Origin: Fibrella aestuarina BUZ 2
GTDB taxonomy: Bacteria; Bacteroidota; Bacteroidia; Cytophagales; Spirosomataceae
Assembly: GCF_000331105.1 (NCBI RefSeq)
Contig: NC_020054.1
Span: 1,601,698 to 1,665,697, forward strand
DNA: 64,000 nucleotides
Reading direction: 5' to 3'
Made by a program: the position numbers and the translations under genes. The notes beneath the pieces were generated by a model that saw only the letters and a list, made by a program, of their open reading frames with translations, did not search any database and was not told the DNA's origin. Shown here piece by piece: positions 1 through 64,000 of the stretch (position 1 is its first letter; each line of letters opens with the position of its first letter).

Positions 1-1656
1 AGCGTACCCCCGGCGCAAAAAGCGCAGTGGGCGAGCTTCGAGCAGCAATTGAGCGTCAACCGGGTGCGGGAAAAGTACAACAACATGCTCCAGATGACCA
101 ACTACGTCACGTCGGCTGAGGCGCAGAAGGAGTACACGGCGCAGAATACCAAAGCAGACGCGAAATTCCTGTTTGTACCCTATTACTCGGTCAACGACAC
201 CACGGTGAAAGTGACCGATTCGGAGCTGGAAGATTACCTGGGCAAGCATAAAGACGAGTTCCCCGGTGCTAACACCCGCTCGATTCAGTACGTAACGTTT
301 GCGGTGAATCCATCGAAAGAGGACAGCGCATCGCTCTACAACGAAATCAAATCGCTGGCGCGTGGCCTGGGTGGTGCTAAAAACGACTCGACCTACGCGC
401 GTCAGAATTCTGACGTGCCTGTTGCGCTGTATCAGACCATCGGTGAGATGCCGACGCAACTGCGCGCCGCCGTGCCGACGTTTGCGCCGGGTGGCGTATA
501 CGGCCCCTTCCGCGAAGGCAACACGTACTTCATTTATAAGTACGGTGGCACGAAGAAAGACACCAACTTCACCGTTCGGGCCAGCCATATCCTGATCCGG
601 GCAACGGCGAAAACCGATTCGGCCAAAGCACAGGCAAAACGCCGGGCTGAAGGTATTCTGAAGCAGATTCAGGGTGGTGCCAGCTTTGAAGCCCTGGCGC
701 AAAGCAACAGCGAAGATGGCTCAGCCCAACAGGGTGGTGATCTGGGCTATTTCAAAAATAACGGTGGTATGGTGAAACCGTTCGAGGCCGCCGTATTTGG
801 CTTTGCTGGAACCGGTCTGATTCCCCGCGTGGTCGAAACCGACTTTGGCTACCACATCATCAAGGTGACCGAGCCTAAGACCAACATCCTGTATCGGGTA
901 GCTGGCATCGGTAAGACAATCACTCCGAGCGAGGCGACCACCAACGAAGCCTACCAGCGCGCGAGCCAGTTTGCGGCCAGCAGCAAAACAAAGGACGATT
1001 TTCTGGAAAATGCCAAGAAAGACAAGGCACTGGTCGTAGCCAATGCCGAGCGCATTCCTGAAACGGCGTCGAGCATCAACGCTTTGACCGATGCCCGCCA
1101 GATTGTACGTTGGGCATTCGATGACAAAACAGATATGAACGCTGTGTCGGAGCCTTTCCAGGTTGGCGACCAATATGTAGTGGCCGTTCTAACGGGTGAA
1201 ACTGACAAAGACAAGGTAACGATCAACGATTACCGCGCCGAACTAACCGCCAAAGTACGCAACCAGAAGAAAGCCGAGCAGATCCTGGCGAAACTGGGCA
1301 ACGCATCGGCCGGTACGCTGGAAGCAATGGCGCAGAAATACGGTGCTGGCGCTGTCGTTGAAACCGCCGAAGATATCAACCTGTCGACGGGCTTCCTCCG
1401 CTCAGCGGGCGTTGATCCGGTTGCGCTGGGTCGGGTGTTTGGGTTGAAAACCGGCAAACGGTCGAAGCCATTTGCGGGTGAAAGCGGTGTACTGATTGTT
1501 GAGCCTACGCGGATTGCCCCGGCTCCGAACGTAGCTGACTACGCCATGTACAAGACGCTGCTTCAGCAGAATCAGGCGCAACGTACCCCGGTCTACATGA
1601 ACGAGGCTATCAAAGAAGCCGCCAACATCGTTGACCGGCGCGCTAAACTCTATTAA
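1..1656 (+). CDS. PpiD/SurA-like peptidyl-prolyl isomerase, 5' end missing
   Basis: This is the C-terminal 551 residues of a periplasmic foldase; the reading frame is open from base 1, so the true start is upstream. A PpiC-type rotamase domain lies at about residues 190-292 of the fragment, starting with ASHILIRA and containing GGDLGYF and the closing GYHIIKVTEPK. The flanking helical segments resemble the chaperone parts of PpiD, which is anchored in the inner membrane and helps outer-membrane proteins fold. The C-terminal half (KVTINDYRAEL onward) is lysine/alanine-rich and helical, as in PpiD. The gene converges on proB, with a long palindromic terminator between them. The family call is firm; the PpiD versus SurA choice is not, because the N-terminus with its anchor or signal peptide is outside the window. 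Confidence 0.85.
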   Translation, partial: SVPPAQKAQWASFEQQLSVNRVREKYNNMLQMTNYVTSAEAQKEYTAQNTKADAKFLFVPYYSVNDTTVKVTDSELEDYLGKHKDEFPGANTRSIQYVTFAVNPSKEDSASLYNEIKSLARGLGGAKNDSTYARQNSDVPVALYQTIGEMPTQLRAAVPTFAPGGVYGPFREGNTYFIYKYGGTKKDTNFTVRASHILIRATAKTDSAKAQAKRRAEGILKQIQGGASFEALAQSNSEDGSAQQGGDLGYFKNNGGMVKPFEAAVFGFAGTGLIPRVVETDFGYHIIKVTEPKTNILYRVAGIGKTITPSEATTNEAYQRASQFAASSKTKDDFLENAKKDKALVVANAERIPETASSINALTDARQIVRWAFDDKTDMNAVSEPFQVGDQYVVAVLTGETDKDKVTINDYRAELTAKVRNQKKAEQILAKLGNASAGTLEAMAQKYGAGAVVETAEDINLSTGFLRSAGVDPVALGRVFGLKTGKRSKPFAGESGVLIVEPTRIAPAPNVADYAMYKTLLQQNQAQRTPVYMNEAIKEAANIVDRRAKLY

Positions 1657-1677
1657 GCACTCGCAAACCGATACGGT

Positions 1678-1733
1678 TTACAAAGCAAAGAAGCCGCTCA
1701 GGTACGTACCTGAGCGGCTTCTTTGCTTTGTAA
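1678..1733. terminator. 56-bp perfect palindrome, bidirectional terminator
   Basis: Bases 1678-1733 form a perfect inverted repeat with no forced loop. The arms contain AAAGCAAAGAAGCCGCTCAG and its complement, and the centre is GGTAC/GTACC. It lies between the convergent ppiD-like gene and proB, so it can end transcripts from both sides. The centre is also a copy of the window-wide motif CAGGTACGTACCTG. Confidence 0.8.
1699..1712. repeat. CAGGTACGTACCTG palindromic motif copy 1
   Basis: This is a perfect 14-bp palindrome made of two overlapping head-to-head copies of the 9-mer CAGGTACGT, which recurs at 28 loci in the window. It sits at the apex of the ppiD/proB terminator stem, the way paired uptake sequences form terminators in Pasteurellaceae and Neisseria. 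The function is unknown. Confidence 0.7.
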
Positions 1734-1746
1734 TGACGGCTATCTG

Positions 1747-2781
1747 CTACAGCAAGACGATATCATTGGCGTGAGCCACCTCCACATTCTGGCGTGAGGA
1801 CAAATTGGTCAGCGCCGCCGCCGATAACCGCGCCTGCGCGACGGCAACGGCTGTGCCTGCCTCGTCGATCAGCTCGATAACTTCGCCTGCTGAAAAATCG
1901 CCCAGAATCTCACGGATGCCCACCGCCAGCAGGCTACTACGCCGTTGCAGGGCCGCCACCGCCCCGGCATCGACACGTACCTGACCCACCGCCAGACTAC
2001 CACTTGCCAGCCAGCGGTTCCGCGCTGAAAGCGTGGTAGGCTGCGGATCAATTTGAGTGCCTACCTCGCCTTTAAGCGCACCGGCAATGCTGTTTGGTTC
2101 AGCCAAGCCGAAGATGACCACCCGGATGCCCATTCTGGCTGCCAGTTTGGCAAAGGTCAGCTTGGAAGCCATACCCCCAAGACCCAGCGAGGACTTGTCG
2201 GTGCGTACCACCCCAAACACCGATTCGTCGAGGCTGGGTACGTGCCGGATCAACTGATTATTGGCATCGAGCAGCCCCCCAACGGAGGTACACAGCATCA
2301 GCACCTCGGCCCCGAACCCCACCGCCAAGAGCGTAGCCAGTTCGTCGTTATCAGAGAACTTTAATTCACGGCTGCTGACGACGTCGTTTTCGTTTACGAT
2401 CGGAATAATACCGCTCTCCCACAGCGCCTCGTAGGTGTCTTTCAACTGAAGAAACTGATCCCGGTTGGCAAAGTGATGTCGCTCGCAAAGGCTCTGCGCG
2501 ATGGTGACACCATACACGGCAAAGAAGCGACTATACACGTTAAGGAGTAGCAGGTTGCCAACTGCCGCGGCGGCCTTACGTTGGCTGATCTCACCCCGAT
2601 AGTCGCGTAGGGCGCTCTTTCCGGCCCCCACGGCGCCCGATGAGACCAGTACCACATTGTATTGATCGCGCAGAGCCGCTACCTGTCGGGCTATATCAAC
2701 CAGCACGGGCTCGTTCAGTTCGCCGGTTGATTGGGTGATGGAAGCAGTACCGAATTTAAGAACAAGTACGGGCCGGGGCAT
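1747..2781 (-). CDS. proB: Glutamate 5-kinase
   Basis: ProB phosphorylates L-glutamate to gamma-glutamyl phosphate, the first step of proline synthesis, in the cytoplasm. The 344-residue protein opens with the kinase strand LVLKFGTASIT, has the glycine-rich SSGAVGAGK loop near residue 47 and the substrate-binding NENDVVS segment near 135. A C-terminal PUA-like domain spans about 265-344 (SLAVGQVRVDAGAVAAL, then GEVIELIDEAGTAVAVAQARLS). Length is close to the usual 350-370. No proA neighbour is present here. Start ATG at 2781 is the only sensible one, directly before the first kinase strand. Confidence 0.95.
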   Translation of the reverse strand: MPRPVLVLKFGTASITQSTGELNEPVLVDIARQVAALRDQYNVVLVSSGAVGAGKSALRDYRGEISQRKAAAAVGNLLLLNVYSRFFAVYGVTIAQSLCERHHFANRDQFLQLKDTYEALWESGIIPIVNENDVVSSRELKFSDNDELATLLAVGFGAEVLMLCTSVGGLLDANNQLIRHVPSLDESVFGVVRTDKSSLGLGGMASKLTFAKLAARMGIRVVIFGLAEPNSIAGALKGEVGTQIDPQPTTLSARNRWLASGSLAVGQVRVDAGAVAALQRRSSLLAVGIREILGDFSAGEVIELIDEAGTAVAVAQARLSAAALTNLSSRQNVEVAHANDIVLL

Positions 2782-2871
2782 TGGAAAGGTGTTTTACGTT
2801 TAAGGGTCAAAGTTAGCGCAGTCCCTTATTTGTGCGCTAACCAGCGTTGATCCTCGGACGTCGCCCCGTGT

Positions 2872-3501
2872 TCAATCCCCGGCGTGGCTTTTGAAGAGAT
2901 GCTCGATGGCCGCTTCCGTAAAGCGCGCTTTTTGCTTCAGCGCTTTCTTCAGTATATCGTTGTAGGTACGTTTGGGCACTTCGATAGCCCCAAATCGTTT
3001 CACGTTATCATTGATAAACTGCGTGTCGAGCAATTGGAATTGCTGCTCGCGCAGAATAAGAATCAGGTGGTGAAACGCCACCTTGGAGGCGTTAGGAACC
3101 AAGTGAAACATGGACTCGCCAAAGAACGCTGCCCCGATGGCAACGCCGTATAACCCCCCAACTAAACGGTTATCTATATACGTTTCTACGCTATGCGCTA
3201 AGCCCACGTGGTGGAGTTCCGTATAGGCCTCAATGATTTCTTCTGAGATCCAGGTACTATCATCTTCTGAGCGCGGAATGGCACAAAGCCGCATTACCTG
3301 CTCAAAATTCGAGTTTATGCGTACGTCGAACAGCCGTTTATTCAGCGTGGGGCGAAGCGATTTGGCTGGCTTGTAGGAATCAAGTGGAATAACGGCACGC
3401 GGGTCTGGCGAATACCAATAGAGTGTGCCATCTGCATCCGCCATCGGGAAGATGCCGTTGATATAGCCGTAGATCAGGTCGTCGGCGGTCAACTTGCTCA
3501 T
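2872..3501 (-). CDS. aat: Leucyl/phenylalanyl-tRNA--protein transferase
   Basis: Aat attaches Leu or Phe from aminoacyl-tRNA to proteins with N-terminal Arg or Lys, marking them for ClpS/ClpAP degradation (N-degron pathway). The 209 residues carry the family hallmarks: DLIYGYINGIFPM at the N-terminus, YWYSPDPRAVIPLD near residue 30, GLAHSVETY in the middle and GGLYGVAIGAAFFGESMF, which forms the active-site region. Length is typical. It is transcribed towards proB with a gap of about 90 bp and may share its transcript upstream. Unrelated to the tRNA-dependent LanB further along the window. Confidence 0.95.
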   Translation of the reverse strand: MSKLTADDLIYGYINGIFPMADADGTLYWYSPDPRAVIPLDSYKPAKSLRPTLNKRLFDVRINSNFEQVMRLCAIPRSEDDSTWISEEIIEAYTELHHVGLAHSVETYIDNRLVGGLYGVAIGAAFFGESMFHLVPNASKVAFHHLILILREQQFQLLDTQFINDNVKRFGAIEVPKRTYNDILKKALKQKARFTEAAIEHLFKSHAGD

Positions 3502-3974
3502 GGGGGTCCGAAAGGGATGCTGTGTAATAAGACAAAGTTATAGAAAACATTTTGGTAAGTTACAAGAACGACCATCAATGAATTGTGAAGAAGTAGGAAT
3601 AGTGATTGGCGCTGCTTTTGCAGGGCAAAAGTTGGTTGTCGGTGGTGCGATTTTAGTCAGTAAACAAAGCGCAGAAAACGACGTAAAAAAAAGCCGAACG
3701 AAATCGTTAAAAATCTGTTTATGGATTGCAAGGTCAGAGCAATTTATCGACTTTTGCCCGCGTTTACGAACAAGCACATGAACCAACCCGGCTACATACA
3801 GGCAATCTGCCACACAACGCCCTACCGGTTCAGGTCCGTGAGGACCCTATAACGCTGTCCTGCTTCCGTAGCAGGCCCTCTTCGCCCCACTTTTTTCTTT
3901 CCATCTTTTTCATCATCCGGATAAAAACGTCTCCGTTTGAGGCCGCCGCCGACCCGTTGTCGGGCGTTCAATAA
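3502..3974. other. 473-bp intergenic region
   Basis: This is a divergent gap between aat (- strand) and the GNAT gene (+ strand), so it should carry both promoters. It is visibly more AT-rich than its neighbours, with A-runs near 3685. The open frames inside show no family signature and no plausible start context. I see no tRNA cloverleaf or repeat. Confidence 0.6.
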
Positions 3975-4685
3975 ATGACGATGATCACGCACGAAATAGT
4001 TAACGATCAATACATCGTTCAGGTCGCCAACAAAGACCACATTGGGCTGGCAGAAACCATCTGTCAGCAAATGGCTGAAAGCGCTAAAGCCCGGGGAACG
4101 GGTATCGCCAAACGCTCGCCCCTGTACCTCATTGAAAAAATGTTGGAAGGCAAGGCGATTATTGCTCAGACGCTAACCGGCGAATGGGTTGGGTTTTGCT
4201 ACATCGAAACGTGGGATCACGGCAAGTTTGTCGCTAACTCAGGGCTAATCGTTCATCCTGATCATCGTAAAAGCGGGATCGCCACGCGGATCAAGGCAAA
4301 AGCCTTTGAACTCTCGCGGACGAAATACCCGGAAGCTAAGATCATTGGGTTGACCACCAGCCTCGCCGTGATGAAAATCAACAGCGATCTGGGCTATCAA
4401 CCCGTAACGCTGAACGAGCTGCCAGGCGATGAAGCCTTCTGGAAAGGTTGTCAGACCTGCGTGAACTACGATATCCTGACGCGCACCAACCGGAAGCACT
4501 GCCTGTGCACGGGTATGCTGTACGATCCTGAAGAGCACAAGCAGCAGGAGAAGAAAGCGCCCTGGAATTTCTTGAAAGAATCGAAACTGTATGAACGCTG
4601 GCAGCGCCTGAAAGAGCGGGTGTTGCTCCGGTTTAGCGAGCGCCCAGTTCCCAAAAAGCGGGATCGCGAGCTGGAAGCTGCTTAG
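3975..4685 (+). CDS. GNAT-family N-acetyltransferase with Cys cluster
   Basis: This 236-residue protein has a GNAT acetyl-CoA-binding core: the strand NSGLIVHPDHRKSGIATRI around residues 88-106 matches motif A (V-x-P-x-x-R-x-x-G-I-A), followed by the helix KAKAFELSRTKYPEAKII. After the domain comes CQTCVNYDI...KHCLCTGML, two close Cys pairs that could bind a metal, then a basic, helical tail. Similar GNAT proteins in Bacteroidota often sit beside arginine genes and have been suggested as non-canonical N-acetylglutamate synthases; here the next gene is a phosphate transporter, so that role is not supported by context. Substrate unknown. Confidence 0.75.
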   Translation: MTMITHEIVNDQYIVQVANKDHIGLAETICQQMAESAKARGTGIAKRSPLYLIEKMLEGKAIIAQTLTGEWVGFCYIETWDHGKFVANSGLIVHPDHRKSGIATRIKAKAFELSRTKYPEAKIIGLTTSLAVMKINSDLGYQPVTLNELPGDEAFWKGCQTCVNYDILTRTNRKHCLCTGMLYDPEEHKQQEKKAPWNFLKESKLYERWQRLKERVLLRFSERPVPKKRDRELEAA

Positions 4686-4689
4686 TGGC

Positions 4690-4744
4690 ATCGGCCCCTG
4701 GGTCAGGATCAGGTACGTTTGCCGGTCAGACCCCAGGGGCCGAT
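4690..4744. terminator. Inverted repeat after the GNAT gene
   Basis: The 13-bp arms ATCGGCCCCTGGG (4690-4702) and its complement (4732-4744) enclose a 29-base loop that includes a CAGGTACGT motif (4710-4718). It follows the GNAT stop immediately. The T-run after it is weak, so termination is likely but not certain. Confidence 0.5.
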
Positions 4745-4845
4745 TAACAATTTCTTAATATAGGAGGGGGTAGACTACCCAACGGATTAGCGGACCTTTG
4801 CAGGCGAACCCACTGCCTGATAACGGTAATTAACGGCTATCCACT

Positions 4846-6276
4846 ATGTTCGGCTTAGAGACCGGCATTTTTCTCCTCTTGGCTCTTTGCGTCCTCGCCG
4901 CACTAGCCTTCGAATTCATCAACGGCTTTCACGATACTGCCAACGCCGTTGCCACCGTCATTTACACCAATTCGCTTCAACCCACGCAGGCCGTTGTCTG
5001 GTCGGGGATTGTCAACTTTATTGGCGTTGTGACGGGCGGCGTAGGGGTCGGTATGAGTATCGTCAACCTGCTTCCCGTTGAACTGTTGGTCGACCAGAAC
5101 GTGTATCATAGTATCGCGATGGTGCTGGCGCTGTTGCTGTCGGCCATTATCTGGAACTTCGGCACCTGGTATTTTGGCCTGCCCGCCTCCAGTTCGCACA
5201 CACTCATTGGCGCCATTCTGGGCGTGGGACTGGGCTTTGCGCTACTTCCCGAAAACACGATGGGCGTCGCGGCTGTCAACTGGGACAAGGCGAAAGAGGT
5301 TTTTCTGGCCTTGTTCCTGTCTCCGCTCATTGGCTTTAGTCTCGCCGTTATTCTGATGTTTGTGTTGCGGCGCGTATTGAGCCGACCCATTCGCAAGCAG
5401 ATTTTCGACGAACCACATCCTGGACAGACCCCGCCCGGCTGGATTCGGATCCTGCTCATTATCACCTGTACGCTGGTTAGTTTCTTTCATGGCCGCAACG
5501 ACGGGCAGAAAGGCATCGGGCTGCTCATGCTGATCCTAATCGGGATTCTGCCCACATACTTTTCCATCGATACCCGTCTCGACATCAAGCAGCTACAACC
5601 CGACTTAGCGGTTGTTGAGCAGAAAATTGGTGCCATTGATAAATCGCAGCTGGCTAAATCAGAACTGGAACGTATCCAGAAAATTGACACCAGCCTTGCT
5701 AACCTGCGCCCGGTGGTGACCAGTGGAACGTATCCACAGAAAGACGCTATCCTGATTCGGAAGGCGCTGCTTACCATCAGCAGTAACGTGAAAGCGCTGA
5801 TCGGCAGTGAAAGCGTTAAGCTGAGCGCCGCCGACAAATCAGCGCTGTCCAAAGCCGCCACGATTGAAGAAGAAGGCCTTCGTAAATACACCGACCATGC
5901 GCCCTTCTGGGTCATCCTGATGATTTCCCTGTCGCTGGGCTTTGGCACCATGATCGGCTGGAAACGGATTGTGGTAACGGTAGGGGAGAAGATTGGTAAA
6001 TCGCACCTGACCTACGCGCAGGGGGCATCGGCCGAGTTGGTTGCCGCCACCACGATTGGGCTGGCTTCGGGCTTGATTCCCGGCTTTAAAGCACCCGTTA
6101 GCACCACACACGCGCTGTCGTCGGGTATTGCGGGGGCCATGGTGGCGAGCAAAGGAATCAAGAATTTGCAGGCTAAAACCGTGCAGAGTATCGCACTCGC
6201 CTGGGTGCTGACTCTCCCGGCTGCCATTCTGCTTTCCGCTACCCTGTTCTGGATTCTCCGGTGGCTACTGGGGTAA
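4846..6276 (+). CDS. pit: PiT-family inorganic phosphate transporter
   Basis: This low-affinity phosphate symporter sits in the inner membrane. The 476 residues contain the duplicated PiT signature: FINGFHDTANAVAT near residue 24 and SFFHGRNDGQKGIGL near 212, plus PASSSHTLIGAILG and the repeat-related KAPVSTTHALSSGIAG. Around ten hydrophobic helices are visible. A long, charged, mostly helical cytoplasmic insert lies between about 240 and 345 (KQLQPDLAVVEQKIG onward), as seen in the larger Bacteroidota members. The gene stands alone, with a terminator right after it. No PhoU-like partner (DUF47) is adjacent. Confidence 0.95.
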   Translation: MFGLETGIFLLLALCVLAALAFEFINGFHDTANAVATVIYTNSLQPTQAVVWSGIVNFIGVVTGGVGVGMSIVNLLPVELLVDQNVYHSIAMVLALLLSAIIWNFGTWYFGLPASSSHTLIGAILGVGLGFALLPENTMGVAAVNWDKAKEVFLALFLSPLIGFSLAVILMFVLRRVLSRPIRKQIFDEPHPGQTPPGWIRILLIITCTLVSFFHGRNDGQKGIGLLMLILIGILPTYFSIDTRLDIKQLQPDLAVVEQKIGAIDKSQLAKSELERIQKIDTSLANLRPVVTSGTYPQKDAILIRKALLTISSNVKALIGSESVKLSAADKSALSKAATIEEEGLRKYTDHAPFWVILMISLSLGFGTMIGWKRIVVTVGEKIGKSHLTYAQGASAELVAATTIGLASGLIPGFKAPVSTTHALSSGIAGAMVASKGIKNLQAKTVQSIALAWVLTLPAAILLSATLFWILRWLLG

Positions 6277-6289
6277 ACAGCAAGAAGCT

Positions 6290-6335
6290 CCTAAAACGAA
6301 AAGGCAACCCGTTCAGGTTGCCTTTTCGTTTTAGG
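6290..6335. terminator. 20-bp-stem bidirectional terminator
   Basis: Perfect 20-bp arms (6290-6309 and 6316-6335) with a CGTTCA loop lie between the convergent pit and S1C protease genes. A-rich and T-rich flanks on the two sides allow it to act in both directions. Confidence 0.85.
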
Positions 6336-6346
6336 GTAGTTTTAAA

Positions 6347-7345
6347 CTAGTGCTTGAACACTTTCACTTGATACACGTAACCCTGCATCTGCCGAATCTG
6401 TTGCTTGCGCGACAGGCGGGTCATGCGGTTTTTATGATTAAGCGCCAGCGGATTGCCTTTGAGTGAATCGGGCGAAATCGTGTTGAGGGCGTCGAGCAGG
6501 ATGCCTGTTTTCACGGCAAACGTAGCACCTTCAGACGTCAACTGTTTAGCAGTGATGATACCAATAACGCTGCCGTTTTCATCGAGAAGCGGCCCCCCCG
6601 AGTTACCCGGGTTCACGCTGATGGCTACTTGGTACGCCGCTGAGTCGCCACGGTAGCCTGTACCTGAGCTCAGGTAACCTTCGCCATAAACAATTTCTTC
6701 CCGCGGGTAGCCGAGTGTGAATACGCGCTCGCCAAGGTCCGATGGCCGGGCGTTGAACACATACGGAATAGGTGGCAGGGCATGGAAGGCGGTATCCTGA
6801 CCAATGTCGAGAAACGCCAGGTCGTGCGTCGGGTCGCTGTGAACGAGTCGGGCTTTGTAGACCACCCCCTGCTGACTCTGTACGTACACCGAGTCGGCGC
6901 CCTGCACAATGTGGTTGTTAGTCACCATCAGCCCCGCCGTTGTGAGCAGGAAGCCCGAGCCCGCCACCTGACCGGGGTTCTGCTGGAATACCCGCCCCCG
7001 ACCGCTGAGGTTGTTCAGCAGCTTGGTTTGGGTCTGTTGCAGCACCGCGATGTTCCGCATCATCGTGCTGTACTGCTGATCCTGCTTGTGGCCCGTCTGG
7101 TAAGACCGGTACAGGCTGATGGTAGCAAAGGTAGTCAGAATCGCCACGGCGGCGGCGACTGCCAACGTAGGCCGGTGTGCCTGCCACCAGGTACGTACCT
7201 GCGTGCCGCGTGTTGGCGGCGCGTTGTCGAGTAGCCCTTCGTCCGCCAGTTGCTGATGAACGTGGGCCAACTTTTCTTTGAAGGCCAGCCGCCGACCATA
7301 GTCGCGGAGGGCGCCTTCAATAGGGTCTAAATCGTTGGCGTTCAT
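6347..7345 (-). CDS. Membrane-anchored S1C trypsin-like serine protease
   Basis: This is a DegP/HtrA-type protease lacking a PDZ domain. The 332 residues comprise a cytoplasmic N-terminal segment (1-55), one transmembrane helix at about 58-80, a short coiled linker, and a trypsin-like domain with the triad H145 (TNNHIV), D175 (HDLAFLD) and S249 (NPGNSGGP). It begins one base after the stop of the ECF sigma gene, so the two form an operon. The cytoplasmic N-terminus in front of a single helix is the layout of an anti-sigma factor, which suggests it may hold its partner sigma at the membrane and sense envelope damage through the protease domain; that link is inference. Confidence 0.85.
   Translation of the reverse strand: MNANDLDPIEGALRDYGRRLAFKEKLAHVHQQLADEGLLDNAPPTRGTQVRTWWQAHRPTLAVAAAVAILTTFATISLYRSYQTGHKQDQQYSTMMRNIAVLQQTQTKLLNNLSGRGRVFQQNPGQVAGSGFLLTTAGLMVTNNHIVQGADSVYVQSQQGVVYKARLVHSDPTHDLAFLDIGQDTAFHALPPIPYVFNARPSDLGERVFTLGYPREEIVYGEGYLSSGTGYRGDSAAYQVAISVNPGNSGGPLLDENGSVIGIITAKQLTSEGATFAVKTGILLDALNTISPDSLKGNPLALNHKNRMTRLSRKQQIRQMQGYVYQVKVFKH
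7188..7201. repeat. CAGGTACGTACCTG palindromic motif copy 2
   Basis: A second perfect 14-bp palindrome, identical to that at 1699-1712, but inside the coding sequence of the S1C protease rather than in a terminator. Confidence 0.65.
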
Positions 7346-7346
7346 A

Positions 7347-7931
7347 TCATTCTTCTTTGTAGTGGGTAAAAAATATTCGCCGCAACCGCGTCAGGCATTT
7401 ATGCTTCTGCGTTTTGGCATTATCTGAATTGGTATAACCGAACTTCTCCGCAATGGCATTCATGGAGAGGTGCCGGATATAAAAATCTTCGAGCAGCGTT
7501 CGGCAGGGTTCGCCCAACTGATCCAGCGAGGTCGCCATCTGCTCAAACTGCTGATCGCGTTGCTCGTGATCGGCCATATCGTTGGCAATCGCCTCAACGG
7601 GCTCTTGCGTCAGAAAATCAGTCCTGATCATCGGCGACCGTCCCTGCCTGGCCAACTGCTTCAACCACAATCGTCGTGCCACGGCGTACAGGTACGTCTT
7701 CAACTGGCAATGCAAGGTAAAATCGCCACTCACTACCTTCTCGTACAACACAATCAGGGTTTCCTGATAAATGTCCTGTGCGTCGTCGGCTGATCCGCTG
7801 TTGGCCATTACCAACTGCGCAATCATCGGGTAATGTTGCCGATAGAGCTGATGCAATGCCTTATCTGCCCCTTCCGCCAGCCCGATTAGGAGATCCTCAT
7901 CGGTCGCGGCCAACCGCGTTGTTTCGCTCAT
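7347..7931 (-). CDS. ECF-type RNA polymerase sigma factor
   Basis: The 194-residue protein has the two-domain ECF layout: sigma region 2 with AQDIYQETLIVLYEKV and TYLYAVARRLWLKQL, then region 4 with FYIRHLSMNAIAEKFGYTN and TRLRRIFF as the DNA-binding helix-turn-helix. I chose the ATG at 7931; one more TTG codon upstream is possible but less likely. It is cotranscribed with the S1C protease, which follows at a 1-bp gap. ECF factors usually activate their own promoter; an inverted pair GGGTAACCC / GGGTTACC lies just upstream and may be part of that control. Confidence 0.9.
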   Translation of the reverse strand: MSETTRLAATDEDLLIGLAEGADKALHQLYRQHYPMIAQLVMANSGSADDAQDIYQETLIVLYEKVVSGDFTLHCQLKTYLYAVARRLWLKQLARQGRSPMIRTDFLTQEPVEAIANDMADHEQRDQQFEQMATSLDQLGEPCRTLLEDFYIRHLSMNAIAEKFGYTNSDNAKTQKHKCLTRLRRIFFTHYKEE

Positions 7932-7966
7932 CAACTGCTCAATCGTTAATACGCATTTGGGTAAAA

Positions 7967-8015
7967 GGGTAACCCAGAAAAAAAGATAAAAATTTTTGAA
8001 AAAAGGTGGGTTACC
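7967..8015. promoter_or_regulatory. Inverted pair upstream of ECF sigma gene
   Basis: GGGTAACCC (7967-7975) and GGGTTACC (8008-8015) flank an A/T-rich stretch in the divergent promoter region between the sigma gene and the small lipoprotein gene. Spacing of about three helical turns would suit a dimeric regulator; no family can be named. Confidence 0.3.
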
Positions 8016-8078
8016 TTCTCCACGCCCCGGTATTAATGGATGGAAAGTTAACTAATCACCGCTAAACAAATTACGACC

Positions 8079-8285
8079 ATGAAAGGCTTCGCAAAATCAG
8101 CAATCTTCGCTCTCTCAGTTATCGCTCTGGCTACTTCTTGTGAATCAAAGAAAGCTGAGTCGACTACGACTACGACCGACACTACGTCAATGATGTCAAC
8201 TGACACGTCTGCTAGCAGCATGTCAACCGACACGACGATGATGGCTCCTGAGTCAACATCAATGGCGTCAGACTCAGCGAAGTAA
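8079..8285 (+). CDS. Small Ser/Thr-rich lipoprotein
   Basis: A 68-residue protein with a clear lipoprotein signal: MKGFAKSAIFALSVIALATSC, the Cys at position 21 in an ATSC lipobox. The mature part is almost only Thr, Ser, Met, Asp and Ala, with a repeated STDT(T/S) unit, a low-complexity surface tail with no predicted fold. It stands alone between a divergent sigma/protease operon and a strong terminator. Function unknown; similar tiny low-complexity lipoproteins are common in Bacteroidota. The reverse-strand frame over this gene is an artefact of the repeated codons. Confidence 0.7.
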   Translation: MKGFAKSAIFALSVIALATSCESKKAESTTTTTDTTSMMSTDTSASSMSTDTTMMAPESTSMASDSAK

Positions 8286-8306
8286 TCACTTCGCCACCGC
8301 TTACAG

Positions 8307-8332
8307 AAAGCCCCTCGCAACCGAGGGGCTTT
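8307..8332 (+). terminator. Rho-independent terminator of lipoprotein gene
   Basis: AAAGCCCCTCG (8307-8317), a short loop, then CGAGGGGCTTT and more T residues, 22 bases after the lipoprotein stop. Confidence 0.9.
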
Positions 8333-8356
8333 TTGCGTTATAAGCTGGGCATAAAA

Positions 8357-8389
8357 AAACCTATAAGGTTTTTAAAGCCTTATAGGTTT
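8357..8389. terminator. Terminator hairpin downstream of prc
   Basis: The 12-bp arms AAACCTATAAGG and CCTTATAGGTTT lie 18 bases beyond the prc stop on the - strand, next to an A-run that reads as a T-run on that strand. Confidence 0.75.
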
Positions 8390-8407
8390 GATTGAAAGGG
8401 AGTTAAG

Positions 8408-10504
8408 CTACTGCCCGCCGGTCTTGGTCAGGCTCGGCTTGTTGCCCTGAAAGGCAATCATATCGGCCAGAATCCGGCCCGCTTCGGTTAGGAAGGCATC
8501 TTTCTTCTTGGTAGGCTTAGCTACTTCGGGGGCTTCTGCACCGGGCGTTGAGGCAGGCTTGTTCGTGCCAGCGACTTTCTTCTCGGCTTCTTCCTTTTCT
8601 TTCTTCCGCTTGCTTTCCAGCAACGACACCGTCGTGTTTTCCTTGGCCTTCTTGAACTCAAGCACGGCCTGCGCTTCACGCTTCAGATCCGAATCGGTTT
8701 TCAGGCGCTGCTCGTACTTGTCGCGCAGGCGGGTCGTCAGCCGGTCGCTGATGAAGTTGGTTGCGTCAAACCGCGTCGGGTTGATCTGATCCCACGGCAG
8801 GGCGCTGGGCTGCGAGCTTTCGCCGTAGTCTTCTGCCGAGAAACGCGACGGGAACTCGATATCAGGCGTCACGCCCTTATGCTGCGTACTGCTACCGTTA
8901 ATGCGGTAAAACTTCTGCACGGTCATTTTTACCTGCCCTACTTTATCCTGCTCTTTCGGCAGCATATTGTCGAGATCGATGAGCGTTTGCACGGTGCCTT
9001 TACCAAAGGTCTGGCCACCGACGATGATACCACGCTTGTAGTCTTGAATGGCCGCAGCAAAGATTTCCGAGGCTGATGCGCTGAACCGGTCAACCAGAAT
9101 AGCCAACGGACCATCATACGTCACGCCGGGGTCCGAGTCGGCCATCACCTCCGTGTCGCCGCCTGAATCACGTACCTGAACCACCGGCCCCTTCGGGATA
9201 AACAAACCCGTCAGGTTGATGGCTTCATAGAGCGAACCACCGCCGTTGCCGCGCAGGTCGATTACGATACCATCTACTTTCGCCAGTTTCAGCGAATCGA
9301 TGATCCGTTTGACGTCGGTCGTCGTGCTGGCCACATCGGCTTCGCGGCGGCGGGCGCCTTCAAAATCGCGGTAAAACAGCGGGATGTTCACAACCCCCAG
9401 TTTATACGGGTGACCATCTTCGGTGATGTCGAGGATCTCCTTGTGCGCACGCTGCTCTTCGAGCTTCACTTTCTCCCGCACAATCCGAATCTCTTTCGGA
9501 CCATCGGTAGCGAGTGCCGTCGCGCTTTTCACCTGAAGCCGAACCACCGTGCCTTTAGGGCCTTTGATGAGTTTAACGGCTTCGTCGACGGGAACGCCAA
9601 TGACACTGACCATCGGGCCGTTATCCCCTTGCGCTACACCCGTGATCTTATCGCCCGCTGTAAACTGCTTGCTGCGGAAGGCAGGACCACCCGGTACCAG
9701 ATCCGAAATCTTGATGTACTCACCATCTTCCTGCAACCGGGCACCAATGCCTTCCAGCGATTGGCTCATCTCTTCGTTGAAGAGCGAGGCCGCCCGTGGA
9801 GCCAGGTAGTTGGTATGTGGATCGAGCGCTTCGCCGAACGCGTTCATGTACATCTGGAACACGTCTTCGCTCTTGATGCGGCCCATGTTCTTGGTGATGT
9901 TTTTGTAACGGCTCGTCATCAGCGTCGTAATGGCGGTGTCAGCTTTGCCGGCCAGTTTCAGCTCCAGCGCCTGGTTCTTGAGCATCTTCCGCCAGATGTC
10001 GTTCACTTCCGCCGCATCTTTCGGCCAGGGTGCTTTCTCGCGGTCGACGTTGTAGCTCTCGTCTTCGGTGAAGGTAAACGGCTTCGTCAGCAATTGCTTG
10101 ACGTAATCGTTACGCTCACCCACCCGCCGACGATACACATTGAACATGTCGAAGGCCGCTGTCAGGTCGCCATTCACCAGGGCGTCGTCGATCTGGTTTT
10201 TGTATTTCTCGAACGAAGCAATATCCGATGCCAGCAGGTACACGCGGCTGGGATCCATATTCTTCAGGTAGTTGTCCCATACCACTGCCGAGAGGGAGTC
10301 GCTGAGGCGAACTTTCCGATAGTGGTGGCGAGTCAACAACTGCGTCACTACCTGTTCAACGCGTTCCTGCGTAACAGTAGGTTTAAGATCATCGGGCGCG
10401 GGTGCGTAACCCGTTTGCGACGTAACCGGCGCGGAGGCCGTTCGCGAATCCGGCTGAAAGCTCAGCATCAGCACGGGAATCAGGGTGATCAGGTATTTAC
10501 GCAT
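8408..10504 (-). CDS. prc: Tail-specific (S41) carboxy-terminal processing protease, Prc type
   Basis: This periplasmic protease trims C-termini of envelope proteins. The 698 residues show a signal sequence, the helical TSP N-terminal domain (about 45-240), a PDZ domain (about 245-335, GIGARLQEDGEYIKI onward), the S41 catalytic domain with the Ser in RFSASASEIF near 474 and the Lys in FGKGTVQ near 499, and a C-terminal DUF3340-type region beginning at HKGVTPDIEFPS. A lysine/glutamate-rich coiled segment near 615-640 closes the protein. Length and order match E. coli Prc rather than the shorter CtpA. It is followed by its own terminator and preceded by an FKBP gene in the same direction. Confidence 0.93.
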   Translation of the reverse strand: MRKYLITLIPVLMLSFQPDSRTASAPVTSQTGYAPAPDDLKPTVTQERVEQVVTQLLTRHHYRKVRLSDSLSAVVWDNYLKNMDPSRVYLLASDIASFEKYKNQIDDALVNGDLTAAFDMFNVYRRRVGERNDYVKQLLTKPFTFTEDESYNVDREKAPWPKDAAEVNDIWRKMLKNQALELKLAGKADTAITTLMTSRYKNITKNMGRIKSEDVFQMYMNAFGEALDPHTNYLAPRAASLFNEEMSQSLEGIGARLQEDGEYIKISDLVPGGPAFRSKQFTAGDKITGVAQGDNGPMVSVIGVPVDEAVKLIKGPKGTVVRLQVKSATALATDGPKEIRIVREKVKLEEQRAHKEILDITEDGHPYKLGVVNIPLFYRDFEGARRREADVASTTTDVKRIIDSLKLAKVDGIVIDLRGNGGGSLYEAINLTGLFIPKGPVVQVRDSGGDTEVMADSDPGVTYDGPLAILVDRFSASASEIFAAAIQDYKRGIIVGGQTFGKGTVQTLIDLDNMLPKEQDKVGQVKMTVQKFYRINGSSTQHKGVTPDIEFPSRFSAEDYGESSQPSALPWDQINPTRFDATNFISDRLTTRLRDKYEQRLKTDSDLKREAQAVLEFKKAKENTTVSLLESKRKKEKEEAEKKVAGTNKPASTPGAEAPEVAKPTKKKDAFLTEAGRILADMIAFQGNKPSLTKTGGQ

Positions 10505-10600
10505 GGAGAAAAGGCAGAGGGCGCGGGGTCTGAGGCAATGGGTCGGTATGCTACCAGCAAGAGTAAAAAGACACTCTGCCTGAAGCCCCGCGCTCCCTGC

Positions 10601-11416
10601 TTAATTTGTTTTTACAATGTCCAACAATTCAATGTCAAAAACGAGCGTCGAGCCCGGGCCGATATCGCTACCCGCCCCCCGATCGCCGTAGGCAATGTCA
10701 GATGGGATAAACACTTTCCACTTCGAGCCAACGGGCATCAGTTGCAGCACTTCCGTCCAGCCCTTGATCACTTCCGTTACGCCAAACTCAGCGGGTTCCC
10801 CGCGCTGTACTGAACTATCAAACACTTTGCCATCGAGCAACGTACCTGTATAATGTACTTTAACCCGATCGGTGGCGGTGGGTTTTGGCCCGGTGCCTTC
10901 TTTCTCAATTTTGTACTGCAATCCGCTGGCTGTGGTTTGCACACCCGGCTTTGATTTGTTTTCAGCTAAGAACGCCGCCCCCATCTTTTTGTTTCCTTCG
11001 GCAGCTTTCGACTGCTCGGCCATGCGGCTCATCTGCTGTTTCTGCATGTAGCCCATCATGATCTGCTGCATCTGCCCTTCATCGATGGCCAGCTTCTGGC
11101 CTTTGAGCGCGTCGTTGATCGCCTGCGCGAGTATACTGGTGTTGACGTCGTTCAGGCGCTGCTGCTTCAGGCTTTGGGCAATGCTGTAGCCGATGCTATA
11201 GCTCAAAGAGTCGTTACTGTTGGTCAGCGTTGCTTTGGGGCCAGCCGAAGTGGCGGGGCGCGTAGCGGCCGAACGGGCCGGTGTCGACGGGCGGGCGGGT
11301 ACTGCTTTCCGGGTTTGTGAAAAGGCGTGGTTGGTAATGAAAAAAGTAGACATCAGGCCGACAGCGGCCACGCGAAAAAACGTCATGAGAACGGGATAAA
11401 AGGTTGTTTTTAACAA
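10601..11416 (-). CDS. FKBP-type peptidyl-prolyl isomerase (FkpA/Mip-like)
   Basis: A secreted prolyl isomerase of 271 residues. A signal peptide is followed by a low-complexity Ala/Pro/Thr linker, the helical dimerisation domain (SLSYSIGYSIAQSLKQQ onward) and a C-terminal FKBP domain with VKVHYTGTLLDGKVFDSS, EVIKGWTEVLQLMPVG and IPSDIAYGDRG. Two starts are possible: ATG at 11416, or MTFFRVAAVG ten codons later (11386), which gives a more standard signal peptide. It is upstream of prc on the same strand with a gap of about 96 bp, so the two envelope-quality genes may share a transcript. Confidence 0.92.
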   Translation of the reverse strand: MLKTTFYPVLMTFFRVAAVGLMSTFFITNHAFSQTRKAVPARPSTPARSAATRPATSAGPKATLTNSNDSLSYSIGYSIAQSLKQQRLNDVNTSILAQAINDALKGQKLAIDEGQMQQIMMGYMQKQQMSRMAEQSKAAEGNKKMGAAFLAENKSKPGVQTTASGLQYKIEKEGTGPKPTATDRVKVHYTGTLLDGKVFDSSVQRGEPAEFGVTEVIKGWTEVLQLMPVGSKWKVFIPSDIAYGDRGAGSDIGPGSTLVFDIELLDIVKTN

Positions 11417-11555
11417 CGGTTGGCTAATTGGAAAACGTGTAGCAGCCCATAAATAGTTTGGTTTTTGCGGCCACCCGACCTATAAATTAACAACGGATCA
11501 ATAAATTGTCCAAACAGCATCTAGTTGATTTGGTGGGGGTTAGCCAAAACAAAAA

Positions 11556-11574
11556 CCCACGCTTGTGGCGTGGG
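11556..11574 (-). terminator. Terminator after DUF4834 gene
   Basis: CCCACGC and GCGTGGG arms with a 5-base loop; the A-run at 11548-11555 becomes a U-run for - strand transcripts leaving the DUF4834 gene. Confidence 0.7.
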
Positions 11575-11608
11575 CTTCGTTAAAATGTGTTAAAGTCAGT
11601 TGGTTGGG

Positions 11609-11842
11609 CTATTTCACTTCTTCGTAATCAACGTATTCACCGCCCTTCATCGACGAACCATCCCGGCGGCCGGGCTTCGGCGTGACGCGGGTTTCGCCTT
11701 CCCGAATGGGGGCGTTGCGTTCATACTGCCGGCGCTGTTCTTTCACTAACTGCCTACCTACCAGCAGATAGAATAAGAAACGGCGTACTGGCGGTACAAA
11801 AACGATGAGCAGGGTGAGAATAAAGAGGGCCTTTAGCAGCAT
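11609..11842 (-). CDS. DUF4834 family small membrane protein
   Basis: A 77-residue protein with one N-terminal hydrophobic helix (about 2-26, LLKALFILTLLIVFVPPVR), then a basic/polar tail with the motif RREGETRV-like segment IREGETRVTPKPG and a C-terminal YVDYEEVK. This matches the Bacteroidota-specific DUF4834 family, whose role is not known. It is followed by a terminator and lies between the FKBP and M28 genes. Confidence 0.8.
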   Translation of the reverse strand: MLLKALFILTLLIVFVPPVRRFLFYLLVGRQLVKEQRRQYERNAPIREGETRVTPKPGRRDGSSMKGGEYVDYEEVK

Positions 11843-11919
11843 GGGAAAAAGGTGTTTAGAGTCATAACGTAGGGTCGCCGCATTTGGTTTATACCACTAC
11901 GCCGTAACCAACTGAGTGT

Positions 11920-13494
11920 CTACTTGTATAACGCTTTACCGGCCGCTTCATACTTATCGCCCGCGACCCAGAACGGCCGCGTGGGCCGGTCGGCGATGAG
12001 GCGGGCGGCCCGGGCGTAGGCCTGGCAAAAGCGCAGTAGGTAGTCGTAGTCGATCGTATCCGGGTTGTCAGATACCTGATGGTAATTCTTCATCAGCTCT
12101 TCGTCGAAGGCTTTGAACCCCTCCGACAGCGTAGGAGCGGGAATCCCCTTGGCTGCAAAGCTGACGTTGTCTGACCGATCGAACAGCCCCTGTTCGGGCG
12201 CCGGATCGCCAAAAACTGACAATCCGAACGTACCGGCAGCCTGCTCGATTTCGGCCCGTGCACCGGTGCGGTCGAGGCCAATAACTGATATCAACTTAGT
12301 GTCGTTATAGCCCGCCCCGTCGATGTTGAAGTTGAAGATGGTTTGCTTCAGAGGGACCAACGGGTGTTCGGCGTAATACCGGCTACCCAATAGGCCCACT
12401 TCCTCGCCCGTGAGCGCCACGATGATCACCGACCGTTTGGGTTTTTGCTGCATTAACGTTTTGGCAGCGGCCAATAAGCCTACCGTACCCATGCCGTTGT
12501 CGCGGGCTCCGTTAAAAATAGTGTCGGTGGGCGTGGTGGGGCTACCGCCCTGTTTGCCAACACCGATATGGTCGAAGTGGGCCGTGAGCAGCACGTATTC
12601 GGCTTTCAAGGTCGGGTCGGTGCCTTCGATGATCCCCGCCACATTGACGGCCTGTACGGGTTTGGCCACCCGTCCCGACGATTGCACCGTTACGGCCGCG
12701 TTGTCTTTTAAGGCACTCAACTGCCCTTTGCCGTTATCGGCCCAGATGTGTAGCAACTGCGGCTGATCGGCCGATTCGCCAGCAGGCGCCAGCGCCAGTT
12801 GTTCGCTGTTGAAATAGCGATTGACAAACGCCCAGGGTGCGGTTGGTGAGGCAAATAGCTCGATTACGCCCAGTGCGCCCCGCTCGGCAGCGAGTTTACG
12901 TTTGGTCGTCATGGCCCCCATTAGCTCGCGGGGCGTCTTGGCTTCAGCCGAACCGACCTGCGTGATCACAAACTTGCCTTTTACGTCTTTGCTGGCGTAG
13001 TCGTCGGGGGTCAGGCCGTAGCCGACGTAAACGCTGGGGGCTGTCTGGTTGATTGCCCCGCCACTCATGATGACAAATTGGTTGCCTAACTGAAGCGAAT
13101 CGCTGCCAAAGCGAATCCGGCCCGACGCCGTGGGCTGGGTACGTTGCAAGGCCACCGGCTGGAAAAAGCTGTTGTTTTCGGCGGCTGGCTTCAGGCCCAG
13201 CAGGCGAAACTGCTCGGCAATGTAGCGGGCAGCGGCCATATTGCCCGGTGAACCCGTCCGGCGTCCCTGCAACTCATCCGACGCGATAAAGCGCAGATGG
13301 GCTTCCAGTTCGGCTTTGGTGAGTTGCTGCTCGGGCATGGCCGGCGTTGTGGCTGTAACCGTCGCGGTAGCCCGCCTGCCCGGTTTGGGTTGGGCGAGCG
13401 CTGGGGTAGTTTGATACGATACGGCAAAGGCGCTAAGCAAGGCGCAGGCCCGGAGGCTAGTTCGAAGACTGACTCGAAGAGGAAGTTGATTCAT
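11920..13494 (-). CDS. Secreted M28-family zinc aminopeptidase
   Basis: A periplasmic or secreted metallopeptidase of about 524 residues. I chose the ATG at 13494 (MNQLPLRVSL), which gives a signal peptide ending near ALAQ; the eight codons upstream add nothing. A PA-like insert (about 130-215) precedes and interrupts the catalytic part. Metal ligands can be followed in order: H and D in LTAHFDHIGVG, D in GARDNGMGTV, EE in ALTGEEVGLLG, D in FNIDGAGYND, and H in NYHQVSDNPDT. It probably releases N-terminal amino acids from extracellular peptides. It is the only gene of its transcript that can be seen. Confidence 0.9.
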   Translation of the reverse strand: MNQLPLRVSLRTSLRACALLSAFAVSYQTTPALAQPKPGRRATATVTATTPAMPEQQLTKAELEAHLRFIASDELQGRRTGSPGNMAAARYIAEQFRLLGLKPAAENNSFFQPVALQRTQPTASGRIRFGSDSLQLGNQFVIMSGGAINQTAPSVYVGYGLTPDDYASKDVKGKFVITQVGSAEAKTPRELMGAMTTKRKLAAERGALGVIELFASPTAPWAFVNRYFNSEQLALAPAGESADQPQLLHIWADNGKGQLSALKDNAAVTVQSSGRVAKPVQAVNVAGIIEGTDPTLKAEYVLLTAHFDHIGVGKQGGSPTTPTDTIFNGARDNGMGTVGLLAAAKTLMQQKPKRSVIIVALTGEEVGLLGSRYYAEHPLVPLKQTIFNFNIDGAGYNDTKLISVIGLDRTGARAEIEQAAGTFGLSVFGDPAPEQGLFDRSDNVSFAAKGIPAPTLSEGFKAFDEELMKNYHQVSDNPDTIDYDYLLRFCQAYARAARLIADRPTRPFWVAGDKYEAAGKALYK

Positions 13495-13525
13495 GGATGC
13501 AGGAAAACAGGAAAGCAACTTACAA

Positions 13526-13573
13526 AAAATGCTGACGCATAGCCGGGGATGCCCAGCCAGACGTCAGCATTTT
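13526..13573 (-). terminator. Terminator after the sigma/partner operon
   Basis: The 12-bp arms AAAATGCTGACG (13526-13537) and CGTCAGCATTTT (13562-13573) lie downstream of the 84-residue gene on the - strand, with an A-run that gives a U-run in its transcript. Confidence 0.7.
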
Positions 13574-13603
13574 CAATGGTAGCTGCAAAACAAAAAAGCC
13601 CAG

Positions 13604-13858
13604 TTACGCAACGCCGGTCGGGTTTCGCAACTGGGATAAAGGATGGTTGGTAGAGTAAGAAAGGATCGTCTCGACGGTCGAGGGGCGGGGTGTCCGGCTG
13701 ATCTTGTCCATGAGCGAACGTAGCTCAAGGGCGTCCATGAAGAATCCCATCAAGGTGGGTTCAGCCATCAGGGCTTCTTCGATCAGTACATTTTCCTCTT
13801 CGGAAGTCTCTTCGTAGACATACCGGATTACATCATCTTGGGTAAACGTTTTTGTCAT
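13604..13858 (-). CDS. Small acidic partner protein of ECF sigma
   Basis: An 84-residue, acidic, helical protein (FTQDDVIRYVYEETSEEEN, then MGFFMDALELRSLMDKI) with no membrane helix and no Cys-His zinc motif. Its first codons overlap the end of the ECF sigma gene by 26 bp, so the two are translationally coupled. Position and size suggest a soluble anti-sigma or accessory factor; the N-terminal helices resemble the start of ASD-type anti-sigma domains, but this is inference. No family recognised with confidence. Confidence 0.65.
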   Translation of the reverse strand: MTKTFTQDDVIRYVYEETSEEENVLIEEALMAEPTLMGFFMDALELRSLMDKISRTPRPSTVETILSYSTNHPLSQLRNPTGVA

Positions 13859-14432
13859 AGCTTGTAGGACGTTTGCTTAATTGCTTACGCAGGTTAATTA
13901 AAGCATAACGCATACGTCCCAAAGCGGTGTTGATGCTGACTCCGGTCGCATCGGCGATCTCCTGGAAACTCATTTCCTCGTAGTGCCGCATAATTAGCAC
14001 CTGCCGTTGCTGTTCGGGCAATCGCTGAATCAGCTCGCGCAGATGCTCGTGTGTCTCGCGCCGAATCTGCACCGCCTCTACTGAGTCTTCGGCAAATTCG
14101 AGCGTGTTAAACACGTTGCTTCCGTCTTCAAACACTACGTTGGGGTAGCGTTTATCTCGCCGGAAATAGTCGATCGCCAGATTGTGAGCAATACGGATAA
14201 TCCAGGGCAGAAACTTGCCTTCTTCGTTATAACGACCTGATTTGATGGTATCGACGGCTTTGATAAAGGCGTCCTGCATCAGGTCTTCGGCTATGTATTG
14301 GTCTTTTACAATCAGGTAAATGGTTGTATAGACCTTACTCTTATGCCGATGAACGAGTTTTTCAAAGGCTTTCTCACTACCACGGATGTACGACGAAATC
14401 AGCTCACTGTCGTTAACCTGGGCTTTTTCCAT
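13833..14432 (-). CDS. ECF sigma-70 factor, RpoE-like
   Basis: A 199-residue sigma factor: region 2 with AEDLMQDAFIKAVDTI and GKFLPWIIRIAHNLAIDYFRR, and region 4 with LPEQQRQVLIMRHYEEMSFQEIADATGVSINTALGRMRYAL, here cited only as its separate parts (RQVLIMRHYEEMSF and SINTALGRMRYAL). It ends in a basic tail. It is the conserved, non-FecI type of ECF factor usual in Cytophagales, as there is no FecR gene beside it. It overlaps the small acidic partner gene downstream. Confidence 0.92.
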   Translation of the reverse strand: MEKAQVNDSELISSYIRGSEKAFEKLVHRHKSKVYTTIYLIVKDQYIAEDLMQDAFIKAVDTIKSGRYNEEGKFLPWIIRIAHNLAIDYFRRDKRYPNVVFEDGSNVFNTLEFAEDSVEAVQIRRETHEHLRELIQRLPEQQRQVLIMRHYEEMSFQEIADATGVSINTALGRMRYALINLRKQLSKRPTSYDKNVYPR

Positions 14433-14744
14433 TTCAGAAAGACAATTAGGTAACGTAGAGGATTTTGTCGATAGTGTGTTCCGGATTAAGTTTTAATGTG
14501 ATCGGCCTGACTTCTTATCAAAGTAACAAAACCTATCCAAATTTTACAAGAGTCGCTGACGGTATTTTTGCGGATTGGCGACCCTAACGCCAATTGTAGA
14601 GCGAATAACGTACCAATATACGAGAAATCCGATTCTACGGTTGCGTGGCGCCAACTAATAATTGGATAAATAATGGCCTCTAGGGTTTAATCGCCCCCTG
14701 TGGGCTACCTTCGCCACAGAAAATATTGACATACTGCCAAACGT
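14433..14744. other. 312-bp divergent intergenic region
   Basis: Holds promoters for the - strand sigma operon and the + strand ferredoxin. TACCTTCG at 14706-14713 is one mismatch from the Bacteroidota -7 element TAnnTTTG and sits 32 bases before the ferredoxin ATG. Nothing else is evident. Confidence 0.45.
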
Positions 14745-15050
14745 ATGAAATTTCAGAAGCACGTTTTCATTTGTACCAATCAGAAAGAAGCGCCTAAAAA
14801 ATGCTGTGGCGCTGAGCATGGGGCCGCTTTGGTGGCTGCTTTCCGGCAGGAACTGACGCAGCGCGGCCTGCAAAAAAGTATTCGGGCGCAACCCTCGGGT
14901 TGTCTGGATGCCTGCGCCTTCGGGCCGGCGGTGGTGGTGTATCCAGAAGGCACCTACTACGGAAATGTCCAATTGGCCGACGTACCTGAGTTGGTTGAAA
15001 AGCATCTGGTCGGCAACGAGGTTGTCGAGCGGCTGGCCCTCGACGTTTAA
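14745..15050 (+). CDS. Thioredoxin-like 2Fe-2S ferredoxin
   Basis: A 101-residue small electron carrier. Cys10 (HVFICTNQ), Cys20/21 (KKCCGAEHG), and the pair in SGCLDACAFGP (near 52 and 56) form the C-x10-C...C-x3-C pattern of thioredoxin-fold 2Fe-2S ferredoxins. The strand VVVYPEGTYYGNV and the end helix VPELVEKHLV complete the fold. Its partner is unknown; a HAD phosphatase gene follows after 96 bp. Confidence 0.9.
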   Translation: MKFQKHVFICTNQKEAPKKCCGAEHGAALVAAFRQELTQRGLQKSIRAQPSGCLDACAFGPAVVVYPEGTYYGNVQLADVPELVEKHLVGNEVVERLALDV

Positions 15051-15146
15051 GTGAGTAGTTGGTCATTGGTCACCGGGCGGTGACCGATCCCGACGAGGGG
15101 TTGCCCGGCATTGGCTGGTGATTAATGACCAACGGCTTGTTGCTGT

Positions 15147-15836
15147 ATGTATACACATCTTTTTTTTGACCTCGATCATACACTCTGGGATTTCGATCGG
15201 AATTCGGCGGAATCCATCGCTGAACTGTACGAAACGCATCGCCTCCACGAACGGGGCATTGCATCGGCCGATCAGTTCGCTGAGCAGTTCATTGTCATCA
15301 ATAAAAAACTCTGGTACGACTACGACCGCGACCTGATTACGCACGACTACATCCGGCAGAATCGGTTTCCGCTGGTGCTTCAGTCGCTGGGCGTTGATGA
15401 CGTGAGTGGCTGCGCCGATTTGAATACCGACTACCTGCGGCTACTGCCCCAGAAAGCCCACCTGACCGACGCCGCCCGCGAGTTGCTAGAGTACCTGCAT
15501 GGCCGTTACCGAATGCACATCATCACCAACGGATTTGCTGAAATTCAGGCGGTAAAGATGGCCTCGGCCGACATTGCTCATTTTTTCGAGCATGTGGTCA
15601 CCACGGCCGAGGCCAACGCCAAAAAGCCGAACCCACTCATTTTCGACTACGCGCTGAACGTAAGCGGTGCCACCGTTGCCGAGAGCCTGATGCTGGGCGA
15701 TAATTACGAGGCCGACGTGCTCGGCGCGAAGGCGGTTGGACTTGACACTGTGTTCTACAATCCGAAGGGGGAGGTCGTTGAGGAGCCTGCCACCTATACC
15801 ATTCGTCACTGGGATGAGTTGAGGGCCATTCTGTAA
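15147..15836 (+). CDS. yjjG: YjjG-type HAD pyrimidine 5'-nucleotidase
   Basis: A 229-residue HAD phosphatase. The nucleophile motif is LFFDLDHTLWDFDRN at the N-terminus; motif II is HIITNGFAEIQ; motif III/IV are KKPNPLIFDYAL and ESLMLGDNYEADVLGAK. The W-D-F after DHT and the length are typical of YjjG, which removes phosphate from non-canonical dUMP/dTMP analogues (house-cleaning). The alpha-helical cap spans about 17-85. Confidence 0.88.
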   Translation: MYTHLFFDLDHTLWDFDRNSAESIAELYETHRLHERGIASADQFAEQFIVINKKLWYDYDRDLITHDYIRQNRFPLVLQSLGVDDVSGCADLNTDYLRLLPQKAHLTDAARELLEYLHGRYRMHIITNGFAEIQAVKMASADIAHFFEHVVTTAEANAKKPNPLIFDYALNVSGATVAESLMLGDNYEADVLGAKAVGLDTVFYNPKGEVVEEPATYTIRHWDELRAIL

Positions 15837-16445
15837 AACCAGGAGCTCAACTCGTCGCTGATTCCCTCGCCAACAGGCAGAAGCGGGCTGGCCTTTATGA
15901 CAGAGTGCAGCCATTGCCTGCCGTTGGCAAAACAGTTAAGTGTAGTTAGGTATAGTGCCTTACAGATGATCAACTGAGTCGAGGTACTAACTAGTATAAT
16001 TAGCTATTCTATACATCCTATAAAATACGTAGACTGTTTCTTGGTGTGCAACGTATATGCGTACAAACAGCTATTCTTCTGGTGTCAGTGCGAGACAGAA
16101 TCAGGAGTAAAGCTGTATGTATACGGGTTTATAGCCTTATTGGAGTGATAAAAAAAGTAGTAATTATCTTATTTGCTTTGGGCTTGTGCTGTTTATGGTT
16201 AGCATTCTCGATGAAAAAGAGGTCTACAGCATTAATAAGAACACTTGAATTGGCGCGGTAAGCTCGGCAATAGTAGGCCGATTAACCATTCAGGTACGTT
16301 GTTAGTCGTCTGCTGGTAGTTGCGAGCCAGCTAGTAGCCACCGCCTTACTATTTTTGCTCACAAACAATTCACTGTTCACGGTGTACTGCCAGCTCTCCT
16401 TGGGCACGGTAGCCAACGGCGGACAGGAAACCAAAACACTTCTTC
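15837..16445. other. 609-bp intergenic region, AT-rich
   Basis: No convincing gene. A 71-codon frame from a GTG at 16046 could encode one hydrophobic helix (IKKVVIILFALGLCCLWLAF), but its start is weak and composition unlike its neighbours. A CAGGTACGT motif lies at 16291-16299, and TATTTTTG at 16350-16357 matches the Bacteroidota -7 consensus upstream of the SDR gene. It may be a decayed gene remnant. Confidence 0.45.
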
Positions 16446-17225
16446 ATGAACTTACAACAAGCTACGGCCCTCGTGTCGGGGGGCGCTTCGGGTTTGGGCG
16501 AAGCCACCGTACGGGCCTTTCACGCGGCTGGTGCCAACGTCATCATCGCCGATCTGAATCAGGATCGGGGCAACGCGCTGGTAGCCGAATTGGGCGACCG
16601 GGTTCGGTTCGCCCTGACCAACGTTGTCAGCGAAGCCGATGTGCAGCAGGCGGTCGATCTGGCGGTCGGGACCTTCGGTGCGCTGCATATTGCCGTCAGT
16701 TGCGCGGGCATTGCCGAGGCCCGGAAAACGTTGGGTAAAGTGAATGGCGAGTACGGCCCGCATGCGCTCGACGCGTTCCGCCGTACGATTGAAATCAACC
16801 TGATCGGGACATTCAACGTGATCCGGCTGGCGGCATTTGCGATGGAAAAGAACGTACCCAACGAGGAAGGTGAACGCGGGGTGCTGATCAACACGGCTTC
16901 GGTTGCCGCCTACGATGGACAGATTGGACAGGCCGCGTATTCGGCTTCGAAAGGCGGCATCGTGGGCATGACGCTCCCCATTGCCCGCGATCTGGCCAAG
17001 TCAGGGATTCGGGTGATGACGATCGCGCCGGGCCTGTTTGAGACGCCGCTGCTGGCGGGCCTGCCCGAAGAAGCCCGGCTGTCGCTGGGGCAGCAGGTGC
17101 CGTTTCCGTCGCGGTTGGGCCGCCCGACCGAATATGGGTTGCTGGCCAAAAGCATCGTGGAGAACCCCATGCTCAACGGCGAGGTAATCCGGCTGGATGG
17201 CGCTATCCGTATGGCTCCGAAATAG
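16446..17225 (+). CDS. SDR dehydrogenase, 3-hydroxyacyl-CoA dehydrogenase type II-like
   Basis: A 259-residue classical short-chain dehydrogenase. NAD-binding [16 protein letters not shown] at 10-25, the D in IIADLNQDR that selects NAD(H), [10 protein letters not shown], the catalytic Ser region [12 protein letters not shown] and YSASKGG. The insert [20 protein letters not shown] and the closing [19 protein letters not shown] closely resemble HSD17B10-type enzymes acting on 2-methyl-3-hydroxybutyryl-CoA in isoleucine/fatty-acid breakdown. The assignment to that substrate is by resemblance only. Confidence 0.88.
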
Positions 17226-17230
17226 GCGCG

Positions 17231-18004
17231 TCAGGCCTGCATGACCGTAAAGAGCGAGCTCCCGAAAGGGAGCTTTTTTAATAAGGCCCCTTCGGCTTTT
17301 ACGAGGCTGTACAAAAGCCGGTTGACCGGTGCGCTGGGTACGTCGACGTCGGAAGTCGCCTGGCTGAGATCGACCCAGCCACGCCGGATCTGAAAGCGTT
17401 GCCAGCTCCGAATGGCCAGAATCAGTGGGGATAGTAGCAGGCTCCAATAGGTGGCGTAGCGGATATGTAGACCCGCTTTGGTCGCAAACTGGCGTATGTC
17501 GCTCAGCACAAAGCGCTTGGGCCCGCCCACCGTGTAATCGTGAATGCCGATGAAGGCGTCGAACGCATTGTTGTTGCTGATAAGCAATCCGTTGGGCTTG
17601 AGCCGCTGCCGAACGGTTTGCAAGACCGAAGCGGCCGCTTCGTCGGATATGTACATCAGCACGTCGTTGCAAATGATCGCGTCGAAACGTTTGTCAGGTA
17701 CGTAGTCGGCCAGGTTCCGAATGTCGTGGTGGCTGATGCGTAGTCCTCTCGACTGCGAAAACGCTACCCCATCGGCCGAGAAATCGAAGCCTTCCAACTG
17801 GGTGTAGCCCTGTTGCTGAAGATGGAGCAGCAGCCCGCCCGTACCGCAGCCTGCGTCGAGAATGGCTATGTCGGTTTGGCCGGGAAACTGACGCTGAAGC
17901 TGCTCGCTCACTTTTTCGTGGAGAATCCGGTACCACCAGAGCGTCTGCTCGGCCCGAAACATGCGTTCGTATTCAGCGCGTTTGTCAATCATAAAAGAAA
18001 GCAT
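17231..18004 (-). CDS. Class I SAM-dependent methyltransferase
   Basis: A 253-257 residue methyltransferase. Motif I is AILDAGCGTGGLLLHL near residue 45-60; FDAIICNDVLMYISD is motif IV; LKPNGLLISNNNAF follows. The N-terminal EYERMFRAEQTLWWYRILHEKV resembles the family with a WWY lid. The substrate is not evident. Start may be ATG 18004 or, four codons later, 17992 (MIDKRAEY), which I find equally likely. It converges on the SDR gene with only a 5-bp gap. No biosynthetic neighbours. Confidence 0.82.
   Translation of the reverse strand: MLSFMIDKRAEYERMFRAEQTLWWYRILHEKVSEQLQRQFPGQTDIAILDAGCGTGGLLLHLQQQGYTQLEGFDFSADGVAFSQSRGLRISHHDIRNLADYVPDKRFDAIICNDVLMYISDEAAASVLQTVRQRLKPNGLLISNNNAFDAFIGIHDYTVGGPKRFVLSDIRQFATKAGLHIRYATYWSLLLSPLILAIRSWQRFQIRRGWVDLSQATSDVDVPSAPVNRLLYSLVKAEGALLKKLPFGSSLFTVMQA
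17257..17274 (+). terminator. SDR terminator inside the convergent gene
   Basis: AGCTCCC, GAAA tetraloop, GGGAGCT, then T residues. It lies inside the last codons of the convergent methyltransferase gene, so these bases do double duty. Confidence 0.8.
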
Positions 18005-18024
18005 GGGGCAAGGGGCTGGGGACG

Positions 18025-18068
18025 TGGGGCATGGGTTAGGGGTAAAATCACCCCTAACCCATGCCCCA
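18025..18068 (-). terminator. Long hairpin after the S46 peptidase gene
   Basis: Arms of 19 bp (18025-18043 and 18050-18068) around an AAAATC loop, immediately beyond the S46 peptidase stop on the - strand. Perfectly paired. No clear U-run, so it may also act as an mRNA-stabilising or processing hairpin upstream of the methyltransferase. Confidence 0.6.
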
Positions 18069-18071
18069 TGC

Positions 18072-20189
18072 TTACTTACCCGTCAATTCCAGCAGCAGGC
18101 GGTCGGCTTTGTAGATATAGCGTAAGGCGGCTACAATGCCTCCGGCGTGGACAGAAACCGCCCGGTTGAGGTCGGGCACGAAGATAAAGGAGCCAGGCAG
18201 GCTTTCCATATTCCCGTCGAAAACCAGCCCTACCGCTTCCCGGTTTTTGTTGATCATCGGGCTGCCCGAGTTGCCACCGATGATGTCGTTGGTTGAAATA
18301 AAGCACATGGGCTGCTTCAGAAGCTCGGCGGGTGGGTTCATCCAGCGGGCGGGCAGGTTCCAGGGGGCTTTGTTGCGGAACGAGTAGTTGCGGTCATACA
18401 GCCCGGCGAAGGTGGTCATGATGGGGGCCTGCGTGCCGTTGTACGGATATCCTTTCACCACGCCATCGTTGATCCGCAGCGAGAAGGTCGCATCGGGCGG
18501 AATTGTGGTGCCATAGGTATCGAACAACGCTCGGCCCAGCTGGCTGCGGAGCACCTGATCGCGGGTGTTGAGGTCGCGGACCAGGCTGTTGGCCACCAGA
18601 AACCGCTGACCGCCAATTCGCCCCAGCGCCAGCAGCGGGTCGGTTGATTGGGTGATAGCTTTGGCATCGCCGCCCAGCAACTTCTCCACCACGTCGCGCT
18701 TGGTCAACTGCGTGTTGGTCAGCAGGTACGTGGCGGCTTCGGCCGGGGTACGTGTCTTGCCATCCGGGCCGGTAAGCGCGGCCTTAACGTACGGATCGTC
18801 ATTGCTGAGGGCGGCTTGCGCTTCGGTCAGGTGGGCTGCCAGATAAGCCGTTTCGAGGGCGCGACTCTTCGGGCGGGGCAGTTCGTCGATTAGCCCCCGG
18901 GCTTGCTCCATCACCTGCGGGTTGAACGACGCTGCTTCGGCAATCAGCCCCAACGTCATGGCAAAGGTGGCCGTCTCGCCCAACGACAGCGGGTTGGGGG
19001 CCAGGTAGGCGTAGTCGTTGAAGCTCTGGCGTAGCTTGGCCACGTCGGTAGCAAGGGCATCCCAGGTATCGGTGGGTAGCCCTTTCTTGGCCGCGTCGGC
19101 TTTGAACTGTTTCTCAAAGGCGGCTTTACGCGCGAGCAGATACGGATCGCGCAGGCCGTCGAGCTGCCCTTTGCTGGCTTTGTAGCTGTTCTCCAGGTTG
19201 AAGATTTCGTTCAGGATGCTGTCGCTCTTGACTGTTGCGTTGTAGGCTTGCAGGGCGTTGGAGCGGTTGCGCAGCAGGGTGAGCATCTGGGGCAGGCGCA
19301 GGTCGCGGTCCAGCTCGAGTTCGGCCACGGTTTTGAGCCGTTCGGTGCTGCCGGGGTTACCCGTAACAAACGTGGGCTCGCCCTCCCGAATGCCGTTGGG
19401 GTTAAATTTGAAAAAGTGCGTTGTCTTTAGTGGTTTTCCCCCGTCGTAGACCCGGAAAAACGAGCAGTCGAGGGCGTAGCGTGGGTACGTGAAATTGTCG
19501 GGGTCGCCGCCAAAAAAGCCCAGTTGCAGTTCGGGCATAAACACCAGCCGCACGTCGGTGTAGCGTTTGAAGCCGTAAAGTGAATAACGCCCGCCATCGT
19601 AAAACGTAATCGTCTGGAGTTCGAGCCCTTTCCAGCCGGGTTTCTGCGTGTATTCGGCTTTGAGCTCGTCGAGGGCTTTTTCGCGGGCCTGTAACTGTGC
19701 CTGATTGTCGGTGCCCGCCGCCGAAATGGCATCCTGCACCCGTTTGGTTATGTCTTCCAGCTTCACGAGCTGATCGACAAACAGCCCCTCGACGCGGCGC
19801 TCCTCGGCGGGTGTTTTGGCAAAAAAGCCGGTGGCGTTGAGGTCTTCGCCTTTGCGGGCCACCCCCGTTCCCGACTCGCGGGCGCAGTGGTGGTTGGTCA
19901 TCACTAGCCCGTTGGCCGACACAAACGAGGCCGAGCAATAATCGGCAAAGCGCAATGACGCCAGCCGAACTTCCTCAAACCATTTTTCGTCGGGGGTGAA
20001 GCCATACGTTTTCTTGAAATAGTCGGCGGGTGGGGTGTCGAAGGTCCACATCTTCCCCATGTCGTATTGGCCGGCTTTTACCGTATCGGCGTTGATGGGG
20101 GCGGTTTGTGCCGATGCCACAAGGGTCGTGAAAAGGCAGAAAAAGCTCGTCGCAACGATACCCTTTTGGATACAAAACTGATTACGCAT
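18072..20189 (-). CDS. S46-family dipeptidyl-peptidase (DPP7/DPP11-like)
   Basis: A 705-residue periplasmic exopeptidase that removes dipeptides from N-termini. Signal peptide ends near VASAQ (residue 28). The catalytic His is in MTNHHCARESG, the Asp in the FFGGDPDNFTYPRYALDCSF region (its parts GGDPDNFTYP and ALDCSFFRVY), and the Ser in GGNSGSPMINKN near the C-terminus. This is the complete S46 arrangement with the helical domain inserted at about 290-560. S46 enzymes are typical of peptide-using Bacteroidota and absent from animals. DPP7 (hydrophobic P1) versus DPP11 (acidic P1) cannot be told here. Confidence 0.93.
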   Translation of the reverse strand: MRNQFCIQKGIVATSFFCLFTTLVASAQTAPINADTVKAGQYDMGKMWTFDTPPADYFKKTYGFTPDEKWFEEVRLASLRFADYCSASFVSANGLVMTNHHCARESGTGVARKGEDLNATGFFAKTPAEERRVEGLFVDQLVKLEDITKRVQDAISAAGTDNQAQLQAREKALDELKAEYTQKPGWKGLELQTITFYDGGRYSLYGFKRYTDVRLVFMPELQLGFFGGDPDNFTYPRYALDCSFFRVYDGGKPLKTTHFFKFNPNGIREGEPTFVTGNPGSTERLKTVAELELDRDLRLPQMLTLLRNRSNALQAYNATVKSDSILNEIFNLENSYKASKGQLDGLRDPYLLARKAAFEKQFKADAAKKGLPTDTWDALATDVAKLRQSFNDYAYLAPNPLSLGETATFAMTLGLIAEAASFNPQVMEQARGLIDELPRPKSRALETAYLAAHLTEAQAALSNDDPYVKAALTGPDGKTRTPAEAATYLLTNTQLTKRDVVEKLLGGDAKAITQSTDPLLALGRIGGQRFLVANSLVRDLNTRDQVLRSQLGRALFDTYGTTIPPDATFSLRINDGVVKGYPYNGTQAPIMTTFAGLYDRNYSFRNKAPWNLPARWMNPPAELLKQPMCFISTNDIIGGNSGSPMINKNREAVGLVFDGNMESLPGSFIFVPDLNRAVSVHAGGIVAALRYIYKADRLLLELTGK

Positions 20190-20267
20190 GACTTATTGGT
20201 GATTGGTGGGCTAAACCTACTACTTTTAGGTACAAAAATTGCTGCGTAGCAGGCTTACGCCGTTCCG

Positions 20268-20275
20268 TACATTTG
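20268..20275 (+). promoter_or_regulatory. Candidate Bacteroidota -7 element
   Basis: TACATTTG matches TAnnTTTG exactly, 93 bases before the start of the 171-residue gene. A TTG for the -33 element is not ideally spaced, so this is a candidate only. Confidence 0.3.
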
Positions 20276-20368
20276 TGTGTGAAGAACCAACAAATCACGT
20301 AGCTTCGCTATGAAATTTGCCCGTTTCGGCATCTTCTTTATTTACCAGCGCACCTCAACCCTGGACCG

Positions 20369-20884
20369 ATGAAAAGCTTGACATCTCCCCAACTTGCTCA
20401 ACTCAGGACGCACCTGCAACGGTCAGGGGCCACACCGAGGCAAACCAGCGTTTTATTGCCATTGCTCGCTCAGGAAGTCGAGCATTATATGTGGATCGGC
20501 CTGCCGTTTGAATCAGCACTGCATAAGGTGCAGCTCGAGGCTGATCATAACCCCGTGACGTACCTGCGCCACAAGCATCAGGATGCCCTGGTAATGACCG
20601 ATGAAGACCTCGATCAGATGACTCTGGACGATATTGTTTTTGCCGATCGCAACCAGGCGTATGGTGCCTACGATCTGCGCCGGGCCTACAACCGCGCCCT
20701 GATCAATGCCTTCGTGATGTCGATCGGTATTGTATTGCTGGTGCTGTCGGCCATGAACGCCTGGCAGCGGGGCGAGTGGGTATATGTGAGCTGGGGCGGG
20801 CTGGCCTGGGTAGCGGGTATTCTGCTGGTGGCGTTTGCGGGCTTCCGCTTTTACGTCGAAAACCTTAGCCAGCGGGAGGACTAG
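20369..20884 (+). CDS. TonB N-terminus-like membrane protein without TonB domain
   Basis: A 171-residue protein. Residues about 1-80 are soluble and helical; then comes DDIVFADRNQAYGAYDLRRAYN, here recognised by RNQAYGAYDLR, the signature that precedes the first membrane helix of Bacteroidota TonB energy transducers. Two hydrophobic helices follow (about 112-130 and 140-160), and the protein then ends with ENLSQRED. There is no proline-rich spacer and no C-terminal TonB domain. It could be a regulator or a truncated relic of TonB. The next gene starts 53 bp downstream but is a flavoprotein of unrelated role. Confidence 0.6.
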   Translation: MKSLTSPQLAQLRTHLQRSGATPRQTSVLLPLLAQEVEHYMWIGLPFESALHKVQLEADHNPVTYLRHKHQDALVMTDEDLDQMTLDDIVFADRNQAYGAYDLRRAYNRALINAFVMSIGIVLLVLSAMNAWQRGEWVYVSWGGLAWVAGILLVAFAGFRFYVENLSQRED

Positions 20885-20937
20885 CCGCACTCGTTTTGGT
20901 TATAGTAGACAGGAGCCGAAAGGCACCCTACTAGACC

Positions 20938-22386
20938 ATGCAAACACACTACGATATTTTAATTATTGGGGCCGGTTCGGCCGGGTTGGGCGTCAGCATC
21001 GCCATGCGCCGACTAGGCTTTTCGGTCTTGCTCATCGAGCGCGACGAACACCGTGTCGGGGGCGACTGCCTCAACGACGGTTGCGTACCCAGCAAGGCAC
21101 TTATTCACGTAAGTCGACAGGTGCATCAGGCCAAGCGGGCGACCGCCTTCGGGATCACTACGGGTGATTCGGTAGATCTGGCAAAGGTGATGGCCTACGT
21201 GCGCGAGAAGCAGGACGTGATTCGGGTCCACGAAAACGCGGCCTACCTGCGGGCCACCGAACACCTCGATGTCGCGATTGGGACGGCGCGTTTTCTGGAC
21301 AACGAAACCATCGAGATCAACGGGCAGTCGGTGACGGCCAAAAATATCGTCCTCTGCACGGGCTCCAAACCGCAACCGCTTGAGGCCGCTGGCGTGGAGC
21401 AGGTCGATGTGCAGACGCACCAGACCATTTTCGGCCTGACTACGCTGCCCAGTCGACTGTTGGTCGTTGGGGCGGGGCCAAACGGAATCGAGATGGCGCA
21501 GGCTTTTGCCCGGCTGGGTAGCGACGTGACCGTGGTCGGGCGCGAAGAACGGATTCTGAGCAAAGAACCACCGCCTGCCTCGGCCCTGTTGCAGCAACGC
21601 CTTGAGCAGGAAGGTATCACGTTTCACCTCAACAGCCGTGTTACCGCCTTCACCGATGCCCATACGGCCCAGATTGAGGGGCCTGACAAACAGCGAATCG
21701 AGCAGTCGTTTGACGTGGTGCTGGCCACCATCGGGCGCACGTTTGACCATTCGGCGCTTAACTTACCAGCGGCGGGTATCGATGTGGACGAGAAGGGCCG
21801 GATTGTGATCAACGATCTGTTGCAAACGACCAACCCCCACGTGTTTGTAGCAGGCGATGCAGCGGCCGCTGCGCCAGCCGGCGAGCGGTATTTTTCGCAC
21901 GGTGCCGAGGTGCACGCCTCGCTGCTGGTGAGCAATTTCATCACGCCGGTATTTGACAAAAAGCTCAGCTACGACCATTTTTCGTGGGTTACTTTCACCG
22001 ACCCAGAAGTAGCCACGTTTGGCCTTCTGGCCGAACAACTCACCCAACGCGGTATCGACTTCGACACCATCGAGTATGATTTTGGCAAAGATGACCGCGC
22101 CGTAGTAGAAGACTACGAATACGCCCGCATGTGGCTGCTGGTTGAACCGGCGGGCCTGAATCCCTTCAGCCGGAAAGTGCTGGGCGGCACGGTGGTCGCA
22201 CCCAACGCGGGCGAGCTGATTCAGGAACTGATTCTGGCCAACCAGCAGGGCCTTCCGATCAGCGCGTTTTTCAACAAAATTTACCCGTACCCAACGGCCA
22301 GCCGGGTCAATAAGTCGGTGTGGGTGGATACCATCTCCGATAACCTGCCCGATGCCCTCAAGAAAGCCCTGAAGTGGGTTTACTGA
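20938..22386 (+). CDS. FAD-dependent pyridine nucleotide-disulfide oxidoreductase (MerA/Lpd-like)
   Basis: A 482-residue flavoprotein. FAD-binding IIGAGSAGLGVSIAMRRLG at the N-terminus, redox-active disulfide GGDCLNDGCVPSKALI (C-x4-C), NAD(P)-binding VVGAGPNGIEMAQAFARLG near 177-195, the FAD motif HVFVAGDAAAAAP and a C-terminal dimerisation domain (WVTFTDPEVATFGL). It resembles the mercuric-reductase-annotated family, yet it has no N-terminal HMA domain and no C-terminal vicinal Cys pair, so true mercury reduction is unlikely. It may be a generic disulfide or quinone reductase. Ends overlap DinB's stop by 7 bp. Confidence 0.88.
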   Translation: MQTHYDILIIGAGSAGLGVSIAMRRLGFSVLLIERDEHRVGGDCLNDGCVPSKALIHVSRQVHQAKRATAFGITTGDSVDLAKVMAYVREKQDVIRVHENAAYLRATEHLDVAIGTARFLDNETIEINGQSVTAKNIVLCTGSKPQPLEAAGVEQVDVQTHQTIFGLTTLPSRLLVVGAGPNGIEMAQAFARLGSDVTVVGREERILSKEPPPASALLQQRLEQEGITFHLNSRVTAFTDAHTAQIEGPDKQRIEQSFDVVLATIGRTFDHSALNLPAAGIDVDEKGRIVINDLLQTTNPHVFVAGDAAAAAPAGERYFSHGAEVHASLLVSNFITPVFDKKLSYDHFSWVTFTDPEVATFGLLAEQLTQRGIDFDTIEYDFGKDDRAVVEDYEYARMWLLVEPAGLNPFSRKVLGGTVVAPNAGELIQELILANQQGLPISAFFNKIYPYPTASRVNKSVWVDTISDNLPDALKKALKWVY

Positions 22387-22913
22387 ACCAACGCAGGCAA
22401 GTAACGCTCGCGGAAAACGGCGATGTGGTTAGCCTCGTGGCCGGGTAGTATGTAAGCCAGCGCCCGTACGCTCATGGGGCCGTTACTGGCCGTGCCGATG
22501 CGGTCAAAAGCCGCGTCGGGGAAGCTGGTGAGCAGGGTAAGCGTGGCCGCCCTGACGGCATCGTACTCCGCCCAGATGTCGGCCAACGATCGGGCATCGG
22601 CGCCCGACTCCGGTACGTAGTCGTTCTGATCGAAGCCGGGCAGGGGCGTTTGATCGCCGCGCCCGATGCGCAGTGCCCGGTAAGCGAATATCCGCTCCGT
22701 ATCGATGATGTGCACCAACGCTTCTTTGATGCTCCATTTACCCAGTGCGTAGCGGAACAGCGCCTGCTCGTCGGAGAGCGGCGCCAAGAGGGCTTTCAGC
22801 GTGGTGGGTTGCTCCCGCAGCAACACAAGCGGGTCGGCGCCTTCGGGAATGAGGTTGATGTAGGTGCCGTAATACGGGCTGTGTTCGGCAGCGGCCGGGC
22901 GTGAGAGTGGCAT
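22380..22913 (-). CDS. DinB-family four-helix protein
   Basis: A 177-residue DinB/YfiT-type four-helix-bundle metalloprotein. Ligand-like His residues are placed as usual: KWSIKEALVHIIDTERIF (first H on helix 2) and ILPGHEANHIAVFRERYL (H-x3-H on the last helix). Family members act as thiol-dependent transferases or are uncharacterised. It converges on the flavoprotein gene, sharing 7 bp at the stop codons. Confidence 0.88.
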   Translation of the reverse strand: MPLSRPAAAEHSPYYGTYINLIPEGADPLVLLREQPTTLKALLAPLSDEQALFRYALGKWSIKEALVHIIDTERIFAYRALRIGRGDQTPLPGFDQNDYVPESGADARSLADIWAEYDAVRAATLTLLTSFPDAAFDRIGTASNGPMSVRALAYILPGHEANHIAVFRERYLPALVQ

Positions 22914-22963
22914 GGGTGAATCGGTTGGTTCAGTTGGCCCGACGGATAGACTCGTTAGGTACG

Positions 22964-24514
22964 TTATCGGGTAAACGAATAGGCGTCGTATTCGACAAAA
23001 TCACTCGCTTTAAGGTCGAAACCGGTCGCTTTGCCATCGGTGATAGTGAAGGTCAGTGGGAAGATGCCAAAGGCCTGATTGCTGTACCGGAGCCGGAAGG
23101 TCTGTCCATCCATGTAGTCGAGCTGGGCAGTCAGGCCGGGGTGATGCGCAAACGACATCCGCAACCCCGTCTCGACCGCTCTGATCGTAACGGTGCCGTA
23201 CAACTCGTTGGTGAACGTACCCACATAGGCCGCAATCGGGAGAGGGAGTGGACTGCGCTTCAGCACACGGGCCTGCATATCAGCCAGTTGTTTGGTCTGT
23301 TGCGCCTGCTCGGCCCGGGCGTCTTTCAGTAAAAATGCGCTTCGGTTGGTGTACGGTACGCCCAGATAGGCGTCGAGCAGTTGGTAACGCAGGGCTTCAA
23401 AAAAGCTTTGGTTGTCGTTGTTGGTCAGGATCGTGATCGCCAGTTTCTCTTCGGGCACAAAGCAGGTGTTGGTGACGAAACCAAAGGCCCCGCCCGTGTG
23501 CCAGTAAATTTGCCGACCAGCGTAGTCGGCCTGAAAAACGCCTAACCCATAGGCCTGAAAGTGCATCGGCAGCCAGCTCGATTTGCGGGTGCTCACCAGG
23601 GTCGTACCCGTGCGGGTACGTTGCACCACGGCCCAGGGTACAATTTGTTTTCCCTCGAAACGGCCACTGTCAAGCTGCATCATAAGCCAGTGGCTGAGGT
23701 CTTTCACGCACGAGACCATGCTACCCGCCGGGCCAAGGTTATCGACCTGATCGTAGGGCAGGCGTTGCAACGAGCCGAAATTACTAGTGTAGGGGCGGGC
23801 TACGTTGGGTCGGCTTTCGGCGCCCTGCGTAAGCATGTACGTGTTGGTCATGCCCAACGGACGCACGAGGGTCTGCTCAACGTATTGTTCCCACGATTGC
23901 CCGGTTGCCTTCGGGATCAGCTCGCCCGCCGTCAGGAAACCCGAGTTACAATAGCCATAATCCTGCCGAAACTGGCCCGGTGGTTTGAGCAGCCGCATCC
24001 GGCGGATGATTTCGGCACGGGGTAGGTCGGTGTCCCAGAAGGTGAAGTCGCCCTGAAAGGTCTTGGTGCCGAGGTGGTGGCTGAGCAAGTCACGCACCGT
24101 CACGAGTTGCGTGGCGGCCGGATCATACAGCTGGAAATCGGGCAGGTGTTTCGTGACCTTGTCGCTGAGCGAAAGCTTCTTTTGCGCGTCGAGGTTGGCG
24201 ATGGCGGTGCCGGTGAACAGTTTGGTGTTGGACGCAATCAGGAAAAGCGTGTTTTCGTCGACCGGCTCTTTGCCCCCAATTTCCCGCACGCCATACCCTT
24301 TGGAAACCACTACTTTCCCATCTTTCACGATGGCAATAGCCAGGCCCGGAATTTGCCAGTCGGCCATACCGCGGCGGATGTAGGTATCGAGGCTGTCACG
24401 CACGAAAGCGTTGCCGCTGGGGCGGCTTTGAGCCAGGGCTGGGTACATTGCCGATGCGGCAAAGGCGGTCAGGAACGTACCTGTGTAAAGCAGGAAGCGG
24501 GTTGAGAAGCGCAT
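22964..24514 (-). CDS. Serine hydrolase, class C beta-lactamase fold
   Basis: A 516-residue exported hydrolase of the penicillin-binding/AmpC/esterase superfamily. Signal peptide to about residue 28. The catalytic S-x-x-K is in IASNTKLFTGTA; the Y-x-N is in QDYGYCNSGFLT; the third motif HTG is in YWHTGGAFGFV. Residues about 400-516 form the DUF3471-type beta domain (PIAAYVGTFTNELYGTVTI onward). It may be a peptidase or esterase acting on D-amino acid peptides; actual beta-lactamase activity cannot be claimed. Alone on its transcript. Confidence 0.9.
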   Translation of the reverse strand: MRFSTRFLLYTGTFLTAFAASAMYPALAQSRPSGNAFVRDSLDTYIRRGMADWQIPGLAIAIVKDGKVVVSKGYGVREIGGKEPVDENTLFLIASNTKLFTGTAIANLDAQKKLSLSDKVTKHLPDFQLYDPAATQLVTVRDLLSHHLGTKTFQGDFTFWDTDLPRAEIIRRMRLLKPPGQFRQDYGYCNSGFLTAGELIPKATGQSWEQYVEQTLVRPLGMTNTYMLTQGAESRPNVARPYTSNFGSLQRLPYDQVDNLGPAGSMVSCVKDLSHWLMMQLDSGRFEGKQIVPWAVVQRTRTGTTLVSTRKSSWLPMHFQAYGLGVFQADYAGRQIYWHTGGAFGFVTNTCFVPEEKLAITILTNNDNQSFFEALRYQLLDAYLGVPYTNRSAFLLKDARAEQAQQTKQLADMQARVLKRSPLPLPIAAYVGTFTNELYGTVTIRAVETGLRMSFAHHPGLTAQLDYMDGQTFRLRYSNQAFGIFPLTFTITDGKATGFDLKASDFVEYDAYSFTR

Positions 24515-24609
24515 AAGGTCACAAGCTGAAAAGCGGGATCAAGATACCAAACAAAAAGGAGGTGCGCGGCTTACCCCGGCACCCCCTCTACAGAAAAAAC
24601 GATAAAGGC

Positions 24610-25908
24610 TTATAACTTTTGCCAGGCCAATTGCCAGCCGTTGGCCATTTCTTCGCGCAGTGGCATCTGTACGCCGGGTTTATTACCCTGCCCAACCGCA
24701 ATGAGTTTGATCGGCAGTGTCTCGCGTGTTTGCGACGACATCACGCGGTCGGCCCGCAGGTAGATCCGCCCCGAAGTGGGTTCGATGAGCTCGATGAACG
24801 CGTAGACCAGATCACCAATTTGCAGGGTCTGCCCGTCGATGGTCTGCGCTGAGGTCACCTCAAACACATACATCTGCCCCTCGCGCACTTTGTCCTGGCT
24901 AAAGCTGCGCGTTTGTACGGCAGGCCAGCGGTGTGGCGCCAGCGATGGCTCCGAGGCGACGATCTTGGCGGCGGCTACCGGCGTCGTCGCCGGGCGGGCC
25001 GTTACTTTCCGACTGGTGCCTGGGGTAACGACGGGCGCAGCCGACGACGCCTCGGTTGGGCGATCATCGTTGCTCAATAACACCGTTGAGTTGGCCAGTG
25101 CCGACGACGACATTTCGGCAACGCGTTCACTGACAACTTCGGGGTGAGGCGTCTCCAGTGCCGACAGGATGTTGGTGCGCTCACTGGGCGAGAGAACCTC
25201 CGTGTGCTGGCTGAGGGCCAGCACCGTCTGGCTGTTCAGCAGGTAATCGTAGGCGGCCGGGCGGGTGAGCAGTTCCTTATAAGCCAGTGCCTGATACACG
25301 TATTGCTGGGTCTCGGCTTTGGCAAAGGGCAACATCAGCGGGTGCTCGGCCGGGTATTGCTTCGTGAGTTGGGCAACGTAGGACGGACCCGCGTTGTAGG
25401 CCGACGCGGCCAGCATCCACGAGCCGGTTTGGCGATAAAGCGCCCAGAGGTACTGGCAGGCCGCGTGTGTGGCCTTGCGGATGTCGTAGCGCTCGTCGTT
25501 CCGGCGCCTGACGCTCAGCCCCATTTTGCGGGCCGTTTGCGGCATCAGCTGCCACAGGCCCGCTGCCCCCTTGCGCGAGAGGGCGTGGGTTTCGAGTTCA
25601 CTTTCAACCAGCGCCAGGTATTTCAGGTCTTTGGGAATCCCGTACTGCTCCAGAATCGGTTCGATAATCGGGAAAATCGCCGCTGCCTGCCGTTGAATCG
25701 CCAGCAGATCGTCGGTAGACCGGGCGCGCCGGACGATGGTCCGTTGCCAGCGCTGCGATACGGTGGGTAGATAGGTTGGGAGTTGTTCGCCGCAGAACCG
25801 GATGTCGTCATCGGCGGGCGAAACGGCCCTGACGGGTGGTGATGCCTGAACGACCGGGCTCTGAAAAAGCCCCAGACCGGCAGCGGTGGCCAGTAACAAA
25901 TGTTTCAT
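24610..25908 (-). CDS. Lytic transglycosylase (SLT domain)
   Basis: A 432-residue periplasmic murein hydrolase. Signal peptide to about 22. The SLT domain spans about 75-210, with the catalytic Glu in VESELETHALSRKGAAGLWQ, then LMPQTARKMGLSV and AASAYNAGPSYV. A Thr/Ala/Pro-rich linker (260-330) leads to a C-terminal beta-rich domain (GQMYVFEVTSAQTIDGQTL onward) in place of the LysM repeats of MltD. It cleaves the MurNAc-GlcNAc bond with 1,6-anhydro product formation. Confidence 0.9.
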   Translation of the reverse strand: MKHLLLATAAGLGLFQSPVVQASPPVRAVSPADDDIRFCGEQLPTYLPTVSQRWQRTIVRRARSTDDLLAIQRQAAAIFPIIEPILEQYGIPKDLKYLALVESELETHALSRKGAAGLWQLMPQTARKMGLSVRRRNDERYDIRKATHAACQYLWALYRQTGSWMLAASAYNAGPSYVAQLTKQYPAEHPLMLPFAKAETQQYVYQALAYKELLTRPAAYDYLLNSQTVLALSQHTEVLSPSERTNILSALETPHPEVVSERVAEMSSSALANSTVLLSNDDRPTEASSAAPVVTPGTSRKVTARPATTPVAAAKIVASEPSLAPHRWPAVQTRSFSQDKVREGQMYVFEVTSAQTIDGQTLQIGDLVYAFIELIEPTSGRIYLRADRVMSSQTRETLPIKLIAVGQGNKPGVQMPLREEMANGWQLAWQKL

Positions 25909-26019
25909 CTATGGGTAAGGCCCGAAGGCAGAAAATGGAACTACAAGCCTGACAAACCTGCCCGATGCAGGCCATTGACTATCGTCCTGATTTTCGCCTC
26001 GTTCGCTCCCTCGCCCGGC

Positions 26020-26646
26020 TCAGTCCAATAGCCGAATCACAAAGTTTTTCAACGCGTTTTTCTTAATCACTTTCACCAGCCGACCCTGCTCGTACACATA
26101 CTCATCCTCACGATCGGCCAACTGGGCGCGATAACTGGACCGGGGGGTGGTGGTCAGGGTAAAATAATCGCCAAAGTACTCGGCGTAAGCCCGTTGATGG
26201 CTGGTTGGTTCGCTAAAGTAGAGCATAGAAACGGTAAAGTCAATCTTGCGCGTTTCGGTGGCCCGGCGGCTGTATTTATACTGATCGGCCCGTATATCAT
26301 AATGTGTGCCAGTCCATTCGGTGAGCGAACTGAAATCGCCCTTGTTGGTGTGGGCCTCCACCGTCGAACGGAGCAGCTGCCCGTTTTTCATGAGGCTGAC
26401 AACCTTGTAATACACCTTGAGCTTGTACACAAGGAAATTCACCTGAACGTCACTTATTTGTATGAACATAACTTCATTATTGGCACGACTTTCGCGACTA
26501 GCGGTCATGGTACCAATGCGCGCACCAGCCACTTCGATTGCATAATGATGCGTTTCGGATAACGACTGAGCCACGGATAGAGAAGTAACCAGTAAGAGGA
26601 TTGTGAGGGCTAATAGTTTACGAGCAGCCTTTTTCGTATTAATCAT
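26020..26646 (-). CDS. DUF6134 family exported protein
   Basis: A 208-residue exported protein with signal peptide MINTKKAARKLLALTILLL and cleavage near SVAQS. The mature part is beta-rich (HHYAIEVAGARIGTMTASRE, KLKVYYKVVSLMKNGQLL, YKYSRRATETRKIDFTVSML) and fits DUF6134, a Bacteroidota family of beta-strand proteins that resembles the DUF3108 fold. Function unknown. It is divergent from the metalloprotease gene with a gap of about 105 bp. Confidence 0.75.
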   Translation of the reverse strand: MINTKKAARKLLALTILLLVTSLSVAQSLSETHHYAIEVAGARIGTMTASRESRANNEVMFIQISDVQVNFLVYKLKVYYKVVSLMKNGQLLRSTVEAHTNKGDFSSLTEWTGTHYDIRADQYKYSRRATETRKIDFTVSMLYFSEPTSHQRAYAEYFGDYFTLTTTPRSSYRAQLADREDEYVYEQGRLVKVIKKNALKNFVIRLLD

Positions 26647-26751
26647 TAGTGTATAATTGGTGGTTTTTACTTAGTAATCGAACTGCGCGGGTAGCTGTAT
26701 TGGTGTCCCAAAGTACGCGTTCCCTGACCCCTCTCTGTGTTTACGTACACT

Positions 26752-29700
26752 ATGATCCAACGCTATCGATTTGTCGTCTATGTGTTTTTTTTCATTGCCT
26801 GGCTGCCAACAAACGCTCAGAAAAAGACACCGCTTCTCCGCTGTGCTGCCCCCGACTTAACCGATGCTCAGGTGCACCGGCTCGATCGGGAAGCCCAACT
26901 TGCCTTATCGCTCAAACAGGCCTCCGGCGCCTTCGCCAGTCTGACCTACGTACCCATTCGGCCGCATATTTTCCGGAGTCTGCTCGGCTTGGGGGGGATC
27001 GACCTGCCTAAGCTGAACCGCGTGCTGGCGGCTACGAACCGCTACTACATGCTTAATGGCACCGGCATTCAGTTCTATTTTGCCGGGGCCACACCCGATT
27101 ATATCGATAACGATCTGTACAACCTGCTGTTTACGGTCGGTCTGGAAGATCTTATCATAGGTAACCGCGACGCGAGCAACGCCATGAACCTGTATATGGT
27201 CAATGGGTTCGATGACAACACACTGGGGGGGTATGCTTATTTTCCGGCCAATGTTCTCTCCTCGACCCGGGCTATTATCCTGAATGAAGTCGATGAATTT
27301 GATCTGGGTAACCGGCTGCTACCGCATGAGATCGGGCATAATTTCAATCTGTTACACACGCATCAGGGCAGCACCGGCGCAACCCCCGAACTCGTCACGC
27401 GGGGCGCCGGTGCCAACTGCATGACGGCCGGCGATCTGGTCTGCGACACCCCCGCCGACCCGTATGGCCGACCGGGTGCATCGGTCGTGAACGTGAATGG
27501 CTGCCCACAGTACAACGGCACGGCTACCGACCCGCAGGGCGCAACCTACAACCCGTCGATCACCAACCTGATGTCGTACTACTTTCCCTGCACCCATGAG
27601 TTTACGCCGGGGCAGTTCGATCGGCTGGCGGCGGGGCTGGCGTTGCGCCAAAGCCACTCGGCCTACTCGCTGTCATACCCGCCCACGGCGGTGGCCGCAC
27701 CGGTGAATCTGTCGGCGGTTCTGGCGGCCAACGCCAAAACGGTTTCGCTCAGCTGGCAGGACATGGCCAACAACGAAATGGGCTTTTTCGTCGAACGATC
27801 AACCAACCCCACTAATGCCTTCGTGGCTGTTGGGGGGACCGGCCCCAACCAGACGACGTTCGTGGATGCCAGCGTGCAGAGCAACGTGACGTACTACTAC
27901 CGAATCCGGCCATCCAACACAACCACCGGTAGCCTGAGCCCGGTCGTGCCGGTCGATGTGCCGGTTTGCCGCCCGACCTATTCGGCCTCGTGCAACTCGA
28001 CCAACGGGCTGGCGCGGGTAATGGTGAACGGGGTGGCGTTGAGTACGGGATCGGGCTGCGCCGTATCGGGTTACTCAACCACTACGGCCGTTACCACCAC
28101 GGTAGGAGCGGGGCAAACCATTCCGGTGTCGGCCTCACTGCTCAACGCCGGTACGTCGTTGTTCGCCGCTGTCTGGGTCGACCTGAACCGAAACGGGGTT
28201 TACGAATCGACCGAGCGGCTGGCCAGCCGTTCCACAGCGAGCACAAGCCCGCTCGCCCTGAGTCTCACGCTGCCCGTTGGTCTGGCTTCAGGCGTGTTGC
28301 CCATGCGGTTGGTAACCGCCACAAACGTGACGCCGGGCGATCCTTGTGGCGGCTATGCCGGCGGCGAAACCGAAGATTATGTGCTGACGGTCGGAACGGT
28401 GGTCAATTGCCCAACGCCGACTGCCCTGACGGCTACCAACGTAGCGAGCACGTCGGCCCTGATCAACTGGTCGGCGGCGAGCGGCCCAACGGGCTTTGGC
28501 GTCCAATATCGGCCGTCGGGGTTCAGCAACTGGACGGTTGTGAACGTACCCAGCGCGCCCTACGCGCTCACGGGGCTCGCAGCGGGGGGGAGCTACGAAT
28601 GGCAGGTATTGAGCGTGTGTGGTACGGCGGGTAGTTCGCCCTTGTCGCCCGTATCGTCGTTGAGTACGCCCTGCGCTGTACCCACAAGCCTGACCACCAC
28701 GGCCATTTCTGGCAATTCGGCGCAGCTGAACTGGGGCAACATGAACACCAGCTATCGATTGCAATGGCGGCCAGCCGATAACCCAACCTGGGCGACGGTG
28801 CCGACCGTAACGGGAACGACGTTTGCCATGACGAGTCTTTCCCTGACAACGGCCTACCAGTGGCAGGTTGCGGCGGTTTGTCCGTCTGGCGTCGTGTCGG
28901 CGTTTACGAACCCCGTGAGTTTTACCACAACCGACAGGCTGGTGTATTGCCAGCCGCCCGCCAGTAGCTGCGACGATGGCGACGGGCTGGCGAGTTTTCG
29001 GCTTGGGTCTGTCAACCTGAGCAGCGGATCGGGCTGCTCGGCGGGCGGGTACCAGTCGTTTACGGCGGTGTCGGCCAATTTGCTACCGGGCCAACCTTAT
29101 GCGTTCACGGCCACATTGCTGAGCGATAGCTGGCCCGAGGGACTGGCGATCTGGGTCGACCTGAACCGGAACGGAACGCTGGAACCCGCCGAACGACTCT
29201 ATGCGTCGCCGGGAACAGCCACGGGCAGCCTGCTGGGTACGTTGACGCTGCCCGCCGGAACAGCCTCCGGGCGGTACCTGCTGCGGGCCCGGGTGAGTTT
29301 CGACAACGTCACGGCGGATCCTTGTGGTTTTGTTGAATTTGGCGAAACGGAAGACTATAGCATTAACGTCTGCTCACCCCCAACGGCTACGCTGACGGGG
29401 TCACAAACCCTGACGAGCGGTCAGGCAGCCACCCTCACGGCCCAACTGACGGGGAGTGCGCCGTGGTCATTGACGGTGTCGAGCGGCGCTGCGTTTACCA
29501 GCGTCGTGGCGTCTCCTTTTACGTTTACGGTCAGCCCGGCGGTGTCGACGACCTACACGCTGAGCCGTGTGACGAATGCCTGTGGCGTAGGTACGGTTGA
29601 TGGGGTTGCGGCGGTGACGGTTGTGGCCCCGCCCGTGCTGATGACCGACCTGGCCTTGGCGATGACCACCAACAGCCGGATCATCCGAACCGGTGATACG

Positions 29701-30501
29701 TGTGTGCTGACCGTGGTGGTGAGTAACGAAGGCCCCCGGTCGGCCAGTGCAATTTGGGCGACGAGCCTACTGCCACCGCACATGGTTTTTGTGGGCAGTA
29801 CGCAGGCCGCCGTCACTAGTAGCAGCGGTGCCGTGTCGATTGCGGTGGGTACGTTGCAGCCAGACGAGTCAGGTACGTTCTCCTTCAGTGTGCGGGTGAC
29901 CGATCCGGGGACGTATCGCCTGGCCGCCCAACTAACCGCCGCGAGCTTGCCCGATCCCGATAGTTACCTGAATTCAGGTACGTCGGACGGCGACGATGAC
30001 ATGGCGCTGGTGGATCTGCGCACGAGCGAGGCGGGAGATTCGGTCTATGTATCGCCAAACCCAAACCCGCGTCCGCTGCCCGTTGTGCAGGGCAATCAAC
30101 CAACGCCACCGGCAACCGAAGCCGACCTGAGCCTGGCGCTGTGGGCCAGTAATCGGGTGCCGATAAGTGGTTCGGTACTGAGCCTGTCGGTGGCCGTAAC
30201 GAACCGGGGTGGATTGGTTGCTACCAACGTAGTCGTGCAACTGACCCTGCCGGCTGGCTGGAGCGTGACCAATGGGGCGGGTTTGTCGGTAGCTGGGCCA
30301 CTCGTTACGGTACCGATAGCCAGTATTGCCGTTGGGCAGTTTGTCCGAGCGGGGATACCGGTTCTGGTCAGCGGCACGGGCGAACAGGTGGTGACGGCCG
30401 TTATTACGGCGGCTACCCAGCCCGATACCGATTCGCCACACACCAATGCCTACGGACAGGGCGAAGACGATGAGGCAAGTCTAAATGTACGAGTGCAGTA
30501 G
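26752..30501 (+). CDS. Multidomain secreted zinc metalloprotease (M43-like, FN3, GEVED, DUF11)
   Basis: A 1249-residue exported protein. I chose ATG 26752 (MIQRYRFVVY), giving a signal peptide ending near TNAQ; an in-frame GTG five codons earlier is also possible. The catalytic domain has the zinc motif HEIGHNFNLLHTH near residue 200, followed by a Met-turn (NLMSYYFPC), as in pappalysin-like M43 enzymes. Then come three fibronectin-III modules, two GEVED domains (each with WVDLNRNG and GETEDY) and two DUF11-type repeats (near 970-1070 and 1130-1240). I see no type IX C-terminal signal; the last residues are the end of the second DUF11. Probably surface-exposed and adhesive. Confidence 0.88.
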   Translation: MIQRYRFVVYVFFFIAWLPTNAQKKTPLLRCAAPDLTDAQVHRLDREAQLALSLKQASGAFASLTYVPIRPHIFRSLLGLGGIDLPKLNRVLAATNRYYMLNGTGIQFYFAGATPDYIDNDLYNLLFTVGLEDLIIGNRDASNAMNLYMVNGFDDNTLGGYAYFPANVLSSTRAIILNEVDEFDLGNRLLPHEIGHNFNLLHTHQGSTGATPELVTRGAGANCMTAGDLVCDTPADPYGRPGASVVNVNGCPQYNGTATDPQGATYNPSITNLMSYYFPCTHEFTPGQFDRLAAGLALRQSHSAYSLSYPPTAVAAPVNLSAVLAANAKTVSLSWQDMANNEMGFFVERSTNPTNAFVAVGGTGPNQTTFVDASVQSNVTYYYRIRPSNTTTGSLSPVVPVDVPVCRPTYSASCNSTNGLARVMVNGVALSTGSGCAVSGYSTTTAVTTTVGAGQTIPVSASLLNAGTSLFAAVWVDLNRNGVYESTERLASRSTASTSPLALSLTLPVGLASGVLPMRLVTATNVTPGDPCGGYAGGETEDYVLTVGTVVNCPTPTALTATNVASTSALINWSAASGPTGFGVQYRPSGFSNWTVVNVPSAPYALTGLAAGGSYEWQVLSVCGTAGSSPLSPVSSLSTPCAVPTSLTTTAISGNSAQLNWGNMNTSYRLQWRPADNPTWATVPTVTGTTFAMTSLSLTTAYQWQVAAVCPSGVVSAFTNPVSFTTTDRLVYCQPPASSCDDGDGLASFRLGSVNLSSGSGCSAGGYQSFTAVSANLLPGQPYAFTATLLSDSWPEGLAIWVDLNRNGTLEPAERLYASPGTATGSLLGTLTLPAGTASGRYLLRARVSFDNVTADPCGFVEFGETEDYSINVCSPPTATLTGSQTLTSGQAATLTAQLTGSAPWSLTVSSGAAFTSVVASPFTFTVSPAVSTTYTLSRVTNACGVGTVDGVAAVTVVAPPVLMTDLALAMTTNSRIIRTGDTCVLTVVVSNEGPRSASAIWATSLLPPHMVFVGSTQAAVTSSSGAVSIAVGTLQPDESGTFSFSVRVTDPGTYRLAAQLTAASLPDPDSYLNSGTSDGDDDMALVDLRTSEAGDSVYVSPNPNPRPLPVVQGNQPTPPATEADLSLALWASNRVPISGSVLSLSVAVTNRGGLVATNVVVQLTLPAGWSVTNGAGLSVAGPLVTVPIASIAVGQFVRAGIPVLVSGTGEQVVTAVITAATQPDTDSPHTNAYGQGEDDEASLNVRVQ

Positions 30502-30620
30502 GGTAAAGGAGCAAAGGGCGGTAGGTAGGGGTAGTAAAGAAGTATGGGGCTTCCTTCTTCCTCTTACTGCCTCCCTTTTTTCGGTTATCTTGCGGCAACA
30601 CGGCATCTAAACAAACAAAC

Positions 30621-32102
30621 ATGGCTCAGCCAACTGCTACTACGCCCGAAACCGCTGAACACTTTAACCGATCGCTTAGCCTGCTCGACTCCACCCTGAT
30701 CGTATCCGGGTCCATGATCGGGTCGGGTATTTTCATTGTTACGTCGGGGATGGCGCGTAACCTCGGCTCGTCGGGCTGGCTGTTGCTGCTGTGGGTGCTG
30801 ACGGGCGTGCTGACGGTCGCGGCGGCGCTCAGCTATGGCGAACTGGCCGGGATGATGCCCAAAGCCGGTGGGCAGTATGTCTACATCCGGCGGGCGTTCA
30901 ATCCGCTGCTGGGCTTCGTGTATGGCTGGACGGTATTCACCGTGATCCAGACTGGTACCATCGCCGCCGTAGCGGTGGCGTTTACCAAGTTTACGGCGGT
31001 CTTTTTCCCGGCGCTGAATCCCGAAAATACCTGGTTCTCGCTGGGACCTGTCAAATTTTCGCTCGGCAAGTTCTTCGCCATCGGGAGCCTGGTTTTCCTG
31101 ACGTGGCTCAACAGCCAGGGGGTGCAGAGTGGCAAATGGGTGCAAAATATTTTTACCTCCGCCAAAATTATCGCCCTGTTTGGCCTGATCCTGCTCGGTA
31201 TCGGCTTCGGCATTTCGAACGGCACACTGACGGCCAATTTCCAAGATGTCTGGTCGGCCTCGAAAACTACCGTCGATGCCGCCACCAACACAGTCAGTGT
31301 GGTACCGCTGGCGGGGCTGGCCCTGCTGCTGGCGTTTGGCAGTTCGATGATCGGCGCCCTGTTTTCGGCCGATGCCTGGAACAACGTGACCTTCATTGCG
31401 GGCGAGATCAAAAACCCGCGTCGGAATATCCCGCTGAGCCTTTTCTTCGGCACGCTGCTCGTGACGACGATCTACCTGCTGGCCAACATTGGTTATCTGG
31501 CCGTATTGCCCCTGAAAGGCGTTCCCGGCGCCACCGACGTATTTGGCCGGGGGATGCAGTTTGCCGAATTCGACCGCATCGGTACGGCGGCAGCCTCGGT
31601 AGCGTTTGGCGATGGGGCCGTGGCGATCATGGCGATTCTGATCATGATTTCGACGTTTGGCTGTAACAACGGACTGATTCTGGCCGGGGCGCGGCTGTAT
31701 TACGCCATGGCCAACGACGGGCTGTTTCTGAAGGGCGCCTCGCACCTGAACAAAAATGCCGTGCCGGGAGCGGCGCTCTGGCTGCAATGTGCCTGGGCCT
31801 CGGCGCTGTGCCTGTCGGGAACCTACGGCGACCTGCTCGACTATTGCACGTTCACGTCGCTGGTATTTTACATCATCACCATTGCCGGGCTGTTCCGCCT
31901 GCGCGCCACCGAACCCAACGCTGAGCGGCCCTACCGGGCGTTTGGCTACCCCATCGTGCCCGCCTTTTACATCGTGGCTACTACGTCGATCTGCCTGCTG
32001 CTGCTCATCAACGAAGCGACCCGTTTCAATACCGGCATGGGCCTGCTAATTGCCGCCCTGGGTGTACCTGTCTATTACTGGACAAAACGGCGGGAAGCCT
32101 GA
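30621..32102 (+). CDS. APC-superfamily amino acid permease
   Basis: A 493-residue membrane transporter with about 12 helices. The first helix carries VSGSMIGSGIFIVTSGMARN, the G-S-G-I-F substrate-binding turn of the APC fold, and later GGQYVYIRRAFNPLLGFVYG and the conserved FSADAWNNVTFIAGEIKNP. Sequence tone is LAT-like (exchange of neutral or cationic amino acids). It overlaps the next gene by 1 bp (TGATG), indicating coupled translation. Confidence 0.92.
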   Translation: MAQPTATTPETAEHFNRSLSLLDSTLIVSGSMIGSGIFIVTSGMARNLGSSGWLLLLWVLTGVLTVAAALSYGELAGMMPKAGGQYVYIRRAFNPLLGFVYGWTVFTVIQTGTIAAVAVAFTKFTAVFFPALNPENTWFSLGPVKFSLGKFFAIGSLVFLTWLNSQGVQSGKWVQNIFTSAKIIALFGLILLGIGFGISNGTLTANFQDVWSASKTTVDAATNTVSVVPLAGLALLLAFGSSMIGALFSADAWNNVTFIAGEIKNPRRNIPLSLFFGTLLVTTIYLLANIGYLAVLPLKGVPGATDVFGRGMQFAEFDRIGTAAASVAFGDGAVAIMAILIMISTFGCNNGLILAGARLYYAMANDGLFLKGASHLNKNAVPGAALWLQCAWASALCLSGTYGDLLDYCTFTSLVFYIITIAGLFRLRATEPNAERPYRAFGYPIVPAFYIVATTSICLLLLINEATRFNTGMGLLIAALGVPVYYWTKRREA

Positions 32103-32731
32103 TGAGCAATGCCAAGGAAAACGAGACGCTGCGGTTAGAGACCTTCAGCGACGGTGTGTTCGCCATTGCCACCACCCTGCTGGCGTTTCAGCTCGAAGCC
32201 CCCAAACACCCCGAAGGCGAGTTCAGAAGCGGTCTGTTGCTGCATGCGCTCGCTAAACAGTGGCCTGCATACATCGCCTTCTTCCTGAGCTTCGCCACCT
32301 TGTATATTCTGTGGGTGAATCACCATCGGCTCTACAACGTCATCCACCGGAGCGACGCGCGGTTTATGTTCTACAACGGCCTGCACCTGCTGTTGATCAG
32401 CATGATTCCGTTTACGACTTCGTTGCTGTCTAATTTTATCAATACCGACGCGATGGCGCTGGCCGCCCTGGTGTATATGTTCTTGTTTGCCTGTATCTGC
32501 GGCACCCTGCTGCTCATGTGGATACACGCGTCGACTGACTTCTACCTGCTCAAGCGCCCCGCCGCCGACGTGAAGGTAAAAACGGTGCGGCTGGGGCTCA
32601 TCATCAGTGCCAGCGCGTATGGGGTCGCCGCCCTGTTGGCGTTGCTGGTGCCTTACGTAAGTCTGGTCATCGGGTTGGCTATCGTGATCTACCTCGCCCG
32701 GCTGAAATATCACCGGGAGCGGGTCGTTTAA
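32102..32731 (+). CDS. TMEM175-family potassium channel-like protein (DUF1211)
   Basis: A 209-residue, six-helix membrane protein. The signature LETFSDGVFAIATTLLAFQL in the first helix corresponds to the R/F-S-D motif that lines the pore of bacterial TMEM175 potassium channels. Later helices include FFLSFATLYILWVNHHRLYNV. Translationally coupled to the permease upstream. Confidence 0.88.
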   Translation: MSNAKENETLRLETFSDGVFAIATTLLAFQLEAPKHPEGEFRSGLLLHALAKQWPAYIAFFLSFATLYILWVNHHRLYNVIHRSDARFMFYNGLHLLLISMIPFTTSLLSNFINTDAMALAALVYMFLFACICGTLLLMWIHASTDFYLLKRPAADVKVKTVRLGLIISASAYGVAALLALLVPYVSLVIGLAIVIYLARLKYHRERVV

Positions 32732-32812
32732 TAAGATGTTACGAGGCCGCAGGCAGTTGGCCATTCATGGGGGTTTTCTCTACGCCAACTGACTAATGAC
32801 CAACGCTACCGT

Positions 32813-34156
32813 ATGTATCTTATATCCTTACGCCTGCTGGTGGGCGGCTCCCTGCTGGCCCTGGCGGCGGCCTGTACCACCAACGGCCCCAACACGGGGC
32901 TGTTCCGGAGCAATACCCCGCACGAACAATACGAACGGTCATTGAAAACGGCCAACCTCGACCGTACGGCACTGGGCCTCGACTGGGTGTCGGCGGGGCA
33001 ACAGGCCCTGTACGACTCATTGACCATCAGCGTGCCTTACCGGGAAAGTGGTTATTTCGGGGCTAACCGGCCCATTGCCGTGGGCTACCGCATCAACGGC
33101 AGCCGGGGCGACAAGCTCATCCTGCGGGTGGAGGTGCAGGGTCGGCAGGCCGGTCAGGTATTTATCGACGTGTTTTCGCTGGGAAGCCGCACGCCCGACG
33201 TGGTGGCGTTTGCCAAGGCCGATACGTCGGCCAACGCCGTGACCGAACTGATTTGGGAACCCCGACGTACCCAGACGTACCTGATCCGGCTTCAGCCCGA
33301 GCTCTTGCGGTCGGGGCGGTATACATTTTCGGTAACGCGCGAACCGGTGCTGAGCTTTCCCGTCAAAGGGCGGAGCAGCCGCCAGATCAGCAGCTACTTT
33401 GGTGTACCCCGCGACGGTGGCAAACGCCGCCACGAAGGCATCGACATTTTTGCGCCGAGGGGCACCCCGGCGGTTGCGTCGGTCAACGGGACGATCTCGC
33501 GGGTCGGCACCAGCAACCTGGGCGGCAACATCGTCTTTCTGTCGGACAACGAGCGGCAGCAACGCCTCTACTACGCTCACCTCGACCGGTTCAACGTGGC
33601 CGAAGGGCAGCGGGTCAGTATCGGCGATACGGTCGGCTTTATCGGAAATACGGGCAACGCCCGTACCACTGGCCCGCATTTGCACTTTGGCGTGTACACC
33701 TTTAATGAAGGGGCCGTCGATCCGTTGCCCTTTGTGCGGCAGGGGTCGGGGGCGGCCCGCCAAATACCCGTGGCGCCGGCCTTGCTGGGCGATTCGGTGC
33801 GGGTAGCGACTAACCGGGGCTTGCTGCGGGCCGGGCCGAATGGCGACGCGCCCATTGTGCGGGAGCTGGCCCGGAACCAGCCATTAACGGTGCTGGGTGG
33901 CCATGCCGACTGGCTGCGGGTTGGCTTGCCCAATGGCGTAGCTGGGTACGTGGCCAAAGGTAGTTTTGAGGCCATCAACCAGCCCCTGCGTACCGAATCG
34001 CTGCCGACGCCCCGCCCCTTGCTCGACGAGGCGCACCCGCAGGCGGCGATCCTGCGTTATCTGCCCGCCAACGCGACGGTTCGGGTGCTGGCGCAACTGC
34101 CCAATTTCTGGCTGGTGCGCACGGCAGCGGGGCAAACGGGTTGGCTCTTGTTGTGA
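32813..34156 (+). CDS. M23 peptidase lipoprotein with SH3 modules
   Basis: A 447-residue envelope protein. N-terminal lipoprotein signal with a LALAAAC box (Cys near 22). A beta domain (60-180) precedes the LytM/M23 metallopeptidase: RRHEGIDIFAPRGTPAV has the H-x3-D zinc pair and GPHLHFGVYTF the H-x-H pair, near residues 205-300. Two SH3-type modules follow (VRVATNRGLLRAGPNGDA and ATVRVLAQLPNFWLVRT). All zinc ligands are present, so it should be an active murein endopeptidase. It ends 2 bp before the convergent small gene. Confidence 0.9.
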   Translation: MYLISLRLLVGGSLLALAAACTTNGPNTGLFRSNTPHEQYERSLKTANLDRTALGLDWVSAGQQALYDSLTISVPYRESGYFGANRPIAVGYRINGSRGDKLILRVEVQGRQAGQVFIDVFSLGSRTPDVVAFAKADTSANAVTELIWEPRRTQTYLIRLQPELLRSGRYTFSVTREPVLSFPVKGRSSRQISSYFGVPRDGGKRRHEGIDIFAPRGTPAVASVNGTISRVGTSNLGGNIVFLSDNERQQRLYYAHLDRFNVAEGQRVSIGDTVGFIGNTGNARTTGPHLHFGVYTFNEGAVDPLPFVRQGSGAARQIPVAPALLGDSVRVATNRGLLRAGPNGDAPIVRELARNQPLTVLGGHADWLRVGLPNGVAGYVAKGSFEAINQPLRTESLPTPRPLLDEAHPQAAILRYLPANATVRVLAQLPNFWLVRTAAGQTGWLLL

Positions 34157-34158
34157 GA

Positions 34159-34419
34159 TTAATCCCAACCGTCGGGCTTAGCCTGGCTATTGGGCTTGGG
34201 AACACTGTCGGCTTGTAACGACGCGCCTTGCTGAGCCTGTTTCCGCAGGCGGCGGATCTCAACCTCCTGGCTGTCGAGCCGGTAATGCAGGTCATTGATT
34301 TCGTCGGCGTAACGACGTACCCGGCGGCCGTCAACCCAAACCAGTACGGCTAGTCCGGCTAATAGCATGCCAATGGCTACTAGTAGGGCATAGACTGTAC
34401 TTCGCGTTGGATTCGACAT
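34159..34419 (-). CDS. Small single-helix membrane protein
   Basis: About 86 residues from ATG 34419 (MSNPTRSTVYALL); the 14 codons upstream overlap the neighbouring terminator and are unlikely to be used. One membrane helix (about 9-30) is followed by a coiled-coil stretch RRYADEINDLHYRLDSQEVE and a polar tail. The layout recalls FtsL/DivIC-like or small scaffold proteins, but no family is recognised. Confidence 0.6.
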   Translation of the reverse strand: MSNPTRSTVYALLVAIGMLLAGLAVLVWVDGRRVRRYADEINDLHYRLDSQEVEIRRLRKQAQQGASLQADSVPKPNSQAKPDGWD

Positions 34420-34463
34420 GGAGAAAGCGTCTGTTTCGAAGGCGGCTTTGTCCAAAAACAAAA

Positions 34464-34495
34464 AGCCCCCGGTCTATTAGACGAGACCGGGGGCT
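34464..34495 (-). terminator. Terminator after DUF4136 lipoprotein gene
   Basis: The 12-bp arms AGCCCCCGGTCT and AGACCGGGGGCT, with an A-run (34455-34463) that gives the U-run on the - strand. Confidence 0.85.
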
Positions 34496-34519
34496 TGTGG
34501 TTACTATAAAATCCGTCAC

Positions 34520-35098
34520 TTATCGCGCGGCACCGTAATCCTGACCGGCACTTTGCGGGAAGTTTTTCATGATGCTGGCCACCGTTTCGCGGAAAGCCAG
34601 ATCGCGGTTGCGCTCATTTTTGCGGGTGTTCAGCTGACCGGTTGCCCAGCCCTGCCATACGATATTGTTGGTGCGGGAGTCATATACGTTGACAACGACC
34701 CGGTTTTCTTCATACTGACGCGAGTAAACCTGGTTGTTGGGATAACCCCAGCCGCCCCAGCCCCAGCCCCAAGGGCTACCCATCCCGTTCGACTGGATTT
34801 GCTGCCGGTCTTTCGAATCGGTAAAGAAGCGCACGATCAGGTCGGCACCCAGGTCTTCGGTGGGTTTGTAGCCCAGGCCCTGCAACGATTGGTCGAGGGC
34901 TTCGGCAATCCGGCGCTGGTTCAGGTTGCTACCCACGATGGGGTCAGCGTTGCGTTGCCGATCAGCCTCAATGCGATACGTGCTGAACTGGCGCACATTC
35001 ACTTTGGGGTCATAATCATACTTCACGTTGATCGACGGAGCGCAGGATGCAAGGAGGCCTGTGACAAACAACCCTGCTACTAAGCCTTTGATATTCAT
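34520..35098 (-). CDS. DUF4136 lipoprotein
   Basis: A 192-residue lipoprotein: MNIKGLVAGLFVTGLLASC gives an LASC lipobox at Cys19. The DUF4136 core follows: INVKYDYDPKVNVRQFSTY, RRIAEALDQSLQGLGYKPTE and ADLIVRFFTDSKDRQQ, then a GWGWGGWGYPN glycine/tryptophan patch and ENRVVVNVYDSRTNNIVWQG. Outer-membrane-associated, of unknown role. Confidence 0.88.
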   Translation of the reverse strand: MNIKGLVAGLFVTGLLASCAPSINVKYDYDPKVNVRQFSTYRIEADRQRNADPIVGSNLNQRRIAEALDQSLQGLGYKPTEDLGADLIVRFFTDSKDRQQIQSNGMGSPWGWGWGGWGYPNNQVYSRQYEENRVVVNVYDSRTNNIVWQGWATGQLNTRKNERNRDLAFRETVASIMKNFPQSAGQDYGAAR

Positions 35099-35427
35099 GG
35101 TATGTGGTGCAGTCCGCTGTGTACTGCGTGTTTGTTAAAGTAGTTAGACAATCAATCGTCTGCCCGAAGCAGGGTAAGGAATTGCGCCCCCGAGACAACG
35201 CCGACAGACTACCAATAAACGGTACGCCGCTCGTTGCTATTGTGTGGCATTAAGATAACCAAATTCACAGATCGAAGGTTCGTTCGATGCAGGCCGTTAT
35301 ATAGCTATTTGTTTACTGTAAATCATTGTTAATCAATGAGTTGTTTTGTCGATTGGATGCGCCTCACGAGCTTATCGGCTGCTTTCTAATAAACTATTAA
35401 TCTTTGGTATGCACCAGCTATTTATTG
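35099..35427. other. 329-bp intergenic region
   Basis: AT-rich gap upstream of the DUF4136 gene and downstream of the LytS-type kinase. I see no gene, RNA or strong hairpin. Confidence 0.5.
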
Positions 35428-36489
35428 CTAACTGGTTAGCTGAATGGTCAGGCTGAGGTTGTAGTGGTCGGTTGTGTTAGATACGACCAGATCGGCCCGG
35501 TTGCGATAGACCATGTACAGGCGTTTCCGGCAATTCTCCACCCCAATCCCTGACGAATGCTCCTTCATACCTGCCTTGTGTAGGTTGTGAATGTGTAGCT
35601 GCACGTGTTCGGCATGAACAAACAGGTAAATCTGAGCCGGGTTGTCGGCGTCGTGCAGTTCCCCATGTTTAAACACGTTTTCGATAAACGTAATCAGGAT
35701 CAGCGGCAGAATGCGCAACGTACCTGGGTTGCCAATGAGGCGGTAGTCGATTTGAAGCTTGTCGCCAAAGCGCAGTCGCTGCATCTGGATGAAGTTCTCG
35801 ACGTGTTGCACTTCGAGGCGGAGCGGCACTTTCCGGTCGGGTTGATCTTCGCTGAGGGCATAGCGCATCATATCCGACAGCAGAATGACCCCGTTGGCGA
35901 GGGGTTGGCTCACGGGTAGGGCTTTGCTGTAAAAGAAATTGAGCGTGTTGAACAGAAAGTGCGGGTTGATCTGGAGCCGCAGGTATTCCAGTTTCGAGTT
36001 GAGCAGTTCGGATTGCAGCTTCGCCTTTTCGCGTTCGAGCCGGGTAACGCCCGTGGCAAACCAGTACACAAACGAGTAGATCAGAAACTCGATGATGTAG
36101 AACAGGTTCAGCACCACAAACTGCTGAGGGGTTTCGGAGATATGGCTCACCGACCAGTTGACGGCCGGAAACAGGCTGTACTGCCACCAGTACTTGATCA
36201 GCAGCGTGCCGCCGACCGTCAGCAGCAGCCCGATGGCATACGATCCGTAGGCCCGGTTCTGATAAAAACGGGGCAGTAACCAAAGCGCATTGATGTAGAA
36301 GGGAATACTGAAGGTGATGTAATACGCCAGCAGATAGGGTACACTCAGCGATCGGCCAAGTACTACATTGACAATCAGCACACCTTCGTAAAAGCCGTAG
36401 GCCAGCCAGGCGAGCAGGTGATACAGCACCATTCGGCCATAGCGCTGAGTGAAAAAAACGAGTCGGTCAGGGAGAGGAAGTTGATTCAC
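35428..36489 (-). CDS. LytS-type sensor histidine kinase (His_kinase family)
   Basis: A 353-residue kinase. Four hydrophobic helices (about 20-150) make a membrane sensor with no periplasmic domain. The phosphoacceptor segment is LRLQINPHFLFNTLNFFYS near residue 170-190; the ATP-binding N box is LILITFIENVFKHGE and the G box GIGVENCRKRLYMVY. In Bacteroidota such kinases are normally next to a LytTR response regulator; here no such gene is adjacent, but one lies at 52264-53007, at the far side of the RiPP locus. Pairing is inference. Confidence 0.88.
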   Translation of the reverse strand: MNQLPLPDRLVFFTQRYGRMVLYHLLAWLAYGFYEGVLIVNVVLGRSLSVPYLLAYYITFSIPFYINALWLLPRFYQNRAYGSYAIGLLLTVGGTLLIKYWWQYSLFPAVNWSVSHISETPQQFVVLNLFYIIEFLIYSFVYWFATGVTRLEREKAKLQSELLNSKLEYLRLQINPHFLFNTLNFFYSKALPVSQPLANGVILLSDMMRYALSEDQPDRKVPLRLEVQHVENFIQMQRLRFGDKLQIDYRLIGNPGTLRILPLILITFIENVFKHGELHDADNPAQIYLFVHAEHVQLHIHNLHKAGMKEHSSGIGVENCRKRLYMVYRNRADLVVSNTTDHYNLSLTIQLTS

Positions 36490-36663
36490 GCGGGTAAAAA
36501 AACGGGTTTTGTAAGGAATTTTAGGTTTAATAAATCATTGATAATCAGTTATATAGAATTTTGTTTAAGAAAAGTGTCTCAAGATTGGCCGGACGAACTC
36601 CCCGTTGCCAGCGACCAAGTAGAAATGGTCATCCAAGATACAGTTTATACGGTCGATCCGTGA

Positions 36664-36705
36664 GTAGGTGTAGTAAAATAGACAGGGTTCAGAGCGGGCT
36701 GCACT
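36664..36705 (+). promoter_or_regulatory. Shared leader blocks, copy upstream of LuxR gene
   Basis: GTAGGTGTA (36664-36672) and CGGGCTGCACT (36695-36705) occur in the same order upstream of the 752-residue gene at 47417. The second block ends 12 bases before the ATG here and 14 bases before it there. This suggests coordinated control of the two + strand transcripts. Confidence 0.4.
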
Positions 36706-36717
36706 TTTGATTCAGCA

Positions 36718-37545
36718 ATGTCGCTAAAGCCTCTTCTAACTGTCCTGTCTCATGCAAACGACTACACAACCCTCGAAACAGCCCATCTCTCTCAACAAGA
36801 AGCGCGTGTACGGATTCAATCAGCCGTCTGGTCAGAAACTAACGACCGGCACGACCATGACCACCATCACGCTGTAACGATGCGCGCCATGCCGATCTAC
36901 ATCCTCAGTGGTTATCTGCTATTGACCGAAACACTCGGTGAAGCATTAGAGCGGAGAGGGTACAAACCAACGATGCTCACCGAGGTTAGTCAGGCAACGC
37001 AACTCATTCTGACCACCAAAGAACCCGTTCTGCTGATCGGCTACGCGACGGAAAATTCGCTAACCGACCTGACAGCCATCAGCCGGCTGATTCGCTCGAA
37101 TGGCGATGAGAGCGCTTCGGTCGCGCTGGTGGCTATCTGCACCACCTATCAGGTCGCCAACGACCTGGTGCAGATGGGCGGCATGCCCGATGCCCTGCTC
37201 CTCACGGCAACGGGGCTGTGCGAGGTGATCTTCGCCATCGAAGAGATCAAACGCGGCGCCCGCTACCGCACCGCCCACCTGCGTAACATCACGGAGTCGT
37301 CGGGGCAACCGATGACCGCCCATCCGAGCCAGTCGATTCAGACGCTAACGAAGCGGGAGCGGGAGATTATGCGCTACATCGCCGATTCCAAGACGTCGGA
37401 TAGCATCGCCCAGCACCTGTTTATCAGCGTGGCTACGGTCAACAACCACAAGGCCAACATCATGGGGAAGCTCAATCTGTCGGGGCGGCATACCCTGCTC
37501 ACCACGGCGCTGATGCTGCGCCCCTGGCTCGACGTGATGGCCTGA
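36718..37545 (+). CDS. LuxR/NarL-type regulator with degenerate receiver
   Basis: A 275-residue transcription factor. The last 70 residues are a clear LuxR helix-turn-helix: TLTKREREIMRYIADSKTSD, IAQHLFISVATVNNHKANI, MGKLNLSGRHTLL. The middle (about 57-185) has the shape of a receiver domain, but the strand EPVLLIGYATEN has Gly where the phospho-Asp should be, and the acidic pair at the first strand is replaced by ILSGY. It therefore probably works without phosphorylation. Start is uncertain: ATG 36718 is supported by the shared leader block upstream; MRAMPIYILSG at 36880 is the alternative. Only 42 bp separate it from the TonB receptor gene, so it may head the operon. Confidence 0.82.
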   Translation: MSLKPLLTVLSHANDYTTLETAHLSQQEARVRIQSAVWSETNDRHDHDHHHAVTMRAMPIYILSGYLLLTETLGEALERRGYKPTMLTEVSQATQLILTTKEPVLLIGYATENSLTDLTAISRLIRSNGDESASVALVAICTTYQVANDLVQMGGMPDALLLTATGLCEVIFAIEEIKRGARYRTAHLRNITESSGQPMTAHPSQSIQTLTKREREIMRYIADSKTSDSIAQHLFISVATVNNHKANIMGKLNLSGRHTLLTTALMLRPWLDVMA

Positions 37546-37587
37546 GGCAACGTACCTGTTCATTCTAGCTCAAAAGGCATTCCTTGT

Positions 37588-39747
37588 ATGAAACCACTAC
37601 ACGTTTGTTCGCTGCTGCTTTGGCTGGCATACGTGCCGGTCTGCCTCGCCCAGGAGGCCGTTGTGTCGGGGTCGGTGTTCGATCAGCACGACGCCCGGCT
37701 GGCGGGGGCAAACATCAGCCTCAAAGGCACGTATGAAGGCGTCAGTGCCGATTCGCTGGGCAATTTTGTCTTCCACACCGAAACGCTGGGCCCGCAAACC
37801 TTGCTGGTATCGCTGGTGGGATACCAGACGGCCGAACTCCCCGTGTTGATTCAACCCACGGCCCCCGCCACCCTGACGGTCCGCCTGCGCGAAGCCGCCA
37901 ACGAACTGAACACCGTAACGGTATCGGGTAGCTCCTTCATCATCAGCGATTCCAAGCGGATGGTGCTGATGAAACCCCTGGACATTCTGACCACGCCCGG
38001 TGCTAATGCCGACATCGTGGCCGCGCTCCAGACGTTGCCCGGTACAACCAAAGTGGGCGAAACCGAAGGGCTCTTTGTGCGCGGTGGCGCAGGCACCGAA
38101 ACCCGCACCTTCCTCGACGACGCGCTGGTTGCCAACCCGTTCTACAGCGGCGGGCCCGACGTGGCGCAACGCAGCCGGTTTTCGTCGGCGGGGCTACTCT
38201 TCAAAGGTACGTCGTTTGGCAAAGGCGGGTTCTCGGCGCAATACGGGCAGGCGCTGTCGGCCATGGTAGCGCTCGAAACGCAGGACACCGATCCTATGCC
38301 CGGTACGACCCTCGCCCTCAACACGGGGGGCGTGGCGCTGACCTCGGCGAAGGAGACGGGTAAGTTCTCCTACTGGCAGAACACCTACTACACCAACATG
38401 GCGCTGTTGTTTCAGCTGATTCCGCAGAACATCAACTGGCAGCGTGCGCCCGAATACCTTGGCACCAACTTTCTGATGCGCTACCGACCCAACAGCCGGA
38501 GCATCCTGAAGCTCTACGGAATGGTGTCGGGCAACCGGTCGGCCCTGTCGTGGCGCGACACCGCCCGCCTCGATCCGCAGATGGCGCGTTACCAGATTGG
38601 TAACACCTATTACATGGGCAGCGTCAACTACCGGGCGACGTTTGGGGCCGACAACGGCTGGGTGCTGAAGGCGCTGGCTAGCTACAGCAACAACGTCGAC
38701 GACCTGAACCTCACCGGTACGTTGGCGGGCCGCTCCGATGAATTGTGGCAGAGCAAAGTGCTGGTAAGCCGGTCGCTGGGCGAACTGTCGAGCCTGCTGG
38801 TGGGCACGGAAACCCAGCACTATGCCTACACCAATCGCTACGCGCAGTTCAACCGGGCCATTGCCTACCAGTACGTGGCGACCTTCGCTGAGGCCGACTG
38901 GTTTCTGACCAACCGGCTGGCCATGAAAGCCGGGCTGCGCTACGAATACACGAGCCTCAACCGGCAGGCATCAGTATCGCCCCGGTTTACGCTGGCCTAC
39001 AAAACGGGTCCTTACAGCCAGATTTCAGGTAGCGCCGGTCGGTTTCTGCAACTGCCCAACAACCTGTACCTGATCAGCAACCCAACGCTGAACACCGAGC
39101 AGGCCTGGCACCTGATGGCCAACTACGAACGTACCCACAACAAACGGTCGATGCGGGTTGAGCTGTATCAGAAACAGTATGCCCAGCTGGTAACGGAGCG
39201 CGTCGCGGCCTACGACGCCAACCCGTACCGCTACCCGACGGCGGCAACCACCAACGGCGGCTTCGGCTACGCCCGCGGCCTCGATCTGTTTTTTAAAGAT
39301 GCGCAGAGCCTGAAACAGCTAGAGTGGTGGGTGTCGTATTCGCTCCTCGACACGCGGCGGCTGTTTGCCAACTACCTCGCCGAAGCCGTGCCCACGTTTG
39401 TCTCGAAGCACAATGCCAACGTGGTCGTGAAGTACACCGTACCGGGTGCCAACCTGACCATCGGTGCCAACTACGTCTGGGCGAGCGGACGACCCTACTA
39501 CAGCCCGACGTTCCAGGCCTACGAAACCCCGGCGTTCAACTCCATGAGCTTGAACGCCAGCTACCTCACCCGCCTGTGGGGGCACTTCACGGTACTCTAC
39601 GCCAGCGCCGACAATGTGCTGGGTATCCGCAATGTCTACAGCTACCGCTTCACGGCCGACGGCACCCAGCCCGTACCAGTCATTCCGGGCGCATACCGCT
39701 CGGTGTTTGCCGGACTCAGTGTCAGCCTCAGCAACAAGTCCAAATAG
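37588..39747 (+). CDS. TonB-dependent outer-membrane receptor
   Basis: A 719-residue receptor. Signal peptide to about residue 21; a carboxypeptidase-regulatory-like domain (about 25-105, DQHDARLAGANISLKGTY); a plug domain (about 130-230, DIVAALQTLPGTTKVGETEG and FVRGGAGTETRTFLDD); and a beta-barrel to the C-terminus, ending in the aromatic-rich barrel strands SVFAGLSVSLS. There is no SusD partner. It is the first structural gene of the RiPP operon, 29 bp before the next. It may recapture or sense the RiPP product, as in methanobactin loci where a TonB receptor imports a peptide metallophore; that parallel is inference. Confidence 0.9.
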   Translation: MKPLHVCSLLLWLAYVPVCLAQEAVVSGSVFDQHDARLAGANISLKGTYEGVSADSLGNFVFHTETLGPQTLLVSLVGYQTAELPVLIQPTAPATLTVRLREAANELNTVTVSGSSFIISDSKRMVLMKPLDILTTPGANADIVAALQTLPGTTKVGETEGLFVRGGAGTETRTFLDDALVANPFYSGGPDVAQRSRFSSAGLLFKGTSFGKGGFSAQYGQALSAMVALETQDTDPMPGTTLALNTGGVALTSAKETGKFSYWQNTYYTNMALLFQLIPQNINWQRAPEYLGTNFLMRYRPNSRSILKLYGMVSGNRSALSWRDTARLDPQMARYQIGNTYYMGSVNYRATFGADNGWVLKALASYSNNVDDLNLTGTLAGRSDELWQSKVLVSRSLGELSSLLVGTETQHYAYTNRYAQFNRAIAYQYVATFAEADWFLTNRLAMKAGLRYEYTSLNRQASVSPRFTLAYKTGPYSQISGSAGRFLQLPNNLYLISNPTLNTEQAWHLMANYERTHNKRSMRVELYQKQYAQLVTERVAAYDANPYRYPTAATTNGGFGYARGLDLFFKDAQSLKQLEWWVSYSLLDTRRLFANYLAEAVPTFVSKHNANVVVKYTVPGANLTIGANYVWASGRPYYSPTFQAYETPAFNSMSLNASYLTRLWGHFTVLYASADNVLGIRNVYSYRFTADGTQPVPVIPGAYRSVFAGLSVSLSNKSK

Positions 39748-39776
39748 TCTCTTTTCTCTGCTTACCAATCAATCTC

Positions 39777-40433
39777 ATGAAAACAATCAACTCCCTCGGA
39801 TGCATGCTGGCGCTGGCTACGCTGTTGATCGCTGCCGTGCCCCCCACCGACCCCGCCCGCTACCAGAAGGCGATGGAACTGTCGATCAAGAAGATCGACA
39901 CGGCCAAGACGAAAGAGCAGTTTCTGACGGGGGCGGCCCAGTTTGAACGGATCGCCCAAGCCGAAGCTACCGAGTGGTTGCCTGCCTACTGGGCGGCCTA
40001 CTCGTACGCGATGGCTACGGCCCGCGAAACCGACAAAACCCAGAAAGACGCCCTGCTCGACAAGATGGACAACTGGGTCGATACGGGTCTGCGCCGGTCG
40101 GCCAACAACGATGAACTGCTGGTGTTGCGGGCCATGTCAGCCCAGATGCGCCTGCCCGTCGATCCCATGAATCGCTGGATGAAATACGGGCCCGTGATTG
40201 GGCAGTCGCTTGAACTGGCCAAAAAGCAGAACCCGGCCAATCCGCGCGTCGACCTGGTGTATGGGCAGAATTTCTACTTCACCCCCGAGCAGTTTGGCGG
40301 TGGCTGCAAGAAAGCGTTGCCCTACCTGCAATCGGCCCAGCAGAAATGGAAGTCGTTTGTGCCAGCCAGCAGCATCGCGCCCAACTGGGGCACGCAGGAT
40401 CTGGCGCATTACCTCGGAAAGTGTCAGTCGTAA
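39777..40433 (+). CDS. Exported TPR-like protein of the RiPP operon (paralogue A)
   Basis: About 218 residues from ATG 39777. An N-terminal signal (INSLGCMLALATLLIAAV) is followed by an all-helical, TPR-like protein: ARYQKAMELSIKKIDTAKT, WLPAYWAAYSYAMATARE, DELLVLRAMSAQMRL. Near the C-terminus is NFYFTPEQFGGGCKKALPY, a motif also found in the protein at 42918 (NDYHTPPMFGGRKKAE). The pair therefore share ancestry and probably both serve the operon. Function unknown; scaffold for the modifying enzymes or product handling is plausible. Lies 29 bp after the receptor gene. Confidence 0.75.
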   Translation: MKTINSLGCMLALATLLIAAVPPTDPARYQKAMELSIKKIDTAKTKEQFLTGAAQFERIAQAEATEWLPAYWAAYSYAMATARETDKTQKDALLDKMDNWVDTGLRRSANNDELLVLRAMSAQMRLPVDPMNRWMKYGPVIGQSLELAKKQNPANPRVDLVYGQNFYFTPEQFGGGCKKALPYLQSAQQKWKSFVPASSIAPNWGTQDLAHYLGKCQS

Positions 40434-40472
40434 ACCGTCATAAACCTCTGCTTCTGTAAACCTGCTTTTGTG

Positions 40473-40667
40473 ATGAACGCCAAAGCTAACCTCCCTACCA
40501 AAGGCCGCCACGATGCCGCCTCCGAATCCGACAACATGGAGTCGTTTGACCTGAACATGTTCGACGTCGAAAGCCGCGATATGCCCTCCATCGGTACGTC
40601 GGGCTTCGAGATCGCCTCGCTGCTGGTCGCTTTAATCATCCTGTTGGGTATCCTCTACAAACACTAA
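40473..40667 (+). CDS. Leader-like peptide fused to a transmembrane helix
   Basis: A 64-residue protein from ATG 40473. Residues about 1-26 are polar; residues about 27-43 read SFDLNMFDVESRDMPSIGTSG (quoted in parts: DLNMFDVESRDMPS), which aligns with the leader DLNMTEVEGRDLPT of the precursor peptide at 46857, nine of fourteen identical and the rest conservative. After it comes a membrane helix (FEIASLLVALIILLGILY) and a short KH tail, with no Cys-rich core. The gene is 7 bp before the cyclodehydratase partner. It looks like a leader tethered to the membrane: a docking site that brings RRE-containing enzymes to the membrane, or a decoy. It could also be a true precursor with a hydrophobic core. 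Confidence 0.72.
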   Translation: MNAKANLPTKGRHDAASESDNMESFDLNMFDVESRDMPSIGTSGFEIASLLVALIILLGILYKH

Positions 40668-40674
40668 CCGCCTC

Positions 40675-41574
40675 ATGAGCAAGCTACTGATCGACGACGT
40701 TGCCATTTTCGAGAGCAACGAAGGTATTTACATCAGCCGGGGCGACCACGCGCTGGTCAACGTGAAAGGCCACGACGTACCCCTGGTGCTGAACGTGATC
40801 CGGGCCTTCCGCGAAAACGATTCGATGGACGAAGTGTACTACGACCTGATGCAGAAATACGGCATCGACGAGTCGCGCTACCACCGGATTGTGAACTGGT
40901 TGCTCAACAACCGCATCCTGCGCCAGGAACGCCCCGCCCGCACCAACACCTACCGCCTGACGGTGATCGGGTCGTTCAACAGCGCCGAGCAGGTGACCGA
41001 CAAGCTACTGAGCCAGCTCGACGGGGCCGATGCCCACTTTACGCTGCAACAGTTTATCGACATCCGTCAGCCGTTTGTGCCGACCAGCCTCGATGCCGAC
41101 ACCGATCTGGTGGTGGTATTCTCACCGCTGTTCGAGCAGTTCGACCGGTTCAAGCAGATCAACGAAGCGCTGTACAGGCAGCAACTCCGCTACCTGCACG
41201 TAGGTATCGACGAGTCGGGCTATACGCTGGGGCCACTGGTGCTGCCTGCGCTGAAAGCCCCCTGCCTGAAGTGCTACGCCCAGCGCAAGATCGTGAACAT
41301 GGCCGACCCCGACCAGTACCTGAAGTTTACGGCCCTGACCAACGTAGAAAAGCTCACCGCCATGAGCCTGCCCGCCATGCGCCACTTCGACCTGCTGGCC
41401 AAACACGTGCAACTGGTGGTTACCGACTACCTGCGTCTCGGCCATAGCGAATTCCTGGGCAAATCGGTGGTGGTTGATCTGGTGGGCAGCCAGATGCACA
41501 CCTCCAAAGTGCTGAAAGTGCCTACCTGCTCGGTCTGCGGCAGCGCCGACAATGTTTTCGCGCCCTTCCACTAA
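40675..41574 (+). CDS. Cyclodehydratase C-protein (E1-like, leader-binding partner of YcaO)
   Basis: A 299-residue protein of the TOMM cyclodehydratase partner family. Residues about 1-90 form a winged-helix, RRE-like leader-binding region (VPLVLNVIRAFRENDSMDEV, YHRIVNWLLNNRILRQ). The rest is the truncated E1-like fold; two zinc Cys pairs are visible: APCLKCYAQRK near residue 200 and PTCSVCGSADN at the end. It lacks the ATP-binding residues of true E1 enzymes, as expected, since YcaO supplies ATP. It would deliver the precursor leader to YcaO. 18 bp precede the YcaO gene. Confidence 0.85.
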   Translation: MSKLLIDDVAIFESNEGIYISRGDHALVNVKGHDVPLVLNVIRAFRENDSMDEVYYDLMQKYGIDESRYHRIVNWLLNNRILRQERPARTNTYRLTVIGSFNSAEQVTDKLLSQLDGADAHFTLQQFIDIRQPFVPTSLDADTDLVVVFSPLFEQFDRFKQINEALYRQQLRYLHVGIDESGYTLGPLVLPALKAPCLKCYAQRKIVNMADPDQYLKFTALTNVEKLTAMSLPAMRHFDLLAKHVQLVVTDYLRLGHSEFLGKSVVVDLVGSQMHTSKVLKVPTCSVCGSADNVFAPFH

Positions 41575-41592
41575 CCCTAACCCACTGCGCTC

Positions 41593-42891
41593 ATGTCTAT
41601 GGAACTCTCAGAGGTTATCGACCGCGAGGCGGGGCTGATCTCAGGTACGTTGTTCTCCATTCCGAACCGCCAGTTCATGCCGGCCGGTCTGTTCGCTACG
41701 GCGCTGAAAGGCACCAGCCTGCACATGCTCACCGAGTCGTCGTACAACAACGCCATCGTGGGCAGCTCCATCAGCTTTTCACAAGAGCAAAGCCTGCGGG
41801 CGTCGGTTGGTGAGTTTGTCGAACGCTACTGCGCCAACTTTTACCTGCCCGGAAACTGCATTATGGGGAGCTACGAAACCCTTTCGGCAACGTACCCCCT
41901 GATGCACCCCTCCGAGATCAAGCTCTTCGCCGACTGGCAGTATAAGCAGCCCCGCGAGCGGTTCCCGTTCCGGAAGCTGACCGTTACCGACGAGATCCGC
42001 TGGATTCGGGCGACCGACTACCTCAACCAGCGGCCCATCTACGTACCGCTGTTCATGGTCTACATGCAGTCGGCAGGTAACGACCGCTTCTATTCACCCC
42101 ACACCTCCACTGGCCTGGCCGCAGGCCCCAGCCTCCAGGCTGCCATGCAGGGTGGCCTTTTCGAAGCCGCCGAACGCCATGCCTTTACCTATTTCTGGTA
42201 CCATCAGCAGCAGGAGCCGTATGTGCGCTACTCGGCCCAGATGATGCTCGACGCCTACCCGAACGACCCACAGATCACCCAGTTGTTCGACAACCCGCGC
42301 GTGCAGATTGTGCTGTATGACCTACAGGCCTACACGCCCTTCGAGACCATCCTGATGATCATGTACTTCACGTTCAAAGGGCGTTCCTACCAGGCGATGG
42401 GCTGTGCCACGCGCTTCAGCAAAGTAGAGGCGATCAAGAAGGCGGCGCTGGAAACCTATCAGGGTGTGGAATACTGCCTGCAAAAAGAAAAGGCCGTCTG
42501 GGAGCTAAACGACCCCGAAGACCTCGACAAGCTCGACTCATTTGAGAAGTGCGCGATCTACTACAACCAGTATCCCGAGCAGCGCCACAAGTCGCCCCTG
42601 CTGACCGACGCCTGGCTGAACACCACGACCTACGCCCCCGCGCTGTTGCACCGGCCCGACCCGCTCAATAGCCTCGACCCCGCCGAACTGACCCGGCATG
42701 GCATCGGGCCGATGTATACGCTCGACCTCACCACGCCCGACGTGGCCGAGATTGGCTACCGGGTTTGCCGGGTTATCACGCCCAACTTCTCGCTGCTGTC
42801 GGGGAGCCGCACCTGGCCTTACCTGGGTAATCCCACCTTCGAGAAGGACGCCAGCCGGTTGTTCATCACCTACCCGCATCCGTTTCCCTGA
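41593..42891 (+). CDS. YcaO-type azoline-forming cyclodehydratase
   Basis: A 432-residue YcaO enzyme that uses ATP to activate backbone amides so Cys, Ser or Thr side chains close to azolines. ATP-binding regions are visible: RASVGEFVERYCANFY near residue 75, GLAAGPSLQAAMQGGLFEA with AERHAFTYFW near 175-200, and CATRFSKVEAIKKAALETYQ near 270. The protein ends in PHPFP, the C-terminal PxPxP that marks YcaO proteins acting in azole-peptide synthesis rather than in ribosomal modification. It stands directly after its C-protein partner. Confidence 0.92.
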   Translation: MSMELSEVIDREAGLISGTLFSIPNRQFMPAGLFATALKGTSLHMLTESSYNNAIVGSSISFSQEQSLRASVGEFVERYCANFYLPGNCIMGSYETLSATYPLMHPSEIKLFADWQYKQPRERFPFRKLTVTDEIRWIRATDYLNQRPIYVPLFMVYMQSAGNDRFYSPHTSTGLAAGPSLQAAMQGGLFEAAERHAFTYFWYHQQQEPYVRYSAQMMLDAYPNDPQITQLFDNPRVQIVLYDLQAYTPFETILMIMYFTFKGRSYQAMGCATRFSKVEAIKKAALETYQGVEYCLQKEKAVWELNDPEDLDKLDSFEKCAIYYNQYPEQRHKSPLLTDAWLNTTTYAPALLHRPDPLNSLDPAELTRHGIGPMYTLDLTTPDVAEIGYRVCRVITPNFSLLSGSRTWPYLGNPTFEKDASRLFITYPHPFP

Positions 42892-42917
42892 GACACCGAT
42901 TCAATCCGTTTCGACTG

Positions 42918-43676
42918 ATGACACGCAAGAATTTTCTCTCCCTGCTCCTGATGGCCCTGATCGGCTGGGGCATTTACACCGGCCTGCAACTGCTGCGCCC
43001 CCGCGATCAGGTGGTTGACCAAATCGGCCTGAGTGCGAAAAACGACCCGCAGTTTCAGGGTATCGAGGCGCAGATCGAAACCGCCCGCAAGCAGGTCGAC
43101 GACGCCACGCTGGCCGCCATCGAACAACGCCTCACTAAAGCCCAGACCGACGAGGCCGCTTACTGGCTCGCCTATACGCTCTTTCAGCGGGCGGTGATTC
43201 GCGAAGACAAAAAAGACATGGATGGGGCCAAAGCCTATGCCGAGCAGGCCCTGGCCCGGCTGGGGAAGGTAGTCCATAAAGACTCGGAAGACTACGCGCT
43301 GCTGTCGATGATCCGGGCGTATTCCATCCAGTTTGCCTCGTTCTTCGAAGTGTCGTCCCTGGCCGACCGGGCCAAACGCGAGGCTAACGCCGCCATCCGG
43401 TCCGACTCGACCAACCTGCGCGCCTTCTACGTGGCCGGCCTCAACGACTACCACACGCCGCCGATGTTTGGCGGGCGCAAAAAAGCCGAATCGTTGTTTT
43501 TAAAGGCCATCGCGCTGGGTGGCCAGCCCAACCGCCCCGGCAACATCCGCTGGGGACTCAGGCAGGCCTACGCCAACCTGGAGCAGTTTTACAAGGAGGC
43601 CGGCAATGCCCGCGCCGCCCAGCGCATCAAAGAACAGGCTACCCACCAGCCCGATCAGGTGGCTTCCATCGACTAA
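42918..43676 (+). CDS. Membrane-anchored TPR-like protein of the RiPP operon (paralogue B)
   Basis: A 252-residue protein with an N-terminal anchor (FLSLLLMALIGWGIYTGLQLL) and a helical-repeat body: AAYWLAYTLFQRAVIREDKK, GAKAYAEQALARLGKVVHKD, LADRAKREANAAIRSDST. The motif NDYHTPPMFGGRKKAE near 185-200 matches NFYFTPEQFGGGCKKA in paralogue A (39777). The two differ mainly at the N-terminus. Probably exposed to the periplasm. The role in the pathway is unknown; being anchored, it could help assemble the enzymes at the membrane together with the 64-residue peptide. Confidence 0.75.
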   Translation: MTRKNFLSLLLMALIGWGIYTGLQLLRPRDQVVDQIGLSAKNDPQFQGIEAQIETARKQVDDATLAAIEQRLTKAQTDEAAYWLAYTLFQRAVIREDKKDMDGAKAYAEQALARLGKVVHKDSEDYALLSMIRAYSIQFASFFEVSSLADRAKREANAAIRSDSTNLRAFYVAGLNDYHTPPMFGGRKKAESLFLKAIALGGQPNRPGNIRWGLRQAYANLEQFYKEAGNARAAQRIKEQATHQPDQVASID

Positions 43677-43693
43677 TCCCCCTCTTTACGACC

Positions 43694-44560
43694 ATGAGCC
43701 GCCGCAACCCGCTTGGTATTTTTCTGGCCGAGGAAAACCTCGGAGATGAAGCGAAAGACTTTCTCGAATCGCTGAAAACGCACGAATATCACCTGCTCGA
43801 CCCCAGCTTCAACGAGCGGATCCGGGTGGTCAACAGCTCGAAAGAGATCGGGGGTATCATTGCCTCACACACCTTCGAACTGGGTAGCCTGCCCCAGATA
43901 CCGCTGGCCCCGCTCAATCTGGATCATCCCGGCCTGCGGGCGTTGGTCGAGCAGGGCGTGCGGCGGTCGAGTCAGCGCCAGTATGGTGAGCCGCTGCCCT
44001 TCGCTACGGTGTCGCAACTGCTACAGGCGGCGTATTTCAACAAGAACAACGTTAGCCTGCCCGATGGCGTCATGGACCCGGCCGAGCAACAGCAACTCCG
44101 GTTCAAGAACATCGCGTCGGGTGGCGGGCTCTACACGGTGGAAGTCTATTACCTGAGCCTGCGCACCGACGGGCTGGCGTCGGGGGTGTATCACTACAAC
44201 CTCAACGACAAGACCCTCGAACAGGTGCGGGTGCTGGATACCGACGACGACATTCTGAAGATGCAGGGCGCGTTCTTCGGCGACAAACGCAGCAACATCG
44301 ACTTCGATCACGCCAGTGGCATTATCGTCATGGCTGGGATCATCAACCGGGCGTCGTTCAAATACGGCAACCGGGCCATCGCGCTCGCCTACATCGACGC
44401 CGGGGCCATCATCCACAACCTCTACACTGTGTCGAATCTGCTCGGTATTGGCTGCTGCGGCAATGGGGGTTTCCTCGACGATACCCTCCGAACGTACCTG
44501 AATCTCCGCACCACCAGCCAGGTCATTCTGGGCAGTGTCATCGTAGGCTCAACTGTATAG
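43694..44560 (+). CDS. SagB-type FMN-dependent azoline dehydrogenase
   Basis: A 288-residue nitroreductase-fold enzyme of the SagB type, which oxidises thiazolines and oxazolines to aromatic azoles using FMN. The FMN/phosphate-binding segment is RRSSQRQYGEPLPFATVSQLL; the mid-region GGGLYTVEVYYLSLRTDGL and the C-terminal IALAYIDAGAIIHNLYTVS, GIGCCGNGGFLDD match the family. Its presence predicts thiazoles rather than thiazolines in the product. It lies between the anchored TPR-like protein and the M50 protease. Confidence 0.88.
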   Translation: MSRRNPLGIFLAEENLGDEAKDFLESLKTHEYHLLDPSFNERIRVVNSSKEIGGIIASHTFELGSLPQIPLAPLNLDHPGLRALVEQGVRRSSQRQYGEPLPFATVSQLLQAAYFNKNNVSLPDGVMDPAEQQQLRFKNIASGGGLYTVEVYYLSLRTDGLASGVYHYNLNDKTLEQVRVLDTDDDILKMQGAFFGDKRSNIDFDHASGIIVMAGIINRASFKYGNRAIALAYIDAGAIIHNLYTVSNLLGIGCCGNGGFLDDTLRTYLNLRTTSQVILGSVIVGSTV

Positions 44561-44590
44561 AACCGTCTCTTCTCATCTTCTGAATTACGT

Positions 44591-45733
44591 ATGGAACCGC
44601 TCGTACTAAACCCCGCGCTGGAAGTCATTATCACGCCCGAAAGCGATAGTGTGCTGCTGAAGAATCATCAGACGGGTAAACTAAAACTGATCGGCAACCG
44701 CGAATGGTCGATCATCCAGGCCTGTGCCGAAGACCGGCTCACCGAACTGTACCAACTGTTTCAGGCCGACTACATGCACCGGGTCATCGCCAAAGGCCTC
44801 GAAATGCAGATTCTCTGCCCAGCCAACCAGGTAAACCAGACCGATTCGCCGGCCGTACCGACTACCTGGCTGGGCAAGGTGGGTGCGTGGGTCAGCCGGG
44901 TTACGGGCGGCCGCATCCGCTTCGATATGCGTGGCGACTTCTCCATGTTCCGGGTCTTCACACTGCGGCTGCACAAAGGCAACCCCTTCGAGTCGCTGCG
45001 GCTTCCGTGGGTGGCGGCTACCTACGGCGGGCTGTTGGTGGCACTGCTGGTGCTGATGTTGGTGGCGCCCAACACACTGCGCGAAACCTTCTTTACCGTA
45101 TCGAACCGCGTGACGCATCAGATCGCTCTTTTCGTGGTGCTGACGTTCTTCAGCTCGTATGTCGTCGGGATGATCCACGAGATGGGCCACTACATCATCT
45201 ATAAATCGATGGGGGGGCAATCCAACCAGATCGGCTTCGCGCTGAAGTTTCTGGTGATGCCCACGCTTTACGTCAACACCGACACCGTACACCTCTGGAA
45301 AAAACGCTGGAAGCGCATTCTGGTATCGTTTGGGGGCAGCATCATGGACGCCACCGTTGGCCTCATCATCGTGGTGCTGATCCGCCATCAGGGCCTCAAC
45401 TTCCCCAATGCGGCGTTCTTTGGCTACATGATGCTGATCTCGGTGACGATCAAGCTGATCTTCAACCTGAATTTCTTCGTACACGGCACCGACGGCTACT
45501 TCATCCTGAGCGATCTGCTGGGCCGCAACAACATTCAGAAAACGGCACAGGCCGCCAAAAACCAGCTTTGGTCGGCCGTTCGGCAGGGTAACCTGGCGGC
45601 GCTGCGGTCGATGCGGGGCGAAAACTGGGTCGGCGTGGGCTACTTCGCTGTGGGGTTCATGTTCAAATGCCTCTCCATTTTCCTCACCATCTACTCGTTC
45701 ATTTTCATCGGCAGCACGCTGATCAAATTCTAA
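44591..45733 (+). CDS. M50 site-2-type metalloprotease with RRE-like N-terminus
   Basis: A 380-residue membrane protein. Residues about 1-85 resemble a PqqD-like leader-binding winged helix (SVLLKNHQTGKLKLIGNREW). Then come membrane helices and the zinc motif H196-E-M-G-H200 (GMIHEMGHYIIYKSMGG), with the third ligand probably the Asp in FFVHGTDGYFILSDLLG near 300. This is the layout of 'putative peptide zinc metalloprotease' proteins found with RiPP loci. It may cleave the precursor leader or release the product through the membrane. As the locus has no ABC peptidase-exporter, it is the best candidate for leader removal; inference. Confidence 0.83.
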   Translation: MEPLVLNPALEVIITPESDSVLLKNHQTGKLKLIGNREWSIIQACAEDRLTELYQLFQADYMHRVIAKGLEMQILCPANQVNQTDSPAVPTTWLGKVGAWVSRVTGGRIRFDMRGDFSMFRVFTLRLHKGNPFESLRLPWVAATYGGLLVALLVLMLVAPNTLRETFFTVSNRVTHQIALFVVLTFFSSYVVGMIHEMGHYIIYKSMGGQSNQIGFALKFLVMPTLYVNTDTVHLWKKRWKRILVSFGGSIMDATVGLIIVVLIRHQGLNFPNAAFFGYMMLISVTIKLIFNLNFFVHGTDGYFILSDLLGRNNIQKTAQAAKNQLWSAVRQGNLAALRSMRGENWVGVGYFAVGFMFKCLSIFLTIYSFIFIGSTLIKF

Positions 45734-45751
45734 CCGAGCCCCGCCCCAGCC

Positions 45752-46684
45752 ATGAAAATCGTCCAGTCGTTCTGGAGCGTGCCGGCCCTGGGTGGCGTAG
45801 GCAGCGATCAATCACTCAACCGCTCGAAGGGTGGCTGGCTGGCGGCCCGGTATCACTGGCTGGCCTGGACCTTCAGCTGCCTGCAACTGCGGCAGTTTCA
45901 CGAGGAGGTCGAACTTGTCACCGACGCCCGGGGTAAACAAATCCTGATCGACCAACTACGCTTGCCGTATACGCAGGTACGTGTCGAACTCGATGCCTTC
46001 GACAACGCCAACCCGCACCTGTGGGCGCTGGGTAAGCTCTGGGCTTACCGTAGTCAGACAGTCCCCTTCCTGCACGTCGACAGCGACGTGTTTGTCTGGG
46101 ATGCCCTGCCAACGTACCTGACCGACGCCCCAGTGGCGGCGCAGGGCATCGACAGCCGCGATTTGTGGTTCTACCAGGCCACGCTCGAAACCATGATCCG
46201 GGGTGGGTTCGATCTCCCGCCCGAACTTCGGCAGGCGCACCGGCTGGGTGGCTACCGAAGCCTCAACGCCGGTATTTTTGGCGGCGGCGATCTGCCCTTC
46301 ATCCAGCAGTATAGTCAGTTGGCCATCGACCTGGCCCTGCGCAATCAGCACCGGCTGTCAGCCGTCGATCTGCCCGACGTGGGCGCCGGGATGGTGAATC
46401 TGGTCTACGAGCAGCTCTACGCCTGGTGCCTTGCCAAACAACATCGTCGCTCCGTTGCCGTGTTGCTGCCCCACTACCAATCGGCCGATTCGTATGACCT
46501 GATTACCAACTTCATGAACGTCTACGAGAAGCGAACAACGTACCTGCACCTGGCGGGGCGTAAGCCCAAACAGGACCTGAACCGCTGCCTGGTGCTCGAA
46601 AAGCTGGTTCGGCATTATTACCCCGATTACTACGACCGCGTGGTTGCCCTCGTTAGCCCCGCCGCCATCCATTGCCCAGCCTGA
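45752..46684 (+). CDS. DUF6734-like, glycosyltransferase-like protein
   Basis: A 310-residue protein that reads like a GT-A-type enzyme: after LNRSKGGWLAARYHWLAW comes LWALGKLWAYRSQTVPFLHV and then a D-S-D motif in HVDSDVFVWDALP near residue 110, where metal-dependent glycosyltransferases hold nucleotide sugar. GGYRSLNAGIFGGGDLPFI is the typical donor/acceptor strand-loop. It matches DUF6734-like proteins common in Bacteroidota; the substrate is unknown. As the last gene of the RiPP operon it may decorate the peptide or act in cell-surface polysaccharide. Its stop codon lies inside the terminator stem. Confidence 0.75.
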   Translation: MKIVQSFWSVPALGGVGSDQSLNRSKGGWLAARYHWLAWTFSCLQLRQFHEEVELVTDARGKQILIDQLRLPYTQVRVELDAFDNANPHLWALGKLWAYRSQTVPFLHVDSDVFVWDALPTYLTDAPVAAQGIDSRDLWFYQATLETMIRGGFDLPPELRQAHRLGGYRSLNAGIFGGGDLPFIQQYSQLAIDLALRNQHRLSAVDLPDVGAGMVNLVYEQLYAWCLAKQHRRSVAVLLPHYQSADSYDLITNFMNVYEKRTTYLHLAGRKPKQDLNRCLVLEKLVRHYYPDYYDRVVALVSPAAIHCPA

Positions 46685-46699
46685 TTTGCCCGGCTGGGC
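46674..46699 (+). terminator. Terminator of the RiPP operon
   Basis: GCCCAGCC (46674-46681) and GGCTGGGC (46692-46699), then a T-run. The stem overlaps the last codons of the glycosyltransferase-like gene. Confidence 0.85.
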
Positions 46700-46803
46700 T
46701 TTTTTATTTCCAGTAAAGAGGCCTCAACTCGAAGCAACGCTCGGCATTCCGCCAGCGGCTCTGGCTGCTGAAAACGGCGCACGGCATGCTGTGCGCTGAC
46801 AAC

Positions 46804-46841
46804 AAAAATCCCCGGAACCCATACAGCTTCCGGGGATTTTT
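46804..46841 (-). terminator. Terminator of the precursor peptide gene
   Basis: The 13-bp arms AAAAATCCCCGGA (46804-46816) and TCCGGGGATTTTT (46829-46841), 15 bases downstream of the precursor stop on the - strand, with a U-run in its transcript. Confidence 0.88.
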
Positions 46842-46856
46842 ATGAACCAGGGCGGC

Positions 46857-47018
46857 TTAGCAGCAGCAGGTCGTGCAGCAACAGGCGTAGATCGAGTCGT
46901 CGGTGGCAGCAGCAGCTTCCGTGGGCAGGTCACGGCCTTCTACTTCAGTCATGTTCAGGTCGAGTGAGTCGGCGGCTGATTTGAATTCGCTGTTTGATTG
47001 GAAGAGTTCCTTTTCCAT
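46857..47018 (-). CDS. Azole-RiPP precursor peptide, Cys-rich core
   Basis: A 53-residue precursor read directly from the sequence; ATG at 47018, TAA at 46857-46859. The leader is acidic and holds LDLNMTEVEGRDLPTE, the same motif as the membrane peptide at 40473 and similar in form to thiazolyl-peptide leaders (acidic, then a D-L/M-P-x-E box). An AAAAT segment follows and the core ends DDSIYACCCTTCCC: six Cys and two Thr in the last eight residues, so almost every core residue could become a thiazole, methyloxazole or dehydrobutyrine. It has its own terminator. It lies between the + strand enzyme operon and the divergent 752-residue gene, on the opposite strand from the YcaO genes. A metal-binding peptide is the alternative, but the leader match argues for RiPP. 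Confidence 0.85.
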   Translation of the reverse strand: MEKELFQSNSEFKSAADSLDLNMTEVEGRDLPTEAAAATDDSIYACCCTTCCC

Positions 47019-47416
47019 GATCGTAAAAAGTTTTTTGGTAAATGATAGATGAAAAAATAGGGTTGTCGTTTCCTGAAGCCGAGGTAGTTAACTCCCTGAA
47101 CGACATGATAAAAGTAGGGGGCTGAAGTGCCCACTTTCAATGACCAGAATCGTTCATTTTTAGCCCGAAAAAGCCCGTTCTGCTCACTACGAACTGATTA
47201 GAACTGATTAGGCACCGCCAATTTTAGAACTAAGCTGGGTTGATGGCTAATTTGTTAACTAATTGACTATCAATGATTTGTGTTTTGCGAAAATTTGACC
47301 GTTCAACTAACGCCGACAATGGGCTGGTTGAGCGGGTGAATGCGGGGGTAGGTGTAAAAAAATGGGAGTCTGTATGGAAGTAGATCAACTTCGGGCTGCA
47401 CTAAACACAGACCACC
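47019..47416. other. 398-bp divergent promoter region of precursor and 47417 gene
   Basis: A low-GC region with A/T runs (47020-47060, 47215-47290). On the - strand, TACTTTTAT about 100 bases before the precursor ATG is close to the Bacteroidota -7 element, with TTG 21 bases upstream of it. I see no further small open frame with a leader motif. Confidence 0.45.
47348..47402 (+). promoter_or_regulatory. Shared leader blocks, copy upstream of 752-residue gene
   Basis: GTAGGTGTA (47348-47356) and CGGGCTGCACT (47392-47402) repeat, in order, the blocks upstream of the LuxR gene (36664, 36695). A short inverted repeat GAAGTAGATCAACTTC lies directly before the second block. Confidence 0.4.
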
Positions 47417-49675
47417 ATGTCTCAACGAATTAGCCGCCACACCCGCCCCCTTGAGCTGGTTGGGCTTGGTGCCAGCCATTGGGCGCACCTCACGGAATGG
47501 CTTACCGAACAGGGCTGGCCCAGCGCGTTGCTCGCCACCGATCTGACCTACGGGGCCTGGCAGGCGCAGCACATCGCCAGCGAACTGGCTCGTCAGCTGC
47601 AACACCCACTCCTTCCGCCACCCGCCAGCGGACCCACGCCCTCATCGCTGGCCTACGGCGATCTGGTCGGGCGGGGTATCGACGCTGAAGCTGCCGGGGA
47701 TAAAGCCCTGATCAACGCCGTCGATGCCCTGGAGCATCTGGCACCTGCGCTGGCCACCCTGCCGCCCCACACGATCGTGGTGCTGCTGCCACGGGCAACT
47801 TATACCTTCGGTGCCGACAACGCGGCTTTCGTGTACCTGTTGGCGCAGTGGCTCGAAACGCATGCATCGCACAAGCTGCTGCTACTGGATACGGATAACG
47901 CCCGTCCCCAACCCGGCGATGGATTCTGGCACATCACGTACCCGGCTGGTGTGACCCCATCGTTGCACAAACCAGCGCCGCTCACGCACCTGCTGGCCTA
48001 CACGCCCTCGCTGCTGGCCGACGAATCGTATCAGCTTGCGCCCCGCACCTCGGCTCGTGCCGACGCCTGGGTAACCCTGTCGGGCGGGCAACACCTGCTC
48101 AAACCTGAATACCGCCCTATCGCTACCCCGCCCGCCGACATGCCGCCAAACCCATTGTTTGGCCGCCCGTTGCTGGCTTTCTGGCAATACCACAACCAGC
48201 CCGACTCGGCCCTGATGGGGCAGGCCTGGCAACTGTTTGGGGCGGGCTGTGCTGATATCGCCATCCAACTGGCCGTACGCTGCGTAGCCGCTGCCCAACT
48301 GCCTATTATGCGCGGGGTGTTGCTGGCGCAGTTGCAGGGCATGCGCATTGCCACCATGCGGTTTGCCGATGCTGCTGCCGAAGCCGAACCCGCCGCCGCG
48401 CTGCCCACCGGCATCCGGTCGTTTCTGCATCAGGCTATTGGCTGGGGACTCGCCATGACCAACCGGCTACCCGACGCCAAACGGCAGTTTGAACTGGCTT
48501 CTGCCTATCAGGAGCCTACCATTGCCCCGCTCGAAAAAGCGTATTTCGATAACATCCAGGCGTTTCTGCATTACCGGATGGGCGACGCCGACCAGGCCTT
48601 CCGGCTAGAAAAAGGCATTGAGGCGCTTCATCAGACGGTGCCGGACGAAGATTTTCGCCTTACCTACATCAACTCCATCAATCAGGCCCGCCTCTACAAA
48701 TCGGTGGGTGATCTGGTCAACGCCGAGGCTTATTACGAACGGGCCTTTGCTACCACGCTGGGCAACCGGTCGGAGAGCGATCTGGTGTATGTGCACGTCT
48801 GCCGCGCCCTGCTCCGGCACGATCAGAACGAACCCGACGCCTGTTTCCGCGAGTGGGTGCAGGCGGCGCTCCACTGGGCCGCGGCAACGTACCCGGAAGC
48901 TGTGGGCGGCCGTACGCTGACCGCCATCCTGAACACCCATCGCCTGCCGCCCCCCACCGACCGTGTGGAGGCAACGGCACAGGCCTTCGTGGAGCGGATT
49001 ATCGCCCTGGGGGCCGTGCTGAATCGGGACCTGAGCACGGAACTGTCGGGGACGCCCTGTGTCTTTGTGCACGCCAGTCAACGGCCCGGCTGTGAGACCG
49101 TAGCGGGCAACGGCTGGTTGCTGGTAGGCACGACCAACGTACCCAGCCAACCCGCCGTGGTGGGGCCACAATCCGACCGGCTCCGGGCACTGCTCACCAA
49201 CCTGCTCACCACCGAGCTGGGTACGTTGGCTCAGCAACCAACTATTCTGATCGACGACCGGGGGCTCGACGAAGCGCCCTCGCCGGCAGCAGTCTGGTTG
49301 CTGGGCTGGCAATGGGCGGCAAAACGGCTTTACTGGCAGGGAACGGAACAAGCCTACGCTGATTACCTTCTGCCGCAGGTCCGGGTGGCGCTTTCACCGG
49401 CCGTGGCCCGGCGCGTAGCCGTGCCGTCGGGCGGGCAACAGCTTCAGTTCAAACGCTACCGGCAACCACTGGCCCTGACCGACAAAGCCGCCGATTGGGT
49501 CGACTGGTTTGCCGCCGGTCCGACGCTGGGTCAGTTGTGGCAACGGCACGACCGGCAAACCGTCGACGAACTCCTGCGGGTATTCCAGCAGCGCCGGATC
49601 ATCCGCCTGTCGCTGCCCGACGAAGCCCTGAACGCGGCCCCTACGGCGGCCTATGCATCGTCCTTTCTTGTCTAA
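47417..49675 (+). CDS. Unknown 752-residue protein of the RiPP locus
   Basis: I recognise no named family. The N-terminal 200 residues look like an alpha/beta domain (LELVGLGASHWAHLTEWL, HTIVVLLPRATYTFGADN, ASHKLLLLDTDNARPQ). Residues about 280-500 are helical repeats of TPR type (LPDAKRQFELASAYQEPTIA, SVGDLVNAEAYYERAFATT). A further alpha/beta region (500-640) precedes a C-terminal winged-helix-like end (VDWFAAGPTLGQLWQRHDRQ, VDELLRVFQQRRIIRLSL) that resembles an RRE. No signal peptide or membrane helix. It is 18 bp before the Clp gene, so the two are coexpressed, and divergent from the precursor gene. It may be a peptide-binding scaffold or an enzyme new to this locus type. Confidence 0.72.
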   Translation: MSQRISRHTRPLELVGLGASHWAHLTEWLTEQGWPSALLATDLTYGAWQAQHIASELARQLQHPLLPPPASGPTPSSLAYGDLVGRGIDAEAAGDKALINAVDALEHLAPALATLPPHTIVVLLPRATYTFGADNAAFVYLLAQWLETHASHKLLLLDTDNARPQPGDGFWHITYPAGVTPSLHKPAPLTHLLAYTPSLLADESYQLAPRTSARADAWVTLSGGQHLLKPEYRPIATPPADMPPNPLFGRPLLAFWQYHNQPDSALMGQAWQLFGAGCADIAIQLAVRCVAAAQLPIMRGVLLAQLQGMRIATMRFADAAAEAEPAAALPTGIRSFLHQAIGWGLAMTNRLPDAKRQFELASAYQEPTIAPLEKAYFDNIQAFLHYRMGDADQAFRLEKGIEALHQTVPDEDFRLTYINSINQARLYKSVGDLVNAEAYYERAFATTLGNRSESDLVYVHVCRALLRHDQNEPDACFREWVQAALHWAAATYPEAVGGRTLTAILNTHRLPPPTDRVEATAQAFVERIIALGAVLNRDLSTELSGTPCVFVHASQRPGCETVAGNGWLLVGTTNVPSQPAVVGPQSDRLRALLTNLLTTELGTLAQQPTILIDDRGLDEAPSPAAVWLLGWQWAAKRLYWQGTEQAYADYLLPQVRVALSPAVARRVAVPSGGQQLQFKRYRQPLALTDKAADWVDWFAAGPTLGQLWQRHDRQTVDELLRVFQQRRIIRLSLPDEALNAAPTAAYASSFLV

Positions 49676-49693
49676 CCTCTTTTGCCTTGTTCT

Positions 49694-52261
49694 ATGAAAT
49701 TTGACTTCTGTACGTATAAAGCGCAGGAAATGATTCGGCAGGCCGCGCAACTGGCCAAACAGGGTGGGCAACAGGCCATCGAAGCGGGTCATCTGCTGAA
49801 AGCCATCCTGCAACACGACACCGAGACCTGCACGTTTCTCTTCGACAAATGTGGCGCCCGCCTTCCCCTGTTGAGCGAGAAACTCGACGCGGTCATGAAG
49901 CTCTACCCGCGTGTTACGGGTGGCGACCCGTTCATCGGTCTGGACGCCTCCAACGCTATCCGCCGGGCGCGTGGGTTGCTGACCGAGTTCAACGACGAGT
50001 TTGTGAGCGTCGAACTGCTGCTGCTGGGGTTGCTCGAAGGCAACGACCTGGCCGCCAAGTTCATGCACGAAGCTGGCCTGCGAAGCAATGCCGTCAAAGA
50101 GGCGATTAAAAGCCTGCGCGGCCCGGCCAAAACGGTGCAGAGCGCCTCCGCCGACAAGAGCTATCAGGCGTTGCTGCGGTACGGCATCAACCTGACCGAG
50201 CGGGCGCAACAGGGGGGTATCGACCCCGTTGTCGGGCGCGACGAAGAGGTGCGGCGGCTGTTGCAGATTCTGAGTCGGCGGGGCAAAAACAACCCGGTAC
50301 TGGTGGGTGAACCCGGCGTTGGGAAAACCGCCATTGTGGAGGGTCTGGCGCGCCGAATCGTGCAGGGCGACGTACCTGCGGTGCTGGCCGACAAAACCAT
50401 TGTCAGCCTGGACATGGGCCTGCTCATGGCCGGGGCGAGTTACAAAGGCGAATTTGAAGAGCGCCTGAAAGCCGTGGTGCAGGAAGTGGCAGCGTCCAAC
50501 GGGTCGGTTATTCTGTTCATCGACGAAATCCACACGCTCGTGGGAACCGGCAGCGGCAACAACAGCGCGCTCGATGCGGCCAACCTGCTGAAACCAGCGT
50601 TGGCCCGGGGCGAACTCCGCACCATCGGCGCTACCACGCTCGATGAGTACCAGAAATACATCGAGAAAGACAAAGCGCTCGAACGGCGGTTTCAGCCCGT
50701 GCGCGTCAACGAGCCCGACATCGACGATGCCATAAGTATCCTGCGCGGGGTGAAGGAAAAGTTTGAACTGCACCACGGTGTGCTGATCCAGGACGACGCC
50801 ATCATTGCCGCCGTTGAGCTGTCGGCCCGTTATATCAATGACCGCTACCTGCCCGACAAGGCCATCGACCTGATCGACGAAGCCGGGGCCAAACTGCGCA
50901 TCGAAACGGAAGCACTGCCCCAGGAACTCGACGCACTGAACCGGCGGATCGTCAAGCTCGAAATCGAACGGGAGGCCATCCGGCGGGAGAAAAAAACGCA
51001 GAAAGAAAAAGTATTGACCGATACGCTGGCCGACCTGACGGCGCAACGCGACGAACGGCTGGGCCAATGGGAACGCGAGAAACAAACGTTACTCTCTATA
51101 CGTAACCTAAAGTCGCTACTTGATCAGTACCGCACCGACGTGGAGCAAAGCGAACGGCAGGCCAATTACGCCCGTCTGGCCGAACTGCGCTACCAGCTTA
51201 TTCCCGACGCCGAAACCCGACTTCGGCAACTCACCGCCGAAGCCCTGGCCGCGCCGCTGATCAACGAAGAAGTGACACCCGCCGAAATTGCCGCCATCGT
51301 GACCCGCTGGACGGGCATTCCCGCAAGCCGGATGCTGCAAACCGAACAGCAGAAACTACAGGACCTGGATAGCGAACTGGCTCAGCGCGTGGCTGGTCAG
51401 CCCGCCGCCATCCGGTCGGTGGCTAATGCCGTGCGCCGGTCCAGAACGGGCTTGCAGGACCCCAAACGGCCCATCGGCAGCTTCCTGTTTCTGGGTCCAA
51501 CGGGCGTGGGTAAAACCGAACTGGCCAAAGCGCTGGGCGAAGCGCTCTTCAACAATGAGCAGTCGCTGGTCCGCATCGACATGAGTGAATACCAGGAACG
51601 GCAAACAGTGAGCCGCCTGATTGGGGCCGCGCCGGGACTGGTGGGCTACGACGAAGCCGGGCAACTCACCGAGGCCGTTCGGCGCAAACCGTACAGCATT
51701 GTGCTGCTCGACGAAATCGAAAAGGCACACCCCGACGTTTGGAACATCCTGTTGCAGATTCTGGACGATGGCCGCCTCACCGACAACAAGGGGCGCGTGG
51801 TCGATTTCAAGAATACCATCGTCATCATGACGGCCAATCTGGGCAGCGCTATCATCCGGGCCAACGCGCTTCAACCCGCCACCGACGAACGGGCGTTGCG
51901 GCAAGCTGTGGTGCAGGAACTGCAAACCGTGATGCGACCCGAATTCATCAACCGAATCGATGAGATCGTGCTCTTCAACCCGCTGTCTGAGTCGGTGATT
52001 GAACAGATTCTGGCGGGCCAGCTGAAACAGCTACAGCACCGCCTTGAGCAACAGGAACTCCATCTGACGGTATCACCCGAGGCCTACCAGAAGCTGGCCG
52101 CCGAGGGCTACGATCCGGCCTTTGGGGCACGGCCGCTGAAACGGGTGGTGCAGCAACGGGTAATCGATCCGCTGGCCCATCTGCTCGTGGCGGGCAACGT
52201 ACCTGCCGACCGGATGGTGTCGCTCTACGTCGATGTCGATGATGAACTGAGCGTTCGGTAG
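49694..52261 (+). CDS. ClpB-like AAA+ disaggregase in the RiPP locus
   Basis: About 855 residues from ATG 49694. It carries the N-terminal Clp repeat domain ([19 protein letters not shown]; 1-150), AAA module 1 with Walker A GEPGVGKT near 205, a coiled-coil middle domain (about 405-525, [17 protein letters not shown]), and AAA module 2 with GPTGVGKT near 601, [17 protein letters not shown] and [15 protein letters not shown] see no ClpP-binding IGF loop, so it is of ClpB rather than ClpC type. Nothing else here is a heat-shock gene; association with the RiPP genes suggests unfolding of the precursor or enzymes, or a self-resistance copy, since some peptide antibiotics attack Clp ATPases. Confidence 0.9.
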
Positions 52262-52263
52262 GG

Positions 52264-53007
52264 TTAGCGGCGCTGGCTGTTGACCATGCGCGTTTCGAGC
52301 ATCGTGAAGAAAGGTAATCGGTAGGTTTCGCCCAGCGGGACCTGCCGATTGTCGCTTAAAATGATCTGGTTGCCCTCAACCATGCTGATGCTGCTGAGCG
52401 CCACAATATACGATTTATGCACCCGGATGAAGCCCCGGTTCACCAGCTGCTCTTCTAGCTCTTTGATGGGCATATGCGTGATCACCCGCCCTTTCGTGAG
52501 GTAAATCGACAGGTAATTTTTAAGCCCTTCGACGTACGTGATATCGGCAAAATTGACTTTGGCGTATTTGCCCTTCACGTCTACTTTCACGAAAATGAAA
52601 TCTTCCTCAGCAGGAGCAGCGGCCGGTGGGGCTACCGGGGCGGGCACATTCGGAACCATGTATTTCTCCAGCCGCTGAGCCGCCTTGAAAAAACGGTCGA
52701 AACTGATGGGCTTGAGCAGGTAATCGACCACGTTATGCTCGAAAGCATCCACCGCATATTGCGTGTAAGCGCTCATCAGCACCACTTTGGTGCGGCCACC
52801 CAGCAGTTTCAGCACATCGATGCCTGATAGCTTGGGCATCTGAATGTCCAGAAAGAGCACGTCGATGGGTTTGGTCTGCAGGTCGATTAGCCCCGCGACG
52901 GGATCGGTCGAACTCCCACAACTGACCAGAAACGGAATGTTTGAGATGTGATGATCAATGACGTCGATAGACGCCTGCTCATCGTCAAGGGTGTAGACGT
53001 TTAGCAT
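52264..53007 (-). CDS. LytTR-family response regulator
   Basis: A 247-residue regulator from ATG 53007 (MLNVYTLDDEQ); the longer frame upstream is not needed. The receiver domain is intact: acidic pair in YTLDDEQ, phospho-Asp in VLFLDIQMPKLSG, Thr/Ser switch in VLMSAYTQYA and Lys in DYLLKPIS. After a Pro/Ala-rich linker (140-155) the LytTR DNA-binding domain reads KYAKVNFADITYVEGLKNY, PIKELEEQLVNRGFIRVHKS. It lies 177 bp beyond the LanB gene on the same strand and may be controlled with it. The likely cognate kinase is the LytS protein at 35428; the cluster lies between them. Confidence 0.9.
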   Translation of the reverse strand: MLNVYTLDDEQASIDVIDHHISNIPFLVSCGSSTDPVAGLIDLQTKPIDVLFLDIQMPKLSGIDVLKLLGGRTKVVLMSAYTQYAVDAFEHNVVDYLLKPISFDRFFKAAQRLEKYMVPNVPAPVAPPAAAPAEEDFIFVKVDVKGKYAKVNFADITYVEGLKNYLSIYLTKGRVITHMPIKELEEQLVNRGFIRVHKSYIVALSSISMVEGNQIILSDNRQVPLGETYRLPFFTMLETRMVNSQRR

Positions 53008-53184
53008 AGGTACCAACCAATGGAGTTTGGGCGAGAAGAGAACGGCTATGATCTGGTAGTTCGCAATTGGTCGACTGAAGCCATCTGAAAAACAAGTCGG
53101 TTGGTTATCAATGGTGTAGACAGTCACCGGTAATAAACAATAGTCGTATCATATAAACAACTGGTATGGGGACAATCGGTAAAA

Positions 53185-56100
53185 TCAGCCATTGCTCGAC
53201 GGCGTTTTCGCGCCTTGTGCATGCCCTTTCCGCTGGCGAGCCAATTGGGACTCATAGTAGCGAGCCAGAAAATGATAAACGACCATTTCCTGCTGGCGGT
53301 GCGCCGACGTAAATAGCCGGTTGAGCGTCATGTGCAGGTAGCTAGCCAGCAGCGACAGGAGGGAGGGGCCGGTAGGATTAGCGCCGCAAGCAGCACGGAT
53401 CTGGTCGACCAACGTACCCAACCCCGCCGATCGGTCGCTCAGGCTGGGTACGTTCGGATCGGCCAGCCTCTGTTCAATCAGGCGTTGCTGGGCCCGAAAG
53501 CGGTCGTTCAACTGCTTACGCAACGCCTGGTCGGCGTGGTGCTCGGCCAGAAACTGGGCTTGCAGGGTCTGGAGCAGACTGGTCCTGGTGGCCAGGTCAA
53601 CCGCGAAGTCGGTCAGTAGGGCATCGCAGCTTTGTAGGGCAAAGAGCCAGCGGTCGGCGGGGTCTGGCTGCTCGGCCAGGTACGTTAGCGCCGTTAGGCT
53701 ATCCGCCGAAAAAAGTTGCTCGCTCAACGCCATCGTTGCCGCCCCATACCGTTCCACTTCCCGCTCGTAGGTGTCGATCTGCACCCGATGCACAATGCCC
53801 GCCGTCAGATACGGCGCGAGGCGTTCATGCAACCGGTCGAGCAGAGGACCCGTGAAGCCAACCCGCTCGCTGTGAACCCGCAGCCGGAGGTGAAAATCGG
53901 GGTCGTAATAGCGGATGAAGAACCCGGCCGTGATCTGTTCGGTCTGGTACCATTCCTGCAACAGGGGCGTCACCACAGCCGCGAGTAGCTCGTCGGCATA
54001 GTAGGCACCTGTGTACAGTTTTACGTACAACCACGCACTGCCCGGCGCAAACGAGCGCGGTAGCAGTGGGGTAGCGGTCGCCTCAAGTGGCGCTTTTGGT
54101 GGGGTGGCCGTCACCGGCTGATACGAAATCGGCAGCACTAATTCTTGCACAAACCGTTGATCGCCGTCGGTCAGCCAACAGTGTTCGGGCGTGGCCAGCC
54201 ATTCGACCAGTCGCAGGGTAGTCAGCCGTTTGGCTTCGTCGAACAACGTCTGTTGCCCTACCGTCGACGACAGGTCAATGACCAATTCATTATCGCCCTG
54301 CGCCAGCGCAATCCAGCGGGGTGCATGCTGGTTCGTTTGCAGATGATGTGCCAGGTCGCCCGGCGTCGTCAGTGGGAGCGAGGCAACGGGCAGTGTCCAG
54401 TTGGCGCGGCAGAGTATGAGGTTTTTGAACGTGATACGGGGCAAAAACGCCTGCCCGTCCAGCAGGCCCCAGTGCCACCGAAGGGTCATGGTGGCGTGCT
54501 GATGCTGCAAATCGGCCAGAAACTGGTAGACGCTCAGCCCGTGCTGGTAATTGTGGGCATTGGACAGCCGCGGCACAACCGGGCGGTTATAGCGCCGGGA
54601 GCGCAGCCGCACCAGTCCGTCGGGGCCTACCGAAACCAGCAGATCGCTAGCTGGCAACTGTTGCTCCGGCCCCACCGATGCCCGGCTGATGTACGGAATC
54701 TCGTAGGGCCGAAACGCGGGCCGGATCAGGACATTGCCCAGCCGGTCGTCGGGCCAGTGTACAACCTCGGCAAACAGGGTGTCGGGTTCGTGCAGGGCTT
54801 CCTCTGCCAGACTGGCCTGAACGTGGGCTGTCAACTCAGGCGAATGAGCACAAAACCGGCCCAGCAAGTTGGCAGCAGACGGTCCCCCGGTGGCCAATAG
54901 ATTAAACTGAAAGTCCCCCTTATCGAGGTCGGCTTCTGAAGCACTCAACAGGTTGCCTGCTACGTAGGCACTGGCGGGTGGCGGTGTGGGCTTGGGTAGC
55001 GCAGCCAGTTCGTCCAGTGTCAACTCGACAGCCAGTTGCCCCGTACGCAGCGCCTGCGCCCATTTTTTCAGGGCCAGTTCGTCGAAAGCGCCCCACGTCA
55101 CCTGCCTGTCGGTGGGTGGTGCGGGGAACTGTAACCCATCAGTCAGGGGCGCATAAACGGTTTGGCTGCCCGCCGTGGTGCCGTAGCCCACGCCAAATTC
55201 GCCGTCCAGTGCTTCCAACAGGGGGATTTCGCGGCCATCGTACCGGTCCTGAAAACGCCGCACAAACGCCCGAAACGCCGGTATGGCGCGGGGTTGATTC
55301 AGGGGGAGCAACGTACCCAGCTGGTCGGTAATCGTCGAGACAACCCGCTCACTAAGCTGGTTGACCGTTGTCCGAATGAACAGATCCGTCTGGATCAGGT
55401 GCGTTGTCGTATTGGCGGACAGATAGGGCGCGAGCGCCTGCCGGACCTGCTCCTGTACGGCTGAGGCGGTCAGGTCTGAACGACTCAGTAGCTGCTCTAC
55501 CTGATTGAGCATCGCCACAATGGCTTCCGTACCGGTCAACGGAACCAGTTTAGCCCGCAGCAGGGGCAGCATAGCGCCCCCGGTTAGCTCGGGCTCCAAC
55601 TCACTAACAATCAGTTGGCTGTCGATCAGTTGCGCTACAACGTGTTGAGCCAGGTCGGGCGTGTGGCCATCGGCAACCAGCCAGTCCATGAGCTGCCCGA
55701 TCGTGCGCCCGCTGACGGCTTCATCGAGCAACGCCTGCAACGATGGCGAATGGCCAACGGCACTGACGAAATAGCGTCGTTGGGCGCCACTGTTGTCGCA
55801 CTCGATGTAGCGCAATTCATCGCCGATGGTATAGTGGCTGTTATTGGTAAAAAACCGGACCTGCTGCCGGATGGCTGGCTCAAGCAGCAGCTGTTGTACC
55901 AGCCGGGCAACGCAGTCCATGTCGAGCCGCCGAAAGAGGACCGCCCGTTGGGCAAGGGGTTGTAACCGTACCTGTGATAGGGCCAGGTCAACGGAACCCA
56001 CCGAACAGCCCGCCATCAGGCCGAAAGGCGTCGACCGGGTGCTGATCCGCAGCACGTAGTTGGTCAGTGGCCGAAGCAGGGAAGGCGGCAGGGGCCAACC

Positions 56101-56301
56101 GTGCTGGTCGAGGTGCAGCTGAATGCTGGTATGCAGGGCCGGCGACGACACAAAAAGGGCGTCGTTGAACCAGCGGTCGCGCCACAGCCGGGGCAAACAT
56201 ACCGACGGGTCGTGGTGGAGGTCGTCGACCGTGTTGATCGGCAGGGAAGGCGTGCGCAGCAAAAAATAGGATGCTGGCGTCAGCGCGGCGCGGGCAGTCA
56301 T
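53185..56301 (-). CDS. Full-length LanB-type lantibiotic dehydratase
   Basis: A 1038-residue class I dehydratase. LanB transfers glutamate from glutamyl-tRNA to Ser or Thr and then eliminates it to give dehydroalanine or dehydrobutyrine. The N-terminal glutamylation part has LRISTRSTPFGLMAGCSVG at residues about 84-102, a hallmark; the C-terminal SpaB_C elimination domain (about 750-1020) contains AWLYVKLYTGAYYADELL and FFIRYYDPDFHLRLRVH. In azole-containing thiopeptide or goadsporin loci these halves are two proteins; here they are one. No LanC is near, so lanthionine rings are not predicted. It is downstream of atpG, behind a terminator. Confidence 0.93.
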   Translation of the reverse strand: MTARAALTPASYFLLRTPSLPINTVDDLHHDPSVCLPRLWRDRWFNDALFVSSPALHTSIQLHLDQHGWPLPPSLLRPLTNYVLRISTRSTPFGLMAGCSVGSVDLALSQVRLQPLAQRAVLFRRLDMDCVARLVQQLLLEPAIRQQVRFFTNNSHYTIGDELRYIECDNSGAQRRYFVSAVGHSPSLQALLDEAVSGRTIGQLMDWLVADGHTPDLAQHVVAQLIDSQLIVSELEPELTGGAMLPLLRAKLVPLTGTEAIVAMLNQVEQLLSRSDLTASAVQEQVRQALAPYLSANTTTHLIQTDLFIRTTVNQLSERVVSTITDQLGTLLPLNQPRAIPAFRAFVRRFQDRYDGREIPLLEALDGEFGVGYGTTAGSQTVYAPLTDGLQFPAPPTDRQVTWGAFDELALKKWAQALRTGQLAVELTLDELAALPKPTPPPASAYVAGNLLSASEADLDKGDFQFNLLATGGPSAANLLGRFCAHSPELTAHVQASLAEEALHEPDTLFAEVVHWPDDRLGNVLIRPAFRPYEIPYISRASVGPEQQLPASDLLVSVGPDGLVRLRSRRYNRPVVPRLSNAHNYQHGLSVYQFLADLQHQHATMTLRWHWGLLDGQAFLPRITFKNLILCRANWTLPVASLPLTTPGDLAHHLQTNQHAPRWIALAQGDNELVIDLSSTVGQQTLFDEAKRLTTLRLVEWLATPEHCWLTDGDQRFVQELVLPISYQPVTATPPKAPLEATATPLLPRSFAPGSAWLYVKLYTGAYYADELLAAVVTPLLQEWYQTEQITAGFFIRYYDPDFHLRLRVHSERVGFTGPLLDRLHERLAPYLTAGIVHRVQIDTYEREVERYGAATMALSEQLFSADSLTALTYLAEQPDPADRWLFALQSCDALLTDFAVDLATRTSLLQTLQAQFLAEHHADQALRKQLNDRFRAQQRLIEQRLADPNVPSLSDRSAGLGTLVDQIRAACGANPTGPSLLSLLASYLHMTLNRLFTSAHRQQEMVVYHFLARYYESQLARQRKGHAQGAKTPSSNG

Positions 56302-56372
56302 GGAAGGGTAGTTACGGGCATACGCTACGGCGGGCGTAGCATGGATACGGAAGCTACCGCCAATTACGCAAA

Positions 56373-56402
56373 AAACCCGCTACCAAGGCTGGCAGCGGGT
56401 TT
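56373..56402 (-). terminator. Terminator between atpG and LanB
   Basis: The 9-bp arms AAACCCGCT and AGCGGGTTT around a 12-base loop, then a U-run on the - strand. It separates the ATP synthase operon from the LanB promoter. Confidence 0.8.
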
Positions 56403-56435
56403 CCGAATGTATATTGGTGTCGTACTAAATCAAAT

Positions 56436-57320
56436 TTACTCACTGGCAAGCGCTTCGGCTCCACCCACGATTTCGAGAATCTCTTTCGTAATGGCGGCCT
56501 GACGCGTACGGTTGTAAACGAGTTTCAGCTCTTTCAGCAGCTCACCGGCGTTTTCGGTGGCTTTGTCCATCGCTGTCATCCGCGCACCATGTTCCGAGGC
56601 GTTGGATTCCAGCACGGCTTTGTACAGCTGAATTTTTAATGTTTTTGGAATCAGTTCCGAAACGATTTGCTCTTCGTCGGGCTCAAACGTGTAATTCACG
56701 TTGGCCGTTACACCCGCGGGCGCAGGCGTCGGCACGATCGGCAACATTTGCTCCACGCGAATAACCTGCGTGGCTACGTTTTTGAATTCGTTGTAGACGA
56801 TCTCGACCACGTCGAACTGACCAGCCACGAACGCGTCCATCGCTTCTTCAGCCGCCTCGCGGACGGTCGAGAAGCTCAGTGAACCAAAGGTGTCAATGTG
56901 GTTGGTGTTGACGCTGAAACCCCGACGCTGCATGCCCTCACCACCTTTCTTGCCGATGGCCATGACCTTCACGTTGCCCCGGCGTGCCTGTTCGGCATAC
57001 CGCTCGTTGACGCGGGCCACGGCGGCTTTCACCACGTTGGTGTTGAACGCACCACAAAGACCCCGGTCCGACGTCACCAGAATCAGCAAGACGTTCTGGA
57101 TCGGACGTACCTGCTTGTAGGGGCTGTCGGCGGCGGCTTCGGCACCGGCCGATACCGTACCGAGCATTTCGCTCAATTTCTGGGCGTAAGGGCGCATCTG
57201 CGTAATCGCGTCCTGTGCTCGCCGCAGCTTGGCCGCCGCCACCATTTTCATGGCTTTAGTGATCTGCTGCGTCGAGTTGACCGACACAATCCGGTTGCGT
57301 ACTTCCTTTAAACTGGGCAT
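56436..57320 (-). CDS. atpG: ATP synthase F1 gamma subunit
   Basis: The gamma subunit is the rotating stalk of F1. The 294 residues begin with PSLKEVRNRIVSVNSTQQIT and KAMKMVAAAKLRRAQDA, have VTSDRGLCGAFNTNVVK near 85-100 and end with AMDKATENAGELLKELKL and NRTRQAAITKEILEIVGG: the two long helices that enter the alpha/beta ring. It follows atpA by 91 bp. The longer-than-bacterial spacing contains a large hairpin. The rest of the ATP synthase operon is not in the window. Confidence 0.96.
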   Translation of the reverse strand: MPSLKEVRNRIVSVNSTQQITKAMKMVAAAKLRRAQDAITQMRPYAQKLSEMLGTVSAGAEAAADSPYKQVRPIQNVLLILVTSDRGLCGAFNTNVVKAAVARVNERYAEQARRGNVKVMAIGKKGGEGMQRRGFSVNTNHIDTFGSLSFSTVREAAEEAMDAFVAGQFDVVEIVYNEFKNVATQVIRVEQMLPIVPTPAPAGVTANVNYTFEPDEEQIVSELIPKTLKIQLYKAVLESNASEHGARMTAMDKATENAGELLKELKLVYNRTRQAAITKEILEIVGGAEALASE

Positions 57321-57346
57321 GATTGGATAGTTTAAAGTTCACTATC

Positions 57347-57387
57347 CAAGGTTCAGGTTGACTTTCAGAAAGTCAACCTGAACCTTG
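57347..57387. repeat. 41-bp near-perfect palindrome between atpA and atpG
   Basis: The 20-bp arms CAAGGTTCAGGTTGACTTTC (57347-57366) and complement (57368-57387) with a single central A. A third, imperfect AAACCTTGAAC copy lies at 57394-57404. It lies inside an operon, so it is not a normal terminator; it could act as an mRNA processing or stability element. Confidence 0.75.
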
Positions 57388-57411
57388 AACTGTAAACCTT
57401 GAACGTGTTTC

Positions 57412-58986
57412 TTAATACCGCGCTGACAGGTCAGCAGCTACTTTACGGATGGCGGCAGTGGCCGTGTCGCTCAGGTTGCCCTTGCGGAGGTCGGTCAGCG
57501 CGTCGGCATGCTGCGATTCGAGCAACATGTTGAACTCCGATTCAAATGTCTTCACCTTGTCGACGGGTACTTTGTCGAGCAGGCCGTTTGTCGAGGCGTA
57601 GATGATGGCAACCTGCTGCTCAACCGGTACGGGTGAGTATTGCGGCTGCTTCAGCATCTCCTGGTTCCGGCGGCCCCGGTCGATTGTCAGCTTGGTCGAG
57701 GCGTCAAGGTCAGAACCGAACTTGGCAAACGCTTCCAGCTCGCGGAACTGCGCCTGATCGAGCTTCAGCGTACCCGCCACTTTCTTCATCGACTTGATCT
57801 GCGCGTTACCACCTACGCGTGATACCGAGATACCTACGTTAATGGCCGGGCGGATACCGGCGTTGAACAGGTTCGACTCCAGGAAGATCTGACCGTCGGT
57901 GATCGAGATTACGTTGGTCGGAATATAGGCTGATACGTCACCGGCCTGGGTTTCGATGATCGGCAGGGCCGTCAGTGAACCACCACCTTTCACCTTGTCT
58001 TTCAGGCTCGGGGGCAGGTCGTTCATGTTCCGGGCAATGTCGTCGTTGGCGTTTACCTTGGCGGCCCGCTCAAGCAGGCGGCTGTGCAGGTAGAATACGT
58101 CACCGGGGTAGGCTTCGCGGCCTGGCGGGCGACGCAGCAGCAGCGATACCTCCCGGTAAGCAACGGCCTGTTTTGACAGGTCATCGTATACCACGAGAGC
58201 GGGGCGGCCCGTGTCGCGGAAATACTCACCGATAGCGGCACCCGTAAACGGCGCGAAGAACTGCATCGGTGAGGGGTCAGAGGCGGCAGCGGCAACGATT
58301 ACGGTGTAATCCATCGCACCGGCTTTCCGCAGCGTCGCTTCGATCTGCTTGATCGTCGAGGCTTTCTGGCCGCAGGCTACGTAGATACAGTAAACGGGTT
58401 CGCCTTTCTCGTAAAATTCTTTCTGGTTGATGATCGTGTCGATGGCCACGGCGGTCTTACCCGTCTGGCGGTCACCGATGATCAGTTCGCGCTGACCCCG
58501 ACCGATGGGAATCATGGCGTCGATGGCCTTGATGCCCGTTTGCAGCGGCTCGTTTACCGGCTGGCGGTAGATAACGCCGGGTGCTTTCCGCTCGAGGGGC
58601 ATCGCGTAGGTTTCGCCCTGGATGGGGCCGTTACCGTCGATGGGCAGGCCAAGCGTGTTTACCACACGGCCCAGGATACCTTCGCCCACGTTGACGTAGG
58701 CAATCTGGTTGGTGCGCTTAACGGTGTCGCCTTCCTTTACTTCCGAGTAATCGCCGAGCAATACCGCACCGACGTTATCTTCTTCAAGGTTAAGAGCGAG
58801 CGCTTGCAAACCGTTGTTGAAGGCGAGCAACTCACCGGCCTGTACTTTCGACAAACCGTAGATACGCGCCACACCGTCGCCGATCTGCAGCACCGTACCC
58901 ACTTCTTCGAGTTCGGCTTCGGTTTGCGCCCCGGCAAGCTGGGCACGAAGGATAGCCGATACCTCATCGGGTCTTACGGACACCAT
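57412..58986 (-). CDS. atpA: ATP synthase F1 alpha subunit
   Basis: The 524-residue alpha subunit carries the non-catalytic nucleotide sites of F1. N-terminal [19 protein letters not shown], Walker [16 protein letters not shown] near 172, the [20 protein letters not shown] segment (in parts: [10 protein letters not shown] and [10 protein letters not shown]) and the C-terminal helical domain ([16 protein letters not shown]). Length and motifs are standard. Start ATG 58986. atpG follows on the same strand. Confidence 0.97.
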
Positions 58987-59246
58987 ATAGTCTGAGTAAT
59001 CGTTAGTTAGTGATCAATTTTCGGGCGCAAAGGTAAGGTTAAAATTTGATAAATCAGCGATTACGCCTCAACATTGAACGTGTTTATTAGACTTTTCTAA
59101 GAATTCGACCCGTAAAAAATGGACCGGGGCGTATGGCGAAAATTCCTGTCCAATTTCGGGTGGTTTGGTTACCATATTTTCGCGGGGTACTTTCCCTCTT
59201 AGTAACCCATTTAAGTATGCGTCACCTACCATCGTCCGGCCGCTCT

Positions 59247-59831
59247 ATGGTTCGTTTCCTCCTCCGCTGCTGGGTGGTCACGACCGGGCTGACGGGCCTC
59301 GCCAACCCGCTGTTGGCCCAGGCCACCGGGCCGGATCGTTACCGGGCCCGCGTGGTTACCACCGCCGGTCGGCGGTTCCACGGCGTGCTTGAGGATGTCG
59401 ATTCGTATGGGGTGTACCTGCGGCAGGCCACCTCGGCCCGCAACCAGTTTGACCAGGATGGCTACCTGCCGATCAGCACGATTCGGAAAGTGGTGGTGGT
59501 GCGTCGACAGAAGAAGCGGCTACAAGTGGCAGGGGCGGCTATTGGGGCGGCGGCGCTCGGGTTTGTGTCCTACGAAGCACTGAAGAAAAACCCACCCCGG
59601 TCAGATATTTCGTACGGCCTGACGCTCACCTTTTCGGCTGCCGCCGGGGCCGCTATCGGCTACGCGCTGGGCAGCGGGGCCAACGCCCTGTTCGATCAGG
59701 CCAATCGGCGCGTGTTTCGGCCTGCCTACCCCGGCGATTCAACGACGCTGATTCGCCAATTGCAACCCTTCTGCGAGCGCTACCGGCAGGAGTTGTTCGA
59801 CCGAAAACCAACCACCAACCAACCCGAATGA
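59247..59831 (+). CDS. Exported protein with glycine-zipper-like membrane segments
   Basis: About 194 residues from ATG 59247 (MVRFLLRCWVVTTG), giving a signal peptide ending near LLAQA; ATG 59217 is also possible. A beta domain with RARVVTTAGRRFHGVLEDVD and a predicted QDGYLPISTIRKVVVVRR strand resembles the small Sm/YbjQ-like 'GKLVGV' folds. Two Ala/Gly-rich helices follow (GAAIGAAALGFVSYEAL and AAGAAIGYALGSGANAL). No named family. It overlaps the GNAT gene by 4 bp (ATGA), so they form a coupled pair. Confidence 0.65.
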   Translation: MVRFLLRCWVVTTGLTGLANPLLAQATGPDRYRARVVTTAGRRFHGVLEDVDSYGVYLRQATSARNQFDQDGYLPISTIRKVVVVRRQKKRLQVAGAAIGAAALGFVSYEALKKNPPRSDISYGLTLTFSAAAGAAIGYALGSGANALFDQANRRVFRPAYPGDSTTLIRQLQPFCERYRQELFDRKPTTNQPE

Positions 59832-60301
59832 CAGCAGCAACGCCCGCTTCGCTACAGTATCGATTAGCAACCGAGGCCGATCTGGCCCACATTGTCGGTA
59901 TGCTCGCCGATGATCCGTTGGGGCAGCGGCGGGAAGCCTTCCAACTACCCTTGCCGGCAACGTACCTGGCGGCTTTTGAGCGGATTCGTACCGACCCGCA
60001 GCAGGAACTAACCGTTGTGGCCCAGGACGGCGTGATTGTGGGTACGTTCCAACTGAGCTTTATTCAGTACCTCACGTACCAGGGGGGCGTGCGGGCGCAG
60101 ATCGAAGCCGTACGGGTTCGGGCGGGGTATCGGGGACAAGGCATCGGCACGGCCATCTTTCGGTACGCGATCGAGCGAGCCACCAAACGGGGCGCCCATC
60201 TGCTCCAGTTGACGACCGACAAGCAACGCCCCGACGCCCGTCGCTTCTACGAGTCGCTGGGCTTTGTGGCCTCACATGAAGGCATGAAGCTGGCGTTATG
60301 A
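59828..60301 (+). CDS. GNAT-family acetyltransferase
   Basis: A 157-residue GNAT enzyme of the common 'YncA/PhnO-like' size. RLATEADLAHIVGMLADDPL starts the fold; acetyl-CoA motif A is VRAGYRGQGIGTAIFRYAIE (R-x-x-G-x-G/A) near 103-122; the C-terminal RPDARRFYESLGFVASHEG is motif B. Start overlaps the upstream stop. Substrate unknown. Confidence 0.85.
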   Translation: MTAATPASLQYRLATEADLAHIVGMLADDPLGQRREAFQLPLPATYLAAFERIRTDPQQELTVVAQDGVIVGTFQLSFIQYLTYQGGVRAQIEAVRVRAGYRGQGIGTAIFRYAIERATKRGAHLLQLTTDKQRPDARRFYESLGFVASHEGMKLAL

Positions 60302-60311
60302 CCCCGACGGA

Positions 60312-61493
60312 CTACTGCCGCAATTGCTGAAACCATTCCAGCGATCGGCGGATGGAGCTGACTTCGGCAACCACATGATACCCAGTTGGTAAGGTCACCA
60401 GGTTTACGTTTTTGGAGCCCCGTTGCTTAAGCGCCGCCGCCGTGTGCTCGGTCGTTAGAAAGGGAATAATGTCATCTTCCCGGCTGTGAATCAGGCGGGT
60501 AGGCGTCTGGGCCGTCCAGTTGGTCAGATCATCGTCAGCCAGGGCTTGGGCAAAGGCAGAGGTCGGGTTGCGGAGATCGGCTTTGAACGCATCGGTGCAG
60601 AGCGCGTCGAAACTGGTTTCGGTCGTCCAGGCGTTGTTCAGCGATTCAGTAATCTGTTCCGCGTAAGGCGATTTGAAATAATACGTAAGTGGCTTGTTGA
60701 GGCCATAAGTCCGGTTGTAGCTCAGTACCTGCCACGTATAAATGTAGTTGGCTACGCGGCCTATCGTTCGGTTGTGCGTGATGTACTCGAAAAACCCCGA
60801 CATATCGTAGGGCCCTGCTCCGCAGCTGGTACCTGCCAACGGAATGGCCGAGCTGTACTTCTCTTCAATCAGCTTTTGGGCGGATAGCGTGGCATAGCCT
60901 CCCTCCGAATAGCCAACCATGAACGTTTGGGGGGTATAGCTGATGCCTTTCTGCGCCAGGAACGCGTTGGCGGCCAGTAGCATGTCGACCGTTGCCTGGG
61001 CCAGCGTTTGTCGGTGTTCATACCGATGCGAAAACTTGTCGGCTACGCCATAGCCAATGTAATCGGGCGCTACCACGATATAGCCGTGAGTCGCAAAGTA
61101 AAGGCTGTAAGAAAAGCCCGGCTGTCCGTAGTTGGCACCCGAGGGCGCCTCTGTATTCGAGAAGGCCGTTGGGTGCTGGTAGCTCAGGATCGGGTAGGGT
61201 TTCTGGGGCGGGGTGGGCTGGCTGGGCACAAACACGATTCCGGAGGCATCAACGGCGCTGCCGTCTTCGAGCGTGGTCTGGTAAACGAGCCGGTAAATCG
61301 TAAGCCGGTAATCGGCGGGGGTGTATTCCAGCGAATCGTTTGTGGTTGTCAGTTGCCGCAACACAGCGTTACTGTAGTCGGCAAGCTGCGTTGCCGAGAC
61401 TAAAACGGGTTTGGGCTGGGGATCATCCGGTGTGCAGGCCACCAGAAAAAGTAAATACAGGCAAGCGCAAAAGGCAATAAACAGGTATCTCAT
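60312..61493 (-). CDS. Secreted alpha/beta hydrolase (LIP-type lipase-like)
   Basis: A 393-residue lipoprotein: MRYLFIAFCACLYLLFLVAC with the lipobox Cys at 20. The alpha/beta hydrolase nucleophile is in MVGYSEGGYATLSAQ (G-Y-S-E-G) near 215; Asp in LIHSREDDIIPF near 330-345; His in TLPTGYHVVAEVS near 370. The fold with YTPADYRLTIYRLVYQTTLE and the lid region 240-320 fit LIP-type lipases and esterases. Probably cleaves acyl esters outside the cell. Confidence 0.86.
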   Translation of the reverse strand: MRYLFIAFCACLYLLFLVACTPDDPQPKPVLVSATQLADYSNAVLRQLTTTNDSLEYTPADYRLTIYRLVYQTTLEDGSAVDASGIVFVPSQPTPPQKPYPILSYQHPTAFSNTEAPSGANYGQPGFSYSLYFATHGYIVVAPDYIGYGVADKFSHRYEHRQTLAQATVDMLLAANAFLAQKGISYTPQTFMVGYSEGGYATLSAQKLIEEKYSSAIPLAGTSCGAGPYDMSGFFEYITHNRTIGRVANYIYTWQVLSYNRTYGLNKPLTYYFKSPYAEQITESLNNAWTTETSFDALCTDAFKADLRNPTSAFAQALADDDLTNWTAQTPTRLIHSREDDIIPFLTTEHTAAALKQRGSKNVNLVTLPTGYHVVAEVSSIRRSLEWFQQLRQ

Positions 61494-61620
61494 GTAGCGT
61501 AGGTACGACTGCGGCGGTGGGCACGCAAACAGGCCAACCGGTTGGGTTAACCAACTAGCTAAGACGTAAACACGCTACTTAACGTCACGCTTGGGGCGGA
61601 CGCGTCTACCGACAATGCAA

Positions 61621-62040
61621 TCAATTCGCCGAATACTCCTGCTTGTATTTCACGGCCAGCCCTTCGAGCGAATAGCCGTTGGCAGTGGCGGTGGTATAAT
61701 ACTGGTACTTGACGTTGACGAGGGCGTCGGCGCCCAGCCGCTGTGCCTGCAACGTCAGCTTACCCATCAGCGCATCTTTGTCGAGCATCGTATTGCCGCG
61801 GTCGAGCATCCGGCCGCCGCGCACCCGCTGCTTGGCCTGCAGGGGCACCTCGTCGGAGATTGTCAGAAACTTCAATTCCTCGTAGGGGCGGGTAGGTTGC
61901 TGCTGTCCGTAAAACAATTCGACGGGGTATTTAGGGCCGGTAGAGATAGGAATGGCTGGCCGGAAACAGCTCGTCAGCAAGCAAAGTGATAGCCCTGTTA
62001 AGTAACCAATAAATCGTATCGAAAGAATTGGAAGTCTCAT
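61621..62040 (-). CDS. Small lipoprotein with YbjQ-like end
   Basis: A 139-residue lipoprotein: RFIGYLTGLSLCLLTSC gives a TSC lipobox near 25. The rest (ELKFLTISDEVPLQAKQRVR, LGADALVNVKYQYYTTATAN, YSLEGLAVKY) has the beta-alpha-beta look of YbjQ/heavy-metal-binding-like domains, with the common pattern 'A-x-x-LGADA-L/I-V-x-V-x-Y'. Function unknown. Confidence 0.68.
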   Translation of the reverse strand: MRLPILSIRFIGYLTGLSLCLLTSCFRPAIPISTGPKYPVELFYGQQQPTRPYEELKFLTISDEVPLQAKQRVRGGRMLDRGNTMLDKDALMGKLTLQAQRLGADALVNVKYQYYTTATANGYSLEGLAVKYKQEYSAN

Positions 62041-62163
62041 GAGAATGTGTTTGTTTGCTCTACAGTCGGGCGATTGAACTAAGTTAACCGATACCGACCT
62101 ACTATTGGTACCTACTACGCGCTATCCAACGAAGGTCAGACGAATTCGGCCTCTCTTATTCAC

Positions 62164-62868
62164 ATGAGTATTCGCTTACCGTTGTTTTGTTTGCTCTCGT
62201 GCCTGCTACAACCCGATGGAATCGCTCAGACGTTCCACGAAACGTACGAAACGGTAGCGAAAGGCCCCGCCCCCCGGCCCGAAACCCGGCCCGTGGCGCT
62301 GAGCGTGACCCCGGCTGTGGCGCGGCCGTGGGTACGTCTGATGGGGCAGGTCGAAACAGACGGCAAGATAAAACTACGCTGGCAGACCAACTACGCTAAA
62401 GCGGCCCGCTCGTTTCGGGTTGAACGTTCAGCCGACGGGGTAGACTGGAGTGCGCTGGGCGAAGTAGACGGTACCGATTCCGTACAGCGCAATGCGTATC
62501 AGTTTATCGATGAGACCCCTGTTCGGATGGCGGTTTACCGGTTACAGAGCCGACACGACGATGGCAGTATGCCTTATTCGGCGGTGTTGTCAGTCGTAAA
62601 CCCGCGCCACGCCAGCCAGCCGGTGCTGTATTATAGCGTCGATGGGCAGGTGGTGCTGATCGGCATTGAGCCGATGAATCTCATTTACCCGGTTACGGCC
62701 AACCTGTATGCTGAATCGGGCCGGTTGCTTTGTTACGACAACCTGCCGCCCCAAACCGACGAGTTTCGGATCGACATACCGGCGACCAAAGACGGCGCCG
62801 TCAAGGTACAAATTGTCGACGGAGCCCACCGGGTGTTGACCGTCCGCCGGGTTTTGCTGTCTAAATGA
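62164..62868 (+). CDS. Exported protein, tandem paralogue 1
   Basis: A 234-residue exported protein with signal peptide to about 22. A fibronectin-like core carries RPWVRLMGQVETDGKIKLRW and FRVERSADGVDWSALGEV, as in surface proteins with 'LERSxDGxxWxxLGxV' modules; it ends with a second beta module (YPVTANLYAESGRLLCYDNL, FRIDIPATKDGAVKVQIVDG) that resembles a type IX secretion-type C-terminal beta domain in form only. The next gene is a clear paralogue with the same order of modules. Role unknown. Confidence 0.72.
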   Translation: MSIRLPLFCLLSCLLQPDGIAQTFHETYETVAKGPAPRPETRPVALSVTPAVARPWVRLMGQVETDGKIKLRWQTNYAKAARSFRVERSADGVDWSALGEVDGTDSVQRNAYQFIDETPVRMAVYRLQSRHDDGSMPYSAVLSVVNPRHASQPVLYYSVDGQVVLIGIEPMNLIYPVTANLYAESGRLLCYDNLPPQTDEFRIDIPATKDGAVKVQIVDGAHRVLTVRRVLLSK

Positions 62869-63068
62869 CACCCAGCCGCGGGGTGCAACAGAGCGCACCC
62901 TAATCAGCGTATTACCATTTACTCACTTAGCGGGCCGACAGTTGCCACCGGTACAACAGACGTTGTATGTTTGGTTTACTGGTAGTTACTTAGTGGTATC
63001 GCCCCTTGTTAGTCGCGCTTTATTCATCTGGGCTATGAACAATACGAACAAAGTGTCTGATCGTTCCC

Positions 63069-63836
63069 ATGATTGCACGTCTACTGTTGTTGTGTGCCTT
63101 GTTTGGCTGCCGACCAATCGGCAGTCGCGCGCAGGGCTTTATCGCACCCACCATGGCTGTATCGTATGAAGGTAAAGCCAGCAATTCCCTCAAGGCGGTC
63201 GCTGCCGTAGCGACCACGCCACCAAGCCCGCCCCCGGCCCCCGAATTGGTGCGCCCCTGGGTACGTCTGAACGCCCGGCCCGACGCCGACGGGACTGTGC
63301 GGGTACAATGGCAAACCCACCCCAAACAAGTCAATAAAACGTTTCTGCTCGAACGTTCGGCGGATGGCATCACCTGGGAGCCACTGGGGCAGGTAAGCGG
63401 CAACGAAACCGCTTCGGGAAAAAACACCTACGAGTTTGTCTCGGCGCAGCCGTTGGCTTCCGAACGGTACCGGCTGTTCTGCCTGCTGGCCGACAACACG
63501 AAGCTGTATTCGTCGGTGGTGGCGCTGGTGAGTACCGGTCAGCCACATCAGGCGGTTCGGTACTACGCCGCTCAGCAGAGTGCCATTACGGTGGGCTTGC
63601 TGCCTAGCCGCCTTACGTTTCCGGTAACGGTCAACGTGTATACGGCCGCCGGCGCGATGCTTTGCTACGACAGTCTGGTCAAATCGGCCAACGAGTTCAT
63701 GGTAGAGTTACCCGCCACGAAAGAGAGCACGCTGCGGTTGCAGGTCGTCGATGCGTCGAATCGGGTGGTGCTGATGCGCAACGTGGCTATGCCGTCCGCT
63801 CTGCAGACCGACGTTGCGTCAGCACCTCGCCAATGA
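63069..63836 (+). CDS. Exported protein, tandem paralogue 2
   Basis: A 255-residue exported protein. Modules match the upstream gene: RPWVRLNARPDADGTVRVQW, FLLERSADGITWEPLGQV, then FPVTVNVYTAAGAMLCYDSL and FMVELPATKESTLRLQVVDA. A Pro-rich linker (TTPPSPPPAPELV) follows the signal peptide. The last 50 bp overlap the 3' end of purN on the opposite strand. The pair arose by tandem duplication; 200 bp separate them. Confidence 0.72.
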   Translation: MIARLLLLCALFGCRPIGSRAQGFIAPTMAVSYEGKASNSLKAVAAVATTPPSPPPAPELVRPWVRLNARPDADGTVRVQWQTHPKQVNKTFLLERSADGITWEPLGQVSGNETASGKNTYEFVSAQPLASERYRLFCLLADNTKLYSSVVALVSTGQPHQAVRYYAAQQSAITVGLLPSRLTFPVTVNVYTAAGAMLCYDSLVKSANEFMVELPATKESTLRLQVVDASNRVVLMRNVAMPSALQTDVASAPRQ

Positions 63837-64000
63837 CGCGGGGGTAGTGCTCATATTCCAGCTCATGCACCTTCTGGGCCACATCGTCGGGCGTATCGGT
63901 GGGCAGGACGGGGCAGGTTGCCTGAAAAATAATCTGGCCCTCGTCGTACTGCTCATTCACGAAATGGATGGTGATGCCCGACTGCGTTTCGCCCGCCGCC
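63787..64000 (-). CDS. purN: Phosphoribosylglycinamide formyltransferase, C-terminal part
   Basis: The 3' end of purN, cut by the window edge; it is too short to be a full open frame here. The last 71 codons encode AAGETQSGITIHFVNEQYDE, GQIIFQATCPVLPTDTPDDV and HELEYEHYPRVIGEVL, the conserved C-terminal part of PurN, which formylates GAR in purine synthesis; the QSGITIHFV strand is part of the folate and substrate site. The stop (63787-63789) lies inside the convergent paralogue-2 gene, an overlap of 50 bp. Confidence 0.88.
   Translation of the reverse strand, partial: AAGETQSGITIHFVNEQYDEGQIIFQATCPVLPTDTPDDVAQKVHELEYEHYPRVIGEVLTQRRSAERTA

Follow-up and report, generated by a model that had tools for sequence, protein, structure and literature searches.

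Why would a gene cluster of the azole type carry its precursor leader twice, once on a Cys-rich precursor and once on a small protein that ends in a predicted membrane helix? We addressed this question in a 64,000-nucleotide stretch of the Fibrella aestuarina BUZ 2 genome (the window), in which an open reading frame on the plus strand at 40473..40667 encodes a 64-residue membrane peptide (the 64-mer). Its ATG lies at 40473, its stop codon ends at 40667 and the next ATG, at 40675, follows 7 bases later. A sequence-only reading of this DNA had placed the 64-mer 7 bp before a YcaO partner gene, and this spacing is correct; the partner is a SagC/McbB-like C protein, and YcaO itself is encoded from 41593. 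Third-position GC of the 64-mer gene (0.77) is similar to that of five neighbours (0.79–0.83). The peptide consists of an acidic, variable N-terminus, the leader box ESFDLNMFDVESRDMPS, a conserved linker (IGTSGFE) and a hydrophobic stretch that runs up to the C-terminus. With its flanking residues, the box reads MESFDLNMFDVESRDMPS (residues 22–39; 40536..40589), and the membrane helix with its short tail, IASLLVALIILLGILYKH (residues 47–64; 40611..40664), is predicted from hydropathy. The best 19-residue hydropathy mean is 2.39, and is 1.97 in the homologous peptide of L003, a locus of genome G109 from the second genus that carries the membrane peptide; both helices are hydropathy predictions. 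The charge flanking the helix is −5 before and +1 after it. The last 18 residues contain one Ser and no Cys, the whole 64-mer is free of Cys, and the only modifiable residue in the helix of the L003 peptide is one Cys. A Cys/Ser/Thr-rich core, as expected of a LAP precursor, is thus missing from the 64-mer, and the anatomy proposed earlier, a precursor leader box with a predicted membrane helix instead of a core, is borne out. Pfam scans of six proteins of the precursor or membrane-peptide kind gave no match. The 64-mer also matched Plasmodium Cir/Yir (E 0.025), but below cut-off and over its hydrophobic end, and this match was set aside. The linker and helix (40593–40661) also resemble the archaeal Heimdall-CTERM sorting signal below its cut-off (18.3 bits versus 24; three of four members match weakly), which would offer a lead if the C-terminus is processed.

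The second copy of the leader lies on a 53-residue Cys-rich precursor encoded on the minus strand at 46857..47018 (core YACCCTTCCC). The two proteins have in common a 17-residue leader box, DSLDLNMTEVEGRDLPT in the precursor and ESFDLNMFDVESRDMPS in the 64-mer, with an ungapped local score of 57 that only 1 of 20,000 shuffles of the N-terminal part of the 64-mer attained. After the two box-bearing reading frames, the next-best score among 626 window ORFs of at least 30 aa was 38. We also built a profile from three Cys-rich precursors, the F. aestuarina one included, with no membrane-peptide rows. At E ≤ 10 it found two places only in the 6.94 Mb genome, the precursor (E 2e-29) and the 64-mer (E 0.078). 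Conversely, a membrane-peptide profile, which includes the 64-mer by construction, had one further match in this genome at E ≤ 0.05 besides the 64-mer itself, namely the precursor (E 0.04). The box is common to the 64-mer and the precursor beyond chance, and the shuffle test and whole-genome profile controls confirm the leader-box repeat that had been claimed for the 64-mer. The likeness between the L003 box and its own precursor is weaker (score 33; 191 of 20,000 shuffles as high). When five membrane peptides were compared with ten leaders, the top score of the window peptide was with its own precursor (57), and the G109 peptide scored 33 and 35 with its own precursors and 41 with P0007.

The genes around the 64-mer encode two candidate partners for the box. 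The C protein (40675..41574, plus strand) is of the E1 type and matches TIGR03603 (E 3.5e-11) and TIGR03882 (E 4e-8), both below the curated cut-offs. Its N-terminal RRE is predicted from the fold of a homologue: the Sphingobacterium C protein matches TruD, LynD-type heterocyclases, McbB and MccB. It is followed on the same strand by a SagD-like YcaO cyclodehydratase (41593..42891; PF02624, E 1.9e-57, 195.5 bits versus a cut-off of 25.7; TIGR03604 below cut-off), a SagB-family dehydrogenase (43694..44560; TIGR03605 above cut-off) and an M50 site-2-type membrane metalloprotease (44591..45733; PF02163), whose HExxH motif is invariant in eight relatives and which matches NF041824 at E 3.8e-13, below cut-off. 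In a model of medium confidence (pLDDT 73.7), the protease N-terminus resembles an RRE, with weak Foldseek E values of about 0.1, and its body a site-2 protease. Sequence searches of the PDB with the C protein, its N-terminus and the M50 protein returned nothing of use; fold comparison was informative. The cluster thus has two enzymes with predicted RRE domains. The C protein had been proposed earlier as a leader partner; it is not the only possible one, because the M50 protein carries a predicted RRE of its own. In a model of a relative's Cys precursor fused to its own C protein, leader residues 8–14 form a β-strand; in this artificial fusion from another organism, the mean pLDDT is 81 for residues 1–10 and 47 for residues 11–20.

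The same strand encodes a TonB-dependent receptor-like outer-membrane protein (37588..39747; PF13715, PF00593), a TPR-like protein just upstream of the 64-mer (39777..40433) and a second TPR-like protein of the operon (42918..43676). The best-matching relative of the first TPR-like protein lies beside the membrane peptide in L003 and is not present as a separate gene in ten related clusters described below. Between the M50 gene and the precursor lies a DUF6734 protein (45752–46684, plus; E 1.6e-94), and between the precursor and a Clp gene a 752-aa protein (47417–49675, plus) with no Pfam family and weak TPR matches; neither has a counterpart among the matches listed for L003. Visual likeness had suggested an RRE at the C-terminus of the 752-aa protein, which profile comparison rejected (probability 0.2%). 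The Clp gene, beside the precursor, encodes a ClpB-like AAA+ ATPase (49682–52261, plus; 1147 bits versus a ClpB cut-off of 1232), with a relative at the matching place in L003 that is split into two ORFs (262–2172 and 2185–2928). Adjoining the YcaO cluster is a full-length LanB-type lantibiotic dehydratase (53185–56301, minus; Lant_dehydr_N and C) with a LytTR response regulator beside it (52264–53127, minus); the proximity of the dehydratase may be chance, because the genome has four PF04738 places. A histidine kinase (35428–36489, minus) and this LytTR regulator flank the cluster and could be a split two-component pair. The strict pattern TTTG...TAnnTTTG, a Bacteroidota promoter consensus, occurs no more often in the window and in L003 than chance predicts.

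The membrane peptide is rare. A homologue of the 64-mer was found in 2 of 222 family genomes, F. aestuarina itself and G109, and the C protein in eight; both peptide carriers are among those eight (chance 0.0011). In an order-level sample, which missed G109, 8 of 390 genomes had the C protein (F. aestuarina, six genomes of an Aquirufa-group genus and G249), and in a phylum-level sample 2 of 395 (F. aestuarina and G249). A class-level scan with the membrane-peptide profile at E ≤ 0.05 gave 8 of 395 genomes, our own and seven others (best E 0.0066, better than the 0.04 of the F. aestuarina precursor); we take these seven as noise, because about 20 genomes are expected by chance at this threshold. 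A leaders-only profile run against 5.8 billion proteins gave 40 candidates, of which 16 were returned: 12 have Cys-run cores and four (P0001–P0004) a membrane helix, which brings the distinct membrane-peptide sequences to six, including those of the window and L003. The 104 pattern matches in viral contigs included no relative, and tblastn against plasmids gave a single weak place (E 0.4), in Pseudoalteromonas. Between lineages, 12 of 18 residues are identical in box and linker (MFDVESRDMPSIGTSGFE versus MFEVENRDMPSVSTGGWE), compared with 7 of 18 in helix and tail, so that the box is the better-kept part of the membrane peptide. Within lineages, 19 changes were counted in P0001–P0004, 13 of them in the N-terminus, one in the box and five in the helix or tail. 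The linker follows the pattern PS[IV]xTxG[FW]E, which is specific to membrane peptides and absent from the Cys-rich precursors.

Gene order in L003, from a second genus, is as in the window: TonB receptor, TPR protein, membrane peptide, C protein, YcaO, TPR protein, SagB and M50. Beyond the M50 gene it continues with two precursors on the opposite strand (cores CCCCCCC and CCCCCCCC) and a Clp-type ATPase in two ORFs. The cores of these L003 precursors (3203–3376 and 3460–3612) consist of seven and eight consecutive Cys, from which YcaO and SagB might make polythiazole tracts; the core of the F. aestuarina precursor, CCCTTCCC, resembles those of its relatives. The sequence-only reading had made its case depend on co-occurrence with Cys-rich precursors and on persistence of the motif in relatives. 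Both genomic loci found do contain Cys-run precursors, and relatives retain the box.

We compared these two loci with ten related clusters, from the six genomes of the Aquirufa-group genus, G249, Adonisia turfae, Bacteroidales UBA1402 and Sphingobacterium griseoflavum. All ten encode proteins that match the C protein, YcaO, SagB and M50 of the window, together with a short Cys-run ORF whose leader has a similar box (for example LKLTLTVLENRD or LSLTIQEVENRN). By sequence, the 64-mer box is an instance of the leader motif found in a wider family of Cys-run YcaO (LAP) clusters. The related clusters differ from the window in the placement of the precursor: in 10 of 10, none of which has the membrane peptide, the Cys-run precursor closely precedes the C gene and shares its strand. 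No box-plus-helix peptide turned up among the ORFs shorter than 110 aa that were scanned in the ten loci. In the two clusters with the membrane peptide, it is this peptide that lies upstream of the C gene, with the Cys-rich precursors at the other end on the opposite strand. Because the membrane peptide holds the position of the precursor, the 64-mer looks like a precursor paralogue in the ancestral place whose core became a membrane anchor.

We tentatively favour the explanation that the 64-mer is a membrane-tethered leader mimic that would dock the predicted RREs of the C protein and the M50 protease at the inner membrane; recruitment of RRE-bearing enzymes to the membrane was among the roles suggested by the sequence-only reading. 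A paralogue of the ancestral precursor would have kept its place upstream of the C gene and swapped its core for an anchor; the helix would hold the box at the membrane with the N-terminus in the cytosol, and the box would dock on the RRE of the C protein, the M50 protein or both. The tether would in this way gather the C–YcaO–SagB complex beside the RRE-bearing site-2-type protease, and the modified precursor would be passed on for leader removal at the membrane. The fuller account, of a duplicated precursor gene in which one copy traded its core for an anchor and became a dedicated scaffold peptide for RiPP assembly, bringing the azole synthetase next to an intramembrane protease that bears an RRE and perhaps activating it in trans, is plausible but calls for some reserve. 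What has been observed in favour of a tether is that the 64-mer and the precursor have a box in common, that this box is conserved in a second genus, that the peptide co-occurs with the cluster and that its gene takes the precursor's place upstream of the C gene. Its structural elements are predicted: the membrane helix, the RRE folds and the pairing of the box as a β-strand, modelled on the precursor of a relative. Several points count against it. Once bound to an RRE, a tether would be in competition with the substrate for that site, the membrane peptide is rare and the ten related clusters evidently do without one, and the box in L003 matches its own precursors weakly (191 of 20,000 shuffles). 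Under the positive-inside rule, the charge balance of −5 before and +1 after the helix argues mildly for an orientation opposite to a cytosolic N-terminus.

The strongest rival, which we regard as serious although rather unlikely, is that the 64-mer is a second, membrane-inserted precursor, its box recognised by the RRE of the M50 protein and its chain cut near or in the helix so that a hydrophobic peptide is released, as by TmcP with TMcin. The default reading of two ORFs that share a leader is that both encode precursors, the 64-mer sits in the ancestral precursor position, and the linker specific to membrane peptides could be a cleavage site. Such precursors exist, since the available text on TMcin (PMC13252029) describes a RiPP precursor in the membrane that a site-2-clan protease cleaves, and daptide clusters contain RRE-M50 peptidases and make products that the accessible part of PMC10036551 describes as hydrophobic and helical. 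Against this, the helix varies more than the leader between lineages (7 of 18 versus 12 of 18 residues identical) and contains almost no Cys, Ser or Thr for YcaO; the membrane peptide is moreover single-copy where the Cys precursors are doubled in L003, and no ABC exporter was recognised among the 22 window proteins scanned. We rank the tether above a second substrate because the helix is nearly devoid of residues that azole enzymes could modify and is less conserved than the box.

The 64-mer might instead be a gate or pseudo-substrate of the M50 protease, its box in the RRE and its helix beside the membrane domain, so that the protease would stay closed until the 64-mer gives way to a modified precursor. 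The M50 protein joins an RRE-like domain to a site-2-type body, the box is a short linker away from the helix, and a small membrane protein, TmcE, is required for TmcP cleavage according to the part of PMC13252029 available. We nevertheless consider a gate improbable; the ten related clusters have the M50 protein without the membrane peptide. Small hydrophobic peptides can also act as immunity proteins, and the genes scanned included no other recognisable immunity gene, but an immunity peptide has no need of a leader box. A decaying precursor copy without a role would not retain box, linker and helix in two genera, nor is it suggested by the 19 changes in four relatives, of which 13 fall in the N-terminus, one in the box and five in the helix or tail. 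No positive evidence emerged for the decoy or immunity role once proposed, and we hold an immunity peptide, a decoy or a decaying copy to be distinctly improbable.

Leader peptides are usually regarded as disposable tags on substrates. In the window cluster, one copy of the tag is carried by a peptide of its own, predicted to lie in the membrane, whose gene stands among those of the enzymes; two of these enzymes are predicted to bind leaders, and one of the two is a membrane protease. If the 64-mer is a tether, it would show how a soluble RiPP synthetase gets to the membrane, where cutting and export would follow, and would allow leader recruitment to be studied separately from substrate modification. 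If the 64-mer is a second substrate instead, it would be a membrane-spanning RiPP precursor within an azole-type cluster. The sequence-only reading knew of no RiPP system with a membrane-anchored leader mimic. Our searches of an open-access library, which holds few subscription journals, found none described, and there was none in the accessible text of PMC12452194, PMC10885120, PMC10676384 and PMC10036551; a membrane-spanning RiPP precursor, TMcin, has since been described (PMC13252029, available portion). Terms such as M50 and transmembrane are absent from the accessible text of the 2015 TOMM survey (PMC4603692), as are M50, thiazole and azole from that of PMC10352776, which treats YcaO clusters.

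Among known systems, TMcin, with its precursor TmcA and protease TmcP, has a single membrane helix in a leader-bearing peptide, to which the helix predicted by hydropathy in the 64-mer may correspond, and its cluster, like that of the window, includes a site-2-type protease. In the text available (PMC13252029), TMcin is distinguished by two universally conserved Cys that form a disulfide, a loop after the helix, a DUF3267 protease and the ABC transporter TmcBC, and neither YcaO nor RRE is mentioned. The 64-mer differs in having no Cys and in ending at the helix, and Pfam identified no ABC transporter among the 22 window proteins. Epipeptide clusters share an M50 membrane protease (EpeP; PMC10885120, in part), and so do daptide clusters, in which it has a fused RRE (PMC10036551, in part). 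The daptide oxidative decarboxylase, aminotransferase and methyltransferase were not found among the 22 window proteins scanned, and the daptide C-terminal Thr is unmatched: the 64-mer ends in KH and the precursor in CCC, and the window cluster is of the azole type. The closest likeness is to LAP/TOMM clusters of the SagBCD or McbBCD type. The window cluster has their YcaO, an E1-like C protein with an RRE (predicted from the fold of a homologue, with NCBIfam matches below cut-off), a SagB-type dehydrogenase and a precursor with a leader and a Cys/Ser/Thr core. To these it adds a second leader-bearing peptide with a predicted membrane helix, an RRE-like M50 protease, and TonB and TPR proteins. 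Judged on sequence, it is a cluster of the LAP kind with unusual partners.
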